NCBI GenBank assembly: GCA_027487385.1
Contig: JAIYDS010000090.1
Coordinates: 29,608-93,607 of the forward strand
DNA: 64,000 bases
Source: Acetobacteraceae bacterium
Lineage (GTDB): Bacteria > Pseudomonadota > Alphaproteobacteria > Acetobacterales > Acetobacteraceae
Reading direction: 5' to 3'
Part shown: positions 1 through 64,000 of the stretch, in pieces
Layout of the letters: every line of letters begins with the position of its first letter
Numbering within the stretch: the first letter of the stretch is position 1
Program-made: the position numbers and the translations under genes
The notes under the pieces: model-generated
What the model saw: only the letters and a program-made list of their open reading frames with translations
Databases searched by the model: none
Told to the model about the DNA's origin: nothing

Positions 1-1
1 G

Positions 2-202
2 ACCCAGGATGCGTTGCATCGCCTCGACCCGCTCTGGGAGCATCTGTTCCCCGCGGAGCAGGCGCGGATCGTCCGGTCGCTGGTGGAGCGGGTGGTGGTG
101 GGTCCAGGCGGCGCGGATATCCGGCTGCGGGTGGAGGGGCTGCATGGGCTTGTCCGCGACCTCACCGCCATCTCGCCCAGCGCCCTGATGGCGGCAGCAT
201 GA
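2..202 (+). CDS. Serine recombinase, C-terminal fragment (truncated by window start)
   Basis: LDPLWEHLFPAEQARIVRSLVERVVVGPGGADIRLRVEGL closely matches the C-terminus of the complete recombinase at 32663-34015; reading frame is open to the window edge. Confidence 0.85.
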   Translation, partial: TQDALHRLDPLWEHLFPAEQARIVRSLVERVVVGPGGADIRLRVEGLHGLVRDLTAISPSALMAAA

Positions 203-630
203 CGACCGCGACCAGCATCACGGTCCGGGTGCCGCTGACAATCCGTCATCGGCCAGGCCGGAAGACCGTCGTGACGCCGATGACCGACGGCGCCGCACCG
301 GTCACTACGCGGGCGGACCCGGCGTTGGTGAAGGCGCTGGCGCGGGCGTTTCGGTACCAGCGGATGCTGGATGAGGGTCGATATGCGAACATCACTGAGA
401 TGGCCGTCGCCGAGCGCCTCGAGCGCGGCTACCTGGGTAGCCTGCTGCGGCTGACGTTGCTGGCGCCCGGCCTGGTTGAGGCAATCCTGGAAGGACGGCA
501 GGCGGAGGGGGTGACTCTGCCGGCGCTGTTGGAGCCGTTTCCGGCGGAATGGGCGGTGCAGCGCGAGGCGCTTGCGATCCCACAATCCCGGCACCCCGGT
601 GGTCAGCAGCGCACCGGTAGACCGGGGTAG
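199..630 (+). CDS. Small recombinase-partner protein (HTH-like), conserved downstream of serine recombinase
   Basis: ATGA overlap with recombinase; clear homologue of the 34012-34494 product (TSITVRVPL.IR.RPGRKTVVT...LVKALARAFRYQR.LDEG...ERGYLG..L.LTLLAP). Confidence 0.75.
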   Translation: MTTATSITVRVPLTIRHRPGRKTVVTPMTDGAAPVTTRADPALVKALARAFRYQRMLDEGRYANITEMAVAERLERGYLGSLLRLTLLAPGLVEAILEGRQAEGVTLPALLEPFPAEWAVQREALAIPQSRHPGGQQRTGRPG

Positions 631-675
631 CGGGGTGAAGCAGATGCCAGCGACCGGGAATTGACGGTTTGAGCT

Positions 676-1818
676 TCAGCCCGCCCCCTGCTGCGGCAGG
701 ATCAGGAACTTCTCCCCCGTTGCTCGACGACAATAGGCCCGAATGATCTCCGGCCTCAGCGCCTCGGCCAGCGAGATTTCAGCGGTGTAGTGGCTGGCAA
801 ATGTAGTCTTCAGTTCGGCGGCCACGCGGGCGCGCAGCCGCGCCTCCGTTGCAGCACCCAGCTTCTTCAGCGCGGGCATGAGCAACCAGCCGCCCAGCCC
901 CCAGGCAAAGCCGATCGGTGCGCGCTCGAAGGTGGTGGGGCCGGTGTCCAGCCGGCCGTATAGGTAGATCTGCTTGTGCCGGTCCGAGCCGTAGTGGTTG
1001 TAGCCGCTGGCGGCCTGCCTTGCTGCCGCCTCCATAGCAGCCAGGATCTGCCCGGCCAGCGGTCCGCCGCCCACGGCGTCGAAGCCCAGGGTGGCACCGG
1101 TCTCCGCCAGTGCCGCGGTCAGCGCTGCGGTGACGTCCGCGGCGCGGCTGTCCACGACATGGCTGGCGCCATGGCCGCGCAGCAGCGCCGCCTGTTGTGG
1201 GCTGCGCACGATGTTCACGAGGCCGATGCCGTCCGCCACGCAGATGCGGTTCAACATCTGGCCGAGGTTGGAGGCCGCGGCGGTGTGTACGAGGGCCGTG
1301 TGACCCTCCTGGCGCATGGTCTCCACGAAGCCCAGCGCCGTCATGGGATTGACGAACCAGGAGGCGCCGTCGTGCGGCATCGTCCCCGCGGGCAGAACCA
1401 AGCACTCCGCCGCCTTGGCGCGGCGGTACTGCGCCCACATCGCCCCGCCGAACACCCCGACTTGTTGCCCGAGCAGATGCGCGGCCTCGGCACCGGCGCG
1501 CACCACGGTGCCTGCGCCTTCATTGCCCACGGGCAGCGAAGCATCGAGCCGGGCGGCGATGGCCGTCAGCGCCGTCGCCGGCACCAGCGCGCGCACCACG
1601 GGCCGTGCTGCCGTTCCAGCGAACTCGGCCGTGTCGAGCGCGGCCGGGCCCAGCAGGACGCCGATGTCCGAGGGATTGATCGGCGTGGCCTCGACCCGCA
1701 AGACGATCTCGTCGGCGGCCGGTTCGGGCACCGCCGCCTCCTGCAGAGAGTGCTCCAGCACGCCGTCCCCGCTGATGCGCGAGCGCAGCTCCAGCCCGTG
1801 CAGTCCGTTGTCGTTCAT
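676..1818 (-). CDS. Zinc-binding dehydrogenase / quinone oxidoreductase-like (MDR superfamily)
   Basis: ATPINPSDIGVLLG N-terminal motif, VGNEGAGTVV, NADP-binding-type segment; start chosen at MNDNGLHG. Confidence 0.8.
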   Translation of the reverse strand: MNDNGLHGLELRSRISGDGVLEHSLQEAAVPEPAADEIVLRVEATPINPSDIGVLLGPAALDTAEFAGTAARPVVRALVPATALTAIAARLDASLPVGNEGAGTVVRAGAEAAHLLGQQVGVFGGAMWAQYRRAKAAECLVLPAGTMPHDGASWFVNPMTALGFVETMRQEGHTALVHTAAASNLGQMLNRICVADGIGLVNIVRSPQQAALLRGHGASHVVDSRAADVTAALTAALAETGATLGFDAVGGGPLAGQILAAMEAAARQAASGYNHYGSDRHKQIYLYGRLDTGPTTFERAPIGFAWGLGGWLLMPALKKLGAATEARLRARVAAELKTTFASHYTAEISLAEALRPEIIRAYCRRATGEKFLILPQQGAG

Positions 1819-1868
1819 GTCGCCTCCCCCTTGATGCGCTGATGGTCCCGACCGCTCCGGCCGGACCT

Positions 1869-2711
1869 TCAGTACGTTCCGGTCTTCACCGGCTGCGGCG
1901 CGGGCGTAGGCGCCGTCGTCGCCTCGCCCGTCAGCATCGCCCGCATGCCCGCGCCGTTGGTGCGCCACCAGTCGAAGAGGATCCGCACGTCCCAGCCGAT
2001 GCAGAAGTGTTTCACCCCCATCTCCAGATACGGCGCCGCGCCCGAAATATCGGCCAGTTCCACACGCGGATGCTTGCCCATCCGCAGCGCCGTCTCGATC
2101 GTCCAGCGCTCCGCCTTAACCACGTCAGGGTGCGACCGCTGCCCGGTAAGCCCGAGACTCATCGAGTAGTCTGAGGACCCGAACTGCACCATGTCGATGC
2201 CAGGAACCGACAGGATCGCCTCCAGGTCCTGCACGCACTCGCGCTTCTCGACCATGATGGCGATCACCACCTCGTTCAGAGCATCGACATAGGCCGGCGA
2301 GCCGCCCTCCAGCACCGTGCCGACATCGCGCCGCATGCCGACGCCGAGCCGGCCGCCGCTGCCTGGCGTCTCGGCGCGCACTGCGGCAACGCAGGCCTCG
2401 GCATCCGCCACCGTCCGGATATCGGCGAAGAGCACGCTCTGGAACCCCGACCCGATCGCTCGCATCGCTTGGTGCGTGTACTGCTTTTGCTCGACCTTGA
2501 TCATGCCGCCGAGGTTCTTCAGCTCGAACGCACGGCCGAGATTGTCGAGGTCGTGCATGGTGAAGGGCGCGTACTCCGCAGTGAACTCGACGTAGTCGTA
2601 GTTCTCGGCGTCGCCAATCAGTTCCACGAGCGTGGGCCAGCTGGACAGGATATGCGTGCCGATCGTCGGTTCCCCGGCGTTCAGCTTCTGGCGCAGGCGG
2701 TTGGGGCGCAT
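1869..2711 (-). CDS. HpcH/HpaI aldolase/citrate lyase family protein
   Basis: MRPNRLRQKLNAGEPTIGTHILSSWPTLVELIG...DYVEF and DMVQFGSSDYSMSLGLTGQ, typical of HpcH/HpaI aldolases. Confidence 0.8.
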   Translation of the reverse strand: MRPNRLRQKLNAGEPTIGTHILSSWPTLVELIGDAENYDYVEFTAEYAPFTMHDLDNLGRAFELKNLGGMIKVEQKQYTHQAMRAIGSGFQSVLFADIRTVADAEACVAAVRAETPGSGGRLGVGMRRDVGTVLEGGSPAYVDALNEVVIAIMVEKRECVQDLEAILSVPGIDMVQFGSSDYSMSLGLTGQRSHPDVVKAERWTIETALRMGKHPRVELADISGAAPYLEMGVKHFCIGWDVRILFDWWRTNGAGMRAMLTGEATTAPTPAPQPVKTGTY

Positions 2712-2871
2712 GGTTTCGTTTCCTCCGGCGGATGGGGCAATGATTCCAAGCTTCGTCCCATCAGGACAGTTCAGCAACCTGAGCGGCTCCACATGCCGTA
2801 AACACCTAGGACCGAGACGTCGTGCTCTTCGTAAGGTGTTGAGGAAGCGGGGACCTGCCGAACGGCTCCCG

Positions 2872-3051
2872 GCGCAGCGGATCGAGCGGGGGTACCTGGG
2901 CAGCCTGCTGCGGCTGACGCTGCTGGCGCCGGCCATTGTCGAGGCGATGCTGGACGGTTTGCAGTCTGAGGGTGTGATGCTGCCGGAGCTGATGGGGCCA
3001 TTTTCGTTGCATCGGGAGACGCAATGCGGCCGGCAACCGGGGAATGGCTGA
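2872..3051 (+). pseudogene. Fragment of recombinase-partner gene (C-terminal half)
   Basis: RIERGYLGSLLRLTLLAPAIVEAMLDGLQSEGVMLPEL parallels RLERGYLGSLLRLTLLAPGLVEAILEGRQAEGVTLPAL of 199-630; no N-terminal half present. Confidence 0.8.
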
Positions 3052-3211
3052 ATTCCGCTCCCCGTTTCTGAGTTGCCCTGATCTGGTCTGGCCTCGATCT
3101 GCGCGGCGCATTATTAGCCTGATACTGCTACCGCAGCGGTAGCGAAGGCGATGCCAGGAGCCATAAGCCAAGGTCATCCTGCCCTTCCGGCGACTCGACG
3201 GGACCTGAATC

Positions 3212-4522
3212 ATGAGCACTCCGAAGCAGATCGGCCTCGGCCTCTCCATGCGTTATCTCGGCTACCACGCCGCAGCCTGGCGACACCCTTCCGCCGACCC
3301 GGACGCAGCGTCCAAGTTCAGCCACTACAAATATATCGCCCAGACCGCAGAGGCCGCGCGGCTCGACATGGTGTTCCTGGCCGACGGCATCGGTCTGCGC
3401 ACCCCAGACACACCACCCGGCGCGCTCCAGCGTTCGCATCAAACCTTCGAGCTTGAGCCGCTGACGCTCCTCTCGGCACTTTCCTCCGTGACGACGCATA
3501 TCGGCCTCGTCGCCACGGCCTCGACCACCTACAACGAACCTTATCACGTGGCTCGCAAATGGGCCTCGCTGGACCATCTGAGCGGCGGGCGCGCGGGATG
3601 GAACATCGTCACCTCCTGGTCGGAGATCGAGGCCCGCAACTTCGGGCGCGAAAAGCACATGGAATACAACCTGCGCTATGAGCGCGCGGCCGAGTTCGTC
3701 GAGGTTGTGAAAGGGCTCTGGGACAGTTGGGAGGAGGATGCCGGGGTCTTCGACAAGGCGAGTGGCATCCTGCTCGACACGTCGAAGATGCACACGCTCT
3801 TTCACAAGGGAAAGCACTTTCAGGTCGAGGGGCCGTTGACTATCAAACGCACGCCACAGGGCCGCCCGGTGATGGTCCAGGCAGGTGCCGCGCAGCAGGG
3901 AATGGCGATCGCGGCGCAGAGCGCGGACGTGGTCTATTCTTCCCATTTCGACATCGAGGCCGGGCGCTCTTACTACGCCGACCTCAAGGCCCGTCTTCCG
4001 AAATACGGGCGCGAGCCGGACAGCCTGAAGATCATGCCCGGCGTCACTCTCTTCATCGGCCGCACGCGCGCAGAGGCGAAGGCGCAATACGACCAGCTGA
4101 ACGAGTTGGTCGCGCCAGAGCTTGGCCTGTCCTATCTCTACCAGCAGTTTGGCGACCTCAGTGGCCACGACCTTGACGGTCCGGTGCCTGAGCCACCGGA
4201 TCCGCGAATCAAGAGCATGGCGGCAAAGCTGCTTGCGCTCGCGCGGCGCGATAATCTGACGATCCGGCAGCTCTACGCCACCATCACGCCGGGCTTCGGC
4301 GGCCGGTGTGTGATCGGCACCGCGAAGGACATCGTGGACGACATGCAGGAATGGATCGAAGGCGGAGCGGCGGATGGATTCAACCTCTGTCCGCCGGTTC
4401 TGCCGCTGGGGCTGGATCAGTTCGTGGAGTTCGTGCTCCCGGAGCTGCGCGCGCGGTATGTTTCGCACGCAATATGCCGGGCCAACGCTGCGGGAAAACC
4501 TGGGACTGGTGCCACCGGCTAA
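3212..4522 (+). CDS. LLM class flavin-dependent monooxygenase (NtaA/SnaA/DszA family), likely C-terminal frameshift
   Basis: MRYLGYHAAAWRHP, AEAARLDMVFLAD, YNEPYHVARKWASLDHLSGGRAGWNIVTS; C-terminal family motif lies in another frame (see findings). Confidence 0.85.
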   Translation: MSTPKQIGLGLSMRYLGYHAAAWRHPSADPDAASKFSHYKYIAQTAEAARLDMVFLADGIGLRTPDTPPGALQRSHQTFELEPLTLLSALSSVTTHIGLVATASTTYNEPYHVARKWASLDHLSGGRAGWNIVTSWSEIEARNFGREKHMEYNLRYERAAEFVEVVKGLWDSWEEDAGVFDKASGILLDTSKMHTLFHKGKHFQVEGPLTIKRTPQGRPVMVQAGAAQQGMAIAAQSADVVYSSHFDIEAGRSYYADLKARLPKYGREPDSLKIMPGVTLFIGRTRAEAKAQYDQLNELVAPELGLSYLYQQFGDLSGHDLDGPVPEPPDPRIKSMAAKLLALARRDNLTIRQLYATITPGFGGRCVIGTAKDIVDDMQEWIEGGAADGFNLCPPVLPLGLDQFVEFVLPELRARYVSHAICRANAAGKPGTGATG

Positions 4523-4563
4523 CCGCTACGCATCCAACCCGTAGCCCCTAGTAGCGCCAAAGG

Positions 4564-4650
4564 CGGAAGACCGTCGTGACGCCGATGACCGATGGCGCGG
4601 TTCGGTCACGACGCGCGCCGGTTCGGTGCTATTGAAGGCGCTGGCAACCT
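4564..4650 (+). pseudogene. Fragment of recombinase-partner gene (N-terminal part)
   Basis: cggaagaccgtcgtgacgccgatgaccgatggcgc...aaggcgctggc is nearly identical to about 262-345 with small indels. Confidence 0.75.
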
Positions 4651-4653
4651 TGG

Positions 4654-6468
4654 TTACCCCGCAGCCTTGCGCCGCCGCCGAGGCTGGCGGGGCGTAGGTG
4701 TTGAACGCCGAGCGGAAGGCGCCAAGGGCGGCGAGACGTCCATGACCACTACGCGCACGGCGTCGCCGGACTCATTCACTAGGTTTTGTAGAGCACCCTC
4801 GAGCGCCACCGGATTCGAGATGATGTCGCCGGATCCTGGGTGCGCCAGTCTTTTCAACCCGCACCAGAAGACGAGGTACACGCCCCGCCCTGCGGACGAC
4901 GGTTCGCGAGCGTAGCCTTCGCCGAGTTGGTCTCTCCAAGCTGTCCAAAGCTCGGGGTGCCACTCCCCCTTCGCCTCAATGGGCAGCGTGCACGCGCGCA
5001 GTAGGGCCGGAATGGCACCGGCGCGCCCGTCTTCGGGCACTGAGGCGTCGAGCACGACACTGGAGAGGGTCGGGGCCAGTTCAGGCAATGCTTGGCCATC
5101 CGACAGCGCCTCGAGCACGCACCACGCGAGTTGTCCCGGCCACGGCCGGCTTTCGAGGATCTCGCGTAAGGCGCCGGCCAGGGCGGGCGAGGCGAGCGCC
5201 GCCAGGCGCGCCTCGCCCCACAGGTCGCTGCGGAAGAAGGGGTCGCGGCGCTCGAGATCGGCGAGCGCGCCAAGTAGAGCGTGCAGCGCGGCAGGGCCGA
5301 ACTCGCTCGGGTCGCCGTAGGCCAGGACGCCGTAGGGGTCGAGGCGCACGAGGCTTTCCGCTCGCGAAGGCAGCAGCGTGGCGACCCAGGCGAACAGTCC
5401 CCGCAGCGATGGGTGCGGCTCTGGGTTGCGCCCGCACAGGAGGGCCTCGACCCGTCGCAGCGGAAGGCCGCGCTCCCCCACTCGGCGCGCGAGGAACCGT
5501 GCTGCGAGGAACTCCGCCACGGTGCGATGCTGGGGCGCGAAGCGGCCCTCTCCAACTCCGGAAAAGAGCCGCGAGGCGAGCGCGGCGCGCAGTGCGTCTC
5601 CGTTCGTTCCCTCCGGATCAAGGTCATCTAGCGACACATCTCGCTGGTCGGTCGACGAATCGAGCGACACCGCGTCGCGGTCAGCAAGAAGCAACGCGGA
5701 GCACGCGAGCCCGGCCGCGTCGAGCAAGGCGGCAGGCGGTGGCGGACGGCCCGCGTGGTGCAGCCGAGGCCGCTCACGGTTGGCCTCTCGGGCGAGGAGA
5801 TCCGCAGCCGTTTCGTACAAGGTCCGGCGCGACGAAGGGAGGCCGCCTCCCCTTGAGGCGACGTCCAGCATGAGAAGCAGGGTTTGGGGGTTGCGGAGGA
5901 GGGGAGTGAGCCGCGCTTCCTCCACCTGCTGGAGAAACTCGGCGGGATCCTGCCCACCGGCACGGACGAGCGCCTCGACGCCTGCGTCGTCTAGCGGGAG
6001 CAACCGGACACGGAGTAGGGGGCGGCTGCCCGCTGCGTCTCTCAGCACTCGCGTGCCGGCAAGCGCAGCCCAGTCCACCGGTCGGCACGAAAGCCAGAAG
6101 CGGGGTTGGCCGCATTCGTGCAACTTCCATGCGACAGCGTCGGCTGGGTTCGATGGCCCGCCGGCAAGCGCCTCGTCCAGCGCGTCCAGGATAAGCGGCG
6201 TGCCGGGCGTTACCCAACCGGTCGGCCTTGCCAGGAATTGGCGAACCGGGACGAAGATGCCGCCGCAGACGCTTGCCGCCTCCACCATACAGGTTGTCTT
6301 GCCGCTACCAGGGTCGCCTAGGATCAGGACGCACACGTCGTCGGGGAGGTCCCGCAAGCGAAGAGAGCGGCGCTCCGAGCGTGGGTCATCTTCAACGATC
6401 TCGACTGTCCGCTCCACGCTAAGTGCGGCGCCGACAAGGCGTACTTGGGAACCACCATCTGACGACAT
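4654..6468 (-). CDS. NACHT/STAND-like P-loop NTPase, probably 3'-truncated
   Basis: Walker A GDPGSGKTT, Walker B-like LILDALDEA, STAND-like arrangement; C-terminus degenerates into Arg/Pro-rich tail next to the 4564-4650 scar. Confidence 0.65.
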   Translation of the reverse strand: MSSDGGSQVRLVGAALSVERTVEIVEDDPRSERRSLRLRDLPDDVCVLILGDPGSGKTTCMVEAASVCGGIFVPVRQFLARPTGWVTPGTPLILDALDEALAGGPSNPADAVAWKLHECGQPRFWLSCRPVDWAALAGTRVLRDAAGSRPLLRVRLLPLDDAGVEALVRAGGQDPAEFLQQVEEARLTPLLRNPQTLLLMLDVASRGGGLPSSRRTLYETAADLLAREANRERPRLHHAGRPPPPAALLDAAGLACSALLLADRDAVSLDSSTDQRDVSLDDLDPEGTNGDALRAALASRLFSGVGEGRFAPQHRTVAEFLAARFLARRVGERGLPLRRVEALLCGRNPEPHPSLRGLFAWVATLLPSRAESLVRLDPYGVLAYGDPSEFGPAALHALLGALADLERRDPFFRSDLWGEARLAALASPALAGALREILESRPWPGQLAWCVLEALSDGQALPELAPTLSSVVLDASVPEDGRAGAIPALLRACTLPIEAKGEWHPELWTAWRDQLGEGYAREPSSAGRGVYLVFWCGLKRLAHPGSGDIISNPVALEGALQNLVNESGDAVRVVVMDVSPPLAPSARRSTPTPRQPRRRRKAAG

Positions 6469-7022
6469 GCTTTTACGGCACCAGAGACGGCTCGGCGGCC
6501 AGGCCCTCGGTTCCTGCAAACGGAACCACCCGACTTCCACGCAGCAAGTTCAGGACAACCGGCATGCTATCCAAGTTAGCATGCAAAGGCGACGCTGCCC
6601 CAACTCCTGGGCGAACACAGCGGCTTTCTTCCTCCAGTATCTTTCGCTAGGCGGTCGGGTTGCGGAGTCCCCCCAAGCTCAGCGCGAAGAAATTATCATA
6701 AAATCAATGAGATAAAGCTCGATGGTTAAATCGGGCTACCCCCGAGCTTCGGAGACTTTCGCGCCGCTGGAGAGTGCTTTCCGGGTTCGTTGCGTTCTCC
6801 AACCCCAAGCCACCACGCCACAACGCCAGGAAAACTGCGGTTCACGGCGCCGTTTGATACGTGGTGAATGGTGGTTCGGGGAGATACTGGAGCAGCAGTG
6901 GCAACCGGAATCCAACCTTCGCTGGGTCCCGTGAGACGCGTCACGCTGGCTGAGACGTTTTCCGAAGTGCAAGCCTACGCGGCCGCGGTGTTGCAGCAAT
7001 CGTCGGCAGGGCCAGGGTCAGA

Positions 7023-7345
7023 CTAGCTCACTGCGCATCGGAACGAGCCACGCAGCCAGCGCCCACAGCACCCGGCGCGTGATGGTGCCCGAGAGTTTGG
7101 CTGAAGCGACCTGCGCCTCCATCTGCCAGGGTCGACGCGCGGGCGCGGCAGCACGGCCCTCGGTCCGTCCCATCCGCCCCCGCGCAGTAGCGCCCGCGGC
7201 ACCGCGATCTCTATCGGCCCGAATGAGCCGGGCAGCTGGAGGCTCCGATGCCGGTGGCCCGACGTGCCGCCGTGCTCGTAGCGGGCGCGCTCCAGCCCCG
7301 AAGCCACCTCCTGTTCGACCAGTTCCTTGATCAGCGCGCAGATCC
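7023..7345 (-). pseudogene. IS256/mutator-type transposase remnant
   Basis: ALIKELVEQEVASGLERARYEHGG..GHRHRSLQLPGSFGPIEIAVPRA resembles the IS256-family N-terminal region; later similarity (SGTITRRVLWALAA) lies in a shifted frame, then stops. Confidence 0.7.
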
Positions 7346-7539
7346 GGCCCCGGATCCCGCTATCAATCGGACCAACGTTGGCTTCCCCGGAAAAAATGGT
7401 GGACGGCACCGCCCCCCCAATGCTGTCCTTATCCCCGGCGGTCCTCGCCCAGTATGGCTGCGGTGGGCATCGTGTGTTGCAAACGGCAGAGACTATACAA
7501 TCGTGTTTCCCACCACTTCCGCGACGGCACCCTGGGGAG

Positions 7540-8319
7540 ATGACTGATCCTTCTGATCCCGCGCTAGGCGCAGGAACTGGTGCCGATCGCCATCTAATGG
7601 CGCAGGTGTTCGACGAACTCGACCTCGACGCCTGGCGCCAAGAGCTTACCGTTGGGCGCGCCCAAAGGGCGGCAGAACTCATCACAAAGCTCGCCGCCTT
7701 GCGCCAGGGATCATCGGTCGTCGACTTCGGCTGCGGATCAGGCGCCATCGCGCACGCGCTGGCCTCTACAGGCATCTCAGTATGTGGCATAGATCGAAGC
7801 GAAGCGGCGATCATAGAAGCACGCGCTGGAGCACCCGCGTTGTGTTCGTTTGAGCACGCTGACTGGCTTGAGCTGACGCTGGAGCGGAGCTTCGATTGCG
7901 CCCTCTTCTGGTACACAACTTTATGCGCCGGAACAGAGCGCGACATAAGCGCCTTGCGTATGGCGCGAAGGCAGCTGAAGTCCGGCGGCGTGCTTCTCCT
8001 CGAAACACGCAACTGGGACCGTCAGCCGCGACAGTTTGATATCCGGTCAGACCGCGCTGGCCCCGATTTCGTCCTGACCGAAACGCACCGCTACGATGCC
8101 GCGTCCGGCGTGCAGACTACCGAGCAGACATTTGAATTTGTGGATCGTCTGATCTCGCGCGTCTACCAAACGCGGCGTTACTCTTTCCTGGATCTGCGCA
8201 CGATGTGTCTTGAGGCTGGGTTCGAGCAGGTCGAAGCCTTCGATGAGACAAACGCGGAACTCTCGAACGAGAGTGAGCGCCTCATCCTGCGCGCCCGAGC
8301 CAACGGGTGCTCGCGATGA
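7540..8319 (+). CDS. Class I SAM-dependent methyltransferase
   Basis: VVDFGCGSGAIAHALASTGISVCGIDRSEAAI; first gene of operon. Confidence 0.85.
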   Translation: MTDPSDPALGAGTGADRHLMAQVFDELDLDAWRQELTVGRAQRAAELITKLAALRQGSSVVDFGCGSGAIAHALASTGISVCGIDRSEAAIIEARAGAPALCSFEHADWLELTLERSFDCALFWYTTLCAGTERDISALRMARRQLKSGGVLLLETRNWDRQPRQFDIRSDRAGPDFVLTETHRYDAASGVQTTEQTFEFVDRLISRVYQTRRYSFLDLRTMCLEAGFEQVEAFDETNAELSNESERLILRARANGCSR

Positions 8320-9533
8320 TCTTCCCGATAGCCTTGCGCCAAGGGCTTTCCGCCGAACACGCTGAAAGATGGCACGAATTTTATGCGCACGCGTCGGATC
8401 GTAACCGAAAGCGAGAAGATGGTATTTGGAGGCGCACACAAGAAAGCTGGAACGCCTCCGAATCCGGGTGGCAGTGCCCAAGTGATCAGCGAAGGCGCAT
8501 CGTACACTACACCCACGAATACGACGTAGCGATTCGGGACGGCCAATTTTACCTTCTCATGACAAAGGCCTACGTGTATTTTTCTTTGTCATTACCTGAT
8601 GTGGAGTTGCGCCTCGAGATTTTGCGCATCAGATCAGCGCTAGAACGCGGCGGTTGGCGACCGGACGAGAAGGACGGCGTCACTGGATGGAGATTCAAGG
8701 ATCTGCGCTGCGACATCGTAGAGGCGGAGCAGCATGGTGAAGACATCCGTGCCGGCAGAGTGCTCCCAGCCAACTATCGCTCCGTGGACGTCACCATTGG
8801 CACGCTGCGGTACGAGGAAGTTGATCATCGCCTGCCCTGGGAGGTTCTCGCCAAGGGCATGCGCCGAAAGGACGAACGCGAAAACCCGACCATCATTCCC
8901 GATCTAAGTGCCTTGACCTCGCTTTGCCCCTTCCAGGTCGAACTCGGTTGCGGTGCGTCAATCGAGGCGGGCGTCCCACCTCTGCATCATCTGCACGAAC
9001 TCTACCGCGTGACTGAAATGGACTCGGGCCGGTTCATTTTTGGAGGCGTCCACGACGATCTGATTGCGCGCCTGCTAATATCTCCAGGCCATGAATTTGC
9101 ACGTCTTGGGACGCTTTTTACCGCGAGCTTCTTGGCAGAGCCGACGCCAGCCCATAACGCATTGCTTGCGCTGCGGAAGGCGGGACGGCTTGTCGGAGAC
9201 ATCATGACAAACAATTTCGACGGCCTCGCCCACCGCGTCGGTCTTCGCGAACACTTCCTGCGTCGCTACGACGAGACGATTCCTGACATTTCGCTCAAGA
9301 CTGAAGCCAAGGCGCTGCTGGTTATCGGGAGCCATGCTGACCGCCGCCGGGTGCAGGCGCGCGCCCGTGCGCGTGGCATGAAAGTTATCTATCTCGACCC
9401 AGAGGGGTATTGGCTCGATGGGCGCTTTATCGAATATCCGCTCGAAGGACCGCGCAATGGCGACTTAGTTTGCCGCAAAGGAGCATCCGACGGTCTCACG
9501 GAATTATGCGCGTTGATGGGGATTGATCCGTGA
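8316..9533 (+). CDS. Sirtuin-fold (SIR2-like) protein with an extra N-terminal region
   Basis: C-terminal part: GCGASIEAGVPPLHHLHEL, PTPAHNALLALRKAGRLVGDIMTNNFDGLAHRVG, ALLVIGSHADRRRVQARARARGMKVIYLDPE, in sirtuin motif order; ATGA overlap with previous gene. Confidence 0.65.
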   Translation: MIFPIALRQGLSAEHAERWHEFYAHASDRNRKREDGIWRRTQESWNASESGWQCPSDQRRRIVHYTHEYDVAIRDGQFYLLMTKAYVYFSLSLPDVELRLEILRIRSALERGGWRPDEKDGVTGWRFKDLRCDIVEAEQHGEDIRAGRVLPANYRSVDVTIGTLRYEEVDHRLPWEVLAKGMRRKDERENPTIIPDLSALTSLCPFQVELGCGASIEAGVPPLHHLHELYRVTEMDSGRFIFGGVHDDLIARLLISPGHEFARLGTLFTASFLAEPTPAHNALLALRKAGRLVGDIMTNNFDGLAHRVGLREHFLRRYDETIPDISLKTEAKALLVIGSHADRRRVQARARARGMKVIYLDPEGYWLDGRFIEYPLEGPRNGDLVCRKGASDGLTELCALMGIDP

Positions 9534-10267
9534 CGGCTGCGAACTTGCTTTCCGCGTCCGCGGTCTCGTTTCGACAAGCGTCCACCGATGAGGCGCTTCA
9601 GCGGGAATTGGCAGAGTGGTGGAGCGGCTGGGTCGCCGATCGCCCGCATCTGTACAATGGTGCATTGCTTGGGGTGCAATCGTGCGACGCGCGCGCCGAT
9701 GGCGGCGTCGAGATCGTCTGGTTTGTGACAAGCTACGCTCACTACTTACAGCGTGCCACATCCTCGCCTGTGTCTTCACCCGCGCGCGCGCTCTTCTGCT
9801 CGCTCGCCCTCCTTTCCGCCTCGGGCTCCCTCGTAATCGGGCAGATGTCCGATCGTACCTCGTCTCCGGGCCGGCTCCAGTTGCCGGGCGGAAACATCGA
9901 CACAGAGCCTTCTGGCCACCTGTCGATCGGTCACTGCGCTCAAGAGGCGCGCCGTGAATTCGACGAAGAAACCGGAGTGCCAATTGATGGCATGCCTATC
10001 AAGTTGTGGCGCATCAAGACTGGCGGTGCCCATGGCGATGTCGGGCTCATTTTTCTTTGCCGCTCCGCGCTCGCCGACGAAGACATTCAAGGCGCTTTTG
10101 CCGCTCACTTGAAGGCAAGCGACACGAAAGGCGAGTCCCCCGAATTCTCGCGCCTAGTCTTGATGCAGCCATCGCGCTTTCAGGCTGATGATGTGGGGCC
10201 TTGCGTAGATTATCTCCCAGCGGTGATGGCGCTGTTAGCGCGTCTGGACCCTGAGTTGCCCGCATGA
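9530..10267 (+). CDS. Nudix hydrolase-like protein
   Basis: LQLPGGNIDTEPSGHLSIGHCAQEARREFDEETGVPIDG (Nudix-box-like with insertion). GTGA overlap. Confidence 0.7.
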   Translation: MTAANLLSASAVSFRQASTDEALQRELAEWWSGWVADRPHLYNGALLGVQSCDARADGGVEIVWFVTSYAHYLQRATSSPVSSPARALFCSLALLSASGSLVIGQMSDRTSSPGRLQLPGGNIDTEPSGHLSIGHCAQEARREFDEETGVPIDGMPIKLWRIKTGGAHGDVGLIFLCRSALADEDIQGAFAAHLKASDTKGESPEFSRLVLMQPSRFQADDVGPCVDYLPAVMALLARLDPELPA

Positions 10268-11310
10268 CACAAGCCGTGCTCTTTCACACTCATGGCCTCG
10301 GTCGCTTTGACTTCTCCGACCTAAACGAGATCGATTTGGTAGCCATCAATGAAATCGCACGGCGCCGTGACGTGCTCTTGTGCCCCACAATATTTCTTAC
10401 TGAATGCAAGTTGGACCACTTCGAGACACTGCTTTGCGCGTATGCGCAACAAGCGCAGTCATTAGAGCGCATTGTCGGCTGGGCCATCGAAGGACCGATG
10501 CTCGGCTCTAAAGGCGGAACACCAGTCGGCGCCATATGGCGGCCAACAGCTGAACAATGGCGTCAAATGGCGCGGTGGTTTGACCTCGGCCTAAAATATA
10601 TGGTGATGGCACCCGACATATTCATGCTCGGCGACGACATCGGCCGCGACATGCGATTCGCTGATCTGATCACGCTCATCTACGCATCGGGCGGCCGAAT
10701 TGCCTTGGGTCACTTCGAAGGACAAAGCGCCGTAGAATCTGCGCGCCGTCTTGAAGCCGTCTTGGGCCACATAGAAGAACAGTTTAAGCCCTCACCATAC
10801 CTAGTTTTGACCGACCATCTATTTAACGACATGCCGCGCGCGTTCAAGCATGCCTTCCGCACATCTGCTGAAATGGCTGAACGGCGCGCCGAGCTTGCGC
10901 GGCATGAGGACCATGGGTGGCGGGCGGCGACGTTGGACGATCTCTTGGGGCATGTTCCCGCCGCCTTGCTACGCGCCGCCCGAGCAAAACGCCTTACGCC
11001 TTCGCTCAACTTTGACGGCGGACATGTCGATCTCGAAATATGTCGGCAAGTGGTGGCCTTTCTTGGCGCCAAGCGGCTCATCGCCATAACCGATCATACC
11101 GAATTGTTGTCGCTGGGCGGCGAAGTCTTGCGATTGGATGCACATACGCGGCTGCTATATCGCAGCGATAGCGTCCTTGCTGCTAGCTTTGTGACTCACG
11201 AGGAGCAGCGTGTTCACATGCGGAGCATTGGTATGAGTGAGGAGGCCATCTTTGCGGTGCAGCATGACGTGCCGCTAGAAGCCTTAAGGTACCGTCCGTG
11301 CAGGAAGTAG
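10264..11310 (+). CDS. Amidohydrolase related to N-acetylglucosamine-6-phosphate deacetylase
   Basis: HTHG start motif, WAIEGPML (cf. HLEGPF), GHFEGQSA, LNFDGGHVD, AITDHTELL in NagA-like order. Confidence 0.65.
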   Translation: MTQAVLFHTHGLGRFDFSDLNEIDLVAINEIARRRDVLLCPTIFLTECKLDHFETLLCAYAQQAQSLERIVGWAIEGPMLGSKGGTPVGAIWRPTAEQWRQMARWFDLGLKYMVMAPDIFMLGDDIGRDMRFADLITLIYASGGRIALGHFEGQSAVESARRLEAVLGHIEEQFKPSPYLVLTDHLFNDMPRAFKHAFRTSAEMAERRAELARHEDHGWRAATLDDLLGHVPAALLRAARAKRLTPSLNFDGGHVDLEICRQVVAFLGAKRLIAITDHTELLSLGGEVLRLDAHTRLLYRSDSVLAASFVTHEEQRVHMRSIGMSEEAIFAVQHDVPLEALRYRPCRK

Positions 11311-12353
11311 AGATCTCTGATCCAATCTGGCCCCGCGATGCGCTTGATCGATTGTTCAGAGATTGCCTACCTTCGGCTTCGCTTCAGGTTGAAGGTGTTG
11401 TTCTATGCGCTGGCACTGGTGTTCGCATGGCACCGCTCACTGAGACGGTACCGAAACCGCTCCTGCCCGCTCTCAATTGTCCGCTTGTGATGTGGAATCT
11501 CCGGCTCCTCAGTACGATCACGAGTGTCGTCTCGATCAACACGCATCACTTGAGTGAGCGATTTGCCCCAATCGTCTCGATTGGAACGCGATACAACATG
11601 TCAATGCAGTGCATACGGGAGACGAGTCTGTCTGGACCGTTTGGCGGCGTACGCGCCTGTTACCTGACCCGCTCAGCGCCCGAAGACATCGTCGTTCTGA
11701 CTGGTGATGGATTTTTTCAGGCGGACTTGCCGGCGCTCCTTAGACACCATCGCAAACACCACGCCGACCTCACCATGGGAGTTGCTTCGGTGCCCGATGG
11801 ATCTCGATATGGCGTGCTAAGCTCTGACGACAGCGGCCGCGTGTTGGCGATGCGCGAAAAGCCTCCGAACATAGGCGCCGTCTCTTCCGCAAGCTGTGGG
11901 GTCTACATTGTATCGCGTCGCGTGCTGGAGATGGTTCCAAGCGCAGGCGTACTGGATTGGATCGACATCGTCACTTTCTTGCTAAACAAGGGCAAGCTAG
12001 TCCTTGCCGCGCCGGTTGACCTCTGGCTTGACGCGGGGTCGCCCGCCGATCTGGTCGCTCTCAACCTGCGGCTTCTTGGTCATGAAACTGTTGATCTGGT
12101 TGCAGAGCGAATGTCTCATCGTAAGGTACACGCTTGGTCTCAGGGTCCGCTGGCCGCTCTGGATCCGATCGAGGCCTGCCAAAATGTGCTCTTCGGTGCG
12201 GGCGCGACGTTCGACGCGGGCATCAGTCTCACCAACGTAGTCGTAGGAACACGCGCGCACATTGGCGCTGGCGCTATTCTCGAGGATGTCGTCGTGTTGC
12301 CTGACGCGCGGGTTCCGGCCAATGCGCGTGTGAGCGGGGCGGTGTGCCGGTAA
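11298..12353 (+). CDS. Sugar-phosphate nucleotidyltransferase
   Basis: VVLCAGTGVRMAPLTETVPKPLLPALNCPLVMWNL; C-terminal left-handed beta-helix-like repeats. Confidence 0.85.
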   Translation: MQEVEISDPIWPRDALDRLFRDCLPSASLQVEGVVLCAGTGVRMAPLTETVPKPLLPALNCPLVMWNLRLLSTITSVVSINTHHLSERFAPIVSIGTRYNMSMQCIRETSLSGPFGGVRACYLTRSAPEDIVVLTGDGFFQADLPALLRHHRKHHADLTMGVASVPDGSRYGVLSSDDSGRVLAMREKPPNIGAVSSASCGVYIVSRRVLEMVPSAGVLDWIDIVTFLLNKGKLVLAAPVDLWLDAGSPADLVALNLRLLGHETVDLVAERMSHRKVHAWSQGPLAALDPIEACQNVLFGAGATFDAGISLTNVVVGTRAHIGAGAILEDVVVLPDARVPANARVSGAVCR

Positions 12354-13534
12354 TGCGCGTTCTCCTCCTTGCCTCGACCTTTCATCCCCAAATCGGCGGC
12401 GCGGAGACTTATGCTCTGAACATCGCGCGCGGCTTGTTTGCGCTTGGTCACACCGTCGATGTCGTCACAGATAGCGGCGCACTGCCACCCACTGACCGCC
12501 CAGCTGACGGCATTCCGATCCATCGTCTTTCCAAGTATCGGGACGCCTTCGGCGCCCAGGACCGCATATTGTGGGAAGAGATGGCCTTTGGCCTGCGGCC
12601 GGAACTGGCTGAGATAGTCGCGGCGGTCCGCCCCGACGCCATCGTCTCAAACAGCCTTGATCTATGCGTCATGGCCAAGCTCGTAAGCCTCACTCAGAAC
12701 ATACCCTGGATCGCGTGTTTCCATGAGCAAGCGCCTGAACGTGAACCGCTTGGCACAGCAACCCTTCAGCTCTGCTACGGATTGCTCCAGCCTGATGCGG
12801 TGATCGCGGGCTCTGCCTTCTACATGAAGCGCGCGACCCAATTTGCGGCGCACCGAGCGCACCTCATCTATCACGGGATCGACACGGATGCGTTCCGCTG
12901 CAGCGATGAAGCGGCTGCCGTAGTGCGGCGACAATATGGTTTGGCGCCCGACGCTTTGATCGTCGCCTCACTCGGTCGCTTCAAAGCGCGCAAGGGGTTT
13001 CTCGATCTCCTTGAGGCGTTCGCCGTCGTTCCTCGGACCGCGCAAGACCTGGCACTCGTCATCGCTGGGAGCTTAAACTCAGCAAGCTCTGAGTACTTCG
13101 CTCAGATGACGGCCGCGGCTCAGAATTTGGGGCTAAGCGACCGGGTGATTTTTGACCAGACGCTGGCGCATCACGACATCCCACAGCTGCTTTCGGGAGC
13201 CGATATTGTGGTTCAAGCCTCTCTTGAGGAAGGTCTGGGTCTCGCCTTAATCGAAGCGATGTCGTGCGCTCGCGCGGTGGTGGCGACACGGATCCCCGCG
13301 CACCTCGACGTTCTTGGCACATCTGACGCAGTGGTCCTGGCCGACCCGCAATCTCCTCGTTCGCTCGCGAGGGCAATCTCTACTCTGCGCCAAGACGCAG
13401 ACCTTAGAGCACAACTGGGCGCGCGTGCGCGCGCTCACGTGTTGAGCCGCTTCTCTTTGAAGGCAATGTCGGAAGCGACCGAGCACCTTATCCAAACATG
13501 CATTTCAACCAGGATCAACAATGCGAGTACATGA
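12353..13534 (+). CDS. Glycosyltransferase family 4
   Basis: MRVLLLASTFHPQIGGAETYALNIARGLFALGHTVDVVTD; SLEEGLGLALIEAMSCARAVVAT. Confidence 0.9.
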   Translation: MRVLLLASTFHPQIGGAETYALNIARGLFALGHTVDVVTDSGALPPTDRPADGIPIHRLSKYRDAFGAQDRILWEEMAFGLRPELAEIVAAVRPDAIVSNSLDLCVMAKLVSLTQNIPWIACFHEQAPEREPLGTATLQLCYGLLQPDAVIAGSAFYMKRATQFAAHRAHLIYHGIDTDAFRCSDEAAAVVRRQYGLAPDALIVASLGRFKARKGFLDLLEAFAVVPRTAQDLALVIAGSLNSASSEYFAQMTAAAQNLGLSDRVIFDQTLAHHDIPQLLSGADIVVQASLEEGLGLALIEAMSCARAVVATRIPAHLDVLGTSDAVVLADPQSPRSLARAISTLRQDADLRAQLGARARAHVLSRFSLKAMSEATEHLIQTCISTRINNAST

Positions 13535-14447
13535 CAAGATCTGGTGGAATGGCTCGATCGTGCCTTGGGATGAGGCCCGGGTTCACGTCACGTCTGACAC
13601 AGCCCAGAGAGGGCTAAATGTGTTCGAGGGATTGCGCGCCTACTGGCGCCCGTCTTCGCATGATTATGCAATCATTGGGCTGGACGCACATTTGGAGCGT
13701 CTGGAGAACTCCGCGCGTTTGCTTTCCATCCCTGCTGGCGACGTCAAGGCGCGCATGCTGTCGGGTTTGCGCCAACTGGTAGGAACGATCGAGCAACCGT
13801 CCGACCTCTATCTTCGTCCGACTCTCTATATAGATGCGGGCGCCTACGATATCGACCAAGCAAACATCGTGACGGGTGAGTTCATTAGCTGGCGCCCGGC
13901 GGCAGCCATCGAACGCCGCGCTCTCCGGTGCAGCATTTCTTCCTGGCTGCATACGCCGGCCCAATGCCTGCCGCCACATGCAAAAATTGGCGCGGCGTAC
14001 ACCGCCTTTCGCCTCGCACGGCTCGACGTGCAGGCTAGAGGTTTTGACGAAGCCCTCCTCGCAAACGCCGACGGAGACATCACCGAAACACCAGGCGGCG
14101 CCATTTTCATTGTGCAGGATGATCAGCTTGTGACGCCCCCCCTCGAGACGGGCATCTTGCCCAGTATCACCCGCCGGATAGTCATCGAAACCCTCGCTCC
14201 GTTGCTCGGCATCAGATGCAAACAACGCCGGCTTCGCCGCGGCGATATCGTTGGCGCGACAGCCGCCCTCATTGTTGGAACGCTTGACGAAATCTCTCGC
14301 ATTACCGCCCTCGATGACCACGTCTTCGGCTCCGGCCTCGATGGAGATATGGTCTCCCAATTAGACGTCGCCTATCGAAACCTATGTAGGAACGGCGCCG
14401 CTGGTGGTTGGGTAAGCCTCTTTCCTGGACGAGAGCGCGCTCAGTGA
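13521..14447 (+). CDS. Class IV aminotransferase (branched-chain aminotransferase-like)
   Basis: IWWNGSIVPWDEARVHVTSDTAQRGLNVFEGLRAYW, ANADGDITETPGGAIFIVQDDQLVTPPLETGILPSITR. Confidence 0.9.
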   Translation: MRVHDKIWWNGSIVPWDEARVHVTSDTAQRGLNVFEGLRAYWRPSSHDYAIIGLDAHLERLENSARLLSIPAGDVKARMLSGLRQLVGTIEQPSDLYLRPTLYIDAGAYDIDQANIVTGEFISWRPAAAIERRALRCSISSWLHTPAQCLPPHAKIGAAYTAFRLARLDVQARGFDEALLANADGDITETPGGAIFIVQDDQLVTPPLETGILPSITRRIVIETLAPLLGIRCKQRRLRRGDIVGATAALIVGTLDEISRITALDDHVFGSGLDGDMVSQLDVAYRNLCRNGAAGGWVSLFPGRERAQ

Positions 14448-15124
14448 AACCTAGCATACTTACCTTCGACATTGGATCGACGCTGATCCATCCGAACTTC
14501 GTAGCGCTGCGTGAGTGGGTGGGGGAACATACGGGTATTCGCACAGATGCCGCCACAGTCGAATACGCATTTCGGCGCGCACTCGCGGGCGACGTATTTT
14601 CTGCGAATAACGGCGAAGACGCGGCGGCGCTGCGCTTCTTCTCGTTCATTGGCTGCGCAAGTACGACGAAGGTACTTTGGCTGGACTGGTGGGCGAGCAT
14701 TGTACGATCGGGCGGTGCGGGGTCATGGCTCTACACCGTGCTTGATCCCCAGGCGCACGAGACGCTGCGCACACTGAAAGATAGCGGTTGGCGATTGGTG
14801 GCAGCTTCAAACAGTGATGGCACGCTTCGGGCCGAGCTCACCGCGTTTGGCCTAATCGAATTTTTTGAAGCCACTTACGATTCTCATGATATCGGTGTCG
14901 CGAAGCCCGAGCCGGAATTCTATCGATACGTCCTCAATGATATCGGCGGATCGCGCGCCGTCCATATCGGCGACGACTTGCTTAAAGACGTGCTAGGCCC
15001 TCTAGCCTCCGGCTTCTCGAGCGCCATCCTCTTTGATCCAGCGAATATTTACAAAGGTACGCCCCCCGGCGCAAGAATTGCGCAGCTCGCTGACCTCATC
15101 GGCACGCTGGATCGGATCGCATGA
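14444..15124 (+). CDS. HAD superfamily hydrolase
   Basis: ILTFDIGSTLIHPN, AASNSDGTLR, VAKPEPEFYRYVL, VHIGDDLLKDVLGP; GTG start overlapping previous stop. Confidence 0.85.
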   Translation: MKPSILTFDIGSTLIHPNFVALREWVGEHTGIRTDAATVEYAFRRALAGDVFSANNGEDAAALRFFSFIGCASTTKVLWLDWWASIVRSGGAGSWLYTVLDPQAHETLRTLKDSGWRLVAASNSDGTLRAELTAFGLIEFFEATYDSHDIGVAKPEPEFYRYVLNDIGGSRAVHIGDDLLKDVLGPLASGFSSAILFDPANIYKGTPPGARIAQLADLIGTLDRIA

Positions 15125-15918
15125 GAAACGCCACCGATGATCTGAAGCTCGCTCATTACATGGCAGACGCCGCCGACATTTTGTGTCGGCGCGCTTTTGG
15201 TATGGCCGGCTCTACCACGAAGAAAGCTGACGGCTCGCCTGTCAGCGCCGTCGATGTTGAAGTGGAGCGCGCCATAACGAATCTCATCAGAGAACACCGG
15301 CCAGACGATGAGGTGTTCGGTGAAGAACATTCAGAAGGCGGCGAGCCTCTCACCGACGATGCCGTCTGGATCATCGATCCGCTAGATCACACCCGCCATT
15401 TTACACGTGTTAATCCCAACTACGGCGTGCTCATCGCCTTGATGGTTGGCGGGATCGCCGAGGTAGCGGTCGTGTCGGCTCCGAGCCTGAATCATCGCTG
15501 GGGCGCCGCGCGCGGCCAAGGCGCCAACGGCAACGGCAAGAGACTTCAAACGTCTGCAACGCCCCTTGTTGAGCAGGCGCATCTGGCGCTGGCGGGTCAC
15601 CGCGAATGGGTGAACCGCTACGATTGGGGCTCGGTATTGAAACTCATGGACCGGGTCAGCTATCTCTGCGGCACGCCGGGCGGGTTTTACCCGGCCATGC
15701 AAGTCGCTGCCGGGCAGCTCGACGCCTTTGTCGAACCCTGGGGTGCGGTGTGGGACCATGCGGCGCTCGCTTTGATCGTCGAAGAGGCCGGCGGGCGCGC
15801 GACAACACTGAAAGGAATGGCACCCACCGGGGGATCACTGCTTGTCAGCAATCGCCTCCTACATGACGAGTTATTGGATTACTTCGCGAATCCTGCGCCG
15901 GCTGGAGACGCCGCATGA
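15121..15918 (+). CDS. Inositol monophosphatase family protein
   Basis: GEEHSEGG, VWIIDPLDHTRHF, WDHAALALIVEEAGG. Confidence 0.88.
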   Translation: MRNATDDLKLAHYMADAADILCRRAFGMAGSTTKKADGSPVSAVDVEVERAITNLIREHRPDDEVFGEEHSEGGEPLTDDAVWIIDPLDHTRHFTRVNPNYGVLIALMVGGIAEVAVVSAPSLNHRWGAARGQGANGNGKRLQTSATPLVEQAHLALAGHREWVNRYDWGSVLKLMDRVSYLCGTPGGFYPAMQVAAGQLDAFVEPWGAVWDHAALALIVEEAGGRATTLKGMAPTGGSLLVSNRLLHDELLDYFANPAPAGDAA

Positions 15919-16853
15919 GACCCGAGATCAGCTCCGAGTGGATCGATTACTTCCAGCGCAACGGCTTTCCACATGCACGCGGCCTCGACACAGGTATGGA
16001 GGGCGCAGTCTACGTGCTCGTGCCAGATCAACTTGTCGCGAAGGTCTGGATCAAAAAAAAGGATGGCGAACTCGCGCAGCTCAAGGCTTTCTATGATGCG
16101 ATAGCGACCGAGGGCGGCCAAATCGCGACCCCTGAGATTAGGGAAATTCGCGTCGTCGATGGCGTTTCAGTTTCAATTGAACGCTTCCTTCCGGGATCGC
16201 TACTGCAGGTCCTCACGCCAGACAACGCATCGGAGGCGAACAAGAAGGCCGTGAAGGCCATTATACAGACCTTGAGCTTCCTTCGGACTGTTCGTCCTAA
16301 GCCAGAACTATTGCGCTTATCCGTGCTAGGTGAAGACGCTCCGTGGGATCGAGCGGCGACATGGAGTGGCGCCGTTGGTGCGCTCCTGAACCGGCGTCTT
16401 GCCCGCTATGGTGATCAGCTACAAAATCGAGTGCGCGATTTCAGCGCTATTCTCGAGGCGTCGTCGAGATTCCTGGCGTCGCGTGATGATTTGCCGCTCA
16501 GTCTCATCCACGGCGACCTATGTGGCGCCAACATCATGATCGACACTGAATCGAAGCCGCTTTGTGTCTTCGATTTCGGCTTCCTGTCGACGATTGGGGA
16601 TCCCGCATTCGACGCTAGCATTTCGAGCGGCATCTTCAACATGTATGGCCCCGCCGCCCGGACGATCGACGATGAAGTAACATTCGCAGTTTCGGAGGAG
16701 CTCGGTTATCCTCGCAAGGTTCTGCTTGCTTATCGTGCAATATACGCCCTCCTCACTAGCAACGCCTATTCACCTGAAGGTACGGACGGCCACTTCCAAT
16801 GGTGTGTCAACATGCTGCGCCGGGACGACGTTCGCGCGTCGCTTGAATTATGA
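15915..16853 (+). CDS. Aminoglycoside phosphotransferase-like small-molecule kinase
   Basis: SLIHGDLCGANIMIDTESKPLCVFDFGFLSTIGDPAFD (Brenner and DFG-like motifs). Confidence 0.8.
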   Translation: MRPEISSEWIDYFQRNGFPHARGLDTGMEGAVYVLVPDQLVAKVWIKKKDGELAQLKAFYDAIATEGGQIATPEIREIRVVDGVSVSIERFLPGSLLQVLTPDNASEANKKAVKAIIQTLSFLRTVRPKPELLRLSVLGEDAPWDRAATWSGAVGALLNRRLARYGDQLQNRVRDFSAILEASSRFLASRDDLPLSLIHGDLCGANIMIDTESKPLCVFDFGFLSTIGDPAFDASISSGIFNMYGPAARTIDDEVTFAVSEELGYPRKVLLAYRAIYALLTSNAYSPEGTDGHFQWCVNMLRRDDVRASLEL

Positions 16854-17611
16854 CCGAGAAAGCCCACACCGATGGCGGCTCTTGCTACGCATTTGACAGC
16901 CGCGGGTACACCGTCCGCTCAGGTTTTCTCACCCCTGGAGAGGTGCAAAGGGCTCGCGAAATCTTGACGGAGCTACCACTCGCACAAGATGCTTGGAACC
17001 CGGATCAACGCCGCGCCCTCAATATTCATCGTTCTAGTGGGTATTTGACTGATCTCGCGCATGAACTTTTTCAATTGCCACTTACTCGGGCGCTGATTAG
17101 CTACCCTCACCGTCTGTTAGAAAGTTACGCCCTGGTGCGGACACGGGGCGCGCTCGACCTCCACGGGGGCGCTTCAGAGTTTCTTGCCGGGATCGACATT
17201 CACGATCACTCTGCCCAAGCAGCCATTCTGGCTGGACGTCCCTATGCACTCCGCGTCAAGGTATTGATCTATTTGGATGACGTCCTCGACACGCCAGATG
17301 GTCGCTTTACATATGTCGAGGGATCGCACAAAGCCGGGCTTTCTTTCCATCGCTCCTTTCCGCGTGGAAGGCAGGACGCCCAACACCTAATGCGCACAGT
17401 AGAGGTGCGCGCCGGCGACGCCATTTGGCTCAACGAAGCGCTGCTCCATGGCGCAGACGTAAAGACTTCCGATACGCCGCGGCGTCTGCTTGCCTACACG
17501 TTCGGTCCCACCTTCATGGCAAGTTGGAGTGAGCTCAGCTGCGACCAATCGCTCGAACGAAGTGGTTATGCCGCATCGGAGAGCGAGAACTCACAAGGCG
17601 GCGCCGCATGA
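16850..17611 (+). CDS. Phytanoyl-CoA dioxygenase (PhyH)-like Fe(II)/2-oxoglutarate oxygenase
   Basis: LRVKVLIYLDDVLDTPDGRFTYVEGSHKAGL, GDAIWLNEALLHGADVKTSDTPRRLLAYTFGP. Confidence 0.75.
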   Translation: MTEKAHTDGGSCYAFDSRGYTVRSGFLTPGEVQRAREILTELPLAQDAWNPDQRRALNIHRSSGYLTDLAHELFQLPLTRALISYPHRLLESYALVRTRGALDLHGGASEFLAGIDIHDHSAQAAILAGRPYALRVKVLIYLDDVLDTPDGRFTYVEGSHKAGLSFHRSFPRGRQDAQHLMRTVEVRAGDAIWLNEALLHGADVKTSDTPRRLLAYTFGPTFMASWSELSCDQSLERSGYAASESENSQGGAA

Positions 17612-18411
17612 GCGTACTGACGCCAGTCGTGACGGCGAGCGACCAAAATTTTCTGCCGGGCCTCTATACACTTCTTGCTAGTCTTCAGCATTATACTCCA
17701 CGCCGCGCCGTCCATGTGCTTGATTGCGGCATTCACCTCGTAGCTCGTCAGCGCCTCGACCAGCGCTTTCCAAACCTTCACTGGACATCGCTCTCAGTCG
17801 ACGTGGATTTACCTCTCCCAAGCGTCGCCTCACGCGCCAGCTACGCCCGGTTTCAGATCGGAGATATCTTTACCGCTGACGCTCGCGTACTCTATTTGGA
17901 TGCCGACGTTGTTGTGGCATCCAATATCGACGAGATCGATGACATCGTGCTGGGTCCGTCCGACATTGTTGCTGCGTGCCTTGAACCCTACACACCGACA
18001 TTTGCGGCGCAGAACGGCGTCCACGATTTTCATCGCTTGGGTTTTGACGGCGGCGAACCCTACTTCAATGCTGGCGTCATGCTAGTTCGCCCTCGCGCCT
18101 GGCAAGAGGCGGGCATTGCGGAACGCGCTGCCGCCTACCTCAGACGTAAAGACGTGAGAATTACGCTGTTCGATCAAGAAGCTCTTAATATAGTACTTGC
18201 TAGACGGTGGCGCGAACTTGCCCCCAAATGGAACGTGAGCCGATTCTGGATGAAACGCGAACGACGCGAAAGAAATCCTAGCATCTTGGAAGAAGCCAAG
18301 CTTGTACATTTTCTTTCGAAGGCGAAACCGTGGTCAGCCCCGCATGACGTACACCCCTGGTTGCTGGATCACTACCGCAGATTTGCGCCGGATGGCGATC
18401 TAAGTCCATGA
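17608..18411 (+). CDS. Glycosyltransferase family 8
   Basis: VTASDQNFLPGLYTLLASLQHYTPRRAVHVLDCG, ARVLYLDADVVVASNIDEI. Confidence 0.85.
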   Translation: MSVLTPVVTASDQNFLPGLYTLLASLQHYTPRRAVHVLDCGIHLVARQRLDQRFPNLHWTSLSVDVDLPLPSVASRASYARFQIGDIFTADARVLYLDADVVVASNIDEIDDIVLGPSDIVAACLEPYTPTFAAQNGVHDFHRLGFDGGEPYFNAGVMLVRPRAWQEAGIAERAAAYLRRKDVRITLFDQEALNIVLARRWRELAPKWNVSRFWMKRERRERNPSILEEAKLVHFLSKAKPWSAPHDVHPWLLDHYRRFAPDGDLSP

Positions 18412-19301
18412 TCCCTAATCACGTGCACTTTATTTTCGGTCTCGATCAAGCATTTGGAGGCAAGCCGTTTTCCTTTGTTCATTTTCTGGCCGTTTTAAGT
18501 GCCAAGAAAGTCAATAAACCCGACGAAATTGTGTTTCATTACGAGTATGAGCCAGAGGGCGAATGGTGGGAACGCGCAAAGCCGTTCCTCACGTTGGCTC
18601 GTGTTAACGCGCCGCGATATTTTAATGGGCGCGCCCTTGAACACTTTGCGCACCGCGCGGACGTGCTGAGGCTACAAATCTTGCTGGCTGAGGGCGGCAT
18701 CTATCTGGACGCGGATACGTTCTGTGTCACACCGTTCACACCGTTGCTCAAAGAATCCACGGTCCTTGGCATTGAGCCCAATGCTGGCCTTTCGAATGCG
18801 GTCATTCTGGCGGCGAAGGGGGCGCAGTTTCTCAAGGTTTGGCTCGATACCTATTCTTCGTTTGATAGTAAAGACTGGCGGTCGCACTCAATCCGGATGC
18901 CTTTTCGTTTGAGCAAGCGGCACCAGGATCTCCTTCGGATCGAAGGCGGTCAGGCATTTTGTTTTCCCACATATGATGACCCCATGCATATATTGCTATG
19001 GAAAGAAGAAGCAAGCCTTGGACAGCGCGTCTCTGGACTATTTCGTGTACTTCGTGACATTCCGTACTATTTGAGCGACGAGTGGCCGGTTAGTTTCATG
19101 CCCTATCTGCGATCAGTGCTCGCGCAGCGTGCGGACTTTTATTTCCGCTTGCGATCCGCGTATTGCGTTCACCTTTGGGAAAGCCTTTGGTGGGACCGAT
19201 ACTTGCGTGACCTCGCTCCGGAGGCTCTCTCGAACAGGCGTACTTTGTTTGCAGCGCTGTCCGCGGACGTATTGGGCGAAAATTTTCTGTCGTTATCATA
19301 A
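18408..19301 (+). CDS. DXD-containing glycosyltransferase (GT32-like)
   Basis: IPNHVHFIFG; AHRADVLRLQILLAEGGIYLDADTFCVTPF. Confidence 0.8.
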   Translation: MIPNHVHFIFGLDQAFGGKPFSFVHFLAVLSAKKVNKPDEIVFHYEYEPEGEWWERAKPFLTLARVNAPRYFNGRALEHFAHRADVLRLQILLAEGGIYLDADTFCVTPFTPLLKESTVLGIEPNAGLSNAVILAAKGAQFLKVWLDTYSSFDSKDWRSHSIRMPFRLSKRHQDLLRIEGGQAFCFPTYDDPMHILLWKEEASLGQRVSGLFRVLRDIPYYLSDEWPVSFMPYLRSVLAQRADFYFRLRSAYCVHLWESLWWDRYLRDLAPEALSNRRTLFAALSADVLGENFLSLS

Positions 19302-19466
19302 GCGTATTCACGTCGATTTGGGCATGGCGGGGAGTTCCCTTTTTGAGACCTCTGCGGAACCCGCGCTGATCGGCTGTTTGAGGCGTGGTTGTGGCCAGGA
19401 AACGGTGGCGTGGATTGAGGGGAGGGAATGGCGGCGCACCCGCTGGCGCCCACCTTCAGTGCGAGC

Positions 19467-19488
19467 GGTGCGGCGGAGCCGCCGCACC
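19467..19488. terminator. GC-rich hairpin just beyond tail-spike gene end
   Basis: GGTGCGGCGG-ag-CCGCCGCACC perfect inverted repeat about 28 nt past the minus-strand stop at 19516. Confidence 0.5.
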
Positions 19489-19515
19489 CCTATCAGCCAT
19501 GACGCTCGTTCTGGC

Positions 19516-21348
19516 TCACGGGATCCGCCTCTTCGTCACTTGCACCGCCAGCGCCGCCGCGGCGAGGTCCACCGTCGACGCGCTGACGTTCCGCGCCGTG
19601 ACGCGCACGCTGTTGTTCGACCACACATGGCAATCGAGCACGAAGGCGATGCTGCTGCTGTCGAGCGAGGCATCGGCGAAGTCGCCGCGCCGCGCGCCAG
19701 GCACCGCGACGTCGATGTTCGCCGTCGCGCCTGCGGTCAGGCTCGGTAGGTCCCAGGTGGCCTCTAGGGCTAGGCTGCGCGTCCCCACTGGGACCGACGG
19801 GCAGCCGTACAGCACCGCAGGCGCCGCCTCCGGCAGCCCGAACAGCCGCAGCGCCTCGAGCTCGATCTGTCCGTCAAAGCCGACGATGCCCACCTGCGCA
19901 AAGGCCACGCCGGCGCCGACCCGGATCGTCTGCCGCCGATTCAGCGACGAGTCCGCCATCACCGCGCCGGCATTCCAGCCCTTCGCCGGGCTGTTCCACT
20001 GCATGGTCGTGCCGGAGGCCAGCACGTCGCCGGCGATGTTCTCCCGTACATTCGCCGCGCCATCGAACACCCGCACAAACAGACGTCCGCCATCGACGCC
20101 GCCGACCAGCCAATGCGCCAGTGCAAACTCCTTGGCCGAGGAGGTATCCACCACGAAGGCCATGCCGCGATTGGCGTCTAACAGCAGCCCGCGCGCGGTT
20201 GCGGCAATCCCGTCCAGCCCGTTGAAGCACAGTCCCGTCAGCGTGGTCGTCGCGGTGGTCGAGCTGGCCAGTGTCGCCAGCTTCTCGACGCCGATCTCGG
20301 TGCCGCTCTGTCGGAAGGCCGCAGCGCGGAGATTGGGCACCGCCTCCAGCAGCCGCAGCAGCCGCGAGGCCGGCGCGCGGTGCCGGTTGATCACCGCATT
20401 GCCCGCGCGGTCCGCGGTCGCGGTGTAGTCGATCCGGACGGCATAGGTGTTGGCCCAGGCCACCTCGTACTCGCAGTCGGTCGCGCTGCCGGTGTGCCGA
20501 GCCACAATCGGCGAGCAGGCCTCCATCCGCAGTGCGCGGCCGATAATTGCGGTGCCATCCGTCTCGTTCAGGAAGGGGATCGCCACGTTCGGGTCGAGCT
20601 GCCGCAGCTCGAAGTTCGGCCCGTCGAAGACGTGCCGGTTGTGGTTGTTGTAGCCGCCCGCGCCCCGCGAGATGCGAATGCCGTAGCGGTCGATCGTCGG
20701 GTTGATGCCGGTGGCGAGGGCGAAGTGGCCGCCATAGTAGCGGATCGACGTGTTCCAGGCGGTCGCCGTCTCGGCGCGGATGTCGAGGCCGTAGCGGTTG
20801 TTCAGGATGCGCAGCAGGTGGAAGGTGCTGTCCTCGACGCCGCGGCCATCGCCCAGCGTGCGCATGCCGATGGTGAAGCCGGAGACCAGGCGCAGATCGA
20901 CGACCGTGGCATCGATGTTGCGCACCAGGATGCCGATATCGGCCTCGGAGGCCCAGTCGGATTGGATCTGCCTGACCACCTGCAGCCCGGCGTAGAGCTT
21001 CTCGCCGTTGCGCGTGGTGCCGCCATCGCCCAGCGTCAGGACCGTAGCCGGCGCATTGGCGGCGCCGGTGTAGCGGATGACCCCGCGCATGATCAGCCCG
21101 CGGGCGCCGCCGCCCAGCGTGACCCCACTGCCGACATTCCAGGTGCCGGGCGGGATGACGGCGAACTTCTGGTCCGCCGCGGCGCGATCAAAGCAGGACT
21201 GGATGGCGCTGCGGTCGTTCGCCACGCCATCACCCAAGCCGCCGAAATCGGTCGGCAGCACGGCCTCCCGATCGCGGAGGTACTTCGCGAAGTCGGTCTT
21301 GTTGAGGTTGGCGTTGAGGACCAGCAGGTCATCGATGCGCGCCGGCAT
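19516..21348 (-). CDS. Phage tail-spike-like protein (pectate-lyase-type beta-helix candidate), copy 1
   Basis: DFGGLGDGVANDRSAIQSCFDRAA (typical phage/pectate-lyase_3 N-terminal motif); homologue at 61208-63049. Confidence 0.75.
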   Translation of the reverse strand: MPARIDDLLVLNANLNKTDFAKYLRDREAVLPTDFGGLGDGVANDRSAIQSCFDRAAADQKFAVIPPGTWNVGSGVTLGGGARGLIMRGVIRYTGAANAPATVLTLGDGGTTRNGEKLYAGLQVVRQIQSDWASEADIGILVRNIDATVVDLRLVSGFTIGMRTLGDGRGVEDSTFHLLRILNNRYGLDIRAETATAWNTSIRYYGGHFALATGINPTIDRYGIRISRGAGGYNNHNRHVFDGPNFELRQLDPNVAIPFLNETDGTAIIGRALRMEACSPIVARHTGSATDCEYEVAWANTYAVRIDYTATADRAGNAVINRHRAPASRLLRLLEAVPNLRAAAFRQSGTEIGVEKLATLASSTTATTTLTGLCFNGLDGIAATARGLLLDANRGMAFVVDTSSAKEFALAHWLVGGVDGGRLFVRVFDGAANVRENIAGDVLASGTTMQWNSPAKGWNAGAVMADSSLNRRQTIRVGAGVAFAQVGIVGFDGQIELEALRLFGLPEAAPAVLYGCPSVPVGTRSLALEATWDLPSLTAGATANIDVAVPGARRGDFADASLDSSSIAFVLDCHVWSNNSVRVTARNVSASTVDLAAAALAVQVTKRRIP

Positions 21349-21358
21349 GGCGGGCCTC

Positions 21359-24271
21359 CTACAATGCGGTGGCGGTGACCGGGCCGGCGAAGGCGGAGAC
21401 GTTGCCCTCGGCCGAGACGCTGCGCAGCCAGTACCAACGGGTCTGGCCGGTAGAGAGGCCGGTGCGGTCCCAGGGCAGCGCGGTCGGCTCGCTGGCCAGC
21501 TTGGTCGCGGCGGCCAGGCTGGCGCTGCTGGCCTCGAAGACCTGCAGACGCACCCCGTCCGCGGGAAAGCCTCCCGACAGGCGCACGCCGCCGGTGATGC
21601 CTGTCGCCGCCAGACCCGAGGCGGCGGCCGGCACCAAGGCCTCGCGCCAACCCGACACCGCCCCACTGCGCGCCTGCGCGCGCACCCGGAAGGCGGTGGG
21701 CTCCGCGGTGGGGATGGCGACGGCGGTGGCGCCGAAGCCGACGGCATAGCCCTGCCACACGGCAACGGAGGTGGGCCGGAACTCGATCTCGTAACCGGCA
21801 AGATAGGCGGAGCCCACCGCGGACCAGGAGACCGCGATTGCGGTGAAGCTCACCGCCACCGGCGTCTCCACCAGGATCGCAGCCGGCGCGGCGATCACGC
21901 CCGGGTTCGGCAGCACCACCGAGGGGTTCTGTCCGGTGGCGCGTTCATCCGTCGCCGGGTTCCAGGCCCAGACGGCGGGATCCTCCTCGGCCAGTTGGAG
22001 GTTCACCCCGCCATCCGGCGCCAGCGCCCAGCCCGTCACCCGGGCCGGGAATGGCGTCAGGCGTTCGAGGGCCACCGTCACCCCATCCCAGGGACGCAGC
22101 CGCAGCGCCGAGAGGTTAGCCTGCATTGCCACCTCGCGCTGGCGGCGGTTGCGCTCCAGTTCGATTTTCATCAGGCGCTGGACCGTCGCCGCCGAGGTGG
22201 TGAGCGGGAACTCCATGTCCCGGTAGATCGCCTCGCCGCCATCCTCGGTGACGTAGTTGCTGGCCAGCAGGGGCGGCGCATCGGTCGGCTGCCAGGCGGC
22301 GGCCGGCTCGACATAGACGGCGCGCACCCCGTTGAAGAGATCACGCCGCGGCCGCGAGCCGACGATGGTGACGTCGCCGCGCAGATCGTCCGAGGTGAGG
22401 GTCGCGGCCGGCAGCGCCGGCGCACCGGCATGGATGTAGAAGCGCCCGCCCGAGACCACGAGCGCGCCGGCCATGGCGGCGACCAGCTTGCGGGTGATGG
22501 CGATCTTGCCCTCGCCCAGGGTGACGGCGCCGTTGACGGTGTAGCGCCGCTCGGCGGTGCCATCGCGGCGACCCATGATCTCGTCGCAGACATTGGCCGC
22601 GGCCATGAGCGCCGGCAGGTCGATATCCGCCCACGCCGCACGCCACCCCAAGGGCGAGGTCAGGTACCAGGCGAGGCAGATTGCGGGATTGTCGGACCAA
22701 CCAGTGACGCCGGTGCGCGGATCCAGGATGGTGTCCGCCCCCTCGACGATGGCCGACAGGCTGGGCGCACCGGAGGGGAAGGCTTCGGGCCGCAGCTTGA
22801 GGCGCACGGCGAGATAGGCACGTCCCTGGCCGCGATGCGCCGCGGTCCACTGGCCGCCGGTGTCCGCCACGAGGTTGGCGTTCGCGGCCTGCCCGGGATC
22901 GCCCAGCGCACGGTCGATGCGCAGCAGGCCGGCGAACTTCGCGTCGGTGGAGGCGGTGCCGTTCAGGAAGATCTCGCCGATGGCGCGGACGGGCGCGCGG
23001 CGGACGTCACCGGTCGCGTTCACACGTCGGCGCAGCTCCACCAGCTGCTTCTCCAGGATGGAGATCGCGATGCCGGTCGCGGTCTTCACCGCGGTAAGGA
23101 CCTGGCGCTCCGGGAGCGGGTCGAGCCGCGCCAGGGCCAGCCGGCCCAGCAGGTCTGCGAGCGGCTCGGAGTCCGGTGGGCGTGTGAGGCTGGAGGCGGC
23201 GGCGAGCAGGTCATCCACCGTGGCCGGCGTCGCCGTGGAAGCGGACGTGCGCTGCCCCTGATCAGCCGCCTGCTCGTAGTCGGCGGCGGTCGCCCCGCGC
23301 CGCAGGTCGTCGTTGAAGTCGTCGCCATGCAGCGGCGCGACAATGCGCGAGGGGAGGTCCGCGAGGTTCAGCTGGTCGGCGAGCGTCGCCGCAGCCTGCA
23401 TGCCGGCGTGACCGGCATCGGCGAAGATGGTGACGTGGGTGGTACCCTCAGGCCACTGCCAGCGCCGCAGCCCGTCGGCCGAGAGCGCCGCCATGGTGGG
23501 GACGCCGAACAGAGCCATGGCGGCGAGCGCGGTCTCGATCCCTTCCGCCACGCCGATCCGCCCGTCCTCGGGCGTCGGCGCGAGCCGCACCGCACCGGCG
23601 GCGACGGGCCCGAGCATCTTCTTCCACGGCGGCGCTTTCCCGGATCCATCGTCCAGCGGGTAGGTCCGATGGATGCCGCCCGTGGGCTCTCCCGCACCAT
23701 CGCGGACGACGGCGACCATCCCGGGCCAGCCGCGCCGGCTCTCGAAGTCGGCGAGGTCGGGGTAGAACATCAGGTCGGGGCTGTCGGGCGGGGCGAGACC
23801 GCGGCCGCGGAGGTAGGCCTCGGCAGGCGAGCAAGCGAGGGGGACGCAGCCGGCGAGGATGCGCGCGACCTCATGGCTGTGGTCCGGGCGGTGCTCGGCA
23901 GCGCGCGGAGGCGGCGAGGGGCGCTCCATGCGCGCCAGCCGCGCCGCCTCATCGAACAGCCGCGGCTCCGGGGCGCCGGTCGCGTGGTAGACCATGTCGA
24001 TCGGCCCTGCGCTCTCGCCCGTGGCGTGGTCGAACCCCCACCCGGCGAAGCGGCCCTCCAGGTGGATCACGCAGGAGCCCTCGCCGCGGGGCGCACGACC
24101 CGAGAGATCGGCGCAGCGCAACGTGCGGCCGTCGGGGGCGCGCCGGGCGTTGGGGAACAGCGCCGGCAGCCACTCCTTCGCGGTGTCCGCGAGCCGCCGC
24201 CGCACCTCCGCTAGATCGTGCCGGACCGGCGACAGGCCCGCGTCGTTGAGGTCGATCGGCGCCGCGGTCAT
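21359..24271 (-). CDS. In-frame fusion: phage Toprim/primase-like N-terminus + phage tail-tip (gpJ-like) C-terminus
   Basis: N-terminal about 430 aa: Zn-finger-less primase/Toprim-like (GVAEGIETALAAMALFGVPTMAALSADGLR, ADAGHAG); C-terminal part matches the tail protein of the 63062-64000 copy. Confidence 0.75.
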   Translation of the reverse strand: MTAAPIDLNDAGLSPVRHDLAEVRRRLADTAKEWLPALFPNARRAPDGRTLRCADLSGRAPRGEGSCVIHLEGRFAGWGFDHATGESAGPIDMVYHATGAPEPRLFDEAARLARMERPSPPPRAAEHRPDHSHEVARILAGCVPLACSPAEAYLRGRGLAPPDSPDLMFYPDLADFESRRGWPGMVAVVRDGAGEPTGGIHRTYPLDDGSGKAPPWKKMLGPVAAGAVRLAPTPEDGRIGVAEGIETALAAMALFGVPTMAALSADGLRRWQWPEGTTHVTIFADAGHAGMQAAATLADQLNLADLPSRIVAPLHGDDFNDDLRRGATAADYEQAADQGQRTSASTATPATVDDLLAAASSLTRPPDSEPLADLLGRLALARLDPLPERQVLTAVKTATGIAISILEKQLVELRRRVNATGDVRRAPVRAIGEIFLNGTASTDAKFAGLLRIDRALGDPGQAANANLVADTGGQWTAAHRGQGRAYLAVRLKLRPEAFPSGAPSLSAIVEGADTILDPRTGVTGWSDNPAICLAWYLTSPLGWRAAWADIDLPALMAAANVCDEIMGRRDGTAERRYTVNGAVTLGEGKIAITRKLVAAMAGALVVSGGRFYIHAGAPALPAATLTSDDLRGDVTIVGSRPRRDLFNGVRAVYVEPAAAWQPTDAPPLLASNYVTEDGGEAIYRDMEFPLTTSAATVQRLMKIELERNRRQREVAMQANLSALRLRPWDGVTVALERLTPFPARVTGWALAPDGGVNLQLAEEDPAVWAWNPATDERATGQNPSVVLPNPGVIAAPAAILVETPVAVSFTAIAVSWSAVGSAYLAGYEIEFRPTSVAVWQGYAVGFGATAVAIPTAEPTAFRVRAQARSGAVSGWREALVPAAASGLAATGITGGVRLSGGFPADGVRLQVFEASSASLAAATKLASEPTALPWDRTGLSTGQTRWYWLRSVSAEGNVSAFAGPVTATAL

Positions 24272-25593
24272 GCCAGGATCACCAGCCCCTGCTCGGCGCG
24301 CGTGATCACGGTGTAGAGCCAACGGCGCCGGTCGAGCTCCGTCCGCCCGAGGCCGTCATCCCAGACGACCACATTCTCCCACTGTGAACCCTGCGACTTA
24401 TGCCCAGTGATGGCCCAGCCGAAGGTCGCCTCGGTCAGCCCCTTCTTGAGCTTCCAGTCCCGGTCGTGGCGACCCTTGTCGAAGGCGACGTGGTCCTCGA
24501 AGTGGCCCTTGTAGATGCGGAGCCGCCCGCGGCTGCCGTCCACCTGAGGGGCGCCGATCCGGTTGCCGTCCTCGTCCGTCACCACCGCCGAGAGGTAGTG
24601 GCTGCCCTCGTCGACGATGTCGGAGAGGGTGAGGAACATGCCGTTGATGAGGCCCAAATCATTCTGGTTCTTGAGGCAGATGATCTTCTCGCCCGGGCCG
24701 GCGGGGAGCCATCCGCCGGCACCGAAGCCCGCGGCGCGGCGCATGGCGTTGTTGAGCTGCAGCCGGGTGGCGTTCATGCCGCAGATCACCTGGCCGCCGC
24801 GCAGCGCCTGCTCGGGCGTGACGTCCAGCTTGCGCATCTTCCAGACGTGGTCGTCGTAGCGCCCGAAGCCGATCGGCTCACCTTGCCGGGCCATGGTGGC
24901 GAGGCGGATGATGGCGCTCTCCGCTGCCTGGCGGTGGATCTCCGTCAGCATGATGTCGGGCGCGTCCTTGGTGAACGCGCCTTCGCCCTGGATCGGCGGA
25001 AGCTGGCCGGGGTCGCCGAGCACGAGGATCGGCTTGCCGAAGCTCAGGAGATCGCGCGCCATCTCCTCGCCGACCATGGAGACCTCGTCGAGTACGATCA
25101 GCTTTGCGTGCGCGGCGTCGCTCTTCGGGTTCAGCGCGAAGCGCGGGCGCTTCATGTCGGCGACGCCCTGGCGCATCGCCTCGATCGTCGCCTCGGCCGT
25201 GGTGCGCTCGAAGCCGGTCAGCCCCCGGGCCCGTGCCAGCGCCTCCTCGATCTTCTTTTCGGCGGCCTCGACCTCCTCCTCGGTCGCCTCGATCACCGAG
25301 TAGATCAGGCTGTGGATGGTGCGCGCCGGCGTGCCTTTCCGGCGCAGCACCAGCGCGGCCTTGCCGGTGAAGGTGGCGGTGACCACGCCGGGCGTGCAGG
25401 GCTCGCCGTCCCCGCCGCCGCGGTGGTGTTCGAGGCCAAGCTCCTCCAGCGCGAAGCGCAGCACGGTGGACTTGCCGATGCCGGCGTAGCCGAACAGCCG
25501 GAAGACCTGCTTGCAGTCGGCCTCATGCTGGAACCAGTGCTTGATCGCGGCGATCGCCCGGTGCTGCGTGTCGGAGGGCGTGATGTCGCTCAT
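24268..25593 (-). CDS. RecD-like ATP-dependent DNA helicase (phage)
   Basis: FGYAGIGKSTVLR, TFTGKAALVLRRKGTPARTIHSLIY, VLDEVSMVGEEMARDLLSFGKPILVLGDPGQLPP, ITGHKSQGSQW, YTVITRAEQGL. Confidence 0.9.
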   Translation of the reverse strand: MSDITPSDTQHRAIAAIKHWFQHEADCKQVFRLFGYAGIGKSTVLRFALEELGLEHHRGGGDGEPCTPGVVTATFTGKAALVLRRKGTPARTIHSLIYSVIEATEEEVEAAEKKIEEALARARGLTGFERTTAEATIEAMRQGVADMKRPRFALNPKSDAAHAKLIVLDEVSMVGEEMARDLLSFGKPILVLGDPGQLPPIQGEGAFTKDAPDIMLTEIHRQAAESAIIRLATMARQGEPIGFGRYDDHVWKMRKLDVTPEQALRGGQVICGMNATRLQLNNAMRRAAGFGAGGWLPAGPGEKIICLKNQNDLGLINGMFLTLSDIVDEGSHYLSAVVTDEDGNRIGAPQVDGSRGRLRIYKGHFEDHVAFDKGRHDRDWKLKKGLTEATFGWAITGHKSQGSQWENVVVWDDGLGRTELDRRRWLYTVITRAEQGLVILA

Positions 25594-26372
25594 GCAGGCG
25601 TCTCCCAGCAGCGCGTGGCGTAGGGACGGAGGCGGCAGAGGTAGAAGTCGGGGGCTTGGGCGATGCGCGATGGCAACTCGCCCGCATCGGCAGCGCGCAG
25701 GATGTCGACGGCATGGTCGGAGAGACGCTGGGCCTCCGCCGCATCAAAGGGGACCGCCTCGTGGTGCAGCGCCAGCGTGTCGCGGTTCAGCGCTGTCAGC
25801 AGCGCCACCTCGAGATCGAGGTAGGCCATGTAGAGCTGCACCTGCGCGAAGTAGATCGGCTTCGACAGGCGCAGCCCGCGCTTCACCAGGTCGGTCCAGG
25901 ATTTTTGGCCGAGCGCCTTGTGCTCCCACAGCGCGGGCCAGCCGATGCCGACCTCGGGACCAGCGACGATCACACCATCCGCGTGGCCGCGCAGCTTTCC
26001 GCCCGCCGCGACGAAGCCGATCTGACCGCCATCCGGGCCACGGTCGCGCAGGTCGAAGCCGGCGAGCCGGAGCCAGCGGATGGACAGCGCTTCGAACTGG
26101 TGGCCGGCGTCGAAGACCCGGAGGATATCGGCGTCGAAGTCGCGGTCCTTCGGCGCGTGGGTGATCTCGTAGACGAGCTTGCGGGCGCAGGGCTCGCCAA
26201 CGCGGCTGCCGCCGAGGTAGTCGCGCGGCACCTGCCGGCGATGCCGCGCGAGCAGAGCAGCGTCGATTGCGGCATTCACGCGCGCCGTAACGGCGACGGC
26301 GCCTTGGCGGCTATGGTCGAGGCGCCCATAGACCGCTCCAGAGCCGTGGTTCATGTCGAGCAGCACCGTCAC
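25590..26372 (-). CDS. PD-(D/E)XK exonuclease-like protein (phage, Cas4/RecB-type)
   Basis: GEPCARKLVYE, GHADGVI...WEHKALGQKSW, YFAQVQLYMAYL. Confidence 0.75.
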   Translation of the reverse strand: MTVLLDMNHGSGAVYGRLDHSRQGAVAVTARVNAAIDAALLARHRRQVPRDYLGGSRVGEPCARKLVYEITHAPKDRDFDADILRVFDAGHQFEALSIRWLRLAGFDLRDRGPDGGQIGFVAAGGKLRGHADGVIVAGPEVGIGWPALWEHKALGQKSWTDLVKRGLRLSKPIYFAQVQLYMAYLDLEVALLTALNRDTLALHHEAVPFDAAEAQRLSDHAVDILRAADAGELPSRIAQAPDFYLCRLRPYATRCWETPA

Positions 26373-26373
26373 C

Positions 26374-26829
26374 TCAGAAGGGGATGGGGTCGTCGAGCGG
26401 ATCGCGCTCGGTGGCCTGGCGCCGCATCGAGGCCTGGAAGCCGTCGACGCAGGCCTCGATGATGCGGTCGATCTCGGCCGCGCTCCGGTCGTGGAAGGGG
26501 CCGAGCAGCCCGAGCTCCTGCAGCACCTCGGCGAGGGGCCGGCGCGCGTCCTTGATCGCGCGCGCCTCCAACGGCGTCCTGTCGATCACGCCGTTGGACC
26601 TCCGCGCCAGTGCGCCACCCGCGTCGCAGCAGGCCATTCTGCAGAAGCGGTGGTGCGGGAACTCGCCGAAGCGCAGCCCGTGCACGTAGCCGAAGCCCTT
26701 CGCCTCGCGGCCGCACAGCCCACAGACCAGGCGCCGGACCTGGTCCTCGGGTGTGCAGCGGGGCAGCGGCGCCGGCGCTGCGACAGGCGCTGCACGCTGC
26801 CGGGGCTGGCTCCAGCGGCGTCGTGCCAT
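26374..26829 (-). CDS. Phage protein with zinc-ribbon-like CxxC / CRMACC region
   Basis: VCGLCGREAKGFGYVHGLRFGEFPHHRFCRMACCDAG; position in early gene block. Confidence 0.55.
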   Translation of the reverse strand: MARRRWSQPRQRAAPVAAPAPLPRCTPEDQVRRLVCGLCGREAKGFGYVHGLRFGEFPHHRFCRMACCDAGGALARRSNGVIDRTPLEARAIKDARRPLAEVLQELGLLGPFHDRSAAEIDRIIEACVDGFQASMRRQATERDPLDDPIPF

Positions 26830-26836
26830 CCCGCCA

Positions 26837-27568
26837 TCAGCCGTTCAGCCAGGTCGGGCCACCGGCGAGCGGGGCCTGGGCGGGCGGAGCGGGGGGCTGG
26901 GCCGGCGGCGTCGCGGCGGGGCGCTCCCAGACCCGGGCCGCAGGCGCGGGAGACGCCGGCGCCCCGGTGCCCCCCCAGGCCGACGGGGTGTTGCCGGCCG
27001 CCGGCGCGCGCGCCGTGCGCTGGCTCGGCTGCGGCGGCAGCGCCTCGCCCGCCATGATGCGCGCGTATTCCTGCTCGCCCGGCAGCACCACCCGGTCGAT
27101 CCGGTTGTTGTCGCCGTAGCGGGGGTCGTTGGCCGGCTCGACGCGGAGCTTCGCGGCGAAGGTGATACCGTTGAGGTCGGCGAGGCCGCGCAGGATCCGC
27201 TTGGCCTTCGCAGCCTCGCTCATGTCGTGCGGGTCGAGCCCGAGCGCGCTGTCGATCATCGCGCGGAACATCCCCTTCGAGATCTTCCAGCCGATAGAGA
27301 CGCCCTGCTCGTCGACCTTGCCGCCCGCGACCGTGAAGCTCTGCCAGAACTTCCGCTTACTGTGCGGGCCCGCCACCACGGTGAACTCGCAGTCGAGCAT
27401 GCGGACGTCGCTGCCGGGGGTCTTCGCCGCCTTGAGCAGCTCCCGGTCGAAGGGGCTGGCGCCGTCGATGCCGCCCTTCCGGATCTCCATGCGCACTTTC
27501 ACGAAGCTGCCATCCGGGATGAGGTCGGTGCCGCGCGGCAGCTCGGCGTCGTTCATGTCGAAGGTCAT
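26837..27568 (-). CDS. Phage early protein, conserved hypothetical (possible ssDNA-binding role)
   Basis: Complete ORF between nuclease and ATPase genes with Pro-rich C-terminal tail ending in acidic-free LAGGPTWLNG; function inferred only from position. Confidence 0.5.
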   Translation of the reverse strand: MTFDMNDAELPRGTDLIPDGSFVKVRMEIRKGGIDGASPFDRELLKAAKTPGSDVRMLDCEFTVVAGPHSKRKFWQSFTVAGGKVDEQGVSIGWKISKGMFRAMIDSALGLDPHDMSEAAKAKRILRGLADLNGITFAAKLRVEPANDPRYGDNNRIDRVVLPGEQEYARIMAGEALPPQPSQRTARAPAAGNTPSAWGGTGAPASPAPAARVWERPAATPPAQPPAPPAQAPLAGGPTWLNG

Positions 27569-27571
27569 GCG

Positions 27572-28408
27572 TCAGCTCCTGGGTGCGAGGTTGATCTTGC
27601 GAAGAAGGGAGGCGAGGTCAGGCGGCTCGGTCTCGTCCAGGCGGCCCGAGCGGTCCTTGGCCGGGAGGCCGAAGCTATTCGCCGTGCGGCAGACGAGGCG
27701 GCGCTCCGTGCCGCGTTCCGGGTCGTGCACTGGCGCGCCCTGCGCATCGCGCGAGAACAGCGCCATCGAGACCACCTGGTCGACGACGCCGGGGAGCTCG
27801 CGACCGGCCTTGCCGCCCTCCATCTGCGGCTGCCAGGACACGCGGCCGAGGTCGTCGGTCACGCGTTCCAGGATGCCGACCATGATCAGGCTCTTGCCCG
27901 GGGCGTGCTGCAGGTGCTTCAGCAGCCCGATGACCTCGCGCGCCATCAGCCCATAGGCGCCGCGCGTGTCGGGCTTACCGGTGCGGTCGGAGAAGGCCTC
28001 CGGCCGGGTCTTCGCCCAGGCCATCGCCTGCCGGGTCAGGTCGGTGATGCTGTCGAGGAAGACGATGCTCTTGCCGGCGAGCAGCCGGGCCAAGTCGGGA
28101 TGCGCGGTGACGAGATGCTGATGGTGCGCGGCGGAGAAGTAGCCATTCGGGTCTGCGGCCGGGTTCACGCCGCCGATCAGGCAGGCGAGGTCGATCGCGT
28201 CCTCGAAGCAGCGGATCGGGATGCTATCGCTGGGCCAGTCCTGGACGGACTTCATGCCGGCCTCGAGATCCACGCAGAGCGTGGTCTCGTGCGGCAGCGT
28301 CTTGACCAGCGTGGTCTTGCCGACGCCGCTCGGACCGAAGAGCGCCATGGTGGTCTTGTTCGCCGCGGCGGAGAGACGCTCGTCGGCGGTGACGATGCGC
28401 AGAGGCAT
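27572..28408 (-). CDS. Phage P-loop ATPase (RecA/Sak-like candidate)
   Basis: MALFGPSGVGKTTLVKTLP, KSIVFLDSITDLTRQAM. Confidence 0.75.
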   Translation of the reverse strand: MPLRIVTADERLSAAANKTTMALFGPSGVGKTTLVKTLPHETTLCVDLEAGMKSVQDWPSDSIPIRCFEDAIDLACLIGGVNPAADPNGYFSAAHHQHLVTAHPDLARLLAGKSIVFLDSITDLTRQAMAWAKTRPEAFSDRTGKPDTRGAYGLMAREVIGLLKHLQHAPGKSLIMVGILERVTDDLGRVSWQPQMEGGKAGRELPGVVDQVVSMALFSRDAQGAPVHDPERGTERRLVCRTANSFGLPAKDRSGRLDETEPPDLASLLRKINLAPRS

Positions 28409-28944
28409 CAGCGCGCCTCCCTGGTGGCGCCAGCCGGCGCGTACCCGCCGTCGCGCAGCTCGCGCTCGGAGCAGATCGTCAGGCGGTAGACCGCTCGGCC
28501 GGTTCGCACCGTGCGGGCCGGCTCGAAGGCCTGGCGGATGCGCTCGGGCCAGGCGGCGTAGGCGCGCTCCGACACGCGCAGCGCCGTCTCGATGTACTCG
28601 GCCGGGTCCTCGCCGCCGGCGCGGATCTGCTCGGCGAGCGCGGCAAGGCGGCGGCCGTCCCACTCCACGCGCTTCGGAAGCTCGACCGCGACCTCCACCG
28701 CGCCGTCCTGGAAGCGCACCGTGCCGGTGTCCTTGCCGGCCGCGGCGCGGGCGCCGATGGCGTGCTGCTCGTAGCGCAGCGCCACTGCGGCCTCGATCCA
28801 GTCCTGCAGGCGCTTCGCGGCCTCGACCGCTTCGCGCGCGTCGGCCTGCAGCAGGGCGAGGTGCTCGGCCGGCAGCGCGATGACCTCGCCCACCGGCAGG
28901 TGACAGACGCTGTCGAGCGTCGGCCGATTGCTGAGCGCTTCCAT
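28408..28944 (-). CDS. Phage hypothetical protein
   Basis: ORF with terminal overlaps with neighbours on both sides; MEALSNRPTLDSVCHLPVGEVIALPAEHLALL. Confidence 0.55.
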   Translation of the reverse strand: MEALSNRPTLDSVCHLPVGEVIALPAEHLALLQADAREAVEAAKRLQDWIEAAVALRYEQHAIGARAAAGKDTGTVRFQDGAVEVAVELPKRVEWDGRRLAALAEQIRAGGEDPAEYIETALRVSERAYAAWPERIRQAFEPARTVRTGRAVYRLTICSERELRDGGYAPAGATREAR

Positions 28945-29285
28945 CAGGCGGCCTCCGCGAGCAGGAGCGGTAGGACGGCGGTCGCGATGCGGCGCGGACG
29001 GCGGCGGGCGACGAGGATGTACTCGTAGTCCTCGAAGCCGCGGCGACGCTGCAGGAGGTCGGCGAGGCCGGCTTCTGCCAGCTTCCAGGCACGGTTCGCG
29101 AGCCGCGCGAGGACGGTGCGCTGCTCGATGGGCAGGCAGCCGAGCTGGGGGCAGAGCTGCCGCGCCAGGGCGCCGCGGTGGTAGACGAGGGCGTCGCCGG
29201 GGCCGGCGGTGCCCAGCCAGGCGCAGAGCGCCGCTTCGCTGAGCGGGCTCTGCGCGGTCGGGGTATCGGGAATGCGTGTGTCCAT
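28944..29285 (-). CDS. Phage hypothetical protein
   Basis: Co-directional ORF abutting neighbour: MDTRIPDTPTAQSPLSEAALCAWLGTAGPGDALVYHRGALARQL. Confidence 0.5.
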   Translation of the reverse strand: MDTRIPDTPTAQSPLSEAALCAWLGTAGPGDALVYHRGALARQLCPQLGCLPIEQRTVLARLANRAWKLAEAGLADLLQRRRGFEDYEYILVARRRPRRIATAVLPLLLAEAA

Positions 29286-29318
29286 ACTCGGCCCTACCCA
29301 GGCTCTCGACGATCCGTC

Positions 29319-29897
29319 TCAGGCCGCCGCGGCGATGCCGGCGGCGAGCAGCCGGAGGCGCATCTCCGCGATGCGCCGGTAGAGCACCGAGCGGGGGAGC
29401 GGGCCGCGTCGGCCGAGCTCGTGCGGGGTGTGCTCGGCAAGAGCGGCGCAGATCGGATGGTCGCGCCCGTCGAGCGCAGCACTGGCCCGATCCAGATCGA
29501 GCCGTCGCTCGACCGCGGCCACCGCATCGGTCTGCTGACCGCACCAGGCGGCATAGCCCTCCGCTTCCGCGATCACCTCCGCCAGGGTGAGGTGCTCCTC
29601 GCGGGTGCCAGGCAGCGGGTCATCAAGGCCGCGGTCGTCGCGCGCGGCGCGCTCGCGACGGAAGCGCTCGGCGAGCCGGATGCCGCGGTGGCGGAAGCAG
29701 ACCGTCGCGAAGGCCTCGAGGGAGCCGCGGGACGGGTCGAAGCCGGCCAGCCGGCCGAGCAGGTCGAGCAACATCTCCTGCTGCACGTCCTCCTGCTCGT
29801 GCGCGGGCATCCGCGCGATCCGGCAGACGCGGCGTGCCTCTCGGGCCGCGATGGGGTGGAGGCGCGAGAGATCGGCAAGCGAGAGGGGCTGCGGCAT
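29319..29897 (-). CDS. Sigma-70-like factor (phage early)
   Basis: ARMPAHEQEDVQQEMLLDLLGRLAGFDPSRGSLEAFATVCFRHRGIRLAERFRRERA resembles sigma region 2. Start taken at MPQPLSLADL. Confidence 0.6.
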   Translation of the reverse strand: MPQPLSLADLSRLHPIAAREARRVCRIARMPAHEQEDVQQEMLLDLLGRLAGFDPSRGSLEAFATVCFRHRGIRLAERFRRERAARDDRGLDDPLPGTREEHLTLAEVIAEAEGYAAWCGQQTDAVAAVERRLDLDRASAALDGRDHPICAALAEHTPHELGRRGPLPRSVLYRRIAEMRLRLLAAGIAAAA

Positions 29898-30196
29898 CGG
29901 CGGGACGGCTCCGGGTGGCTGGGCTGTAGCGCCCGGAAACAATCACGTCGCAGAACCGCGGGTGGAGGCGGAATGGGGCGGAATGGGGAATTGGACGCCG
30001 CGCCGATCCATTCACCAGTGCAGCATCAAGGGTTTAGGCCGAGGAGCCGGATACCGCTGGACGAATATTGCCCCATTCGAACCCGCGCCGGTGCGTGCTC
30101 GCCCGGTCTGTGGGAACAGTGGATATCGGGGAGAATCGAACAGGACAGGAACATCGTCATTGACGAATCGCGCAACGGTCTGGCACGCCTCCGGGC

Positions 30197-30934
30197 ATGA
30201 CAATTGTCGTGCAGTACCCGCACCATGCCGCCTCCGGCGCGCCCCGGCCGCTCTCGGCCGAGGCGCTCTGGGCCGTCGCCGCCCAGGTGCGCCGCCAGGT
30301 TATGGCCGGGCGCGAGGGCTTTGCCCTGGGCGCTGAGGCCCTGGTGGCTGCGGCACGTGAGGTGCGCGCCAACGGGCGCGCGGTGGCCGTGGCCTGGGAC
30401 CTGGCGCACCCGGTGCACGACGAGGCAGGGGTGCCTGTACTTGGCGTCTGCGAGACGGACCCGGATCTGCCGGACACGGCGCTGGTGTCGGTCAATGCGC
30501 GCATGGTGGCCGGTCGGCCGGATCTCGCCGCCAGCACCGCGGCGCACGAGCTCGGCCACGTGCTGTTCGACGTGCCCGCCGCCCTGGGGACGCCGGCGCG
30601 CCGCTACCGCTTCGTCACCGCCGACCCGGACGCGCTGCTCGACCGCACCACGGCCGCCTCTGAGCGGCGGGCGAACGAGTTCATGGGGGCGCTGCTTGCC
30701 CCGCCGGTGCCGCTGCATCTGCGGCTGCTCCTGCACGCACGGGCGGAGGGCTTGCGCACCGTCCACACAGCGCACCACGGCCGGCAGGGCAGCCGCGTGC
30801 TGGCCGCGGACAGCCCGTCCGACGCCGTGGCGGGCGTCGTCGCCGCCGTCGCCGGCGACTTCGGGGTGTCGGATCGGTTCGTGCGGGTGCGACTGGCGCG
30901 CTACCGCCTGGTGGAAGGAGGGTTGCTGCCGTGA
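30197..30934 (+). CDS. ImmA/IrrE-family metallo-endopeptidase
   Basis: STAAHELGHVLFD zinc motif, ERRANEFMGALLAP. Confidence 0.85.
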   Translation: MTIVVQYPHHAASGAPRPLSAEALWAVAAQVRRQVMAGREGFALGAEALVAAAREVRANGRAVAVAWDLAHPVHDEAGVPVLGVCETDPDLPDTALVSVNARMVAGRPDLAASTAAHELGHVLFDVPAALGTPARRYRFVTADPDALLDRTTAASERRANEFMGALLAPPVPLHLRLLLHARAEGLRTVHTAHHGRQGSRVLAADSPSDAVAGVVAAVAGDFGVSDRFVRVRLARYRLVEGGLLP

Positions 30935-31212
30935 GCTTCGGGTCGGTCGTGCGCGAGCGCCGCACGGCGCTCGGCATCGGGCTCAATGACTTTGCCGAGC
31001 GCCTGGCTATCTCGCCGGCCTACTGGTCACGCGTTGAGCGCGACCATGAGAAGCCGCCGCGCGACGAGCTGATCGAGCGCGCCGCCGCCATCCTCGGCGT
31101 GCGCATGGACGACCTATTCGTGGAGGCACAGCGCCTGCCGCCCGACATGCGCAAGGACATGGCCAAGGTGGTGCTCGCGTACCGGCGGATGCGGGCCATC
31201 AACAAGGGGTAA
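30931..31212 (+). CDS. XRE-family helix-turn-helix regulator
   Basis: VVRERRTALGIGLNDFAERLAISPAYWSRVERDHEKPPRDELIERAAAILGV; GTGA overlap with ImmA/IrrE gene. Confidence 0.85.
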   Translation: MSFGSVVRERRTALGIGLNDFAERLAISPAYWSRVERDHEKPPRDELIERAAAILGVRMDDLFVEAQRLPPDMRKDMAKVVLAYRRMRAINKG

Positions 31213-31217
31213 CTGCG

Positions 31218-31892
31218 GTGGCGCCGAGGATCCTGAAGAAGCCTTGCTACGGTCTCGCGGAGCTGTGCCAGCGCTGGTCGGTGACCGAGCTCGACATCGC
31301 GAATTTCGCCATCGCCGGCGAGCTGACGCTGTCGGTCGTGGTGGTCAGGCTGCCGCTCGAAGAGGGCTCCGTCGAGGAAATGGAGGATGGGCACTTCGCG
31401 GACATCCCCGAGCGGCAGCATTGGTTCACCGGTACGCTCGACCTGTGGCCGCACGACGTCTGGCAGGTGATGACGGCCGGTGGCCACGACGTCACGTCGT
31501 TCCGAGCGGACCAGGGCCGCTATCGCAGTCTGTGGTCGCGCGATGCCGAGGCGGGCGTCTTTACCGTACGCCGAGACAGGCTCGTCCTCCGCCACGCGGA
31601 GCTCGAGCGCTTCGAGGCGGCGCAGGAGGCTGCAGCGGCCGCGCCACCACCGCCGCCAATCTGCGTCGGAGCCCGCGGCGCGGCGCCGAAGTACGACTGG
31701 GACGAGTTCTGGTGCGAGGTCGCCGTGTCGATGCAGTTCGACGGCATGCCGGCGAGCCAGGCCGCGATGGTGCGGCGCATGGAGGAGTGGTTCGCCGCGC
31801 GGGATCAGCATCCCGACCGCAGCACCGTGAAGAAGAAGATCGCCCTGCTCTGGCGTCGGCACCAGGAGGCGCTTGCCCGCCTGCCGGCCTGA
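31218..31892 (+). CDS. Prophage hypothetical protein
   Basis: Complete ORF following the switch genes: MAPRILKKPCYGLAELCQRWSVTELDIANFAIAGEL (possible HTH-like N-terminus). Confidence 0.6.
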   Translation: MAPRILKKPCYGLAELCQRWSVTELDIANFAIAGELTLSVVVVRLPLEEGSVEEMEDGHFADIPERQHWFTGTLDLWPHDVWQVMTAGGHDVTSFRADQGRYRSLWSRDAEAGVFTVRRDRLVLRHAELERFEAAQEAAAAAPPPPPICVGARGAAPKYDWDEFWCEVAVSMQFDGMPASQAAMVRRMEEWFAARDQHPDRSTVKKKIALLWRRHQEALARLPA

Positions 31893-31932
31893 GCGGTGGG
31901 ACGGATCAGCGGGTCGGCGGGTAGGTCCATGT

Positions 31933-32151
31933 GTGAGCACCCGATCGAAGCCGCCCACGAACCTCCACCTGCCGCCCCACCTCCGGGAGGTCTGCGACAT
32001 CCTGGCCGTCGGCCTCGTGCGGCTGCGGAGCCGCGCTGCCGAGGATCTCGCGCGCGATGCCGAAGACGGCCGCGGGCCGGGAGACGTTCGCCTACACTCC
32101 ACTGCCCGGCAGCGCCGTCATGCGAACCCCAGGAGAAAGGGAGTCGCATGA
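31933..32151 (+). CDS. Small conserved protein upstream of DUF2924/recombinase
   Basis: STRSKPPTNLHLPPHLREVCDILAVGLVRLRSRAAEDLARD; overlaps DUF2924 start. Confidence 0.6.
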   Translation: MSTRSKPPTNLHLPPHLREVCDILAVGLVRLRSRAAEDLARDAEDGRGPGDVRLHSTARQRRHANPRRKGVA

Positions 32152-32666
32152 CCCGACGATCGAACGCGAAGGCGAAGCAGGGGAGCGCGGCGCCGCCGGC
32201 GCCCACTGTGCCGAAGATCCCGCCCGCACAGGTCCTGCCGCGCCTCGCCGCGCTGCAGACCGCCACGAGCGCCGAGCTGAAGGAGCAGTGGCGGGTGCTG
32301 TTCGGCAAGGAGCCGCCGCCTTTCAACCGGCCCTACCTAGTGAGCCGGCTCAGTTACCGGGTGCAAGAGCTCGCGTACGGCGGGCTGAAGCCTGAGACTC
32401 GGGCACGCCTCGAGGCGCTGGGCGAGCAGCTCGACGGCGGCAATGTGATGCTGCGTCGGGTTCGCGCCAACAGCCGGCCGCTGCCCGGCACGCGGCTGGT
32501 CCGCGAGTACGACGGCGTGCAGCACGTGGTGACAGTGCGCGCCGACGACTTCGAGTACGAGGGCCGGCCCTATCGGTCGCTTTCCGCCATCGCGCGGCAC
32601 ATCACCGGCACGCGCTGGAATGGCTGGGTGTTCTTCGGGCTTCGTCAGCCGGGAGCCTCGGCATGA
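32148..32666 (+). CDS. DUF2924 domain-containing protein
   Basis: RPYLVSRLSYRVQELAYGGL, GTRLVREYDGVQHVVTVRADDFEYEGRPYRSLSAIARHITGTRWNGWVFFGL. Confidence 0.85.
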   Translation: MTRRSNAKAKQGSAAPPAPTVPKIPPAQVLPRLAALQTATSAELKEQWRVLFGKEPPPFNRPYLVSRLSYRVQELAYGGLKPETRARLEALGEQLDGGNVMLRRVRANSRPLPGTRLVREYDGVQHVVTVRADDFEYEGRPYRSLSAIARHITGTRWNGWVFFGLRQPGASA

Positions 32667-34015
32667 GGACGCGCGCCCCCGCCGGCGCAGTGATGCCGGC
32701 CACCACGAAGAAGCTCCGCTGCGCGGTCTACACGCGGAAGTCCACCGACGAAGGCTTGGACAAGGAGTTCAACACGCTCGACGCGCAGCGTGAGGCCTGC
32801 GAGGCGTACATCACCAGCCAGCGCGCTGAGGGCTGGGTGCTCGTTCGCGACCGCTACGACGATGGCGGCTTTTCCGGCGGCACTCTGGAACGCCCCGCGC
32901 TAAAGCGGCTGCTGACCGACATCGAGGCCGGGCTTGTCGATGTGATCGTGGTCTACAAGATCGATCGCCTGTCCCGATCGCTGATGGACTTCGCCAAGCT
33001 GGTCGAGACGTTCGAGGCGCATCGCGTGACATTTGTCTCGGTCACGCAGAGCTTCAACACGACGACCAGCATGGGGCGGCTGACGCTGAACATCCTGCTG
33101 TCCTTCGCTCAGTTCGAGCGCGAGGTGATCGGCGAGCGGATCCGTGACAAGGTCGCCGCGTCGAAGGCGCGCGGAATGTGGATGGGTGGCAAGGTGCCGC
33201 TCGGCTACGCTGTCGCCAATCGCAAGCTGATGGTGAACGCGGTCGAGGCGGCGCGGGTGCGGCGCGTCTTCGAGCTCTTCGTCGAGACAGGCTCTGGTGT
33301 GGAGACGGTGCGCCGCCTGCAGGCCGAGGGCGTGACGGCCAAGTCTGGCCGGGCGCTCGACAAGGGCGACGTCTACAAGATCCTGAACCTGCGGACCTAC
33401 ATCGGGGAAGTCACGCACAAGGGGAACGTCTACCGCGGCGAGCACGAGGCGCTCGTGTTGCGGGACCTGTGGGACCGCGCGCATGCCATCCTGCAGGTCA
33501 GCCCGCGGGCGAGGGCGGCGCAGAACCGGCAGAGCGCGCCGGCGCTGCTGAAGGGCCTGATCTTCGGGGTGGACGGGCGGGCATTGTCTCCGACGCACTG
33601 CGTGAAGAACGGCAGGCTCTACCGGTACTACGTCGCGCAGCGCGTGCTGAAGGGCGACGCTCCGGGCGACGACACTATCGTGCGCCGGGTGCCGGCCGCG
33701 GAGATCGAGGTGGCGGTCGCGGACCAGGTGCGGGCGCTGCTGCGGCAGCCGGAGATCGTGGTCGGCACCTGGCTCGCGGCGCGGCGGGACGCGCCGGATC
33801 TGACGGAGCGAGAGGTGCGGGACGCACTGCGCCGGCTTGACCCACTCTGGGGTGAGTTGTTCCCGGCTGAGCAGGCGCGGATCGTGCACGCGCTGGTGGA
33901 GCGCGTCGTCATCGGGCTGGACGGCGCCGACATCCGCATGCGGGTCGAGGGATTGGCCGGCCTGCTCAGAGACCTCGGCGCGGTGGCGCCGGCGGCGCTG
34001 AGGCCTGCGGCATGA
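32663..34015 (+). CDS. Serine recombinase (resolvase/invertase + recombinase domains)
   Basis: AVYTRKSTDEGLDKEFNTLDAQREACEAYI, DRLSRSLMDFAKLVETF, SFAQFEREVIGERIRDK. Confidence 0.93.
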   Translation: MRTRAPAGAVMPATTKKLRCAVYTRKSTDEGLDKEFNTLDAQREACEAYITSQRAEGWVLVRDRYDDGGFSGGTLERPALKRLLTDIEAGLVDVIVVYKIDRLSRSLMDFAKLVETFEAHRVTFVSVTQSFNTTTSMGRLTLNILLSFAQFEREVIGERIRDKVAASKARGMWMGGKVPLGYAVANRKLMVNAVEAARVRRVFELFVETGSGVETVRRLQAEGVTAKSGRALDKGDVYKILNLRTYIGEVTHKGNVYRGEHEALVLRDLWDRAHAILQVSPRARAAQNRQSAPALLKGLIFGVDGRALSPTHCVKNGRLYRYYVAQRVLKGDAPGDDTIVRRVPAAEIEVAVADQVRALLRQPEIVVGTWLAARRDAPDLTEREVRDALRRLDPLWGELFPAEQARIVHALVERVVIGLDGADIRMRVEGLAGLLRDLGAVAPAALRPAA

Positions 34016-34494
34016 TGGCCGCGACGAGTATCACAGTGCGTGTGCCGCTGAAAATCCGGCGGCGGCCGGGGCGGAAGACCGTGGTCACTGCAGTGCCGGC
34101 GGCCAGCGCCAATGACGCCGTCCCCACTTGCGCCGACCCGACGTTGGTGAAAGCGCTTGCCCGGGCTTTCCGGTACCAGAGGCTGCTCGACGAGGGACCG
34201 CATGCGTCGGTCAGCGACATAGCAGCCGCGGAGCGAATCGATCGGGGCTACCTTGGCCGCATCCTGCAGTTGACGTTGCTTGCGCCGGAGCTCGTTGAGG
34301 GAGTTCTGGACGGGAGCATCTCGCCGGGAGATGGCCTCCGGAGCATCTTACGGGCGGCGCCCTTGCCATGGGACCAGCAGCGCCAGCTGTTCTCGTCACC
34401 GCCTCGTAAGCCATTGATGCAGGCCTCCGGACGAGCGGCCGCACAGAGCCTACCGGACCTCGAAGTATGCCCGTCATCAAACAAACCCGGATGA
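34012..34494 (+). CDS. Recombinase-partner protein (HTH-like), complete copy
   Basis: ATGA overlap with recombinase; homologue of 199-630 product. Confidence 0.75.
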   Translation: MMAATSITVRVPLKIRRRPGRKTVVTAVPAASANDAVPTCADPTLVKALARAFRYQRLLDEGPHASVSDIAAAERIDRGYLGRILQLTLLAPELVEGVLDGSISPGDGLRSILRAAPLPWDQQRQLFSSPPRKPLMQASGRAAAQSLPDLEVCPSSNKPG

Positions 34495-34505
34495 CGGCGC
34501 GCGTT

Positions 34506-34528
34506 ATGATGGTTATGATACCCATCAT
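34506..34528. promoter_or_regulatory. Inverted repeat ATGATGG-N9-CCATCAT at MerR-like gene start (operator candidate)
   Basis: Perfect 7-bp arms read directly; right arm overlaps the ATG chosen for 34527-34982. Confidence 0.35.
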
Positions 34529-34982
34529 GAGGAGTCCGGCAACCTTCCAGGCTGGTTACGTCCGCGCACTGACTGGCCTGTCGCCCAGCCAGCTGCGCGA
34601 ATGGACGTCGCGCCGTGGCATCCTCCCTGCAGACCAGCCGGCACGCGGGCGTGGTAAGCACGCTCAATATGCCTGGAACACCGTCTTGGTGCTGCGTCTG
34701 CTAGTCGAACTGCACCGAAGCTTCAAAATTGAGATCGCTGCCTGGGCGGGACCAGCCACGGCCCTGCGAGACAGCCTGGCCGGCACTTCGCCGATTGCCC
34801 TTTATGGGAAGTATGCTGAGGTCCGTCCAAGCGCGATAGCAATCACAGCCAGCCCGGTGTCTGCGACGCTGGCCCCTACGATCACCGTCCCGCTTGATGC
34901 ACATCTGGAGGCGCTGGCTGTGGGGCTTGGTGTGGCCCCGCCTCCTGCCCAGCTCAGTCTTTTCCCAGCGGTGCGGGCGTGA
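34527..34982 (+). CDS. MerR-like HTH regulator
   Basis: GYVRALTGLSPSQLREWTSRRGILPADQPARGRGKHAQYAWNTVLVLRLLVEL. Confidence 0.6.
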   Translation: MRSPATFQAGYVRALTGLSPSQLREWTSRRGILPADQPARGRGKHAQYAWNTVLVLRLLVELHRSFKIEIAAWAGPATALRDSLAGTSPIALYGKYAEVRPSAIAITASPVSATLAPTITVPLDAHLEALAVGLGVAPPPAQLSLFPAVRA

Positions 34983-37435
34983 TCGATCTCGACGATCCTT
35001 CCGCATGGGCGCGCGCCTTTGGCTTAGCTGACGCGCCCGTTTTCGGCGACGAGGAGCACTCGCAGGCAGCTCGGCACCGCGTCCTGTTGGACGGCGGGAG
35101 CGGCACGTTCATGTTGAGCGTTGCGGACCTGCCAGATGCCTCTGAGGGTGCATCGTGGGCTTGGTCGTCAGACGTGACCCACCATGTCGGTATCGGCTCC
35201 GACTACGTGACGGTGCTCCGTTGGGATCAAGCCGGGCCGGCTCGCCGCTTCACGCGGCGCAGCGTCGCTGCGCAGCTAGAGACGTTCTACACGTTCCTGC
35301 TTAACGACCGACTGGAGCGCGGTCGTGGCGTGGTGAGGCATGTGATCGAGCTCTTCCGATCGGTCCGTGCTGCTGTACATGCAATCGGCGGCCCCGATGA
35401 CGCATCGCTCGGAGCCTTCCTTCTCGCGCTTGATGATCTGACGCGGCCGCGCGGTTCCGGCTCAGCTCGCGCCATACCGTTAGCTCCTGACGATCCTGCT
35501 CGCGCGCTATACTCCACTCTAGTGCAGGGTCGGCTGAGCGTGGAGCTCGAGAGATTCTCGCGCGCGCACGTCGGCGCCCGTGCTCTTGACCTACATGCAG
35601 GCTTGTCCATCAGGCATGCGGGCGGGCTCATCTTCCAGGAGGCCCATTTCGAACTTCTGCGGCCGCCCAGCCTAGATCTGCTCGGAAATGCGGACGGCGG
35701 GAAAAGCAGCCCCTCACGCGGAGGCGCTCATTTCACGCCGCCCGCCATTGCGCGATCGATCGTCGAGCATGCGCTGACGAGCGTGGACGGACTCGATAGC
35801 AAGACCGACTTGGTAGTGCTCGACCCAGCGTGCGGCTCGGGCGCGTTTCTCCATGAGGCCCTCCGGGCGCTTCGACGCCGGGGCTTTTCGGGACGCATTC
35901 GTGTTGTGGGCAGAGACATCTCCCAAGCCGCCATTTCCATGGCGCGGTTTGTCCTGGATCGCGCCCTGGTCGACTGGTCCCAACACAAAGTATCTCTCGA
36001 TCTCGAGGTTGGTGACTCGCTAGCCGGTGCGCTACCGCTTGCAGACGTTGTCGTCATGAACCCTCCGTTCATGGCCTTCGCGGCGCTGTCGTCCACGCAG
36101 CGCGAGCAGATGCGCGAGATTCTGGGGAAGGCATATCAGGGTCGACCCGACCTCAGCATGTCGTTCATCACCCATGCACTGGCGGCGCTTAAACCAGGTG
36201 GTGCTCTGGGATGCCTGTTCCCGGCTAGCCTACTTTCGCTGACGAGCGCTGCACAGTGGCGCCAGGACCTGCTTGAGCGAGCCGGCCTCCGCATGCTCGC
36301 TTCAATCGGAGACTTTGGTCTCTTCGAGTACGCTCTCGTGCAGGTCGCTGGGGCAGTGTTCGTGAATGGTCCCGCCGACCGTCAGGTGCTCACCGTATGG
36401 ACTGACAACGATGCTGGTGCGACCGGCTCCGCACTGAGGCATCTACGCAAGCTCCAGATGGGCGGCACGACGGCTGAAGACCAAAAGACCTGGCGCATCG
36501 GGCGTCTGCCGGTTTCGCGGCTCGCTGCTCAGCCCGATTGGCGGCTTCGCGCGCCCCGCCTCGAGCTGCTACTGCAAGAGCTTGCCGAAACCGTACCGAC
36601 GACTGTCGGAGATCTTTTCAAGGTCCAACAGGGCATCCGAACCGGCGACAATGCGGTGTTCTTGCTCTCGAAGGAGGTGTGGCAGGAGTTGCCTCCACCG
36701 GAACGACGCTACTTCCGCCGAGCAATTACAAATGCCTCAGTCCGAGAAGGTCAGCTTGAGCCAAGCGAGTACGTTTTCTATCCGTACAAGCGCGGCGAGC
36801 TGACGCTTCGAACTGCAGACGAACTCTCTGCTGCCGTCCCCACCTACTTCGAACGCTATCTCAAGCCAAACGAGGCGCGCCTGTCGGGCCGGAGCACCGT
36901 TGCAAAGCGGGGCAAGCCATGGTGGACCCTCGCAGAGCACCGCAACTTCGAAACTGGCGGGAAGGCCCGCGTCATTTCCAAGTACTTCGGCGGAGTTGGT
37001 GGATTCGCTGTCGATCTCGGAAGCGACGCCGCGGTGGTGCAGGGATACTCCTGGTACCCCCTATCGAAGCTCGCCAAGGCTGCCTCTAGCGCCAGCAGCC
37101 AAGTAGGAGACTCTGTGAGCCCCGGATTCGTTCAGGCCTACGGAGCTCTCTTTAACACCCACATCTTTGCTGCGCTCCTTGCCGCCTACTCCGCACCGGT
37201 CGCAGGAGGGCAATATGACCTAAGCAAGCGGTATGTTGACCTCGTAAATCTGCCGGATCTTGCCCTGCTTTTCGCAGACAGCAGCAGCAAGGCTGACGTC
37301 CTCGAACTGGAAAAGCTTGGGTCAAACATTCGCACTACCGATGCTGCATGGGTTACGGCGGCCAATATGGCAGCCGCAAAGGTCTATCGCGTGGATGCCA
37401 GCGCACTCATCGTGGTCGACCGTGCAGCCGCTTGA
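34979..37435 (+). CDS. N6-adenine DNA methyltransferase (Eco57I/type IIG-like architecture)
   Basis: LDPACGSGAFLHEALRAL (motif I), VVVMNPPFMAF (NPPF motif IV), C-terminal TRD-like region. Confidence 0.85.
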   Translation: MIDLDDPSAWARAFGLADAPVFGDEEHSQAARHRVLLDGGSGTFMLSVADLPDASEGASWAWSSDVTHHVGIGSDYVTVLRWDQAGPARRFTRRSVAAQLETFYTFLLNDRLERGRGVVRHVIELFRSVRAAVHAIGGPDDASLGAFLLALDDLTRPRGSGSARAIPLAPDDPARALYSTLVQGRLSVELERFSRAHVGARALDLHAGLSIRHAGGLIFQEAHFELLRPPSLDLLGNADGGKSSPSRGGAHFTPPAIARSIVEHALTSVDGLDSKTDLVVLDPACGSGAFLHEALRALRRRGFSGRIRVVGRDISQAAISMARFVLDRALVDWSQHKVSLDLEVGDSLAGALPLADVVVMNPPFMAFAALSSTQREQMREILGKAYQGRPDLSMSFITHALAALKPGGALGCLFPASLLSLTSAAQWRQDLLERAGLRMLASIGDFGLFEYALVQVAGAVFVNGPADRQVLTVWTDNDAGATGSALRHLRKLQMGGTTAEDQKTWRIGRLPVSRLAAQPDWRLRAPRLELLLQELAETVPTTVGDLFKVQQGIRTGDNAVFLLSKEVWQELPPPERRYFRRAITNASVREGQLEPSEYVFYPYKRGELTLRTADELSAAVPTYFERYLKPNEARLSGRSTVAKRGKPWWTLAEHRNFETGGKARVISKYFGGVGGFAVDLGSDAAVVQGYSWYPLSKLAKAASSASSQVGDSVSPGFVQAYGALFNTHIFAALLAAYSAPVAGGQYDLSKRYVDLVNLPDLALLFADSSSKADVLELEKLGSNIRTTDAAWVTAANMAAAKVYRVDASALIVVDRAAA

Positions 37436-38210
37436 TGAGACGCGCGCCCGCGTTGAGCAGCACTGGGGAACGCTGGCCGACAGCCTCCGTGATGTCTTGC
37501 CGCGCGCAAAGAATCCGCATTTTTCAGGCGCTTCGGCCGTGCGAGAGTTCAAGGGAGTTTTGATCTGTTCCAACAACGTTCGCGCTTCCCGACAACGTGG
37601 GGGCGACATGCCTGTCGTGCCGCTAGTCGTAGGTATCGATGATTCGCCTCGCTATTGCGTTGGATACGCGGAGGAATGGGAGGACCGCAGCGGAGCGCGG
37701 CCGCTGCGCTTCAAGGCAGCGAACCTCACTTTCTTCACGATTGCCAGTCCCGACGAAAGACCGATTCAGCTGTTCCGTGCTGAGTGGCCGGGCGTTCGAG
37801 AGTGGACACGCGAAGCCGTTGGCTTTCAATCACCAGGCGCAGCGCATCCGCACTGGCAGTTTGATGCCCTTGAGCACTACCTTTCAGAGGAACAACGCCG
37901 TTTGCGTGTCCGTCGCGCTCTGGACGTCTTGGAGCGCCCGAGTGAGGATGCCGAGGAATTCGGTCCAGATGTGCTGGACACCGCCGCTGAGCTCGTAGCG
38001 CAAGACGAAGCTGTCGACATCTCTTGGGCGGCTGTGCACTTTGCGGCCGGCGCTCGGTGGCCAGAGCGGCCCTGGGACGGATCGCATAATGTCATGGCTC
38101 CGCACGTTTCTTCGCCCAGTGGCCTAGCGAACATTCGAAACTGGGCGCTGTCCACGGTGCTTTATGTTCGCGAAGAACTTCTCAAGGCATGTAGTAGCTG
38201 CAGGATCTAG
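37422..38210 (+). CDS. Uncharacterised protein translationally coupled to the DNA methyltransferase
   Basis: GTG start overlaps MTase stop by 14 nt; no family recognised. Confidence 0.6.
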   Translation: MQPLDETRARVEQHWGTLADSLRDVLPRAKNPHFSGASAVREFKGVLICSNNVRASRQRGGDMPVVPLVVGIDDSPRYCVGYAEEWEDRSGARPLRFKAANLTFFTIASPDERPIQLFRAEWPGVREWTREAVGFQSPGAAHPHWQFDALEHYLSEEQRRLRVRRALDVLERPSEDAEEFGPDVLDTAAELVAQDEAVDISWAAVHFAAGARWPERPWDGSHNVMAPHVSSPSGLANIRNWALSTVLYVREELLKACSSCRI

Positions 38211-38217
38211 GTCCCAG

Positions 38218-39669
38218 TTACGACAGCCGGGAAGCCACGGCACGAAACGCTGCGACCGCAACTTCTAGATCATCGGCTATGCTGGCCGCGATCTCGGCGG
38301 GTGGCGGAAGGCTGGCGGGGTCGGTGGCTCCGTCCTCGCGCAGCCAGGACAGGTTCAGGTCCAGCTTGTCGCGCGCGGCCAGCTCGCCGTAGCTGAAGCG
38401 CTTGAAGCGCTCAGTCTCGTGCCGCTTCGCGCGGTCGGAGAGCTTCGCCAGGCTGACGAACTCCGCCATGTCGGCGCTGCGCAGCGGGCGTTCCTTCAAG
38501 GTGAAGCGCTTGTTGGTGCGGAGGTCGTAGACCCACAGCGCGTCCGTCCACGGCTCCTTGCGGCGAGGGCGCGCCTCGAAGAACAGCACGTTCGCCTTCA
38601 CGCCCTGGCGATAGAAGATGCCGGTCGGCAGGCGCAGCAGGGTGTGGCACTCGAACTCGTCGAGCAGGCGGCGGCGGATCTTCTCGCCGGCGCCGCCCTC
38701 GAACAGCACGTTGTCGGGCAGCACCACGGCGGCGACGCCGCCCGGCGCCAGCACGGTCATGATGTGCTGGACGAAGTTGAGCTGCTTGTTGCCGGTGGTG
38801 ACGTTGAAGTCGGGGCGCTGGTAGTCCTCGCGCTCCGTCTCCGCCTCGCCGTCGCCGGTGAAGACCTGGATGGACTGGCGCCGGCCGAAGGGCGGGTTGG
38901 TGAGGATCACGTCCCAGCGTCGGCCCGGATCGGCCAGCAGCGCGTCGGCGCGGTGGATCGGCGTTACATCGGCGCGGCCGAGGCCGTGCAGGTAGAGATT
39001 CATGGCGGCGAGCCGTGCGACGCCGGCCACGATGTCGTAGCCGGTGAAGCCTTCTTCGCGCATGCGCCGCCCCGTCTCGCGGTCGCGCGCCTCGGGCTTC
39101 TGGCGCATGTGCTCGAAGGCGGCGAGGAGGAAGCCAGCGGTGCCGCAGGCGGGGTCGCAGATGGTCTGGCCGGGCCTGGGGTCCACCACCTCGACGCAGG
39201 CCTGGATGACAGGGCGCGGGGTGAAATACTGGCCGGCGCCGGACTTGGTGTCGGAGGCGGTGCGCTCCAGCAGGCTTTCGTAGATCGCGCCCTTCACGTC
39301 CACGCCGAAGCCCGACCAGCTCTCCGCGCCGATCATGCGCACCAGGCGGTGCAGATGGGCCGGTTCCTCGATGGTGTTGCGGGCGCGGGTGTAGATGGTG
39401 CCGACGAGGCCGGGCTGGCCCGCGAGCGTCTCCAGCATGCGAGCGTAGTGCTGCGCGAGCTCGCGGCCGGAGAGCGCGGCGAGGCGCGCCCAGCGGCAGT
39501 CCTCCGGCAGCAGGGAGGGCAGGCCGTCCTCCTCCCGCTCCGCGTCGAGCTTGAGGAAGAGCAGGTAGGTGACCTGCTCCACATAGTCGCCGGAGCCGAC
39601 GCCGGCGTTGTTCATGACATGGGCGAGGTTCCAGACCTTCGCGGTCAGGACGTTCTCGGTCTCGCTCAT
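38218..39669 (-). CDS. hsdM: Type I restriction-modification methyltransferase subunit
   Basis: GAGQYFTPRPVIQACVEVVDP, ICDPACGTAGFLLAAFEHM, DVILTNPPFGRR. Confidence 0.93.
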   Translation of the reverse strand: MSETENVLTAKVWNLAHVMNNAGVGSGDYVEQVTYLLFLKLDAEREEDGLPSLLPEDCRWARLAALSGRELAQHYARMLETLAGQPGLVGTIYTRARNTIEEPAHLHRLVRMIGAESWSGFGVDVKGAIYESLLERTASDTKSGAGQYFTPRPVIQACVEVVDPRPGQTICDPACGTAGFLLAAFEHMRQKPEARDRETGRRMREEGFTGYDIVAGVARLAAMNLYLHGLGRADVTPIHRADALLADPGRRWDVILTNPPFGRRQSIQVFTGDGEAETEREDYQRPDFNVTTGNKQLNFVQHIMTVLAPGGVAAVVLPDNVLFEGGAGEKIRRRLLDEFECHTLLRLPTGIFYRQGVKANVLFFEARPRRKEPWTDALWVYDLRTNKRFTLKERPLRSADMAEFVSLAKLSDRAKRHETERFKRFSYGELAARDKLDLNLSWLREDGATDPASLPPPAEIAASIADDLEVAVAAFRAVASRLS

Positions 39670-40688
39670 GCGGGTGTCTCGATCAGGTCGGGCTGCGTGG
39701 CGCTGCGGCGCGCGCGGGGGCGGCGAGCCGCGGCCGGCACGGCGCGGAGACGCGCGAGCAGGGCGGCGGCGGGCTCGTCGGCCGGGTCCTGCGGGACGAG
39801 GCGGCCGGTGAAGGCGGCGTGGAGGATGGATTGGCGCAGTTGGTCCGCGAAGGCGTCAGGCGGGAGAGCAGTGGCCTCCGCCTGTGCTTCGCGAACCGCA
39901 GCGATGATGGCGGCCAACTCGCTGCGCGGCGGGAGCGGCACGGGGCACGCCCGGATCGACGATCCCGCTATGCCCTTCTGGCCCGCAGTCGTCCGGATGT
40001 TCCGAGCGATGTAAGCGCGGCTTGGCCCTGCGTTGAGCGCGATCTCCAGATACTCACCGAGGTCGGCGAAACCGGGAAGCGGCCGGGCGCACATCACCTT
40101 GTCGGGGAACAGTGTTGGCTCCTCGAAGCGCACCATCCCGCAGACACCGACATACTGCTCCGAGCCGGAATAGCGCGTGAACAGCAGATCGTGGCGCTGC
40201 GTCGTTGCGCCAGCCAGGTTTTCTCCTGGCAGGGGGCGGTAGAAGCGATGCTCTCGTTGATCCACCTTGAGCGGGCGCACCGCGGAGATGCGGAGAATGC
40301 GAAGGTCCGTGGTGTCACCATCAGGCGCGCGGGCGAGGCCATTGCCCAGGAAATTGGTCACCTGATCGACCGATGCCCAGCGCCATCCTGGCGGGAGGTC
40401 GGGTTCGTTCGACAAGTCGGGTGGCAGCAGGGACCGCCCGCGCCTGCCGATGCTATCGCCACGTGCCTCCATGATCTGCGCCAGCAGATCGTCGGCTGTC
40501 TCATTTGTCGGGTTTGCGGCGCGCCAGTCGGCAGTGAGGGCGCCAGTGCTGGCGGCGTGGAGGAGGCTGGCGCGGAACTGCGTCAGGCCCTCGCGCGCCC
40601 GCGCCAGCGCGGCTTCGCCGGCCTCCACCTCCTCGAACAGCGCGTTCACCGCGGCGACGATGCGGGTCTGCTCTGCTCGTGGTGGCAC
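39666..40688 (-). CDS. hsdS: Type I R-M specificity subunit, truncated (single TRD)
   Basis: Central conserved region PPRAEQTRIVAAVNALFEEVEAGEAALARAREGLTQFRASLLHAASTGALT, one TRD, then C-terminal conserved region; no N-terminal TRD upstream; GTG start candidate. Confidence 0.75.
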   Translation of the reverse strand: MPPRAEQTRIVAAVNALFEEVEAGEAALARAREGLTQFRASLLHAASTGALTADWRAANPTNETADDLLAQIMEARGDSIGRRGRSLLPPDLSNEPDLPPGWRWASVDQVTNFLGNGLARAPDGDTTDLRILRISAVRPLKVDQREHRFYRPLPGENLAGATTQRHDLLFTRYSGSEQYVGVCGMVRFEEPTLFPDKVMCARPLPGFADLGEYLEIALNAGPSRAYIARNIRTTAGQKGIAGSSIRACPVPLPPRSELAAIIAAVREAQAEATALPPDAFADQLRQSILHAAFTGRLVPQDPADEPAAALLARLRAVPAAARRPRARRSATQPDLIETPA

Positions 40689-43399
40689 GACGACAGGCGC
40701 ACGGTGCCGCCGCGGGACGAGAAGTCCGAGGCCTCGCGCAGATCGGCCAGCGTAAGTTCCACGTTGCTCGCCACCCAGTCCTTCATCAGCCGCAGCCACT
40801 CCATCTGCGCCTCGGTGTAGTCGCGCCCTGCCTTCTTCTCGCGGCCGAGCCACAGCTCGAAATTGCGGTTCACGTCCGGCGCAAAGGGGGCCAGCACCGC
40901 GCGAGCGCCGATGGCGTAGCGCACCAGCCCCACCAGGTCGGTCAGCAGCCCCGCCGGCGCGCGGGTCTGACCCGCATGCAGGCGCCGGTAGCACGCCCAT
41001 ACCGCCTTGTCGTCCAGCAGCCAGGGCGGGCGCGCCATGGCCGCGCGCAGCTCCTGCAGCCTGGCGTAGGTCAGGCGGCGCTGGGCATGCGGCCGGGCGT
41101 AGAGGATGGCGAGCGCGGCGAGCCGGTCGGCTTCCTCCGCTAGGAAGCGGCCGAAGCGCTCGGTGATCTCGGTCGCGCGGTTCAGGTCGAAATCGGCGGA
41201 GAGCACGGCGTCGGCCGTCAGCTCGTCCACAATGATTTCGGTCTGGCGCTGCGCCTCCAGGATGGCGCGGCGCAGGGCGGGGTTGGCGGCGAGCGGCCGG
41301 CAGGCCTCGGCGCGCAGAGCCTCGGCGGCGGCGTCCCAGGCGGCTTCGTCGTTCGGCGCCGCTGCCCCGGCCTCCCGCGCGCGGGCCTCGATGCGGATGG
41401 GGTCGGCGGCGTCCACCAGGGCGCGGGCGAGGTCGGTCAGCGTCGCCCCGCCGGAAGCCTGGGACAGCTCGGCGCGGGCCGGGTCGGGCAGGCGGCGTTC
41501 CAGGCGGGCCAGGCGGCCGGCGAGGGTAGCGCAGGTGTCTTCGTCGGTGTGGCCGAAGGCGACGCGCTCCAGGAGGGCTTCCAGGCTGAGGGTGCGGTCG
41601 CGCTCCAGCGGCTCGGTCGGCGTCTTCACGCTCTCCGTCACGCCGACCGCGTCCACGATGATGAAGCGGTCCTTCCGCTCCGCGGAGGGCGTGGCGCGCT
41701 GCAGGTCGGTGGGCAGGATGGTGCGGGCGCCGCGGCCGCGCATCTGCTCGAAATACTGGGCGCTGCGCACGTCGCGCAGGAAGATTACGACCTCGAGCGG
41801 TTTGACGTCCGTGCCGGTGGCGACCATGTCCACGGTGGTGGCGATGCGGAACAGGTGGTCGGTCCGGAAATCCTGGATCAGCTCCTGCCCGCTACGGCCG
41901 GTGGCGCGGTAGGTGATCTTCTGGGCGAAGCGGGCGTCGCCGCCGAAGACCTCGCGGGCGATCTCGGTCACCGTCTCGGCGTGGCTGTCGGACTGGCAGA
42001 AGATGAGGGTCTTCGGCACCTCCTGCCGGCCGGGGAAGAGCTGGGTCGGCAGGGCGTCTCGATAGGCCTGCAGCACGGTGCGGATCTGGTTCGGCACCTC
42101 CACGGCGCGGTTCAGCTGGCCGGGGGTGTAGGGCATGTCCTCGTCCAGCGCGGCGAGGCGACGGCGGCGCGTCTCCCTGTCGCGGTGGGGGACGGTGAAG
42201 CCGGCGGGGATGGTGCCGCCGCGCTCGCCGACCTCGGTGCGGACGCGCCAGACCTCGAAATCCACGTTCACGCCGTCGGCAACGGAGCGCTCGAAGGGAT
42301 ACTGGCTGACCAGGTTCTGCTGGAAGAAGCCCAAGGTGTGGCGGCCGGGCGTGGCGGTGAGGCCGACGAGGAAGGCGTCGAAGTATTCCAGCACCTGGCG
42401 CCAGTTGCCGTAGATGGAGCGATGGCACTCATCCACGATGATGAGGTCGAAGGTCTCGGGCGGGATGGCGGGGTTGTAGGTGACGGGGCGCTCCGCGTCG
42501 TCGGCGGCGCGCTCGAAGCCCCCGCGCTCGTCGTCCTCGTCGTCGAAGGGCTGGCCGCGCAGGACCGAGTAGAGGCGCTGGACGGTGGAGATGACGACGC
42601 TGGCCGAGGGGTCGATGGTGCTGCCCTGAAGGTGCTGGACCGTGAACTCCTCGCGGAAGAGCAGGCCGGCGCCGCCGGGGGCGAAGGCGTCGAACTCGCG
42701 CTTGGCCTGGGTGCCAAGGTTGGCGCGGTCCACCAGGAACAGCACCCGGCCCATGCGGACGGGCGGCGAGAGCAGGCGGTGGGTGAGCGCGCAGGCCGTG
42801 TAGGTCTTGCCGGCGCCGGTCGCCATGGAGACGAGGGCGCGCGGCTTGCCCTGTGCGAGGGAGGCTTCGACGCCGGCAATGGCCTCGGCCTGGCAGGGGC
42901 GCAGCCGGGTCGGGTCGAGCGGCGGCAGGGTGGCAAGGCGGGCGCGCAGGCTGCTGCCGGCTGCCAGCATGGCGCGCAGCGTGTCGGGCCGGTGGGGGGC
43001 GAAGAGGCGGCGCGGGCGGGCGAGCGGGTCGCGGGCGTCCTGGAACAGGGTCTCGGCGCCGGAGGAGACGTAGACGAAGGGCAGCGGGTCGGCCCAGGCG
43101 GGATACCTGGCTGGCGCGGCGCGCGTGTAATCGTCGCCCTGGCGCACGACGCCCGACAGGGTTGTGCCTTCGGGCTTCGCCTCCAGCACGCCGCAGGCGC
43201 GGCCATCGAGGAAGAGCAGGTAGTCGGCGGGGCCTGTGGCGGTCGGGGTCTCGCGCACGGCGATGCCGGGGCCGGCGTGCAGGTTCACTTCGGCGCGGTC
43301 CTGGACGATCCAGCCCGCGGCCGCGAGGCCGGCATCGATGATCTGTCGCGCCCGTGCCTCTGGGGCTGCTTCGCGGCGCCCGCGCTCCTGGCCATCCAT
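40646..43399 (-). CDS. hsdR: Type I restriction endonuclease subunit, altered C-terminus
   Basis: VLEAKPEG nuclease-like motif, MATGAGKTYTACAL, IIVDECHRSIYGNW, GLTATPGRHT, RGRGART. Confidence 0.9.
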   Translation of the reverse strand: MDGQERGRREAAPEARARQIIDAGLAAAGWIVQDRAEVNLHAGPGIAVRETPTATGPADYLLFLDGRACGVLEAKPEGTTLSGVVRQGDDYTRAAPARYPAWADPLPFVYVSSGAETLFQDARDPLARPRRLFAPHRPDTLRAMLAAGSSLRARLATLPPLDPTRLRPCQAEAIAGVEASLAQGKPRALVSMATGAGKTYTACALTHRLLSPPVRMGRVLFLVDRANLGTQAKREFDAFAPGGAGLLFREEFTVQHLQGSTIDPSASVVISTVQRLYSVLRGQPFDDEDDERGGFERAADDAERPVTYNPAIPPETFDLIIVDECHRSIYGNWRQVLEYFDAFLVGLTATPGRHTLGFFQQNLVSQYPFERSVADGVNVDFEVWRVRTEVGERGGTIPAGFTVPHRDRETRRRRLAALDEDMPYTPGQLNRAVEVPNQIRTVLQAYRDALPTQLFPGRQEVPKTLIFCQSDSHAETVTEIAREVFGGDARFAQKITYRATGRSGQELIQDFRTDHLFRIATTVDMVATGTDVKPLEVVIFLRDVRSAQYFEQMRGRGARTILPTDLQRATPSAERKDRFIIVDAVGVTESVKTPTEPLERDRTLSLEALLERVAFGHTDEDTCATLAGRLARLERRLPDPARAELSQASGGATLTDLARALVDAADPIRIEARAREAGAAAPNDEAAWDAAAEALRAEACRPLAANPALRRAILEAQRQTEIIVDELTADAVLSADFDLNRATEITERFGRFLAEEADRLAALAILYARPHAQRRLTYARLQELRAAMARPPWLLDDKAVWACYRRLHAGQTRAPAGLLTDLVGLVRYAIGARAVLAPFAPDVNRNFELWLGREKKAGRDYTEAQMEWLRLMKDWVASNVELTLADLREASDFSSRGGTVRLSSCHHEQSRPASSPR

Positions 43400-43804
43400 A
43401 CCGGAAGGGTAACACAGGATCGGGAGATTCGAGGGGCTTGGGCCTGAGGCGTGCTGGATTCAGACGTCCGAGGCGTTCGCCCGGGCGAAGCAGTTGCTGA
43501 ATGTTGAAGCCCCGAGCCACCAAAACGAGTAGGCGGAACAAAGGGTTGAAGCTTGTAGACTGGATCGGGCAAGTCCCAAGGTTGGGAGAGAAAAGCCCGG
43601 AGAGAGACGCGCGCCGGGGCTCGGCCCCGCACTCGAAGTCTCAAGGTGTAGGCTGAAAACGTGGCAAAAGGCCGCGCTTCTGCGAGGCGTCGTCAACACG
43701 GAGACTGTGTTCTGGAAGACCGACTGGAGCAGCGGTGGAGACCGGAATCCAACCTGCTCTGGTGTTCGTGAGACGCGTCTCGCGGACGGAAACGGCTCTG
43801 CTGC

Positions 43805-44524
43805 TCAGTCTTCGGCAGAACGATTTACGAAAGCCCGCAACGCCGCAGTGTCACCTATCCTGGCCTGGTTGCCATTCACTTCGACCCCCAGTTCCCGGAT
43901 CCGCGCGATGGCGCGCGAGAAGGTCGCGGGTTTCATCCCCAGCTGTTTGGCGATGAGGCTCTTTTCATGCGGCAGGCTGACGGTGACAGCGCCCGCCTTC
44001 CCGGCACCCAGGCCAAGCAGGAACTCCGCCACGCGCTGGTCCGCCGAAAGCAGCTTCATCCTCTCGATCTGGTCCACCAGCACCTTCAGATGCCGGGACA
44101 TCGAGGCCATCATGGCAAAGGCGATTTCCGGGCGCTCGGCGACCTTGCGGCGCAAGGCCTCGCTTTCGATCGACATGACGCGGGAAGGCACGATCGCCTC
44201 CGCCGCCACGGGGTAGCGACCTCCCAGGAACATCGCCGCTTCGGCGAAGCTCTCGCCCGCGCCGTAAATATGCACGACGGCCTCATCGCCACCTGGGTTG
44301 ATACGGCTCAGCTTGATCTGCCCACCGAGAACCAGAAACAGCGCACGCGCGGGGTCACCTTGCTGAAAGAGCAAATGGCCCCGCTCCAGCGAGCGGACGC
44401 CGCGCGGGTCGAGCAGGGCCGCCAAATCGGCATCCGGCAGGTCTCGAAGGATGGCGCTCCTTTTCAGGGTGGCCCAATCATCTGGCGTCAGCACCGGGCG
44501 TGAATCACAGGCTTGTCCCGTCAA
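43805..44524 (-). CDS. Crp/Fnr family regulator
   Basis: Cyclic-nucleotide-binding fold LLFQQGDPARALFLVLGGQIKL and HTH SLIAKQLGMKPATFSRAIARI. Confidence 0.9.
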   Translation of the reverse strand: MTGQACDSRPVLTPDDWATLKRSAILRDLPDADLAALLDPRGVRSLERGHLLFQQGDPARALFLVLGGQIKLSRINPGGDEAVVHIYGAGESFAEAAMFLGGRYPVAAEAIVPSRVMSIESEALRRKVAERPEIAFAMMASMSRHLKVLVDQIERMKLLSADQRVAEFLLGLGAGKAGAVTVSLPHEKSLIAKQLGMKPATFSRAIARIRELGVEVNGNQARIGDTAALRAFVNRSAED

Positions 44525-45203
44525 TGGTGGCGCAAGGCTGGGCCAGTTTGCGCAGCGCGTCTACGTCCCGAAGCAGGACGGAAGGACCTTGCACGACAAC
44601 ATGATAGGCGCCGAGGGCCGCGAACGAGCGTGAGAGAACCTCCGGCGCCATGCCAAGCCGAGCAGCCAGCACTTTCTTGTCGAAGGGCAGGTCAAACCGG
44701 CCGCGTGAGCCATTTGCCGCGTCATGCGTCAGCAGCCAATTCGCCAGGCGCTCCAGGCCCGATCGCAACTTCTGATTTTTCAACTCCTTGACGACGCCGC
44801 GATAGGCCTCGGCCAGGTTTGCGGCGACCGACCGGGCAAAGCCGGCATCGGCCATGAACGCGCTTCGCACCGCGTCGGCCGGCACCATCAGAATCCGTGA
44901 GGCCACCAGCGCCCGGGCTGACTGCAGATAAGGGCGGTCGAACAGCACGGCGGCCAGGATGAAGGTCTCCCCCGGGCCGGACAGGCCCAAGGTGGTCTCG
45001 CGGTCTCGGTGGCCGGAGAACAACTCGACCGTGCCTTCGACGATGATATGGAGGAAATCCGCAGGTTCTCCGGTATGGATCAACTCCACATGCGCCGGGA
45101 AGCGCTGCAGGAAGGCGCCGCGCAGCATGGCCTCGACCTGGCCCGGATCGACGTTCTGGAAGAAGGGGATGGCGCGCATCTCCTCCAGGTCCTGATGTCG
45201 CAT
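44505..45203 (-). CDS. Crp/Fnr family regulator
   Basis: IHTGEPADFLHIIVEGTVELFSG, DKKVLAARLGMAPEVLSRSFAAL. Confidence 0.9.
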   Translation of the reverse strand: MRHQDLEEMRAIPFFQNVDPGQVEAMLRGAFLQRFPAHVELIHTGEPADFLHIIVEGTVELFSGHRDRETTLGLSGPGETFILAAVLFDRPYLQSARALVASRILMVPADAVRSAFMADAGFARSVAANLAEAYRGVVKELKNQKLRSGLERLANWLLTHDAANGSRGRFDLPFDKKVLAARLGMAPEVLSRSFAALGAYHVVVQGPSVLLRDVDALRKLAQPCATIDGTSL

Positions 45204-45249
45204 GGCTCACCTCCTCCCTGGCATCTTACCCGGGGTTGCAAAGGCTTGC

Positions 45250-45263
45250 TTGACTATTGTCAA
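45250..45263. promoter_or_regulatory. FNR/DNR-like box TTGAC-TATT-GTCAA
   Basis: Perfect palindrome in intergenic region between crp-like gene and narK. Confidence 0.65.
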
Positions 45264-45362
45264 GCGCGACACCGACGTTCGTCGGATTGTTGTTGATCCG
45301 CAGACGGGCGCTTCCTGCCTAGTGTTCGGGCTGTGCTTGAATCGCGCGCCTCACGCTCCGGC

Positions 45363-45376
45363 TTGACGCAAATCAA
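45363..45376. promoter_or_regulatory. FNR/DNR-like box TTGAC-GCAA-ATCAA
   Basis: Close to TTGAT-N4-ATCAA consensus, 72 bp before narK ATG. Confidence 0.65.
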
Positions 45377-45447
45377 ACCTGAAACAGCCCCCCGCGATTT
45401 CAGTGGCCCCACCAGAAACCGCGCGTCGTGAGGAAGGGGGCATCAGA

Positions 45448-48216
45448 ATGTCCAGCGCCACTACACCCATCGTCAGCCAAGGGGGGCAGGAGCAGGGCAG
45501 GGCGCTTTGGCTTTCCACCATCGCCTTCACCGTGTGCTTCGCGGTCTGGACGATCTTCGCCATCATCGGCGTGCAGATCAAACGCGATCTGGGCCTGAGC
45601 GAGACGCAGTTCGGCCTGCTGGTGGGCACGCCCATCCTCACCGGGTCGTTGATCCGCCTTATCCTCGGCATCTGGTCTGACCAGTATGGCGGGCGGATGG
45701 TGTTCACCTTCACCATGCTCTCCGCCGCGGTGATGACGGCGCTGCTGACCCAGGCCTATGACTACCCGACCTTCCTGCTCGCCGCGCTCGGCGTGGGCAT
45801 CGCCGGCGGCTCCTTCTCGGTCGGCGTCGCCTATGTCGCCAAGTGGTTCCCGAAGGAGAAGCAGGGCACGGCGCTGGGCATCTTCGGCGCGGGCAATGTG
45901 GGCGCCGCGGTCACCAAATTCGCCGCCCCCGTCATCATGGTGGCCTATGGCTGGAAGACCGTGGCCCTGATCTGGGCGGCGGCGCTGCTGGTGATGGCGG
46001 TGGTCTTCTTCGTGATGACCAAGGATGACCCGGACCTGGCGCGGCGCCGCGCCACGGGAGCCAAGCCCGAGCCGCTCTCGGCCATGATGGAGCCGCTCAA
46101 GAACATCCAGGTCTGGCGCTTCTCGCTGTATTACTTCTTCGTCTTCGGCGCCTTCGTCGCGCTCGCCTTGTGGCTGCCGCGCTACCTGATCGGAGTCTAT
46201 GGGCTGGATATCGTCACCGCCGGCATGGTGGGGGCGGCCTATTCCATCCCGGCCTCGATCTTCCGCGCCTATGGCGGGCATCTCTCCGACAAGTTCGGCG
46301 CACGCCGCATCATGTACTGGACCTTCCTGGTCTCGGTGATCTGCACCTTCATCCTCTCCTACCCGCCGACGCAGTATGTGGTGCAGGGCATTCGCGGGCC
46401 GGTGAGCTTCAGCATGTCCATGGGCCTGATCGGCTTCATGGTCGCCACCTTCACGCTCGGCTTCTTCATGAGCCTGGGCAAGGCGGCGGTGTACAAGCAC
46501 ATCCCAGTCTACTACCCCGACCGCGTGGGCGCCGTGGGCGGCGTGGTAGGCCTTGTCGGCGGCCTGGGCGGCTTCGTGCTGCCCATCGCCTTCGGCGCGC
46601 TGAACGACCTGACCGGCGTGTGGCAGAGCTGCTTCTGGCTGCTCTTCGTGATCGTCGCCATCGCCCTGGTCTGGATGCACCTGGCCATCGGCCGGATGGA
46701 GCGCGAAGCGGCCGAGCAGGGCGTGGCTGTGAGTTCCCTGCCCGAACTGCCGGAGATGCAGCCCATCCACGGCACGGCCCAGCAGGGCGCGCTGGCCGCG
46801 ACCGGACCGATCCAGGATTGGCGGCCCGAGGACAAGGCCTTCTGGGAGGGCGGCGGCCGAGCCATCGCGCGGCGCAACCTCTGGATCTCGGTGCCCTGCC
46901 TGCTGCTCTCCTTCGCGGTGTGGATGGTGTGGTCCGTCGTGGTGGCGAAGCTGCCTAGCGTGGGCTTCGCCTTCACCAACGAGCAACTGTTCTGGCTGGC
47001 TTCGCTGCCGGGCCTATCGGGTGCCACGCTGCGCATCGCCTACAGCTTCATGCCGGCGATCTTCGGCGGCAGGCTCTGGACGACGCTCGCCACCTGGTCG
47101 CTGCTGATCCCCGCACTCGGCATGGGCTTCGCGGTGCAGGATCCCTCGACACCCTACTGGATCTTCCTGGTCCTCGCCCTGCTGTGCGGCTTCGGTGGCG
47201 GCAACTTCGCCTCCTCCATGGCCAACATCTCGTTCTTCTTCCCCAAGAGCGAGAAGGGCAACGCGCTGGCCATCAATGCGGGGCTCGGCAATCTGGGTGT
47301 CAGCGTGGTGCAGTTCGTGGTGCCGCTGGCCATCACCGCCGGCGTCTTCGGCTGGCTGGGCGGTGCGCCGCAGACCGCGACGGTGGGCAGCGTGACCACC
47401 ACCTTGTGGCTGCAGAACGCCGGCTTCGTCTTCGTGCCCTTCATCATCGCCTCGGCCTTCGCGGCCTGGTTCGGGATGAACGACATCGCGACGATGAAGG
47501 CCTCCTTCGCCGACCAGGCGGTGATCTTCCGCCGCACGCACAACTGGATCATGTGCTGGCTCTACACCGGCACCTTCGGCTCCTTCATCGGCTTCTCCGC
47601 CGCCTTCCCGCTGCTCTCGCGCATCCTCTACCCGGAGGTCAACGCGCTGCAATACGCCTTCCTGGGCCCGCTGGTGGGTGCGCTCTCGCGCGCCGCGGCC
47701 GGCAAGGCGTGTGACCGGATCGGCGGCGGGCGCATCACCTTCTGGGTGTTCATCGCCATGTCGCTCGGCGTGATGGGCATCCTCTACGCCATCGATATGA
47801 AGGGCGATCCGACCTCCTTCCCGGTCTTCTTCGCGAGCTTCCTCTTCCTCTTCGCCGCGACCGGCGTGGGCAACGCCTCCACCTTCCAGATGATCCCCGC
47901 GATCATGCGCAAGGAAGTGGCGCGGCTGGAGGCGGGGCTGAACGCGGCGGATCGTGTGAAGCAGTCCGACAAGGAATCGGCGGCCATCATCGGCTTCACC
48001 TCCGCCATCGCGGCCTATGGCGCCTTCTTCATCCCCAAGAGCTTCGGCACTTCGATCGCCATGACCGGCAGCGCCGAGACCGCGCTCTACAGCTTCCTCG
48101 GGTTCTACGTGAGCTGCGTGCTGGCCACCTGGTGGTTCTACACGCGCCGCGGCGGCCTTCTCCATGACATCGAACGCGGTGGCCGCGCTGCCCCCGCCGC
48201 CACCCCCGCCCAATGA
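45448..48216 (+). CDS. narK: NarK1-NarK2 fused nitrate/nitrite transporter (two MFS domains)
   Basis: About 920 aa with two successive NarK-type MFS units. Confidence 0.9.
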   Translation: MSSATTPIVSQGGQEQGRALWLSTIAFTVCFAVWTIFAIIGVQIKRDLGLSETQFGLLVGTPILTGSLIRLILGIWSDQYGGRMVFTFTMLSAAVMTALLTQAYDYPTFLLAALGVGIAGGSFSVGVAYVAKWFPKEKQGTALGIFGAGNVGAAVTKFAAPVIMVAYGWKTVALIWAAALLVMAVVFFVMTKDDPDLARRRATGAKPEPLSAMMEPLKNIQVWRFSLYYFFVFGAFVALALWLPRYLIGVYGLDIVTAGMVGAAYSIPASIFRAYGGHLSDKFGARRIMYWTFLVSVICTFILSYPPTQYVVQGIRGPVSFSMSMGLIGFMVATFTLGFFMSLGKAAVYKHIPVYYPDRVGAVGGVVGLVGGLGGFVLPIAFGALNDLTGVWQSCFWLLFVIVAIALVWMHLAIGRMEREAAEQGVAVSSLPELPEMQPIHGTAQQGALAATGPIQDWRPEDKAFWEGGGRAIARRNLWISVPCLLLSFAVWMVWSVVVAKLPSVGFAFTNEQLFWLASLPGLSGATLRIAYSFMPAIFGGRLWTTLATWSLLIPALGMGFAVQDPSTPYWIFLVLALLCGFGGGNFASSMANISFFFPKSEKGNALAINAGLGNLGVSVVQFVVPLAITAGVFGWLGGAPQTATVGSVTTTLWLQNAGFVFVPFIIASAFAAWFGMNDIATMKASFADQAVIFRRTHNWIMCWLYTGTFGSFIGFSAAFPLLSRILYPEVNALQYAFLGPLVGALSRAAAGKACDRIGGGRITFWVFIAMSLGVMGILYAIDMKGDPTSFPVFFASFLFLFAATGVGNASTFQMIPAIMRKEVARLEAGLNAADRVKQSDKESAAIIGFTSAIAAYGAFFIPKSFGTSIAMTGSAETALYSFLGFYVSCVLATWWFYTRRGGLLHDIERGGRAAPAATPAQ

Positions 48217-48244
48217 TCCAGACCGACAGCCAAGGCATCACATC

Positions 48245-51200
48245 ATGAGCCACTTCCTCGACCGCCTGACCTTCTTCAAGAAGGTGCAGGAGCCCTTCTC
48301 GAACGGCCACGGCATCACCACCAACGAGGATCGCCGCTGGGAGGACGGCTACCGGAAGCGCTGGCAGCACGACAAGATCGTGCGCTCCACGCATGGCGCC
48401 AATTGCACCGGCTCCTGCTCCTGGAAGATCTATGTGAAGGGCGGCATCGTCACCTGGGAAACCCAGCAGACGGATTATCCGCGCACCCGGCCCGACCTTC
48501 CCAATCACGAGCCGCGCGGCTGCTCGCGCGGCGCCTCCTACAGCTGGTATCTCTATTCGGGCAACCGGGTGAAATACCCGCTGGTCCGCTCGCGCCTGAT
48601 CAAGTTGTGGCGCGAGGCGCGGGCGATCATGACGCCCGTCGCCGCCTGGGCCTCCATCGTCGAGAGCCCCGAGAAGCGCGCCTCCTACGTCACCAAGCGC
48701 GGCCATGGCGGATTCGTGCGCGCGCCCTGGGATGAGGTGCAGGAGATCATCGCCGCCGCCAATGCCTATACGGCGAAGAATTACGGCCCGGACCGCATCT
48801 TCGGCTTCTCGCCCATCCCGGCCATGTCCATGGTCTCCTACGCCGCGGGCTCACGCTACCTGTCGCTGATCGGCGGCGTCTGCATGTCCTTCTACGACTG
48901 GTATTGCGACCTGCCGCCGGCCTCACCGCAGACCTGGGGCGAGCAGACGGACGTGCCGGAATCGGCCGACTGGTACAATGCCGGCTTCATCATCCTCTGG
49001 GGCTCCAACGTGCCGCAGACGCGCACGCCCGACGCGCATTTCTACACCGAAGCGCGCTATCGCGGGATGAAGAGCGCCGTGATCTGCCCCGACTACTCGG
49101 AGGCCGCGAAGTTCGGAGACATCTGGCTCTCGGTGAAGCAGGGCACGGATGCCGCACTCGCCATGGCGATGGGCCACGTGATCCTCAAGGAATACCATGT
49201 GGCGCGCGAGGTGCCCTACTTCCGCGACTATCTGCGACAATACACCGACATGCCGATGCTGGTGAAGCTGGTCCAGCAAGGCGACCAGCTGGTGCCGGAG
49301 CGCTTCCTCCGCGCCAGCGACTTCGACGCCGCGCTGGGCGAGGCGAACAATCCCGAATGGAAGACCGTCGCCTTTGACGAGACCAGTGGGAACGTGGTGG
49401 CGCCGCGCGGCACCATCGGCTTCCGCTGGGGTGAGGCGGGCAAGTGGAATCTCGAGGAGAAGGCCTCCGACGGCGCGGCAACGAAGCTGCGCCTCTCGCT
49501 CGACGGCATTCAGGACGAGATGGCCGAAGTTGCCTTCCCCTACTTTGGCAATATTGAGCACGAGCACTTCGCCTCCACCACCCATGCCTCCGTGCTGAAC
49601 CGCCGCGTGCCGGTGAAGCGCCTGGCGTTGGCGGATGGTGAGACGCTGGTGGCCAGCGTGCATGACCTGTTCCTGGCCAATTACGGCGTGGATCGCGGCT
49701 TCGGCGGCGAGAATGTCGCGGCGAGCTTTGACGACGCCACGCCCTATACCCCCGCCTGGGCCGAGAAGATCACCGGCGTCAGCCGCGACAAGATCATCCA
49801 GGTGGCGCGCGAATTCGCCACCAACGCCGAGAAGACCAAGGGTCGCTCGATGATCATCATCGGCGCCGCCATGAACCATTGGTTCCACGCCGACATGAAT
49901 TATCGCGGCGTCATCAACATGCTGGTGCTCTGCGGCTGCGTCGGCCAGTCGGGCGGCGGTTGGGCGCATTATGTGGGGCAGGAGAAGCTGCGCCCGCAGG
50001 CCGGCTGGGCGCCGCTCGCCTTCGCGCTGGATTGGGGCCGCCCGCCGCGCCAGCAGAACTCCACCTCGGCCTTCTACGCGCACACCGACCAGTGGCGCTA
50101 CGAGACGATGAATGTGGGCGACATCATCTCTCCCACTGCGCCGAAGGGGCCTTGGGATGGCGCCATCATCGACTACAACATCCGCGCTGAGCGCATGGGC
50201 TGGCTGCCCTCCGCGCCGCAGCTCGAGACCAATCCCCTACAGGTCGCGAAGGACGCGGCGGCGGCGGGCCTTTCTGCCAAGGATTACGTCGCGAAGGGGC
50301 TGAAGGACGGCACGCTCAAGCTCTCCTGCGAGGACCCGGACAACCCCCGCAACTGGCCGCGCAACATGTTCGTCTGGCGGTCGAACCTGCTCGGCTCCTC
50401 GGGCAAGGGGCATGAGTATTTCCTGAAGCACCTGCTGGGCACCACGCATGGCGTGCTGGGCAAGGACCTTGGCCAGGAGGGCCGCGCGAAGGCGACCGAG
50501 GCGGTCTGGCATGAGCACGCGCCGGAAGGAAAGCTGGACCTGCTGGTGACGCTCGATTTCCGCATGTCCACCACCTGCGTCTATTCCGACATCGTGCTGC
50601 CGACGGCCACCTGGTACGAGAAGAACGACCTCAACACCTCCGACATGCATCCCTTCATCCACCCGCTCACCGGCGCGGTGGACCCGGCCTGGGAAGCGCG
50701 GAGTGATTGGGAGATCTACAAGGGCATCGCCAAGGCCTTCTCCCGCGTGGCGCCCGAGGTGCTGGGCATCGAGACCGACGTCGTGCTGAACCCCATCAAG
50801 CACGATAGCGCCAATGAGATCGCTCAACCCTTCGATCCGCGCGACTGGAAGCGCGGCGAGTGCGAGCCGATCCCTGGCAAGACCATGCCCAATGTCTTCG
50901 AGGTGAAGCGCGACTACCCGGCGACCTATGAGCGCTTCACGGCGCTCGGGCCGCTGATGGACAGCATCGGCAACGGCATCAAGGGCATGGCCTGGAAGAC
51001 CGGGCATGAGGTCGAGCACCTGAAGGCGCTGAACGGCGTGCATGCCGAGGGGGCCAACAAGGGCCTCGCCCGCATCGTCAGCGATATCGATGCGACCGAG
51101 GTCATCCTGATGCTCGCCCCGGAGACCAATGGCGAGGTCGCGGTGCATGCCTGGGAGGCGCTGGGCAAGGCCACCGGTCTCGACCACACGCATCTGGCCT

Positions 51201-51988
51201 TGCCCAAGGAGGACGAGAAGATCCGCTTCCGCGACGTGGTGGCGCAGCCGCGCAAGATCATCTCTGCCCCCACCTGGTCGGGGCTTGAGAGCGAGAAGGT
51301 CTGCTACAACGCAGGCTACACCAATGTGCATGAGCTGATCCCCTGGCGCACGCTGACAGGGCGGCAGCAGCTCTATCAGGATCACCTTTGGATGCGGGCC
51401 TTCGGCGCGGCGCTCTGCGTCTATCGTCCGCCGGTTGACCTGCGCGCGGTCAAGCCGGTGATCGACATGAAGCCCAATGGCGAAAAGCAGGTGGTGCTGA
51501 ACTTCATCACGCCGCACCAGAAATGGGGCATCCACTCCACCTATACCGACAACCTGCTGATGCTGACGCTCTCGCGCGGCGGGCCCTGCATCTGGATCAG
51601 CGAGGATGACGCGCAGCGCGCCGGCATCGTCGACAATGACTGGGTGGAGGCCTTCAACAGCAATGGCGCGCTGGTCGCGCGCGCCGTCGTCTCCCAGCGC
51701 GTGAAGAACGGCATGGTCATGATGTACCACGCGCAGGAGAAGATCGTGAACGTGCCCGGCTCGCAGATGACGGGCAACCGCGGCGGCATCCACAACTCGG
51801 TCACGCGCATCGTGCTCAATCCGACGCACATGATCGGTGGCTACGCGCAGCAATCCTACGACTTCAACTACTACGGCACGATCGGCACCAACCGCGACGA
51901 GTTCGTCATCGTCCGCAAGATGACGGAGATCGACTGGCTGGAACGCCCCCACGCAGACGCAACGCTGGTCACGGGAGAAGTGGCATGA
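48245..51988 (+). CDS. narG: Respiratory nitrate reductase alpha subunit
   Basis: MSHFLDRLTFFKKVQEPFSNGHGITTNEDRRWEDGYRKRWQHDKIVRSTHGANCTGSCSWKIYVK. Confidence 0.98.
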   Translation: MSHFLDRLTFFKKVQEPFSNGHGITTNEDRRWEDGYRKRWQHDKIVRSTHGANCTGSCSWKIYVKGGIVTWETQQTDYPRTRPDLPNHEPRGCSRGASYSWYLYSGNRVKYPLVRSRLIKLWREARAIMTPVAAWASIVESPEKRASYVTKRGHGGFVRAPWDEVQEIIAAANAYTAKNYGPDRIFGFSPIPAMSMVSYAAGSRYLSLIGGVCMSFYDWYCDLPPASPQTWGEQTDVPESADWYNAGFIILWGSNVPQTRTPDAHFYTEARYRGMKSAVICPDYSEAAKFGDIWLSVKQGTDAALAMAMGHVILKEYHVAREVPYFRDYLRQYTDMPMLVKLVQQGDQLVPERFLRASDFDAALGEANNPEWKTVAFDETSGNVVAPRGTIGFRWGEAGKWNLEEKASDGAATKLRLSLDGIQDEMAEVAFPYFGNIEHEHFASTTHASVLNRRVPVKRLALADGETLVASVHDLFLANYGVDRGFGGENVAASFDDATPYTPAWAEKITGVSRDKIIQVAREFATNAEKTKGRSMIIIGAAMNHWFHADMNYRGVINMLVLCGCVGQSGGGWAHYVGQEKLRPQAGWAPLAFALDWGRPPRQQNSTSAFYAHTDQWRYETMNVGDIISPTAPKGPWDGAIIDYNIRAERMGWLPSAPQLETNPLQVAKDAAAAGLSAKDYVAKGLKDGTLKLSCEDPDNPRNWPRNMFVWRSNLLGSSGKGHEYFLKHLLGTTHGVLGKDLGQEGRAKATEAVWHEHAPEGKLDLLVTLDFRMSTTCVYSDIVLPTATWYEKNDLNTSDMHPFIHPLTGAVDPAWEARSDWEIYKGIAKAFSRVAPEVLGIETDVVLNPIKHDSANEIAQPFDPRDWKRGECEPIPGKTMPNVFEVKRDYPATYERFTALGPLMDSIGNGIKGMAWKTGHEVEHLKALNGVHAEGANKGLARIVSDIDATEVILMLAPETNGEVAVHAWEALGKATGLDHTHLALPKEDEKIRFRDVVAQPRKIISAPTWSGLESEKVCYNAGYTNVHELIPWRTLTGRQQLYQDHLWMRAFGAALCVYRPPVDLRAVKPVIDMKPNGEKQVVLNFITPHQKWGIHSTYTDNLLMLTLSRGGPCIWISEDDAQRAGIVDNDWVEAFNSNGALVARAVVSQRVKNGMVMMYHAQEKIVNVPGSQMTGNRGGIHNSVTRIVLNPTHMIGGYAQQSYDFNYYGTIGTNRDEFVIVRKMTEIDWLERPHADATLVTGEVA

Positions 51989-53511
51989 AGATCCGCGCGC
52001 AAATCGCCATGGTGCTGAACCTCGACAAGTGCATCGGGTGCCACACCTGTTCCGTAACGTGCAAGAACGTGTGGACCAACCGTGAAGGCATGGAATATGC
52101 TTGGTTCAACAACGTCGAGACCAAGCCCGGCATCGGTTATCCCAAGGACTGGGAGGACCAGAACAAGTGGAAGGGCGGCTGGAAGCGCAAGCGCAACGGC
52201 AAGATCGTGCCGCGCATCGGCGGCAAGTGGCGCGTGCTGGCGAACATCTTCGCCAACCCGAACATGCCCGAGATCGACGACTACTACGAACCCTTCACCT
52301 TCGACTACGAGCACCTGCAAAAGGCGCCCGAGCTGGAGGCCTTCCCCACCGCGCGCCCGCGCTCCCTCATCACCGGCGAGCGGATGGAGAAGATCGAGTG
52401 GGGCCCGAACTGGGAGGAAATCCTGGGCGGCGAATTCGCCAAGCGCTCGAAGGATGTGAACTTCGAGGGTGTGCAGAAGGAGATGTACGGCCAGTTCGAA
52501 AACACCTTCATGATGTATCTGCCGCGCCTGTGCGAACACTGCCTGAACCCCGCCTGCGCCGCCGCCTGCCCCTCGGGCGCGATCTACAAGCGTGAGGAGG
52601 ATGGCATCGTCCTGATCGACCAGGACAAATGCCGCGGCTGGCGGATGTGCGTCTCTGGCTGCCCCTACAAGAAGATCTACTACAACTGGTCCTCCGGGAA
52701 ATCGGAGAAGTGCATCTTCTGCTACCCGCGCATCGAGGCGGGCCAGCCCACCGTCTGCTCTGAGACCTGCGTGGGGCGCATCCGCTACCTCGGCGTGATG
52801 CTCTACGACGCTGACCGCATCGAGGAAGCGGCCAGCGTCGCGGATGAGAAGAACCTCTACGAATCGCAGATGAGCATCTTCTGCGATCCGAATGATCCGA
52901 AGGTGATCGCCCAGGCGTGCGCGGATGGCATCAGCGACAGCTGGCTGGAGGCCGCGCGCCACTCGCCGGTCTGGAAGATGGCGATGGAGTGGAAGGTCGC
53001 CTTCCCACTGCACCCCGAATACCGGACGCTGCCGATGGTCTGGTACGTGCCGCCGCTTTCGCCGATCACGGCCGCGGCCGAAGCCGGGCAGATGGGCACG
53101 GATGGCGGCATGCCCGATGTCCGCTCGCTTCGCATCCCGCTGCGCTATTTGGCGAACCTGCTGACCGCGGGGGATGAGGTGCCGGTCGCCACCGGCCTGG
53201 AGCGCATGCTCGCCATGCGCGCCTACATGCGCGCCAAGACGGTGGACGGCGTGATTGACGAGGTGGTGGCGCGCAAGGCCGGCCTCACCCCCGCGCAGAT
53301 TGAGGAGATGTACCACGTGATGGCCATCGCCAATTACGAGGACCGCTTCGTGATCCCGACCGCGCATCGCGAAGTCACCGAGGACGCCTATGAGATGCGC
53401 GGCCATTGCGGCTTCTCCTTCGGCGATGGCTGCGCGCCCAGCGAGCAGTCGGGCAATTTGTTCGGCGGCATCAAGCTGAAGAACGAGAAGCCGAAGATGG
53501 GGGTGCTGTGA
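51985..53511 (+). CDS. narH: Respiratory nitrate reductase beta subunit
   Basis: MKIRAQIAMVLNLDKCIGCHTCSVTCKNVWTNREGMEYAWFNNVETKPGIGYPKDWE; Fe-S cysteine clusters. Confidence 0.98.
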   Translation: MKIRAQIAMVLNLDKCIGCHTCSVTCKNVWTNREGMEYAWFNNVETKPGIGYPKDWEDQNKWKGGWKRKRNGKIVPRIGGKWRVLANIFANPNMPEIDDYYEPFTFDYEHLQKAPELEAFPTARPRSLITGERMEKIEWGPNWEEILGGEFAKRSKDVNFEGVQKEMYGQFENTFMMYLPRLCEHCLNPACAAACPSGAIYKREEDGIVLIDQDKCRGWRMCVSGCPYKKIYYNWSSGKSEKCIFCYPRIEAGQPTVCSETCVGRIRYLGVMLYDADRIEEAASVADEKNLYESQMSIFCDPNDPKVIAQACADGISDSWLEAARHSPVWKMAMEWKVAFPLHPEYRTLPMVWYVPPLSPITAAAEAGQMGTDGGMPDVRSLRIPLRYLANLLTAGDEVPVATGLERMLAMRAYMRAKTVDGVIDEVVARKAGLTPAQIEEMYHVMAIANYEDRFVIPTAHREVTEDAYEMRGHCGFSFGDGCAPSEQSGNLFGGIKLKNEKPKMGVL

Positions 53512-54257
53512 TGCGCACGCTCAAGGTCCTCTCCGCGCTGCTGACCTACCCGACGGCGGATCTGGTCGCCGCCGGTCCTGAGCTTCGCGACGTGCTGGCG
53601 CGCGAGGCGGTGCTGCCGAAGCGCGAACGCGCGGCGGTGGAGGCGCTGATCGCCGACCTCGCCGCGCATGACCTCTATGACGCGCAGGAACGCTACATCC
53701 TGCTGTTCGACCGCACACGCTCGCTCTCGCTGCATCTGTTCGAGCATGTGCATGGCGAAAGCCGGGATCGTGGCCAGGCCATGGTGGACCTCATCAAGGT
53801 CTATGAGGATGGCGGCTTCACGCCCACCACGAAGGAGCTGCCGGATTTCCTGCCGCTCTTCCTGGAATACGCGGCCACGCGCGCGCCCTCCGAGGCGATC
53901 GAGCTGATCGGCCAGCCAGGCCACGTCTTCGCGGCCCTGCGCGAGCGGCTGGGCAAGCGTTCCTCACCCTATGAGGCGATCTTCGCGGCGCTCACCGCCT
54001 TGTCCCGCGCGAAGCTGGACGCGGCCGCACTGGCTGCGCTGCGCGCCGAGCCCGACCCCGAACCGGACGACCTGGAGGCGCTCGACGCGGCATGGGCCGA
54101 GGAGGAAGTGACCTTCGGGCCAGGCTCCGCCGCCGCCGCCTGCGGCACGGATGTGCTGGCCGCGAAGCTGCGCCAGGCCGGGCGCCCGGCGCCGGGGCTG
54201 GAGCCCCCGCCCGGGCAGCGCCCGCGCACTACCATCACCCATCGCAACGCCGGTTGA
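53511..54257 (+). CDS. narJ: Nitrate reductase assembly chaperone
   Basis: LKVLSALLTYPTADL, RSLSLHLFEHVHGESRDRGQAMVDLIKVYEDGGF, DFLPLFLEYAA. Confidence 0.93.
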   Translation: MRTLKVLSALLTYPTADLVAAGPELRDVLAREAVLPKRERAAVEALIADLAAHDLYDAQERYILLFDRTRSLSLHLFEHVHGESRDRGQAMVDLIKVYEDGGFTPTTKELPDFLPLFLEYAATRAPSEAIELIGQPGHVFAALRERLGKRSSPYEAIFAALTALSRAKLDAAALAALRAEPDPEPDDLEALDAAWAEEEVTFGPGSAAAACGTDVLAAKLRQAGRPAPGLEPPPGQRPRTTITHRNAG

Positions 54258-54269
54258 GGAGACGCCAAC

Positions 54270-54980
54270 ATGCGCGACGCCATCTTCCACATCCTCTTCG
54301 TCTGGTACCCCTATGTGGCGCTGACGGCCTTCCTGCTGGGCAGCCTGATCCGCTTTGACCGCGAGCAATATTCCTGGCGCGCGAGTTCCAGCCAGATCCT
54401 GCGCAAGCGGCAGCTCGCCTGGGGGTCCAACCTGTTCCATGCGGGCGTGCTATTCCTGTTCCTGGGGCACGCGGCCGGCCTGCTGACGCCGAAATTCATC
54501 TACACGCTGTTCATCACCGTCGAGCAGAAGCAGCTCATCGCCGTCATCGCGGGCGGGCTGGCGGGGCTGATCTGCTTCATCGGCCTCACGCTGCTGCTGC
54601 ATCGGCGGCTGTATGATGCGCGCATCCGCGTCACCTCCACCTACATGGACCTCGCGGTGCTGATGATCCTCTGGGTGCAACTGTCGCTCGGCCTGCTGAC
54701 GCTGCCCTTTTCGCTGGCACATTCCGACGGGTCCGTCATGCTCACCCTGGCGCATTGGGCGCAGGGCATCCTCACCTTGCAGCCGGTGGACGCGAAGACC
54801 CTGCAGGGCCTGGCTTTCCCCTATCTCGCGCATCTCGTGCTGGGCATGACGATCTTCCTGATCTTCCCCTTCTCGCGCCTCGTGCATGTGTGGTCGGCGC
54901 CGGTCTGGTATCTCGGGCGGCGTGGCTACCAGGTGGTGCGCAGCCGGCGTCCGCTGGCCCCGCGGCAAGCGGCGGAGTGA
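54270..54980 (+). CDS. narI: Respiratory nitrate reductase gamma subunit
   Basis: FVWYPYVALTAFLLGSLIRFDREQYSWRASSSQ; multi-TM. Confidence 0.95.
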   Translation: MRDAIFHILFVWYPYVALTAFLLGSLIRFDREQYSWRASSSQILRKRQLAWGSNLFHAGVLFLFLGHAAGLLTPKFIYTLFITVEQKQLIAVIAGGLAGLICFIGLTLLLHRRLYDARIRVTSTYMDLAVLMILWVQLSLGLLTLPFSLAHSDGSVMLTLAHWAQGILTLQPVDAKTLQGLAFPYLAHLVLGMTIFLIFPFSRLVHVWSAPVWYLGRRGYQVVRSRRPLAPRQAAE

Positions 54981-54985
54981 GCGCG

Positions 54986-55816
54986 ATGAGCACCACCACC
55001 TCCACTGGCTGCGCGGCGAAGCCCGCGCTGCCCGCCAGCCGCAAGACCGTCAGCGTGAATGGCGTGGTGATCCCGCGCGCCGCCATCGCGCAGGAGACGC
55101 AGCACCATCCGGCCACCAAGCCGCTAGATGCCATGAAGGCGGCCACCGCCGCCCTCGTGGTGCGGGAGCTGCTGTTGCAGGAGGCCCGACGCCTCGCCAT
55201 CCCGGCCGAGCCGGCCAGTGATGACGAGGGAAGGCACGAGACCGAGGAGGAGGCGCTGGTGCGCGGCCTTGTGGAGCGCGAGGTGCGCACCCCGGACGCG
55301 GACGAAGCCGCCTGCCGGCGCTTCTATGAACAGAACAGGCGACGCTTCCGCTCGCCTGACCTCCACGAGGCGCGGCACATCCTGATTACGGCCAATGAGG
55401 CGGACGGTGCGGAGGTCGCCGCGGCCATCCTCGCGCGCCTCGCCGTCGCTCCCGCGGAATTCGGCGAATTGGCCTTGGCGCATTCCGCCTGTCCCTCGGG
55501 CAAGACGGATGGCAACCTTGGTCAGATTGGCCCCGGGCAGACCGTTCCGGAATTCGAGGAAGCGCTCGCGCGCATCGCGGTCGGCACCATCCATCCCGAG
55601 CCGGTGCGGACCCGCTTTGGCCTGCACATCGTGGCGCTGGACCGCCGGATCGAGGGGCGGGACCTGCCCTTCGAACTGGTGCGGGACCGCATTGCCGCAT
55701 GGATGGCCGAGAAGGTGCGCCGCGTCGCGATCCAGCAATATGTCTCGATCCTGGCGGGCCGGGCGGATATCCAGGGCATTGACCTGGCGGCGGCCACCTC
55801 GCCGCTCGTGCAGTGA
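54986..55816 (+). CDS. PpiC-type peptidylprolyl isomerase, nar-associated
   Basis: EARHILITANEADGAEVAAAILARL...FGELALAHSACPSGKTDGNLGQIGPGQTVPEFEEAL. Confidence 0.88.
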   Translation: MSTTTSTGCAAKPALPASRKTVSVNGVVIPRAAIAQETQHHPATKPLDAMKAATAALVVRELLLQEARRLAIPAEPASDDEGRHETEEEALVRGLVEREVRTPDADEAACRRFYEQNRRRFRSPDLHEARHILITANEADGAEVAAAILARLAVAPAEFGELALAHSACPSGKTDGNLGQIGPGQTVPEFEEALARIAVGTIHPEPVRTRFGLHIVALDRRIEGRDLPFELVRDRIAAWMAEKVRRVAIQQYVSILAGRADIQGIDLAAATSPLVQ

Positions 55817-55825
55817 GGTGATGCT

Positions 55826-56191
55826 ATGCTGCTCGGCACCCTCCTGAAGCGTCTGGGGCAAGAGGCTGACGCTGCCGAGGCCCTCGCCGCCCTCAATGAC
55901 ATCGTGCTCCTGGCCGAGGTCCAGGCCATGGGGGAGGTGCATGACGAAACCCCGGCGGAATATGTCTGCGGCGCCACCAGGCGCTTCGCCGCCGATGCGT
56001 CCAGCGAGGATTGGCTCGCGCTGATGACGGCCATCGAGCGCAGCGACGATCCGGCGCGCACCACGCTGGACCGCATGCTGCGCTGGTCACTCAAGCAGGA
56101 TGCCACCGCGCCGGCCGCTGCATCCGGGTGCGGCTGTGGCCAGGGCGGGGCTGGCGGTTGCCAGGGTGGAACGGGCCATGCTGCGGGATGA
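55826..56191 (+). CDS. Small protein with Cys/Gly-rich C-terminus, nar-cluster associated
   Basis: Complete ORF ending ASGCGCGQGGAGGCQGG; overlapped by the following hemerythrin gene. Confidence 0.65.
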   Translation: MLLGTLLKRLGQEADAAEALAALNDIVLLAEVQAMGEVHDETPAEYVCGATRRFAADASSEDWLALMTAIERSDDPARTTLDRMLRWSLKQDATAPAAASGCGCGQGGAGGCQGGTGHAAG

Positions 56192-56708
56192 CACGGCATC
56201 GCCCCCCTTCGCGCTGCTCGATGAGCCGCTGGCCTATGTGCAGGCCGCACACCTGCAGCAGCGTGCGATCTGCGCCGTGCTGCGCCGCTTCGCCGCCGCG
56301 CATGCCGCAAGCCGCCCCGAGGCCGATCGCGTGACGGCCTATCTGACGGGTGAGTTGCGCCTGCACCACGAGGATGAGGATCTGGACCTGTATCCTGCGC
56401 TCAGGCGCCGCGCCCTGCCGGCCGATGGGCTCGGCATCACCCTGGCGCGCCTCGGCGAGGAACACCGCCAGGGTGCCGCCATGGCCGACCTGATCGTGGA
56501 TGCCCTTTCCGCCCGCCCGGCCGAGGAGGTGGTGCAACTGGGCGCCACCACGAGCGAGGCGATGCAGGCCTATGCCGCGAGCGAGATCCGGCATTTGGCG
56601 CTGGAGAACGCCGTGGTGCTGGCGCTGGCGCGCATCCGTCTGACGCGGCCTGACCTCAAGGCCATCAGCCGCGGCATGAAGGCCCGGCGCGGCGTGGAGG
56701 TCACATGA
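56178..56708 (+). CDS. Hemerythrin-like domain protein
   Basis: LRLHHEDEDLDLYPALRRRA, LGEEHRQGAAMADLI. Confidence 0.75.
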   Translation: MLRDDTASPPFALLDEPLAYVQAAHLQQRAICAVLRRFAAAHAASRPEADRVTAYLTGELRLHHEDEDLDLYPALRRRALPADGLGITLARLGEEHRQGAAMADLIVDALSARPAEEVVQLGATTSEAMQAYAASEIRHLALENAVVLALARIRLTRPDLKAISRGMKARRGVEVT

Positions 56709-57466
56709 GAAGCCTGGATCACCTGTTCGACCGCAATGTCGCCTGGGCCGACCGCAAGACGGAGCAGGACCCCACCTTCTTTCGGCGCCTTTCCGAGCAA
56801 CAGGCGCCGCAATATCTCTGGATCGGCTGCTCGGACAGCCGCATCACCGCGAATGACGTGCTCGGTCTGGACCCGGGCGAGGTCTTCGTCCACCGCAACA
56901 TCGCGAACATCGTCCACACCAGCGACATGAACATCCTCGCGGTGCTGGAATACGCGATCGAGGTGCTGCGCGTTCGGCACATCATCGTCTCGGGCCATTA
57001 TGGCTGCGGCGGGGTGCAGCGCGCGATGGCGGAGGAGCGTGGCGCGCTGGTGGATCACTGGCTGCAGCCGCTCTCGATGTTCTACCGCAAGCATCGTCCG
57101 CTCTTCGATGGGATGGGCGAGGCGCCGCAGCAGCTCAACCGGCTGTGCGAACTCAATGTGGAAATGCAGCTGCGGCGCGTCGCCGCCACGCCCATCGTCG
57201 AGGGCGCCTGGCTGCGCGGGGTCGAGCTGCATCTGCATGGCTGGATCTACGGCATGCATGACGGGTTGCTGCGTGACCTCGGCGCGACCGTCGCCTCCAT
57301 CGAGGAACGGGACGCGCTGCCCTCGATCGACCAGCGGGTCACGCAGCGCTCGGAACCTCTCAGCCCGCGGCGGCGCCACGCGCTGGAAGCCTTTTCTGCC
57401 CTTGGCCTGGCCGACATGGCCTCGCCCCCCTGCTGCATGCCCTCCCTGGAGAAGCCCCCGAAATGA
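56705..57466 (+). CDS. Beta-class carbonic anhydrase
   Basis: LWIGCSDSRITANDVLGLDPGEVFVHRNIANIV, SGHYGCGGVQRAM. Confidence 0.95.
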   Translation: MRSLDHLFDRNVAWADRKTEQDPTFFRRLSEQQAPQYLWIGCSDSRITANDVLGLDPGEVFVHRNIANIVHTSDMNILAVLEYAIEVLRVRHIIVSGHYGCGGVQRAMAEERGALVDHWLQPLSMFYRKHRPLFDGMGEAPQQLNRLCELNVEMQLRRVAATPIVEGAWLRGVELHLHGWIYGMHDGLLRDLGATVASIEERDALPSIDQRVTQRSEPLSPRRRHALEAFSALGLADMASPPCCMPSLEKPPK

Positions 57467-58026
57467 CACGTGACACGCCCCTCATCACGGCGTTGATCTA
57501 TGCCGACAGCGCGCTGGCCGACCACGCCTTGCGGCGCGTGGTGCGCGAGTGGGAGGCCATGGGCCGCCGGCTTGCGGGCGTGGTTCAGCGCGACACGCCG
57601 CGCGCTGGCCGAAGCCACTGCGACATGACGCTGGAAGAGCTCTCGACTGGCGTCGCCATCGAGATTTCGCAGGATCGCGGGCCGCATGCGCGCGGCTGCC
57701 GGCTTGACACGGGTGAGATGGCGCGCGCCATCCACCTGGCCTCCGTGGCGCTGCTGCGGGGGGCGGATCTCCTCGTCCTGAACAAATTCGGCAAGACCGA
57801 GGCCGAGGGCGGCGGCTTTCGCACCCTGATCGGCGAGGCGATAGAGCGCGGCGTGCCCGTCCTGATCGCCGTGCCCTATCGCAACATTGACCCGTGGCGC
57901 GCCTTCGCAGGCGATCTGGCGCGGGAGATCCACCTGACCGACGCGGCGGCGGATGTGGCGCTGGAGCGGCTTTGCCCGGCCCAGGCCGAGCCGGCGTCCA
58001 AGCAGGCCGGGTCGGCGGGCGTGTGA
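57463..58026 (+). CDS. DUF2478-type protein (Mo-related nucleotide-binding candidate)
   Basis: RRLAGVVQRDTP...CDMTLEELSTGVAIEISQDRGPHARGCRLD, ADLLVLNKFGKTEAEGGGFR. Confidence 0.8.
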   Translation: MTRDTPLITALIYADSALADHALRRVVREWEAMGRRLAGVVQRDTPRAGRSHCDMTLEELSTGVAIEISQDRGPHARGCRLDTGEMARAIHLASVALLRGADLLVLNKFGKTEAEGGGFRTLIGEAIERGVPVLIAVPYRNIDPWRAFAGDLAREIHLTDAAADVALERLCPAQAEPASKQAGSAGV

Positions 58027-58487
58027 TGGTGCAGGAATTCGAGGATGCCGGCGCGCTGATCGCGCATATCGTCACGCGCTACCACGCCGTGCACCGGCAG
58101 GAGGTGCCGGAGCTGATCCGCCTCGCGCGCCTGGTCGAGGGCACGCATGCCGATCATTCGGAGGTGCCGCGTGGCCTCGCGGACCTGCTGTGCCGCGTCC
58201 AGTGGGAGATGGAAGCCCATATGCAGAAGGAGGAGGAGGGGCTGTTCCCCATGCTGCATCCGCACCAAGGCGACATGGGCATGGCGATGGAGTTGATGCG
58301 CGACGAGCATGACGACCATGCGGCGCGGCTCGACCAGATGGCCGCGCTGACGCGGGGCCACCAGCCGCCGGAGGATGCCTGCGGCGCCTGGCGCGCGCTC
58401 TACGCCGGCACCGCCAAATTCGCCGAGGATCTGCGCGAGCACATCCGGCTTGAGAATGACGTGCTGTTCCCAGGCTTCGGCGGATGA
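58026..58487 (+). CDS. Hemerythrin-domain / di-iron repair-like protein (RIC/YtfE-like)
   Basis: YHAVHRQEVPELI, EMEAHMQKEEEGLFPML, RDEHDDHAARL, EHIRLENDVLFPGF. Confidence 0.8.
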   Translation: MVQEFEDAGALIAHIVTRYHAVHRQEVPELIRLARLVEGTHADHSEVPRGLADLLCRVQWEMEAHMQKEEEGLFPMLHPHQGDMGMAMELMRDEHDDHAARLDQMAALTRGHQPPEDACGAWRALYAGTAKFAEDLREHIRLENDVLFPGFGG

Positions 58488-59023
58488 GCGACGCGCCCAT
58501 CCGGATCGGCGTCGTCACCGTCTCCGACCGGGCCTTCCGGGGCCTCTATGCCGACCAGGGCGGGCCGGGGATCGAGGTGGAACTGGCGCGCATCCTGGCC
58601 TCGCCCTGGCAGCCTGTGCGGCGCCTCGTGCCCGATGAGCGCCCAGCGATCGAGGATGCGCTGTGCGGACTGGCGGATGGCGAGGCCTGCCCCTTGATCG
58701 TCACCACGGGCGGCACCGGCCCTGCGCCGCGCGACGTGACGCCGGAAGCGACAGAGGCGGTGTGTGACCGTCTCTTGCCGGGCTTTGGCGAGGTGATGCG
58801 CGCCGCCTCCCTGCGCGTGGTGCCCACCGCCATCCTCTCGCGCCAGATCGCCGGCACGCGCGGGCGCAGCCTGATCGTGAACTTGCCGGGCAAGCCCTCC
58901 GCCATCGCCGACTGCCTGGCCGCGGTCTTCCCGGCCATTCCGTATTGCATCGACCTGATCGGCGGGCCGCGCCTGGAGACGGACCCTGCCGTCTGCGTCG
59001 CCTTCCGACCCAAGGGGGCGTGA
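58484..59023 (+). CDS. mog: Molybdopterin adenylyltransferase-like
   Basis: IGVVTVSDRAFRGLYADQGGPGIE, TTGGTGPAPRDVTPEAT, NLPGKPSAIADCL. Confidence 0.9.
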   Translation: MSDAPIRIGVVTVSDRAFRGLYADQGGPGIEVELARILASPWQPVRRLVPDERPAIEDALCGLADGEACPLIVTTGGTGPAPRDVTPEATEAVCDRLLPGFGEVMRAASLRVVPTAILSRQIAGTRGRSLIVNLPGKPSAIADCLAAVFPAIPYCIDLIGGPRLETDPAVCVAFRPKGA

Positions 59024-60189
59024 TGGCGCTGTTCGCGCATGGGTTCCGGCCCTTCTTCCTCATGGCGGGGCTGGTCGCGCCGGTCGCCATTGGCTTCTGG
59101 GCGCTGACCCTGGCGGGCGTCGCGCTGCCCGAGGGTCCCTTGCCGATGATGCGATGGCACGCCCATGAGGCGCTGGGCGGCTTCGTGACGGCGGCGATGA
59201 TCGGCTTCCTGATGACGGCCATCCCGAACTGGACGGGGCGGCGCGGCTATTCCGGCGCGCCGCTGATGCTGATCGCGGCATTGTTCCTCGCGGCGCGCTT
59301 CGCGATGCTGCCGGGCTCGCCCGTGCCGATCGCTGTGGCGGCGCTGCTGGCGCTGGCGCCGCTGCCCGCCACGCTGCTGCTGGTCTTGCCCGCGCTGATC
59401 AAGGCGAAGTCGGCGCGGCTGTTTGGCCCGCCCGCGCTGGTCCTGATGTTCTGGTCCGGGCAGGCGATGATGCTGGCCGAGGCCGCCGGATGGTGGTCCA
59501 CGCCCGGTTGGGCCAGTGGCCAATTGCTGATGGCCGACATGGCGCTGCTGCTGGTCGTGCTGATCGGCGGGCGGATCGTGCCGTCCTTCACCTTGAACGC
59601 GCTGCGCAAGACGGCGCGACCGGCCGAGGCGGCGCCGTTGCCCGGTGTGGACCGCGGCGCCATCCTGGCCGTGGTGGCGGTCGCATGGGTGGATTTGCTC
59701 GCCCCGGGTGGGGTGCTGGCCGGGTTGGTCGCGGCGCTGGCGGCGGTTCTGGTGGCGCTGCGCCTGTCGCGCTGGTACGGGCTGCGGACCTGGCAATGGC
59801 CGATCCTGTGGGTGTTGCACCTGGCCTATGCGCTGATCCCCCTGGCACTCGCCGCGAAGGCCTGGTCCCTGCTGGGCGGCGCCCCCTGGGCCTCGGCGTG
59901 GTTGCACCTGCAATTGGCGGGCGCCGTATCCTTGATGATCCTGGCCGTCATGACGCGCGCGACGCTTGGGCACACGGGCCATGCCCTGGTCGCCAGCGCC
60001 GGGACGGTGGCGGCCTATCTTCTGCTGCTGACCGCGGCGCTGCTCCGGAGCTTCAGCGGCCTCGCCGGGGAGGGCGCGCTCCAGGTGCAACTGGCGGCGG
60101 CGGCGTGCTGGGTGGCGGCCTTCCTGCTGTTCCTCGCGGCCTATGCGCCGGTGCTGATGCGCCCGCGCGCGGATGGGAAGCCGGGGTGA
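59023..60189 (+). CDS. NnrS family membrane protein
   Basis: FAHGFRPFFLMAGL, RWHAHEALGGFVTAAMIGFLMTAIPNWTGR. Confidence 0.9.
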   Translation: MALFAHGFRPFFLMAGLVAPVAIGFWALTLAGVALPEGPLPMMRWHAHEALGGFVTAAMIGFLMTAIPNWTGRRGYSGAPLMLIAALFLAARFAMLPGSPVPIAVAALLALAPLPATLLLVLPALIKAKSARLFGPPALVLMFWSGQAMMLAEAAGWWSTPGWASGQLLMADMALLLVVLIGGRIVPSFTLNALRKTARPAEAAPLPGVDRGAILAVVAVAWVDLLAPGGVLAGLVAALAAVLVALRLSRWYGLRTWQWPILWVLHLAYALIPLALAAKAWSLLGGAPWASAWLHLQLAGAVSLMILAVMTRATLGHTGHALVASAGTVAAYLLLLTAALLRSFSGLAGEGALQVQLAAAACWVAAFLLFLAAYAPVLMRPRADGKPG

Positions 60190-60872
60190 TGAGCGGCTGG
60201 GGGGAGTATGCGGCAGCCTGGGCCGCCTTCCTGCTCAGCCACATGTTGCCGGTGCGGCCGCGCTTTCGGCGTGGGTTGGTTGCGATGCTGGGTGAGCGCG
60301 GTTTCGTGGCCGCCTACAGTTTGGTTTCGCTGGTGATGATGGCTTGGCTGATCCTGGCGGCGGGGCGCGCGCCGCACCTGCCGGTTTGGGGTTGGGCGGC
60401 TTGGCAAGCCTGGGTGCCGAACCTGATCATGCCGCTTGCCTGCGTGTTGCTGGCACTCGGGATCGGCATTCCGAACCCTTTCTCGATCGGCGGCGCAGGG
60501 CCGGAGCGCTTCGATCCGATGCGACCAGGCGTGCTTGCCTTGACACGCCACCCGGTGCTGCTGGCCATCGTGCTCTGGGCCGCGGCGCACATCCCGCCGA
60601 ATGGCGACCTTGCGATGGCAAGCTTGCTGGGTGCCTTCGCGGCCATGGGGCTGTTCGGCATGCGGGCGCTGGATGCGCGCCGCCGGCGTGCCTGGGGCGA
60701 GGATCGGTGGTTTGCCATGTCGCGCCGGAGTGGCGCGTGGTTGGGCGCGCTCCCGCAACTGGCGGCCACCATTTCGGTGCGTCGCGTGGCGATGGGACTC
60801 GTCGGCTGGCTCCTGCTGTTGTCGCTGCATGCGGCCGTCCTGGGCGTCTCCCCGCTGCCGATCCTGACCTGA
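60189..60872 (+). CDS. NnrU family membrane protein
   Basis: FLLSHMLPVRPRFRRGLVAMLGERGFVAAYSLVSLVMMAWLI, TRHPVLLAIVLWAAAHIPPNGD. Confidence 0.9.
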   Translation: MSGWGEYAAAWAAFLLSHMLPVRPRFRRGLVAMLGERGFVAAYSLVSLVMMAWLILAAGRAPHLPVWGWAAWQAWVPNLIMPLACVLLALGIGIPNPFSIGGAGPERFDPMRPGVLALTRHPVLLAIVLWAAAHIPPNGDLAMASLLGAFAAMGLFGMRALDARRRRAWGEDRWFAMSRRSGAWLGALPQLAATISVRRVAMGLVGWLLLLSLHAAVLGVSPLPILT

Positions 60873-60943
60873 ATGTGCTCGTAGCAGCGCCACTTTTGCG
60901 CCGCATGTCTCTTGCGGCTTTGGGTTCTCCCCACGCGGTCCAT

Positions 60944-60983
60944 GCAACTTGTTGCCCTTCGAGTGCAACAAGTTGCCCTTTTT
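60944..60983 (+). terminator. Rho-independent-like terminator after nnrU
   Basis: GCAACTTGTTGC-N9-GCAACAAGTTGC perfect 12-bp stem followed by cccttttt. Confidence 0.6.
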
Positions 60984-61168
60984 CGTCGGCGCCACCGCCA
61001 AGTGACGCTGCTATCCTGATGCCGATGTATTTGGGGACCCGGACCCAAAAGCGCGGGGACCGCTGGAGACGCTGCACGAGGGGCAGATCGAGAGCGGTGG
61101 TGGGAATGGCGGCGAACCCGCTGGAGCCCGCCAGGCCGGCCGTCATAGGGCCGGCCGCATGATCGGAG

Positions 61169-61199
61169 GCGGGTGCGGAGACAATGGCGCCGCACCCGC
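61169..61199. terminator. Hairpin just beyond second tail-spike gene
   Basis: GCGGGTGCGG-N11-CCGCACCCGC, about 9 nt past minus-strand stop at 61208; positional analogue of the 19467 hairpin. Confidence 0.5.
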
Positions 61200-61207
61200 T
61201 ATCCGAA

Positions 61208-63049
61208 TCACGGCACCTGCCGCTTCGCCACCCCCACCGACAGCGTCGCCGCCGCCAGGTCGAACGTCGCCGCGGAGATGTTCCGCGCCATCACCCGCAC
61301 CGTGTTGTTCGACCACACCGCAGCGTCGAGCTCGATGAAGCGCGTCGACGACACCAGTGATGCTGTTGCCAGGTCCCCGGCCCGCGCCCCGTTCACGGTG
61401 ACGTCGAGCAGCGATGTTGCCCCCGGCGCCAGGCTCGGCAGGTCCCACGACACCTCCGCGGCAAACTCCCGCCGGCCTGAGCCGAACAGCGCCCCCGTCA
61501 AGAGCGGCGTACCGTTCAGCACCGCGGGTGCCGCCTCCGGCAGTCCGTAGAGCCGCAGCGATTGCAGGTCGATCGGCCCATCAAAGCCGATCACCCCCAC
61601 CTGCGCGTAAGCCACCGCCGCGCCCACGCGGATGGTCTGCCGGCGGTTGAAGTTGGCGTCATCCATCGGCGCGCCGGCATTCCACCCCTTCGCCGGCCCG
61701 TTCCACTGCATGGTGGTGATGGAGGCCAGCACGTCGCCGGCGATGTCCTCGCGGACGTTTCCCGCGCCGTCGAACACGCGCACGAACAACCGCCCGCCCG
61801 ACGCGCCGCTCGTCAGCCAATGCGCCAGCGCGAACTCCTTCGCCTGGGAGGTGTCGAGCATCCACCCCAGCCCGCGGTTCGCCGCGAGCGTGACCGCGCG
61901 ATCGGTCGGCGTTAGGTCGGTCAGCCCGTTGAAGCAGAAATCCGCCATGAAAGTCGCGGTGGTGGTGGAGGTGGCGATGGTGATCAGCCCCTCCACGCCG
62001 ACCTCGGTCGCCGACTGCCGGAACGCTGCTGCACGGGTGTTCGGCACGCCGGCGAGAAACCGCTGGAACCGCGACGCCGGCGCCCGGTGCCGGTTGATCA
62101 CCGCATTGCCGCAGCGGTTCGCCGTCGCGGTGTAGTCGATGCCGACGAGGTAGGTGTTGGTCCAGGCGATGTCGTACTCGCAGTCCTGCGCACCGGCGGT
62201 GTGCCTGGCCGCCAGCGGCGAGCAGGCTTCCATGCGCATGTTGCGCGCGATGATGGCAGAGCCCGAGGTCTGGTTCAGGAAGGGGATGGCGATGTTGCTG
62301 CCGGCCTGGCGCAGCTCGAAGTTCGGCGCGTCGAAGACGTGGCGGTTGTGGTTGGAATAGGCGCCGGGCTCGTTCCCGAACCGCACCCCAAAGCGGTCCT
62401 GCGCGGCATTCACCCCCGTCGCCTGTGCGAAGTGTCCACCATAGTAGCGGATCGAGGTGTTCCAGGCGGTCGCCGTCGCGCACCAGATGTCGAGGCCGAT
62501 GCGGTTGTTGACGATCCGCCCCAGCGTGAAGGTGCTGTCCTCCACGCCGCGACCATCGCCCAGCGTGCGCATCCCAATGGTGAAGCCTTCCACCCGGCGC
62601 AGCTCAATCTGGCTGGCATCGACGTTGCGCACGGTGATGCCGATGTCGGCCTCGGAGGACCAGTCCGACAGCGTCTGCCGGATCACGTTCAGCCCGGTGT
62701 AGAGCTTCTCCGCGTTGCGGATGGTGCCGCCGTCGCCGAGCACCAGCACGCTGGTCGGCGCCGTGCCGGTGTAGCGGATGGTCCCCTGCATGATCAGGCC
62801 GCGCGCGCCGCCCGGCAGGGTGACGGTGCCGGAGACGTTCCAGGTGCCGGGCGGGATCACAGCGAACTTCTGGTCCGCGCCGGCCCGATCGAAGGCGGCC
62901 TGGATGGCGGTGCGATCATCGGCCACGCCATCGCCGAGCCCGCCGAAATCATTCGGCAGTACCGCCTCGCGGTCGCGCAGGTACTTCGCGAAGTCGCTCT
63001 TGTTGAGGTTGGCGTTGAGGACCAGCAGGTCGTCGATGCGGGCCGGCAT
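61208..63049 (-). CDS. Phage tail-spike-like protein, copy 2
   Basis: Full-length homologue of 19516-21348 product; DFGGLGDGVADDRTAIQAAFDRAGADQKFAVIPPGTW. Confidence 0.75.
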   Translation of the reverse strand: MPARIDDLLVLNANLNKSDFAKYLRDREAVLPNDFGGLGDGVADDRTAIQAAFDRAGADQKFAVIPPGTWNVSGTVTLPGGARGLIMQGTIRYTGTAPTSVLVLGDGGTIRNAEKLYTGLNVIRQTLSDWSSEADIGITVRNVDASQIELRRVEGFTIGMRTLGDGRGVEDSTFTLGRIVNNRIGLDIWCATATAWNTSIRYYGGHFAQATGVNAAQDRFGVRFGNEPGAYSNHNRHVFDAPNFELRQAGSNIAIPFLNQTSGSAIIARNMRMEACSPLAARHTAGAQDCEYDIAWTNTYLVGIDYTATANRCGNAVINRHRAPASRFQRFLAGVPNTRAAAFRQSATEVGVEGLITIATSTTTATFMADFCFNGLTDLTPTDRAVTLAANRGLGWMLDTSQAKEFALAHWLTSGASGGRLFVRVFDGAGNVREDIAGDVLASITTMQWNGPAKGWNAGAPMDDANFNRRQTIRVGAAVAYAQVGVIGFDGPIDLQSLRLYGLPEAAPAVLNGTPLLTGALFGSGRREFAAEVSWDLPSLAPGATSLLDVTVNGARAGDLATASLVSSTRFIELDAAVWSNNTVRVMARNISAATFDLAAATLSVGVAKRQVP

Positions 63050-63061
63050 GGCTGTCTCCGA

Positions 63062-64000
63062 TCAGAGGGCGGTGGCGGTGACCGGGCCGGCGAAGGCCGA
63101 GACGTTGCCCTCGGCCGAGACGCTGTGCAGCCAGTACCAGCGGGTCTGGCCGGTGGTGAGGCCGGTGCGGTCCCAGGGCAGCGCGGTCGGCTCGGCGGCC
63201 AGCTTGGTAGCGGCGGCGAGACTGGCGCTGCTGGCCTCGAACACCTGCAGCCGCACCCCATCCGCGGGAAAGCCGCCCGAGAGGCGCACGCCACCGGTGA
63301 TGCCAATCGCGGCCAGGCCCGAGGCCGCGACCGGCACCAGCGCCTCGCGCCAGCCCGACACCGCCCCGCTGCGCGCCTGCGCCCGCACCCGGAAGGCCGT
63401 CGGCTCCGCGGTTGGGATGGCGACGGCGGTGGCGCCGAAGCCGCCCGCATAGCCCTGCCACACGGCGACCGAGGCCGGCCGGAACTCGATCTCGTAGCCA
63501 GCCAGATAGGCCGAGCCCACCACGGACCAGGAAACCCCCATCGCCGTGAAGGATGTCCCGAGTGGCGTCTCGACCAGGATGGCGGCCGGCGCGGCGATGA
63601 CGCCCGGGTTCGGCAGAACCACGGACGGGTTCTGGCCCGTCGCACGCTCGTCGGTCGCAGGGTTCCATGCCCAGACGGCGGGGTCCTCCTCCGCCAGCTG
63701 CAGGTTCACCCCACCATCCGGCGCCAGCGCCCAGCCGGTCACCCGGGCCGGGAACGGCGTGAGCCGTTCAAGGGCCACCGTCACCCCATCCCAGGGCCGC
63801 AGCCGCAGCGCCGAGAGGTTGGCCTGCATCGCCACCTCGCGCTGGCGGCGGTTGCGCTCCAGCTCGATTTTCATCAGGCGCTGGACGGTCGCCGCCGAGG
63901 TGGTGAGCGGGAACTCCATGTCCCGGTAGATCGCCTCGCCGCCATCCTCGGTGACGTAGTTGCTGGCGAGCAGCGGCGGCGCATCGGTCGGCTGCCAGGC
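63062..64000 (-). CDS. Phage tail-tip (gpJ-like) protein, copy 2, truncated by window edge
   Basis: Nearly identical to C-terminal part of 21359-24271 product; frame remains open to 64000. Confidence 0.75.
   Translation of the reverse strand, partial: AWQPTDAPPLLASNYVTEDGGEAIYRDMEFPLTTSAATVQRLMKIELERNRRQREVAMQANLSALRLRPWDGVTVALERLTPFPARVTGWALAPDGGVNLQLAEEDPAVWAWNPATDERATGQNPSVVLPNPGVIAAPAAILVETPLGTSFTAMGVSWSVVGSAYLAGYEIEFRPASVAVWQGYAGGFGATAVAIPTAEPTAFRVRAQARSGAVSGWREALVPVAASGLAAIGITGGVRLSGGFPADGVRLQVFEASSASLAAATKLAAEPTALPWDRTGLTTGQTRWYWLHSVSAEGNVSAFAGPVTATAL

Follow-up and report, generated by a model that had tools for sequence, protein, structure and literature searches.

Gene content and layout of the operon

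Positions 7540-19301 of the window (the whole 64,000-nucleotide stretch of Acetobacteraceae DNA analyzed here) hold 13 uninterrupted open reading frames on the + strand, and all 12 junctions between them overlap, in gene order by 13, 4, 4, 13, 10, 14, 4, 4, 4, 4, 4, and 4 nt. The run of 13 consecutive + strand frames with short overlaps throughout, described in an earlier note on this DNA, is thus borne out. For the HAD gene, the GTG at 14444, which forms a GTGA junction, is preferred as the start over the TTG at 14408. The lower GC content that the same note had seen relative to both flanks is also evident, with 57.9% in the operon against 66.7% on the left and 68.6% on the right; individual genes range from 61% down to 51.7%, the last gene being lowest. 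Promoter and terminator scans gave no DNA-level signal beyond chance.

Most of the families named in the earlier note stand, with Pfam matches above the cut-off. The first gene (7540..8319, +) encodes a class I SAM-dependent methyltransferase (Methyltransf_25, E = 7.8e-14). Further downstream, also on the + strand, lie a sugar-1-phosphate nucleotidyltransferase with an LbH tail (11298..12353; NTP_transferase, E = 5.7e-30), whose top NCBIfam model, mannose-1-phosphate guanylyltransferase (ManC-like), scores below its cut-off; a GT4 glycosyltransferase (12344..13534; Glycos_transf_1, E = 1.3e-32); and a class IV (BCAT-fold) aminotransferase in which a GTLDE loop replaces GTAAE (13521..14447; Aminotran_4, E = 1.1e-38). 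They are followed by a HAD-superfamily hydrolase with an FDIGSTL motif that lacks the second Asp (14444..15124; Hydrolase, E = 9.8e-14) and an inositol-monophosphatase/HisN-type phosphatase (15121..15918; Inositol_P, E = 4e-43). The APH-fold kinase (15915..16853, +; APH, E = 7e-15) is a candidate self-protection kinase, and the top solved structures for its family profile are hygromycin-B 4-O-kinase and capreomycin/viomycin kinases. The last three + strand genes encode a PhyH-family Fe/2OG oxygenase (16850..17611), HygX-like by its PDB matches and a candidate orthoester former; an LgtC-like GT8 glycosyltransferase (17608..18411; Glyco_transf_8, E = 3.7e-38; LgtC, E = 5e-12); and a GT32-type glycosyltransferase with a DXD sugar-binding region (18408..19301; Gly_transf_sug, E = 2.6e-10), for which plasmids yielded one weak match, in Diaphorobacter.

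Three assignments are less firm. The sirtuin fold earlier proposed for the 408-aa SIR2-like protein (8307..9533, +) is weakly matched (Pfam E = 0.029; family profile against Sir2-Af2, 1ma3, E = 0.0015), but its sirtuin-type motifs, GCGxSxEAGxP and TNNFDxL, correspond to NAD-binding-type motifs (the latter as NNFDxL) that are kept across 11 homologues. RRYD apparently replaces HG, at a position before which the profile alignment to 1ma3 stops; zinc cysteine pairs seem to be lacking, and a single Cys is invariant among the homologues. An AlphaFold2 model had low confidence (pLDDT 49) and was set aside for fold search, and no relatives were found in the viral contigs searched. The Nudix hydrolase (9530..10267, +) falls below the Pfam cut-off (NUDIX, E = 0.004), but its Nudix box, ending REFDEETGV, is intact. 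The NagA-like amidohydrolase/deacetylase (10264..11310, +) has no match in Pfam or NCBIfam and reaches E = 0.028 by profile against a NagA structure, yet its metal-site pattern HxH...E...H...H...D (H8xH10, E76, H150, H185, and D277) is invariant in seven homologues.

Recurrence of the core and horizontal origin

The gene-neighborhood search suggested in the earlier note bore fruit, as overlapping subsets of these genes recur as blocks elsewhere, in five genomes or plasmids besides the window. In Nocardia stercoris, a single run comprises genes of the SIR2-like, Nudix, class IV aminotransferase, HAD, GT4, IMPase, APH, and methyltransferase families and shares with the window the order SIR2L-Nudix...ATIV-HAD...IMP-APH; it differs in lacking NagA-like, nucleotidyltransferase, PhyH, GT8, and GT32 genes and in having an extra GT-like gene. 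The uncharacterized clusters of genomes G445, G766, and G232, two of these being actinomycete genomes, and of Rhodococcus pyridinivorans plasmid pSID are heptose-type, and all have the NagA-like gene, the nucleotidyltransferase, the GT4, and an aminotransferase with a GTLxE loop. The kinase is present in three of these four (no APH match was obtained in G232). Gene order is for the most part that of the window, and NAGA-NTPT-GT4-ATIV-APH is common to the window, G445, and G766. Likeness extends to some kind of Nudix gene and, in G445 and Rhodococcus, to the methyltransferase. The heptose-type clusters differ from the window in having SIS and GHMP kinase genes, the latter HddA-like in G445, and genes for export or acyl activation; SIR2-like, HygX-like, GT8, and GT32 genes were not found in them.

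The genome-wide top match of the GT4 lies at the cluster in all five genomes or records, at 160-304 bits against at most 74 for any other, and the aminotransferase and, outside G232, the kinase likewise have their top matches there, far above paralogues. The cluster aminotransferases with the GTLxE loop form one clade (support 100/99). Sequence identity to the cluster homologues is 37-39% (G445 and Rhodococcus) and 25% (Nocardia) for the methyltransferase, 35-45% over four clusters for the NagA-like protein, 34% for the Nocardia Nudix that adjoins its SIR2-like gene, and 40% for the Rhodococcus IMPase; an IMPase homologue is also present in the Nocardia cluster, and HAD homologues occur in both. 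The SIR2-like protein is 47% identical to that of Nocardia stercoris and 41-47% identical to those of actinomycete cassettes. Among the latter, a Streptomyces/Kitasatospora plasmid cassette resembles the window in placing a SIR2-like gene (41-45%) beside an aminotransferase and sugar-nucleotide enzymes, but it consists of class III aminotransferase, SIR2-like, UDP-glucose dehydrogenase, GNAT, and RmlD-like genes and has none of the other window families.

Some single-gene relatives were rejected as cluster members. Plasmid relatives of the Nudix gene neighbor primase or fumarylacetoacetate hydrolase genes instead, and the NagA-like gene alone is no marker of the cluster, as it also occurs with different neighbors in Streptomyces xanthii-type clusters and on an Alkalihalophilus plasmid. 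Relatives of the kinase stand alone on plasmids of Rhodococcus and Deinococcus. Our use of "undescribed" refers to the open-access literature, in which searches found no matching cluster.

Horizontal acquisition, as the earlier note had proposed, is supported by the distribution of these genes. None of the 20 same-genus genomes searched has the NagA-like gene, the SIR2-like gene is confined to the host genome among 399 of its phylum, and the known relatives are actinomycetal. The mobile-element debris reported in the flanks could be given an identity: prophage tail sequence, repeated at 61.2-64.0 kb of the window, makes up the right flank, and the left flank contains scraps of a serine-recombinase-linked repeat. 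A luciferase-like gene in the left flank is 95% and 93% identical to genes of same-genus genomes; in an empty-site comparison with relatives this gene was shared and its neighborhood was not. To the earlier description we add that the operon is composite in nature. The host assembly is fragmented, at 88.75% completeness and 6.7% contamination.

The oxygenase and hygromycin B

The antibiotic hygromycin B has an unusual orthoester bond, whose formation is ascribed to an enzyme of the HygX type. Among solved structures, the only matches of the PhyH protein (E < 0.01) are 4xc9, 4xca, 4xcb, and 4zpi (E = 2.8e-31), the first of which we take to be HygX; near-identity of 4xc9 to the PhyH protein of a cluster with APH(7'')-Ia supports this identity. 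HygX has been described as a member of the orthosomycin group of Fe/2OG oxygenases (PMC8234114). The sole match among plasmids, at 37% identity, lies in the same hygromycin-type cluster, which is carried by a plasmid of Streptomyces sp. SAT1 and served as the reference. The two proteins have in common the candidate metal and 2OG residues H105, E110, H200, and R211 (motifs LHGGxxE and NEALxHG and a downstream R), which are putative ligands.

When 19 proteins of the reference cluster were compared with the window (tblastn, 1e-4), PhyH alone gave a match, and the heptose module (SIS, GHMP kinase, and HAD), the cluster-specific aminotransferases, and the ABC pair of hygromycin B were not found in the window by tblastn. 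By family, the window and this hygromycin B-type cluster are alike in a HygX-type PhyH, a GT4, and an APH-fold kinase, whereas the window is without the heptose module, DegT aminotransferases, radical SAM gene, and ABC pair and instead has the class IV aminotransferase and NagA-like, SIR2-like, Nudix, GT8, and GT32 genes. The actinomycete relatives share the SIS, GHMP kinase, and HAD heptose genes with the hygromycin-type cluster (33-54%), and G445 and G766 resemble it further in their paired ABC transporters. The operon is best read as related to the hygromycin B group and not as a member of it. As no HygX-like gene was found in the actinomycete sister clusters, the oxygenase may have been recruited recently and may use a different substrate.

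Candidate product and alternative readings

When these results are placed side by side, we see about an even chance that the operon is a horizontally acquired specialized-metabolite pathway for a small amino-saccharide of the aminoglycoside or orthosomycin sort. As the core recurs in distant actinomycetes and is joined here by a HygX relative, the product is probably undescribed and sugar based and is possibly an antibiotic. The gene content also supports the amino-sugar or glycan-like small molecule of the earlier note; from it we infer the class of product and its enzymatic steps, which would probably yield a methylated, glycosylated amino-saccharide, probably orthoester bearing and protected by the APH kinase.

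In such a pathway, the NagA-like enzyme and the aminotransferase could supply an amino sugar or cyclitol, the nucleotidyltransferase would activate a phosphorylated sugar, and GT4, GT8, and GT32 would assemble an oligosaccharide to be decorated by the methyltransferase. The HygX-like oxygenase would close a linkage of the orthoester (spiro) type or a similar oxidative one. The kinase would phosphorylate the product within the cell as self-protection, and the IMPase or HAD phosphatase would take the phosphate off; the closeness of the kinase profile to antibiotic kinases and its lone plasmid copies count in favor of this overall reading. The SIR2-like/Nudix pair is least understood, and our guess is that it draws a ribosyl or sugar-phosphate unit from a dinucleotide, either NAD+ or an NDP-sugar, which is consumed. 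Against this reading, the operon offers neither an exporter nor a regulator, and it has no aminocyclitol synthase and no DegT-type sugar aminotransferase; GT8 and GT32 enzymes are usual in surface-glycan loci, APH-fold kinases are often kinases of primary metabolites, and the host assembly is fragmented.

Modification of a surface glycan or glycolipid, in which an activated sugar is put on LPS, capsule, or lipid by the three glycosyltransferases and receives methyl and phosphate decorations, is the rival to which we give a minor but real share of probability. The LgtC-like GT8, weakly matching an LPS galactosyltransferase model, the ManC-like nucleotidyltransferase, and the low GC of the 3'-end glycosyltransferase genes all suit it. 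Pfam, however, detects among the 13 genes none for a polymerase, a flippase, a lipid carrier transferase, or export, as the earlier note had remarked of polymerases and transporters; a HygX-like oxygenase and an APH kinase are unusual in such loci; and elsewhere the core is plasmid borne or accompanied by ABC pairs and NRPS-like genes, as in secondary metabolism. A product derived from NAD or a nucleotide seems less probable still. Here the SIR2-like protein would move ADP-ribose from NAD+, the Nudix enzyme would cut the pyrophosphate, the phosphatases would trim, and the remaining enzymes would decorate a ribosylated compound, consistent with the adjacency of the SIR2-like and Nudix genes (overlapping here, adjacent in Nocardia), with the conserved sirtuin-type motifs, and with the intact Nudix box. 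Yet the usual catalytic His is seemingly missing, four sister clusters are without any SIR2-like gene, and in the Streptomyces cassette the SIR2-like gene lies beside sugar-nucleotide genes without a Nudix, so a sugar nucleotide may be what the protein acts on.

The presence of a SIR2-fold protein near prophage debris could also suggest an anti-phage or conflict system acting by NAD depletion, but we consider this the most improbable reading of all: PADLOC reports nothing for the SIR2-like, Nudix, and NagA-like proteins, the match of the methyltransferase to Mad2 reflects a generic domain, and 13 biosynthetic-type enzymes with intact motifs are unlike any defense locus. Hardly more plausible is a chance run of unrelated genes or a contaminating piece, to which the contamination of the fragmented assembly and the sharp drop in GC might point; the operon is internal to one contig, its flanks hold the luciferase-like gene with close same-genus matches and phage tail sequence found again at the opposite end of the window, and collinear cores exist in other genomes.

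Within the favored amino-saccharide reading, it could be speculated, as a tentative extension that we think rather unlikely, that the clusters define a new antibiotic family spanning actinomycetes and at least one proteobacterium. A class IV aminotransferase with an altered substrate loop would replace the usual sugar aminotransferases, with a heptose branch in actinomycetes and, here, a SIR2-fold/Nudix branch joined by a HygX-like orthoester-forming oxygenase, so that a Gram-negative bacterium would make an orthosomycin-like compound. If the favored amino-saccharide reading is right, it would reveal an uncharacterized family of saccharide clusters without PKS, NRPS, or RiPP markers that class-based cluster finders could miss, place orthoester chemistry in a proteobacterium with a second HygX-type lineage in which to test it, and make a role of the SIR2 fold in small-molecule biosynthesis directly testable. 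The sequenced Rhodococcus plasmid and Nocardia stercoris offer more tractable organisms for such tests.

The 13-gene operon

The 13-gene operon at 7540-19301 (+) is real: all 13 ORFs are intact, and they overlap by 4-14 nt at 12/12 junctions, in line with the translational coupling proposed in the earlier note. The most likely start of the HAD gene is GTG 14444, which gives a 4-nt GTGA overlap. As that note also observed, GC content is lower in the operon (57.9%) than in its flanks (66.7% and 68.6%). It declines along the operon, reaching 51.7% in the final gene, GT32, and it may therefore be that GT8 and GT32 are later additions. Ten family calls exceed the Pfam cut-off and the Nudix domain is backed weakly by Pfam; the SIR2-like and NagA-like calls lie under every curated cut-off and are based on conserved motifs. 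For the operon as a whole we infer saccharide antibiotic-type biosynthesis, with the product and every enzymatic step predicted. The earlier reading of a horizontally acquired pathway for a small molecule or glycan is supported, and it is sharpened by a HygX-like PhyH oxygenase, heptose genes in relatives, and an apparently composite make-up.

Related clusters in actinomycetes

Co-conservation of the block is borne out, as subsets of the operon recur as clusters in Nocardia stercoris (found in one scan of genome contigs), in the actinomycete genomes G445, G766, and G232 (found by sampling such genomes with the NagA-like protein as query), and on the Rhodococcus pyridinivorans plasmid pSID. Control searches with shuffled proteins gave zero matches. 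In Nocardia, SIR2-like, Nudix, class IV aminotransferase, HAD, GT4, second GT-like, IMPase, APH, and methyltransferase genes are consecutive on one strand. G445 and G766 share NagA-like, SIS, nucleotidyltransferase, GHMP kinase, GT4, and class IV aminotransferase genes, with APH, second nucleotidyltransferase, epimerase, Nudix, and HAD-IIIA genes as the remainder, and G445 additionally has the methyltransferase. The same set is present on pSID, split by siderophore genes, and G232 has NagA-like, nucleotidyltransferase, GT4, and Nudix genes, with the aminotransferase and SIS genes ~13 kb off. The window, G445, and G766 share the gene order NagA-like, nucleotidyltransferase, GT4, aminotransferase, APH; a second order, SIR2-like, Nudix ... 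aminotransferase, HAD ... IMPase, APH, is common to the window and Nocardia. The window operon therefore appears to combine both types.

When each whole genome or record was searched, the top match of the window aminotransferase and GT4 was the cluster copy in all five (aminotransferase in G445, 251 bits vs 42 for the runner-up; GT4 in G766, 304 vs 54). The same holds for the APH wherever it occurs; the G232 genome gave no APH match. The six cluster aminotransferases form one clade (support 100/99) and carry GTL(D/A)E in a loop that takes GTxxE forms, GTAAE among them, in canonical branched-chain enzymes. This loop is where BCATs bind the carboxylate of their substrate, which makes an altered substrate likely.

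On pSID (locus L054, 12255-42064), genes of the core cluster are intermingled with those of a hydroxamate-type (IucA/IucC) siderophore locus and with acyl-activating genes. A Streptomyces sp. BB1-1-1 plasmid (locus L066, 653-33143) has a large aminoglycoside-like cluster with a carbamoyltransferase, a condensation domain, and an ABC pair, and its GT4 is 39% identical to the window GT4.

Predicted chemistry

The sole PDB match set of the window PhyH at E<0.01 is 4xc9/4xca/4xcb/4zpi (E 2.8e-31), which we take to be HygX. This identity is supported by the aligned sequence, which is almost the same as that of a PhyH protein encoded in a Streptomyces plasmid cluster with APH(7'')-Ia; that protein is also the only plasmid relative of the window PhyH. 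HygX is described as belonging to the non-haem iron/2OG oxygenases implicated in orthosomycin orthoester linkage formation (PMC8234114). Among 19 proteins of this hygromycin-type cluster, PhyH alone has a match in the window, which therefore does not contain a hygromycin B cluster. The GHMP kinase (39-51%), HAD (40-54%), and SIS (33-42%) proteins of that cluster are matched in actinomycete relatives of the window core, and its ABC transporters in G445 and G766 too. The G445 GHMP kinase is HddA-like, HddA being a heptose-7-phosphate kinase. The PhyH and heptose-gene evidence converges on an aminoglycoside-like chemistry with heptose or orthoester features.

The nearest solved structures to the cluster-APH profile are hygromycin-B 4-O-kinase and capreomycin/viomycin kinases, and APH homologues occur as lone genes on Rhodococcus and Deinococcus plasmids, away from such clusters. 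Both observations are compatible with, but do not prove, a protection role.

Eleven SIR2-like homologues share sirtuin-like motifs, with RRYD apparently standing in for the catalytic HG and zinc cysteine pairs absent. Elsewhere, the SIR2-like gene sits in a recurring plasmid-borne five-gene Streptomyces cassette with class III aminotransferase, UDP-glucose dehydrogenase, GNAT, and RmlD-like genes (L004 15339-19492, L005 12710-18107, L034 10535-16191). This setting suggests that the protein takes part in sugar or nucleotide-sugar chemistry instead of deacylating proteins. Residues 35-55 of the window protein (8307-9533), EEGIWRRTQ...SGW, resemble a sirtuin stretch normally located after the GAG motif, a non-significant similarity (1.7 bits) hinting at circular permutation in the family.

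Origin and flanks

The source assembly is fragmented (5.49 Mb, 88.75% complete, 6.7% contamination). Contamination as the origin of the operon is unlikely because both flanks tie to the same genome; a left-flank luciferase-like gene has orthologues 95% and 93% identical in same-genus genomes. The window-encoded NarH shares 81-82% identity with proteins of Rhizobium and Mesorhizobium, which makes an alphaproteobacterial host probable. We read the operon as a rare acquisition, in agreement with the horizontal origin proposed before, because the NagA-like gene was found in 0/20 same-genus genomes searched and the SIR2-like gene in no second genome among 399 of the phylum. The mobile-element debris noted earlier is confirmed at both borders, as prophage tail remnants at right and recombinase-linked repeat scraps at left.

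A 2.8 kb prophage tail segment occurs twice in the window, at 19516-22297 (right of the operon) and 61208-64000 (window end), with 80% identity. A single ORF at 21359-24322 (-) has a Toprim_3/DUF7146 primase-like N-part and a Phage-tail_3 C-part, as would result from an in-frame deletion fusing two distant prophage genes. The 628-aa ORF at 4654-6540 (-), with a weak AAA/nSTAND3-type P-loop match and no PADLOC assignment, is a possible conflict-type NTPase. Sequence adjoining a serine recombinase gene (32663-34015) recurs as partial copies at 7-494, 259-341, 413-543, 2876-3006, 4564-4645, and 33820-34313, which may be scars from recurrent insertion to the left of the operon.
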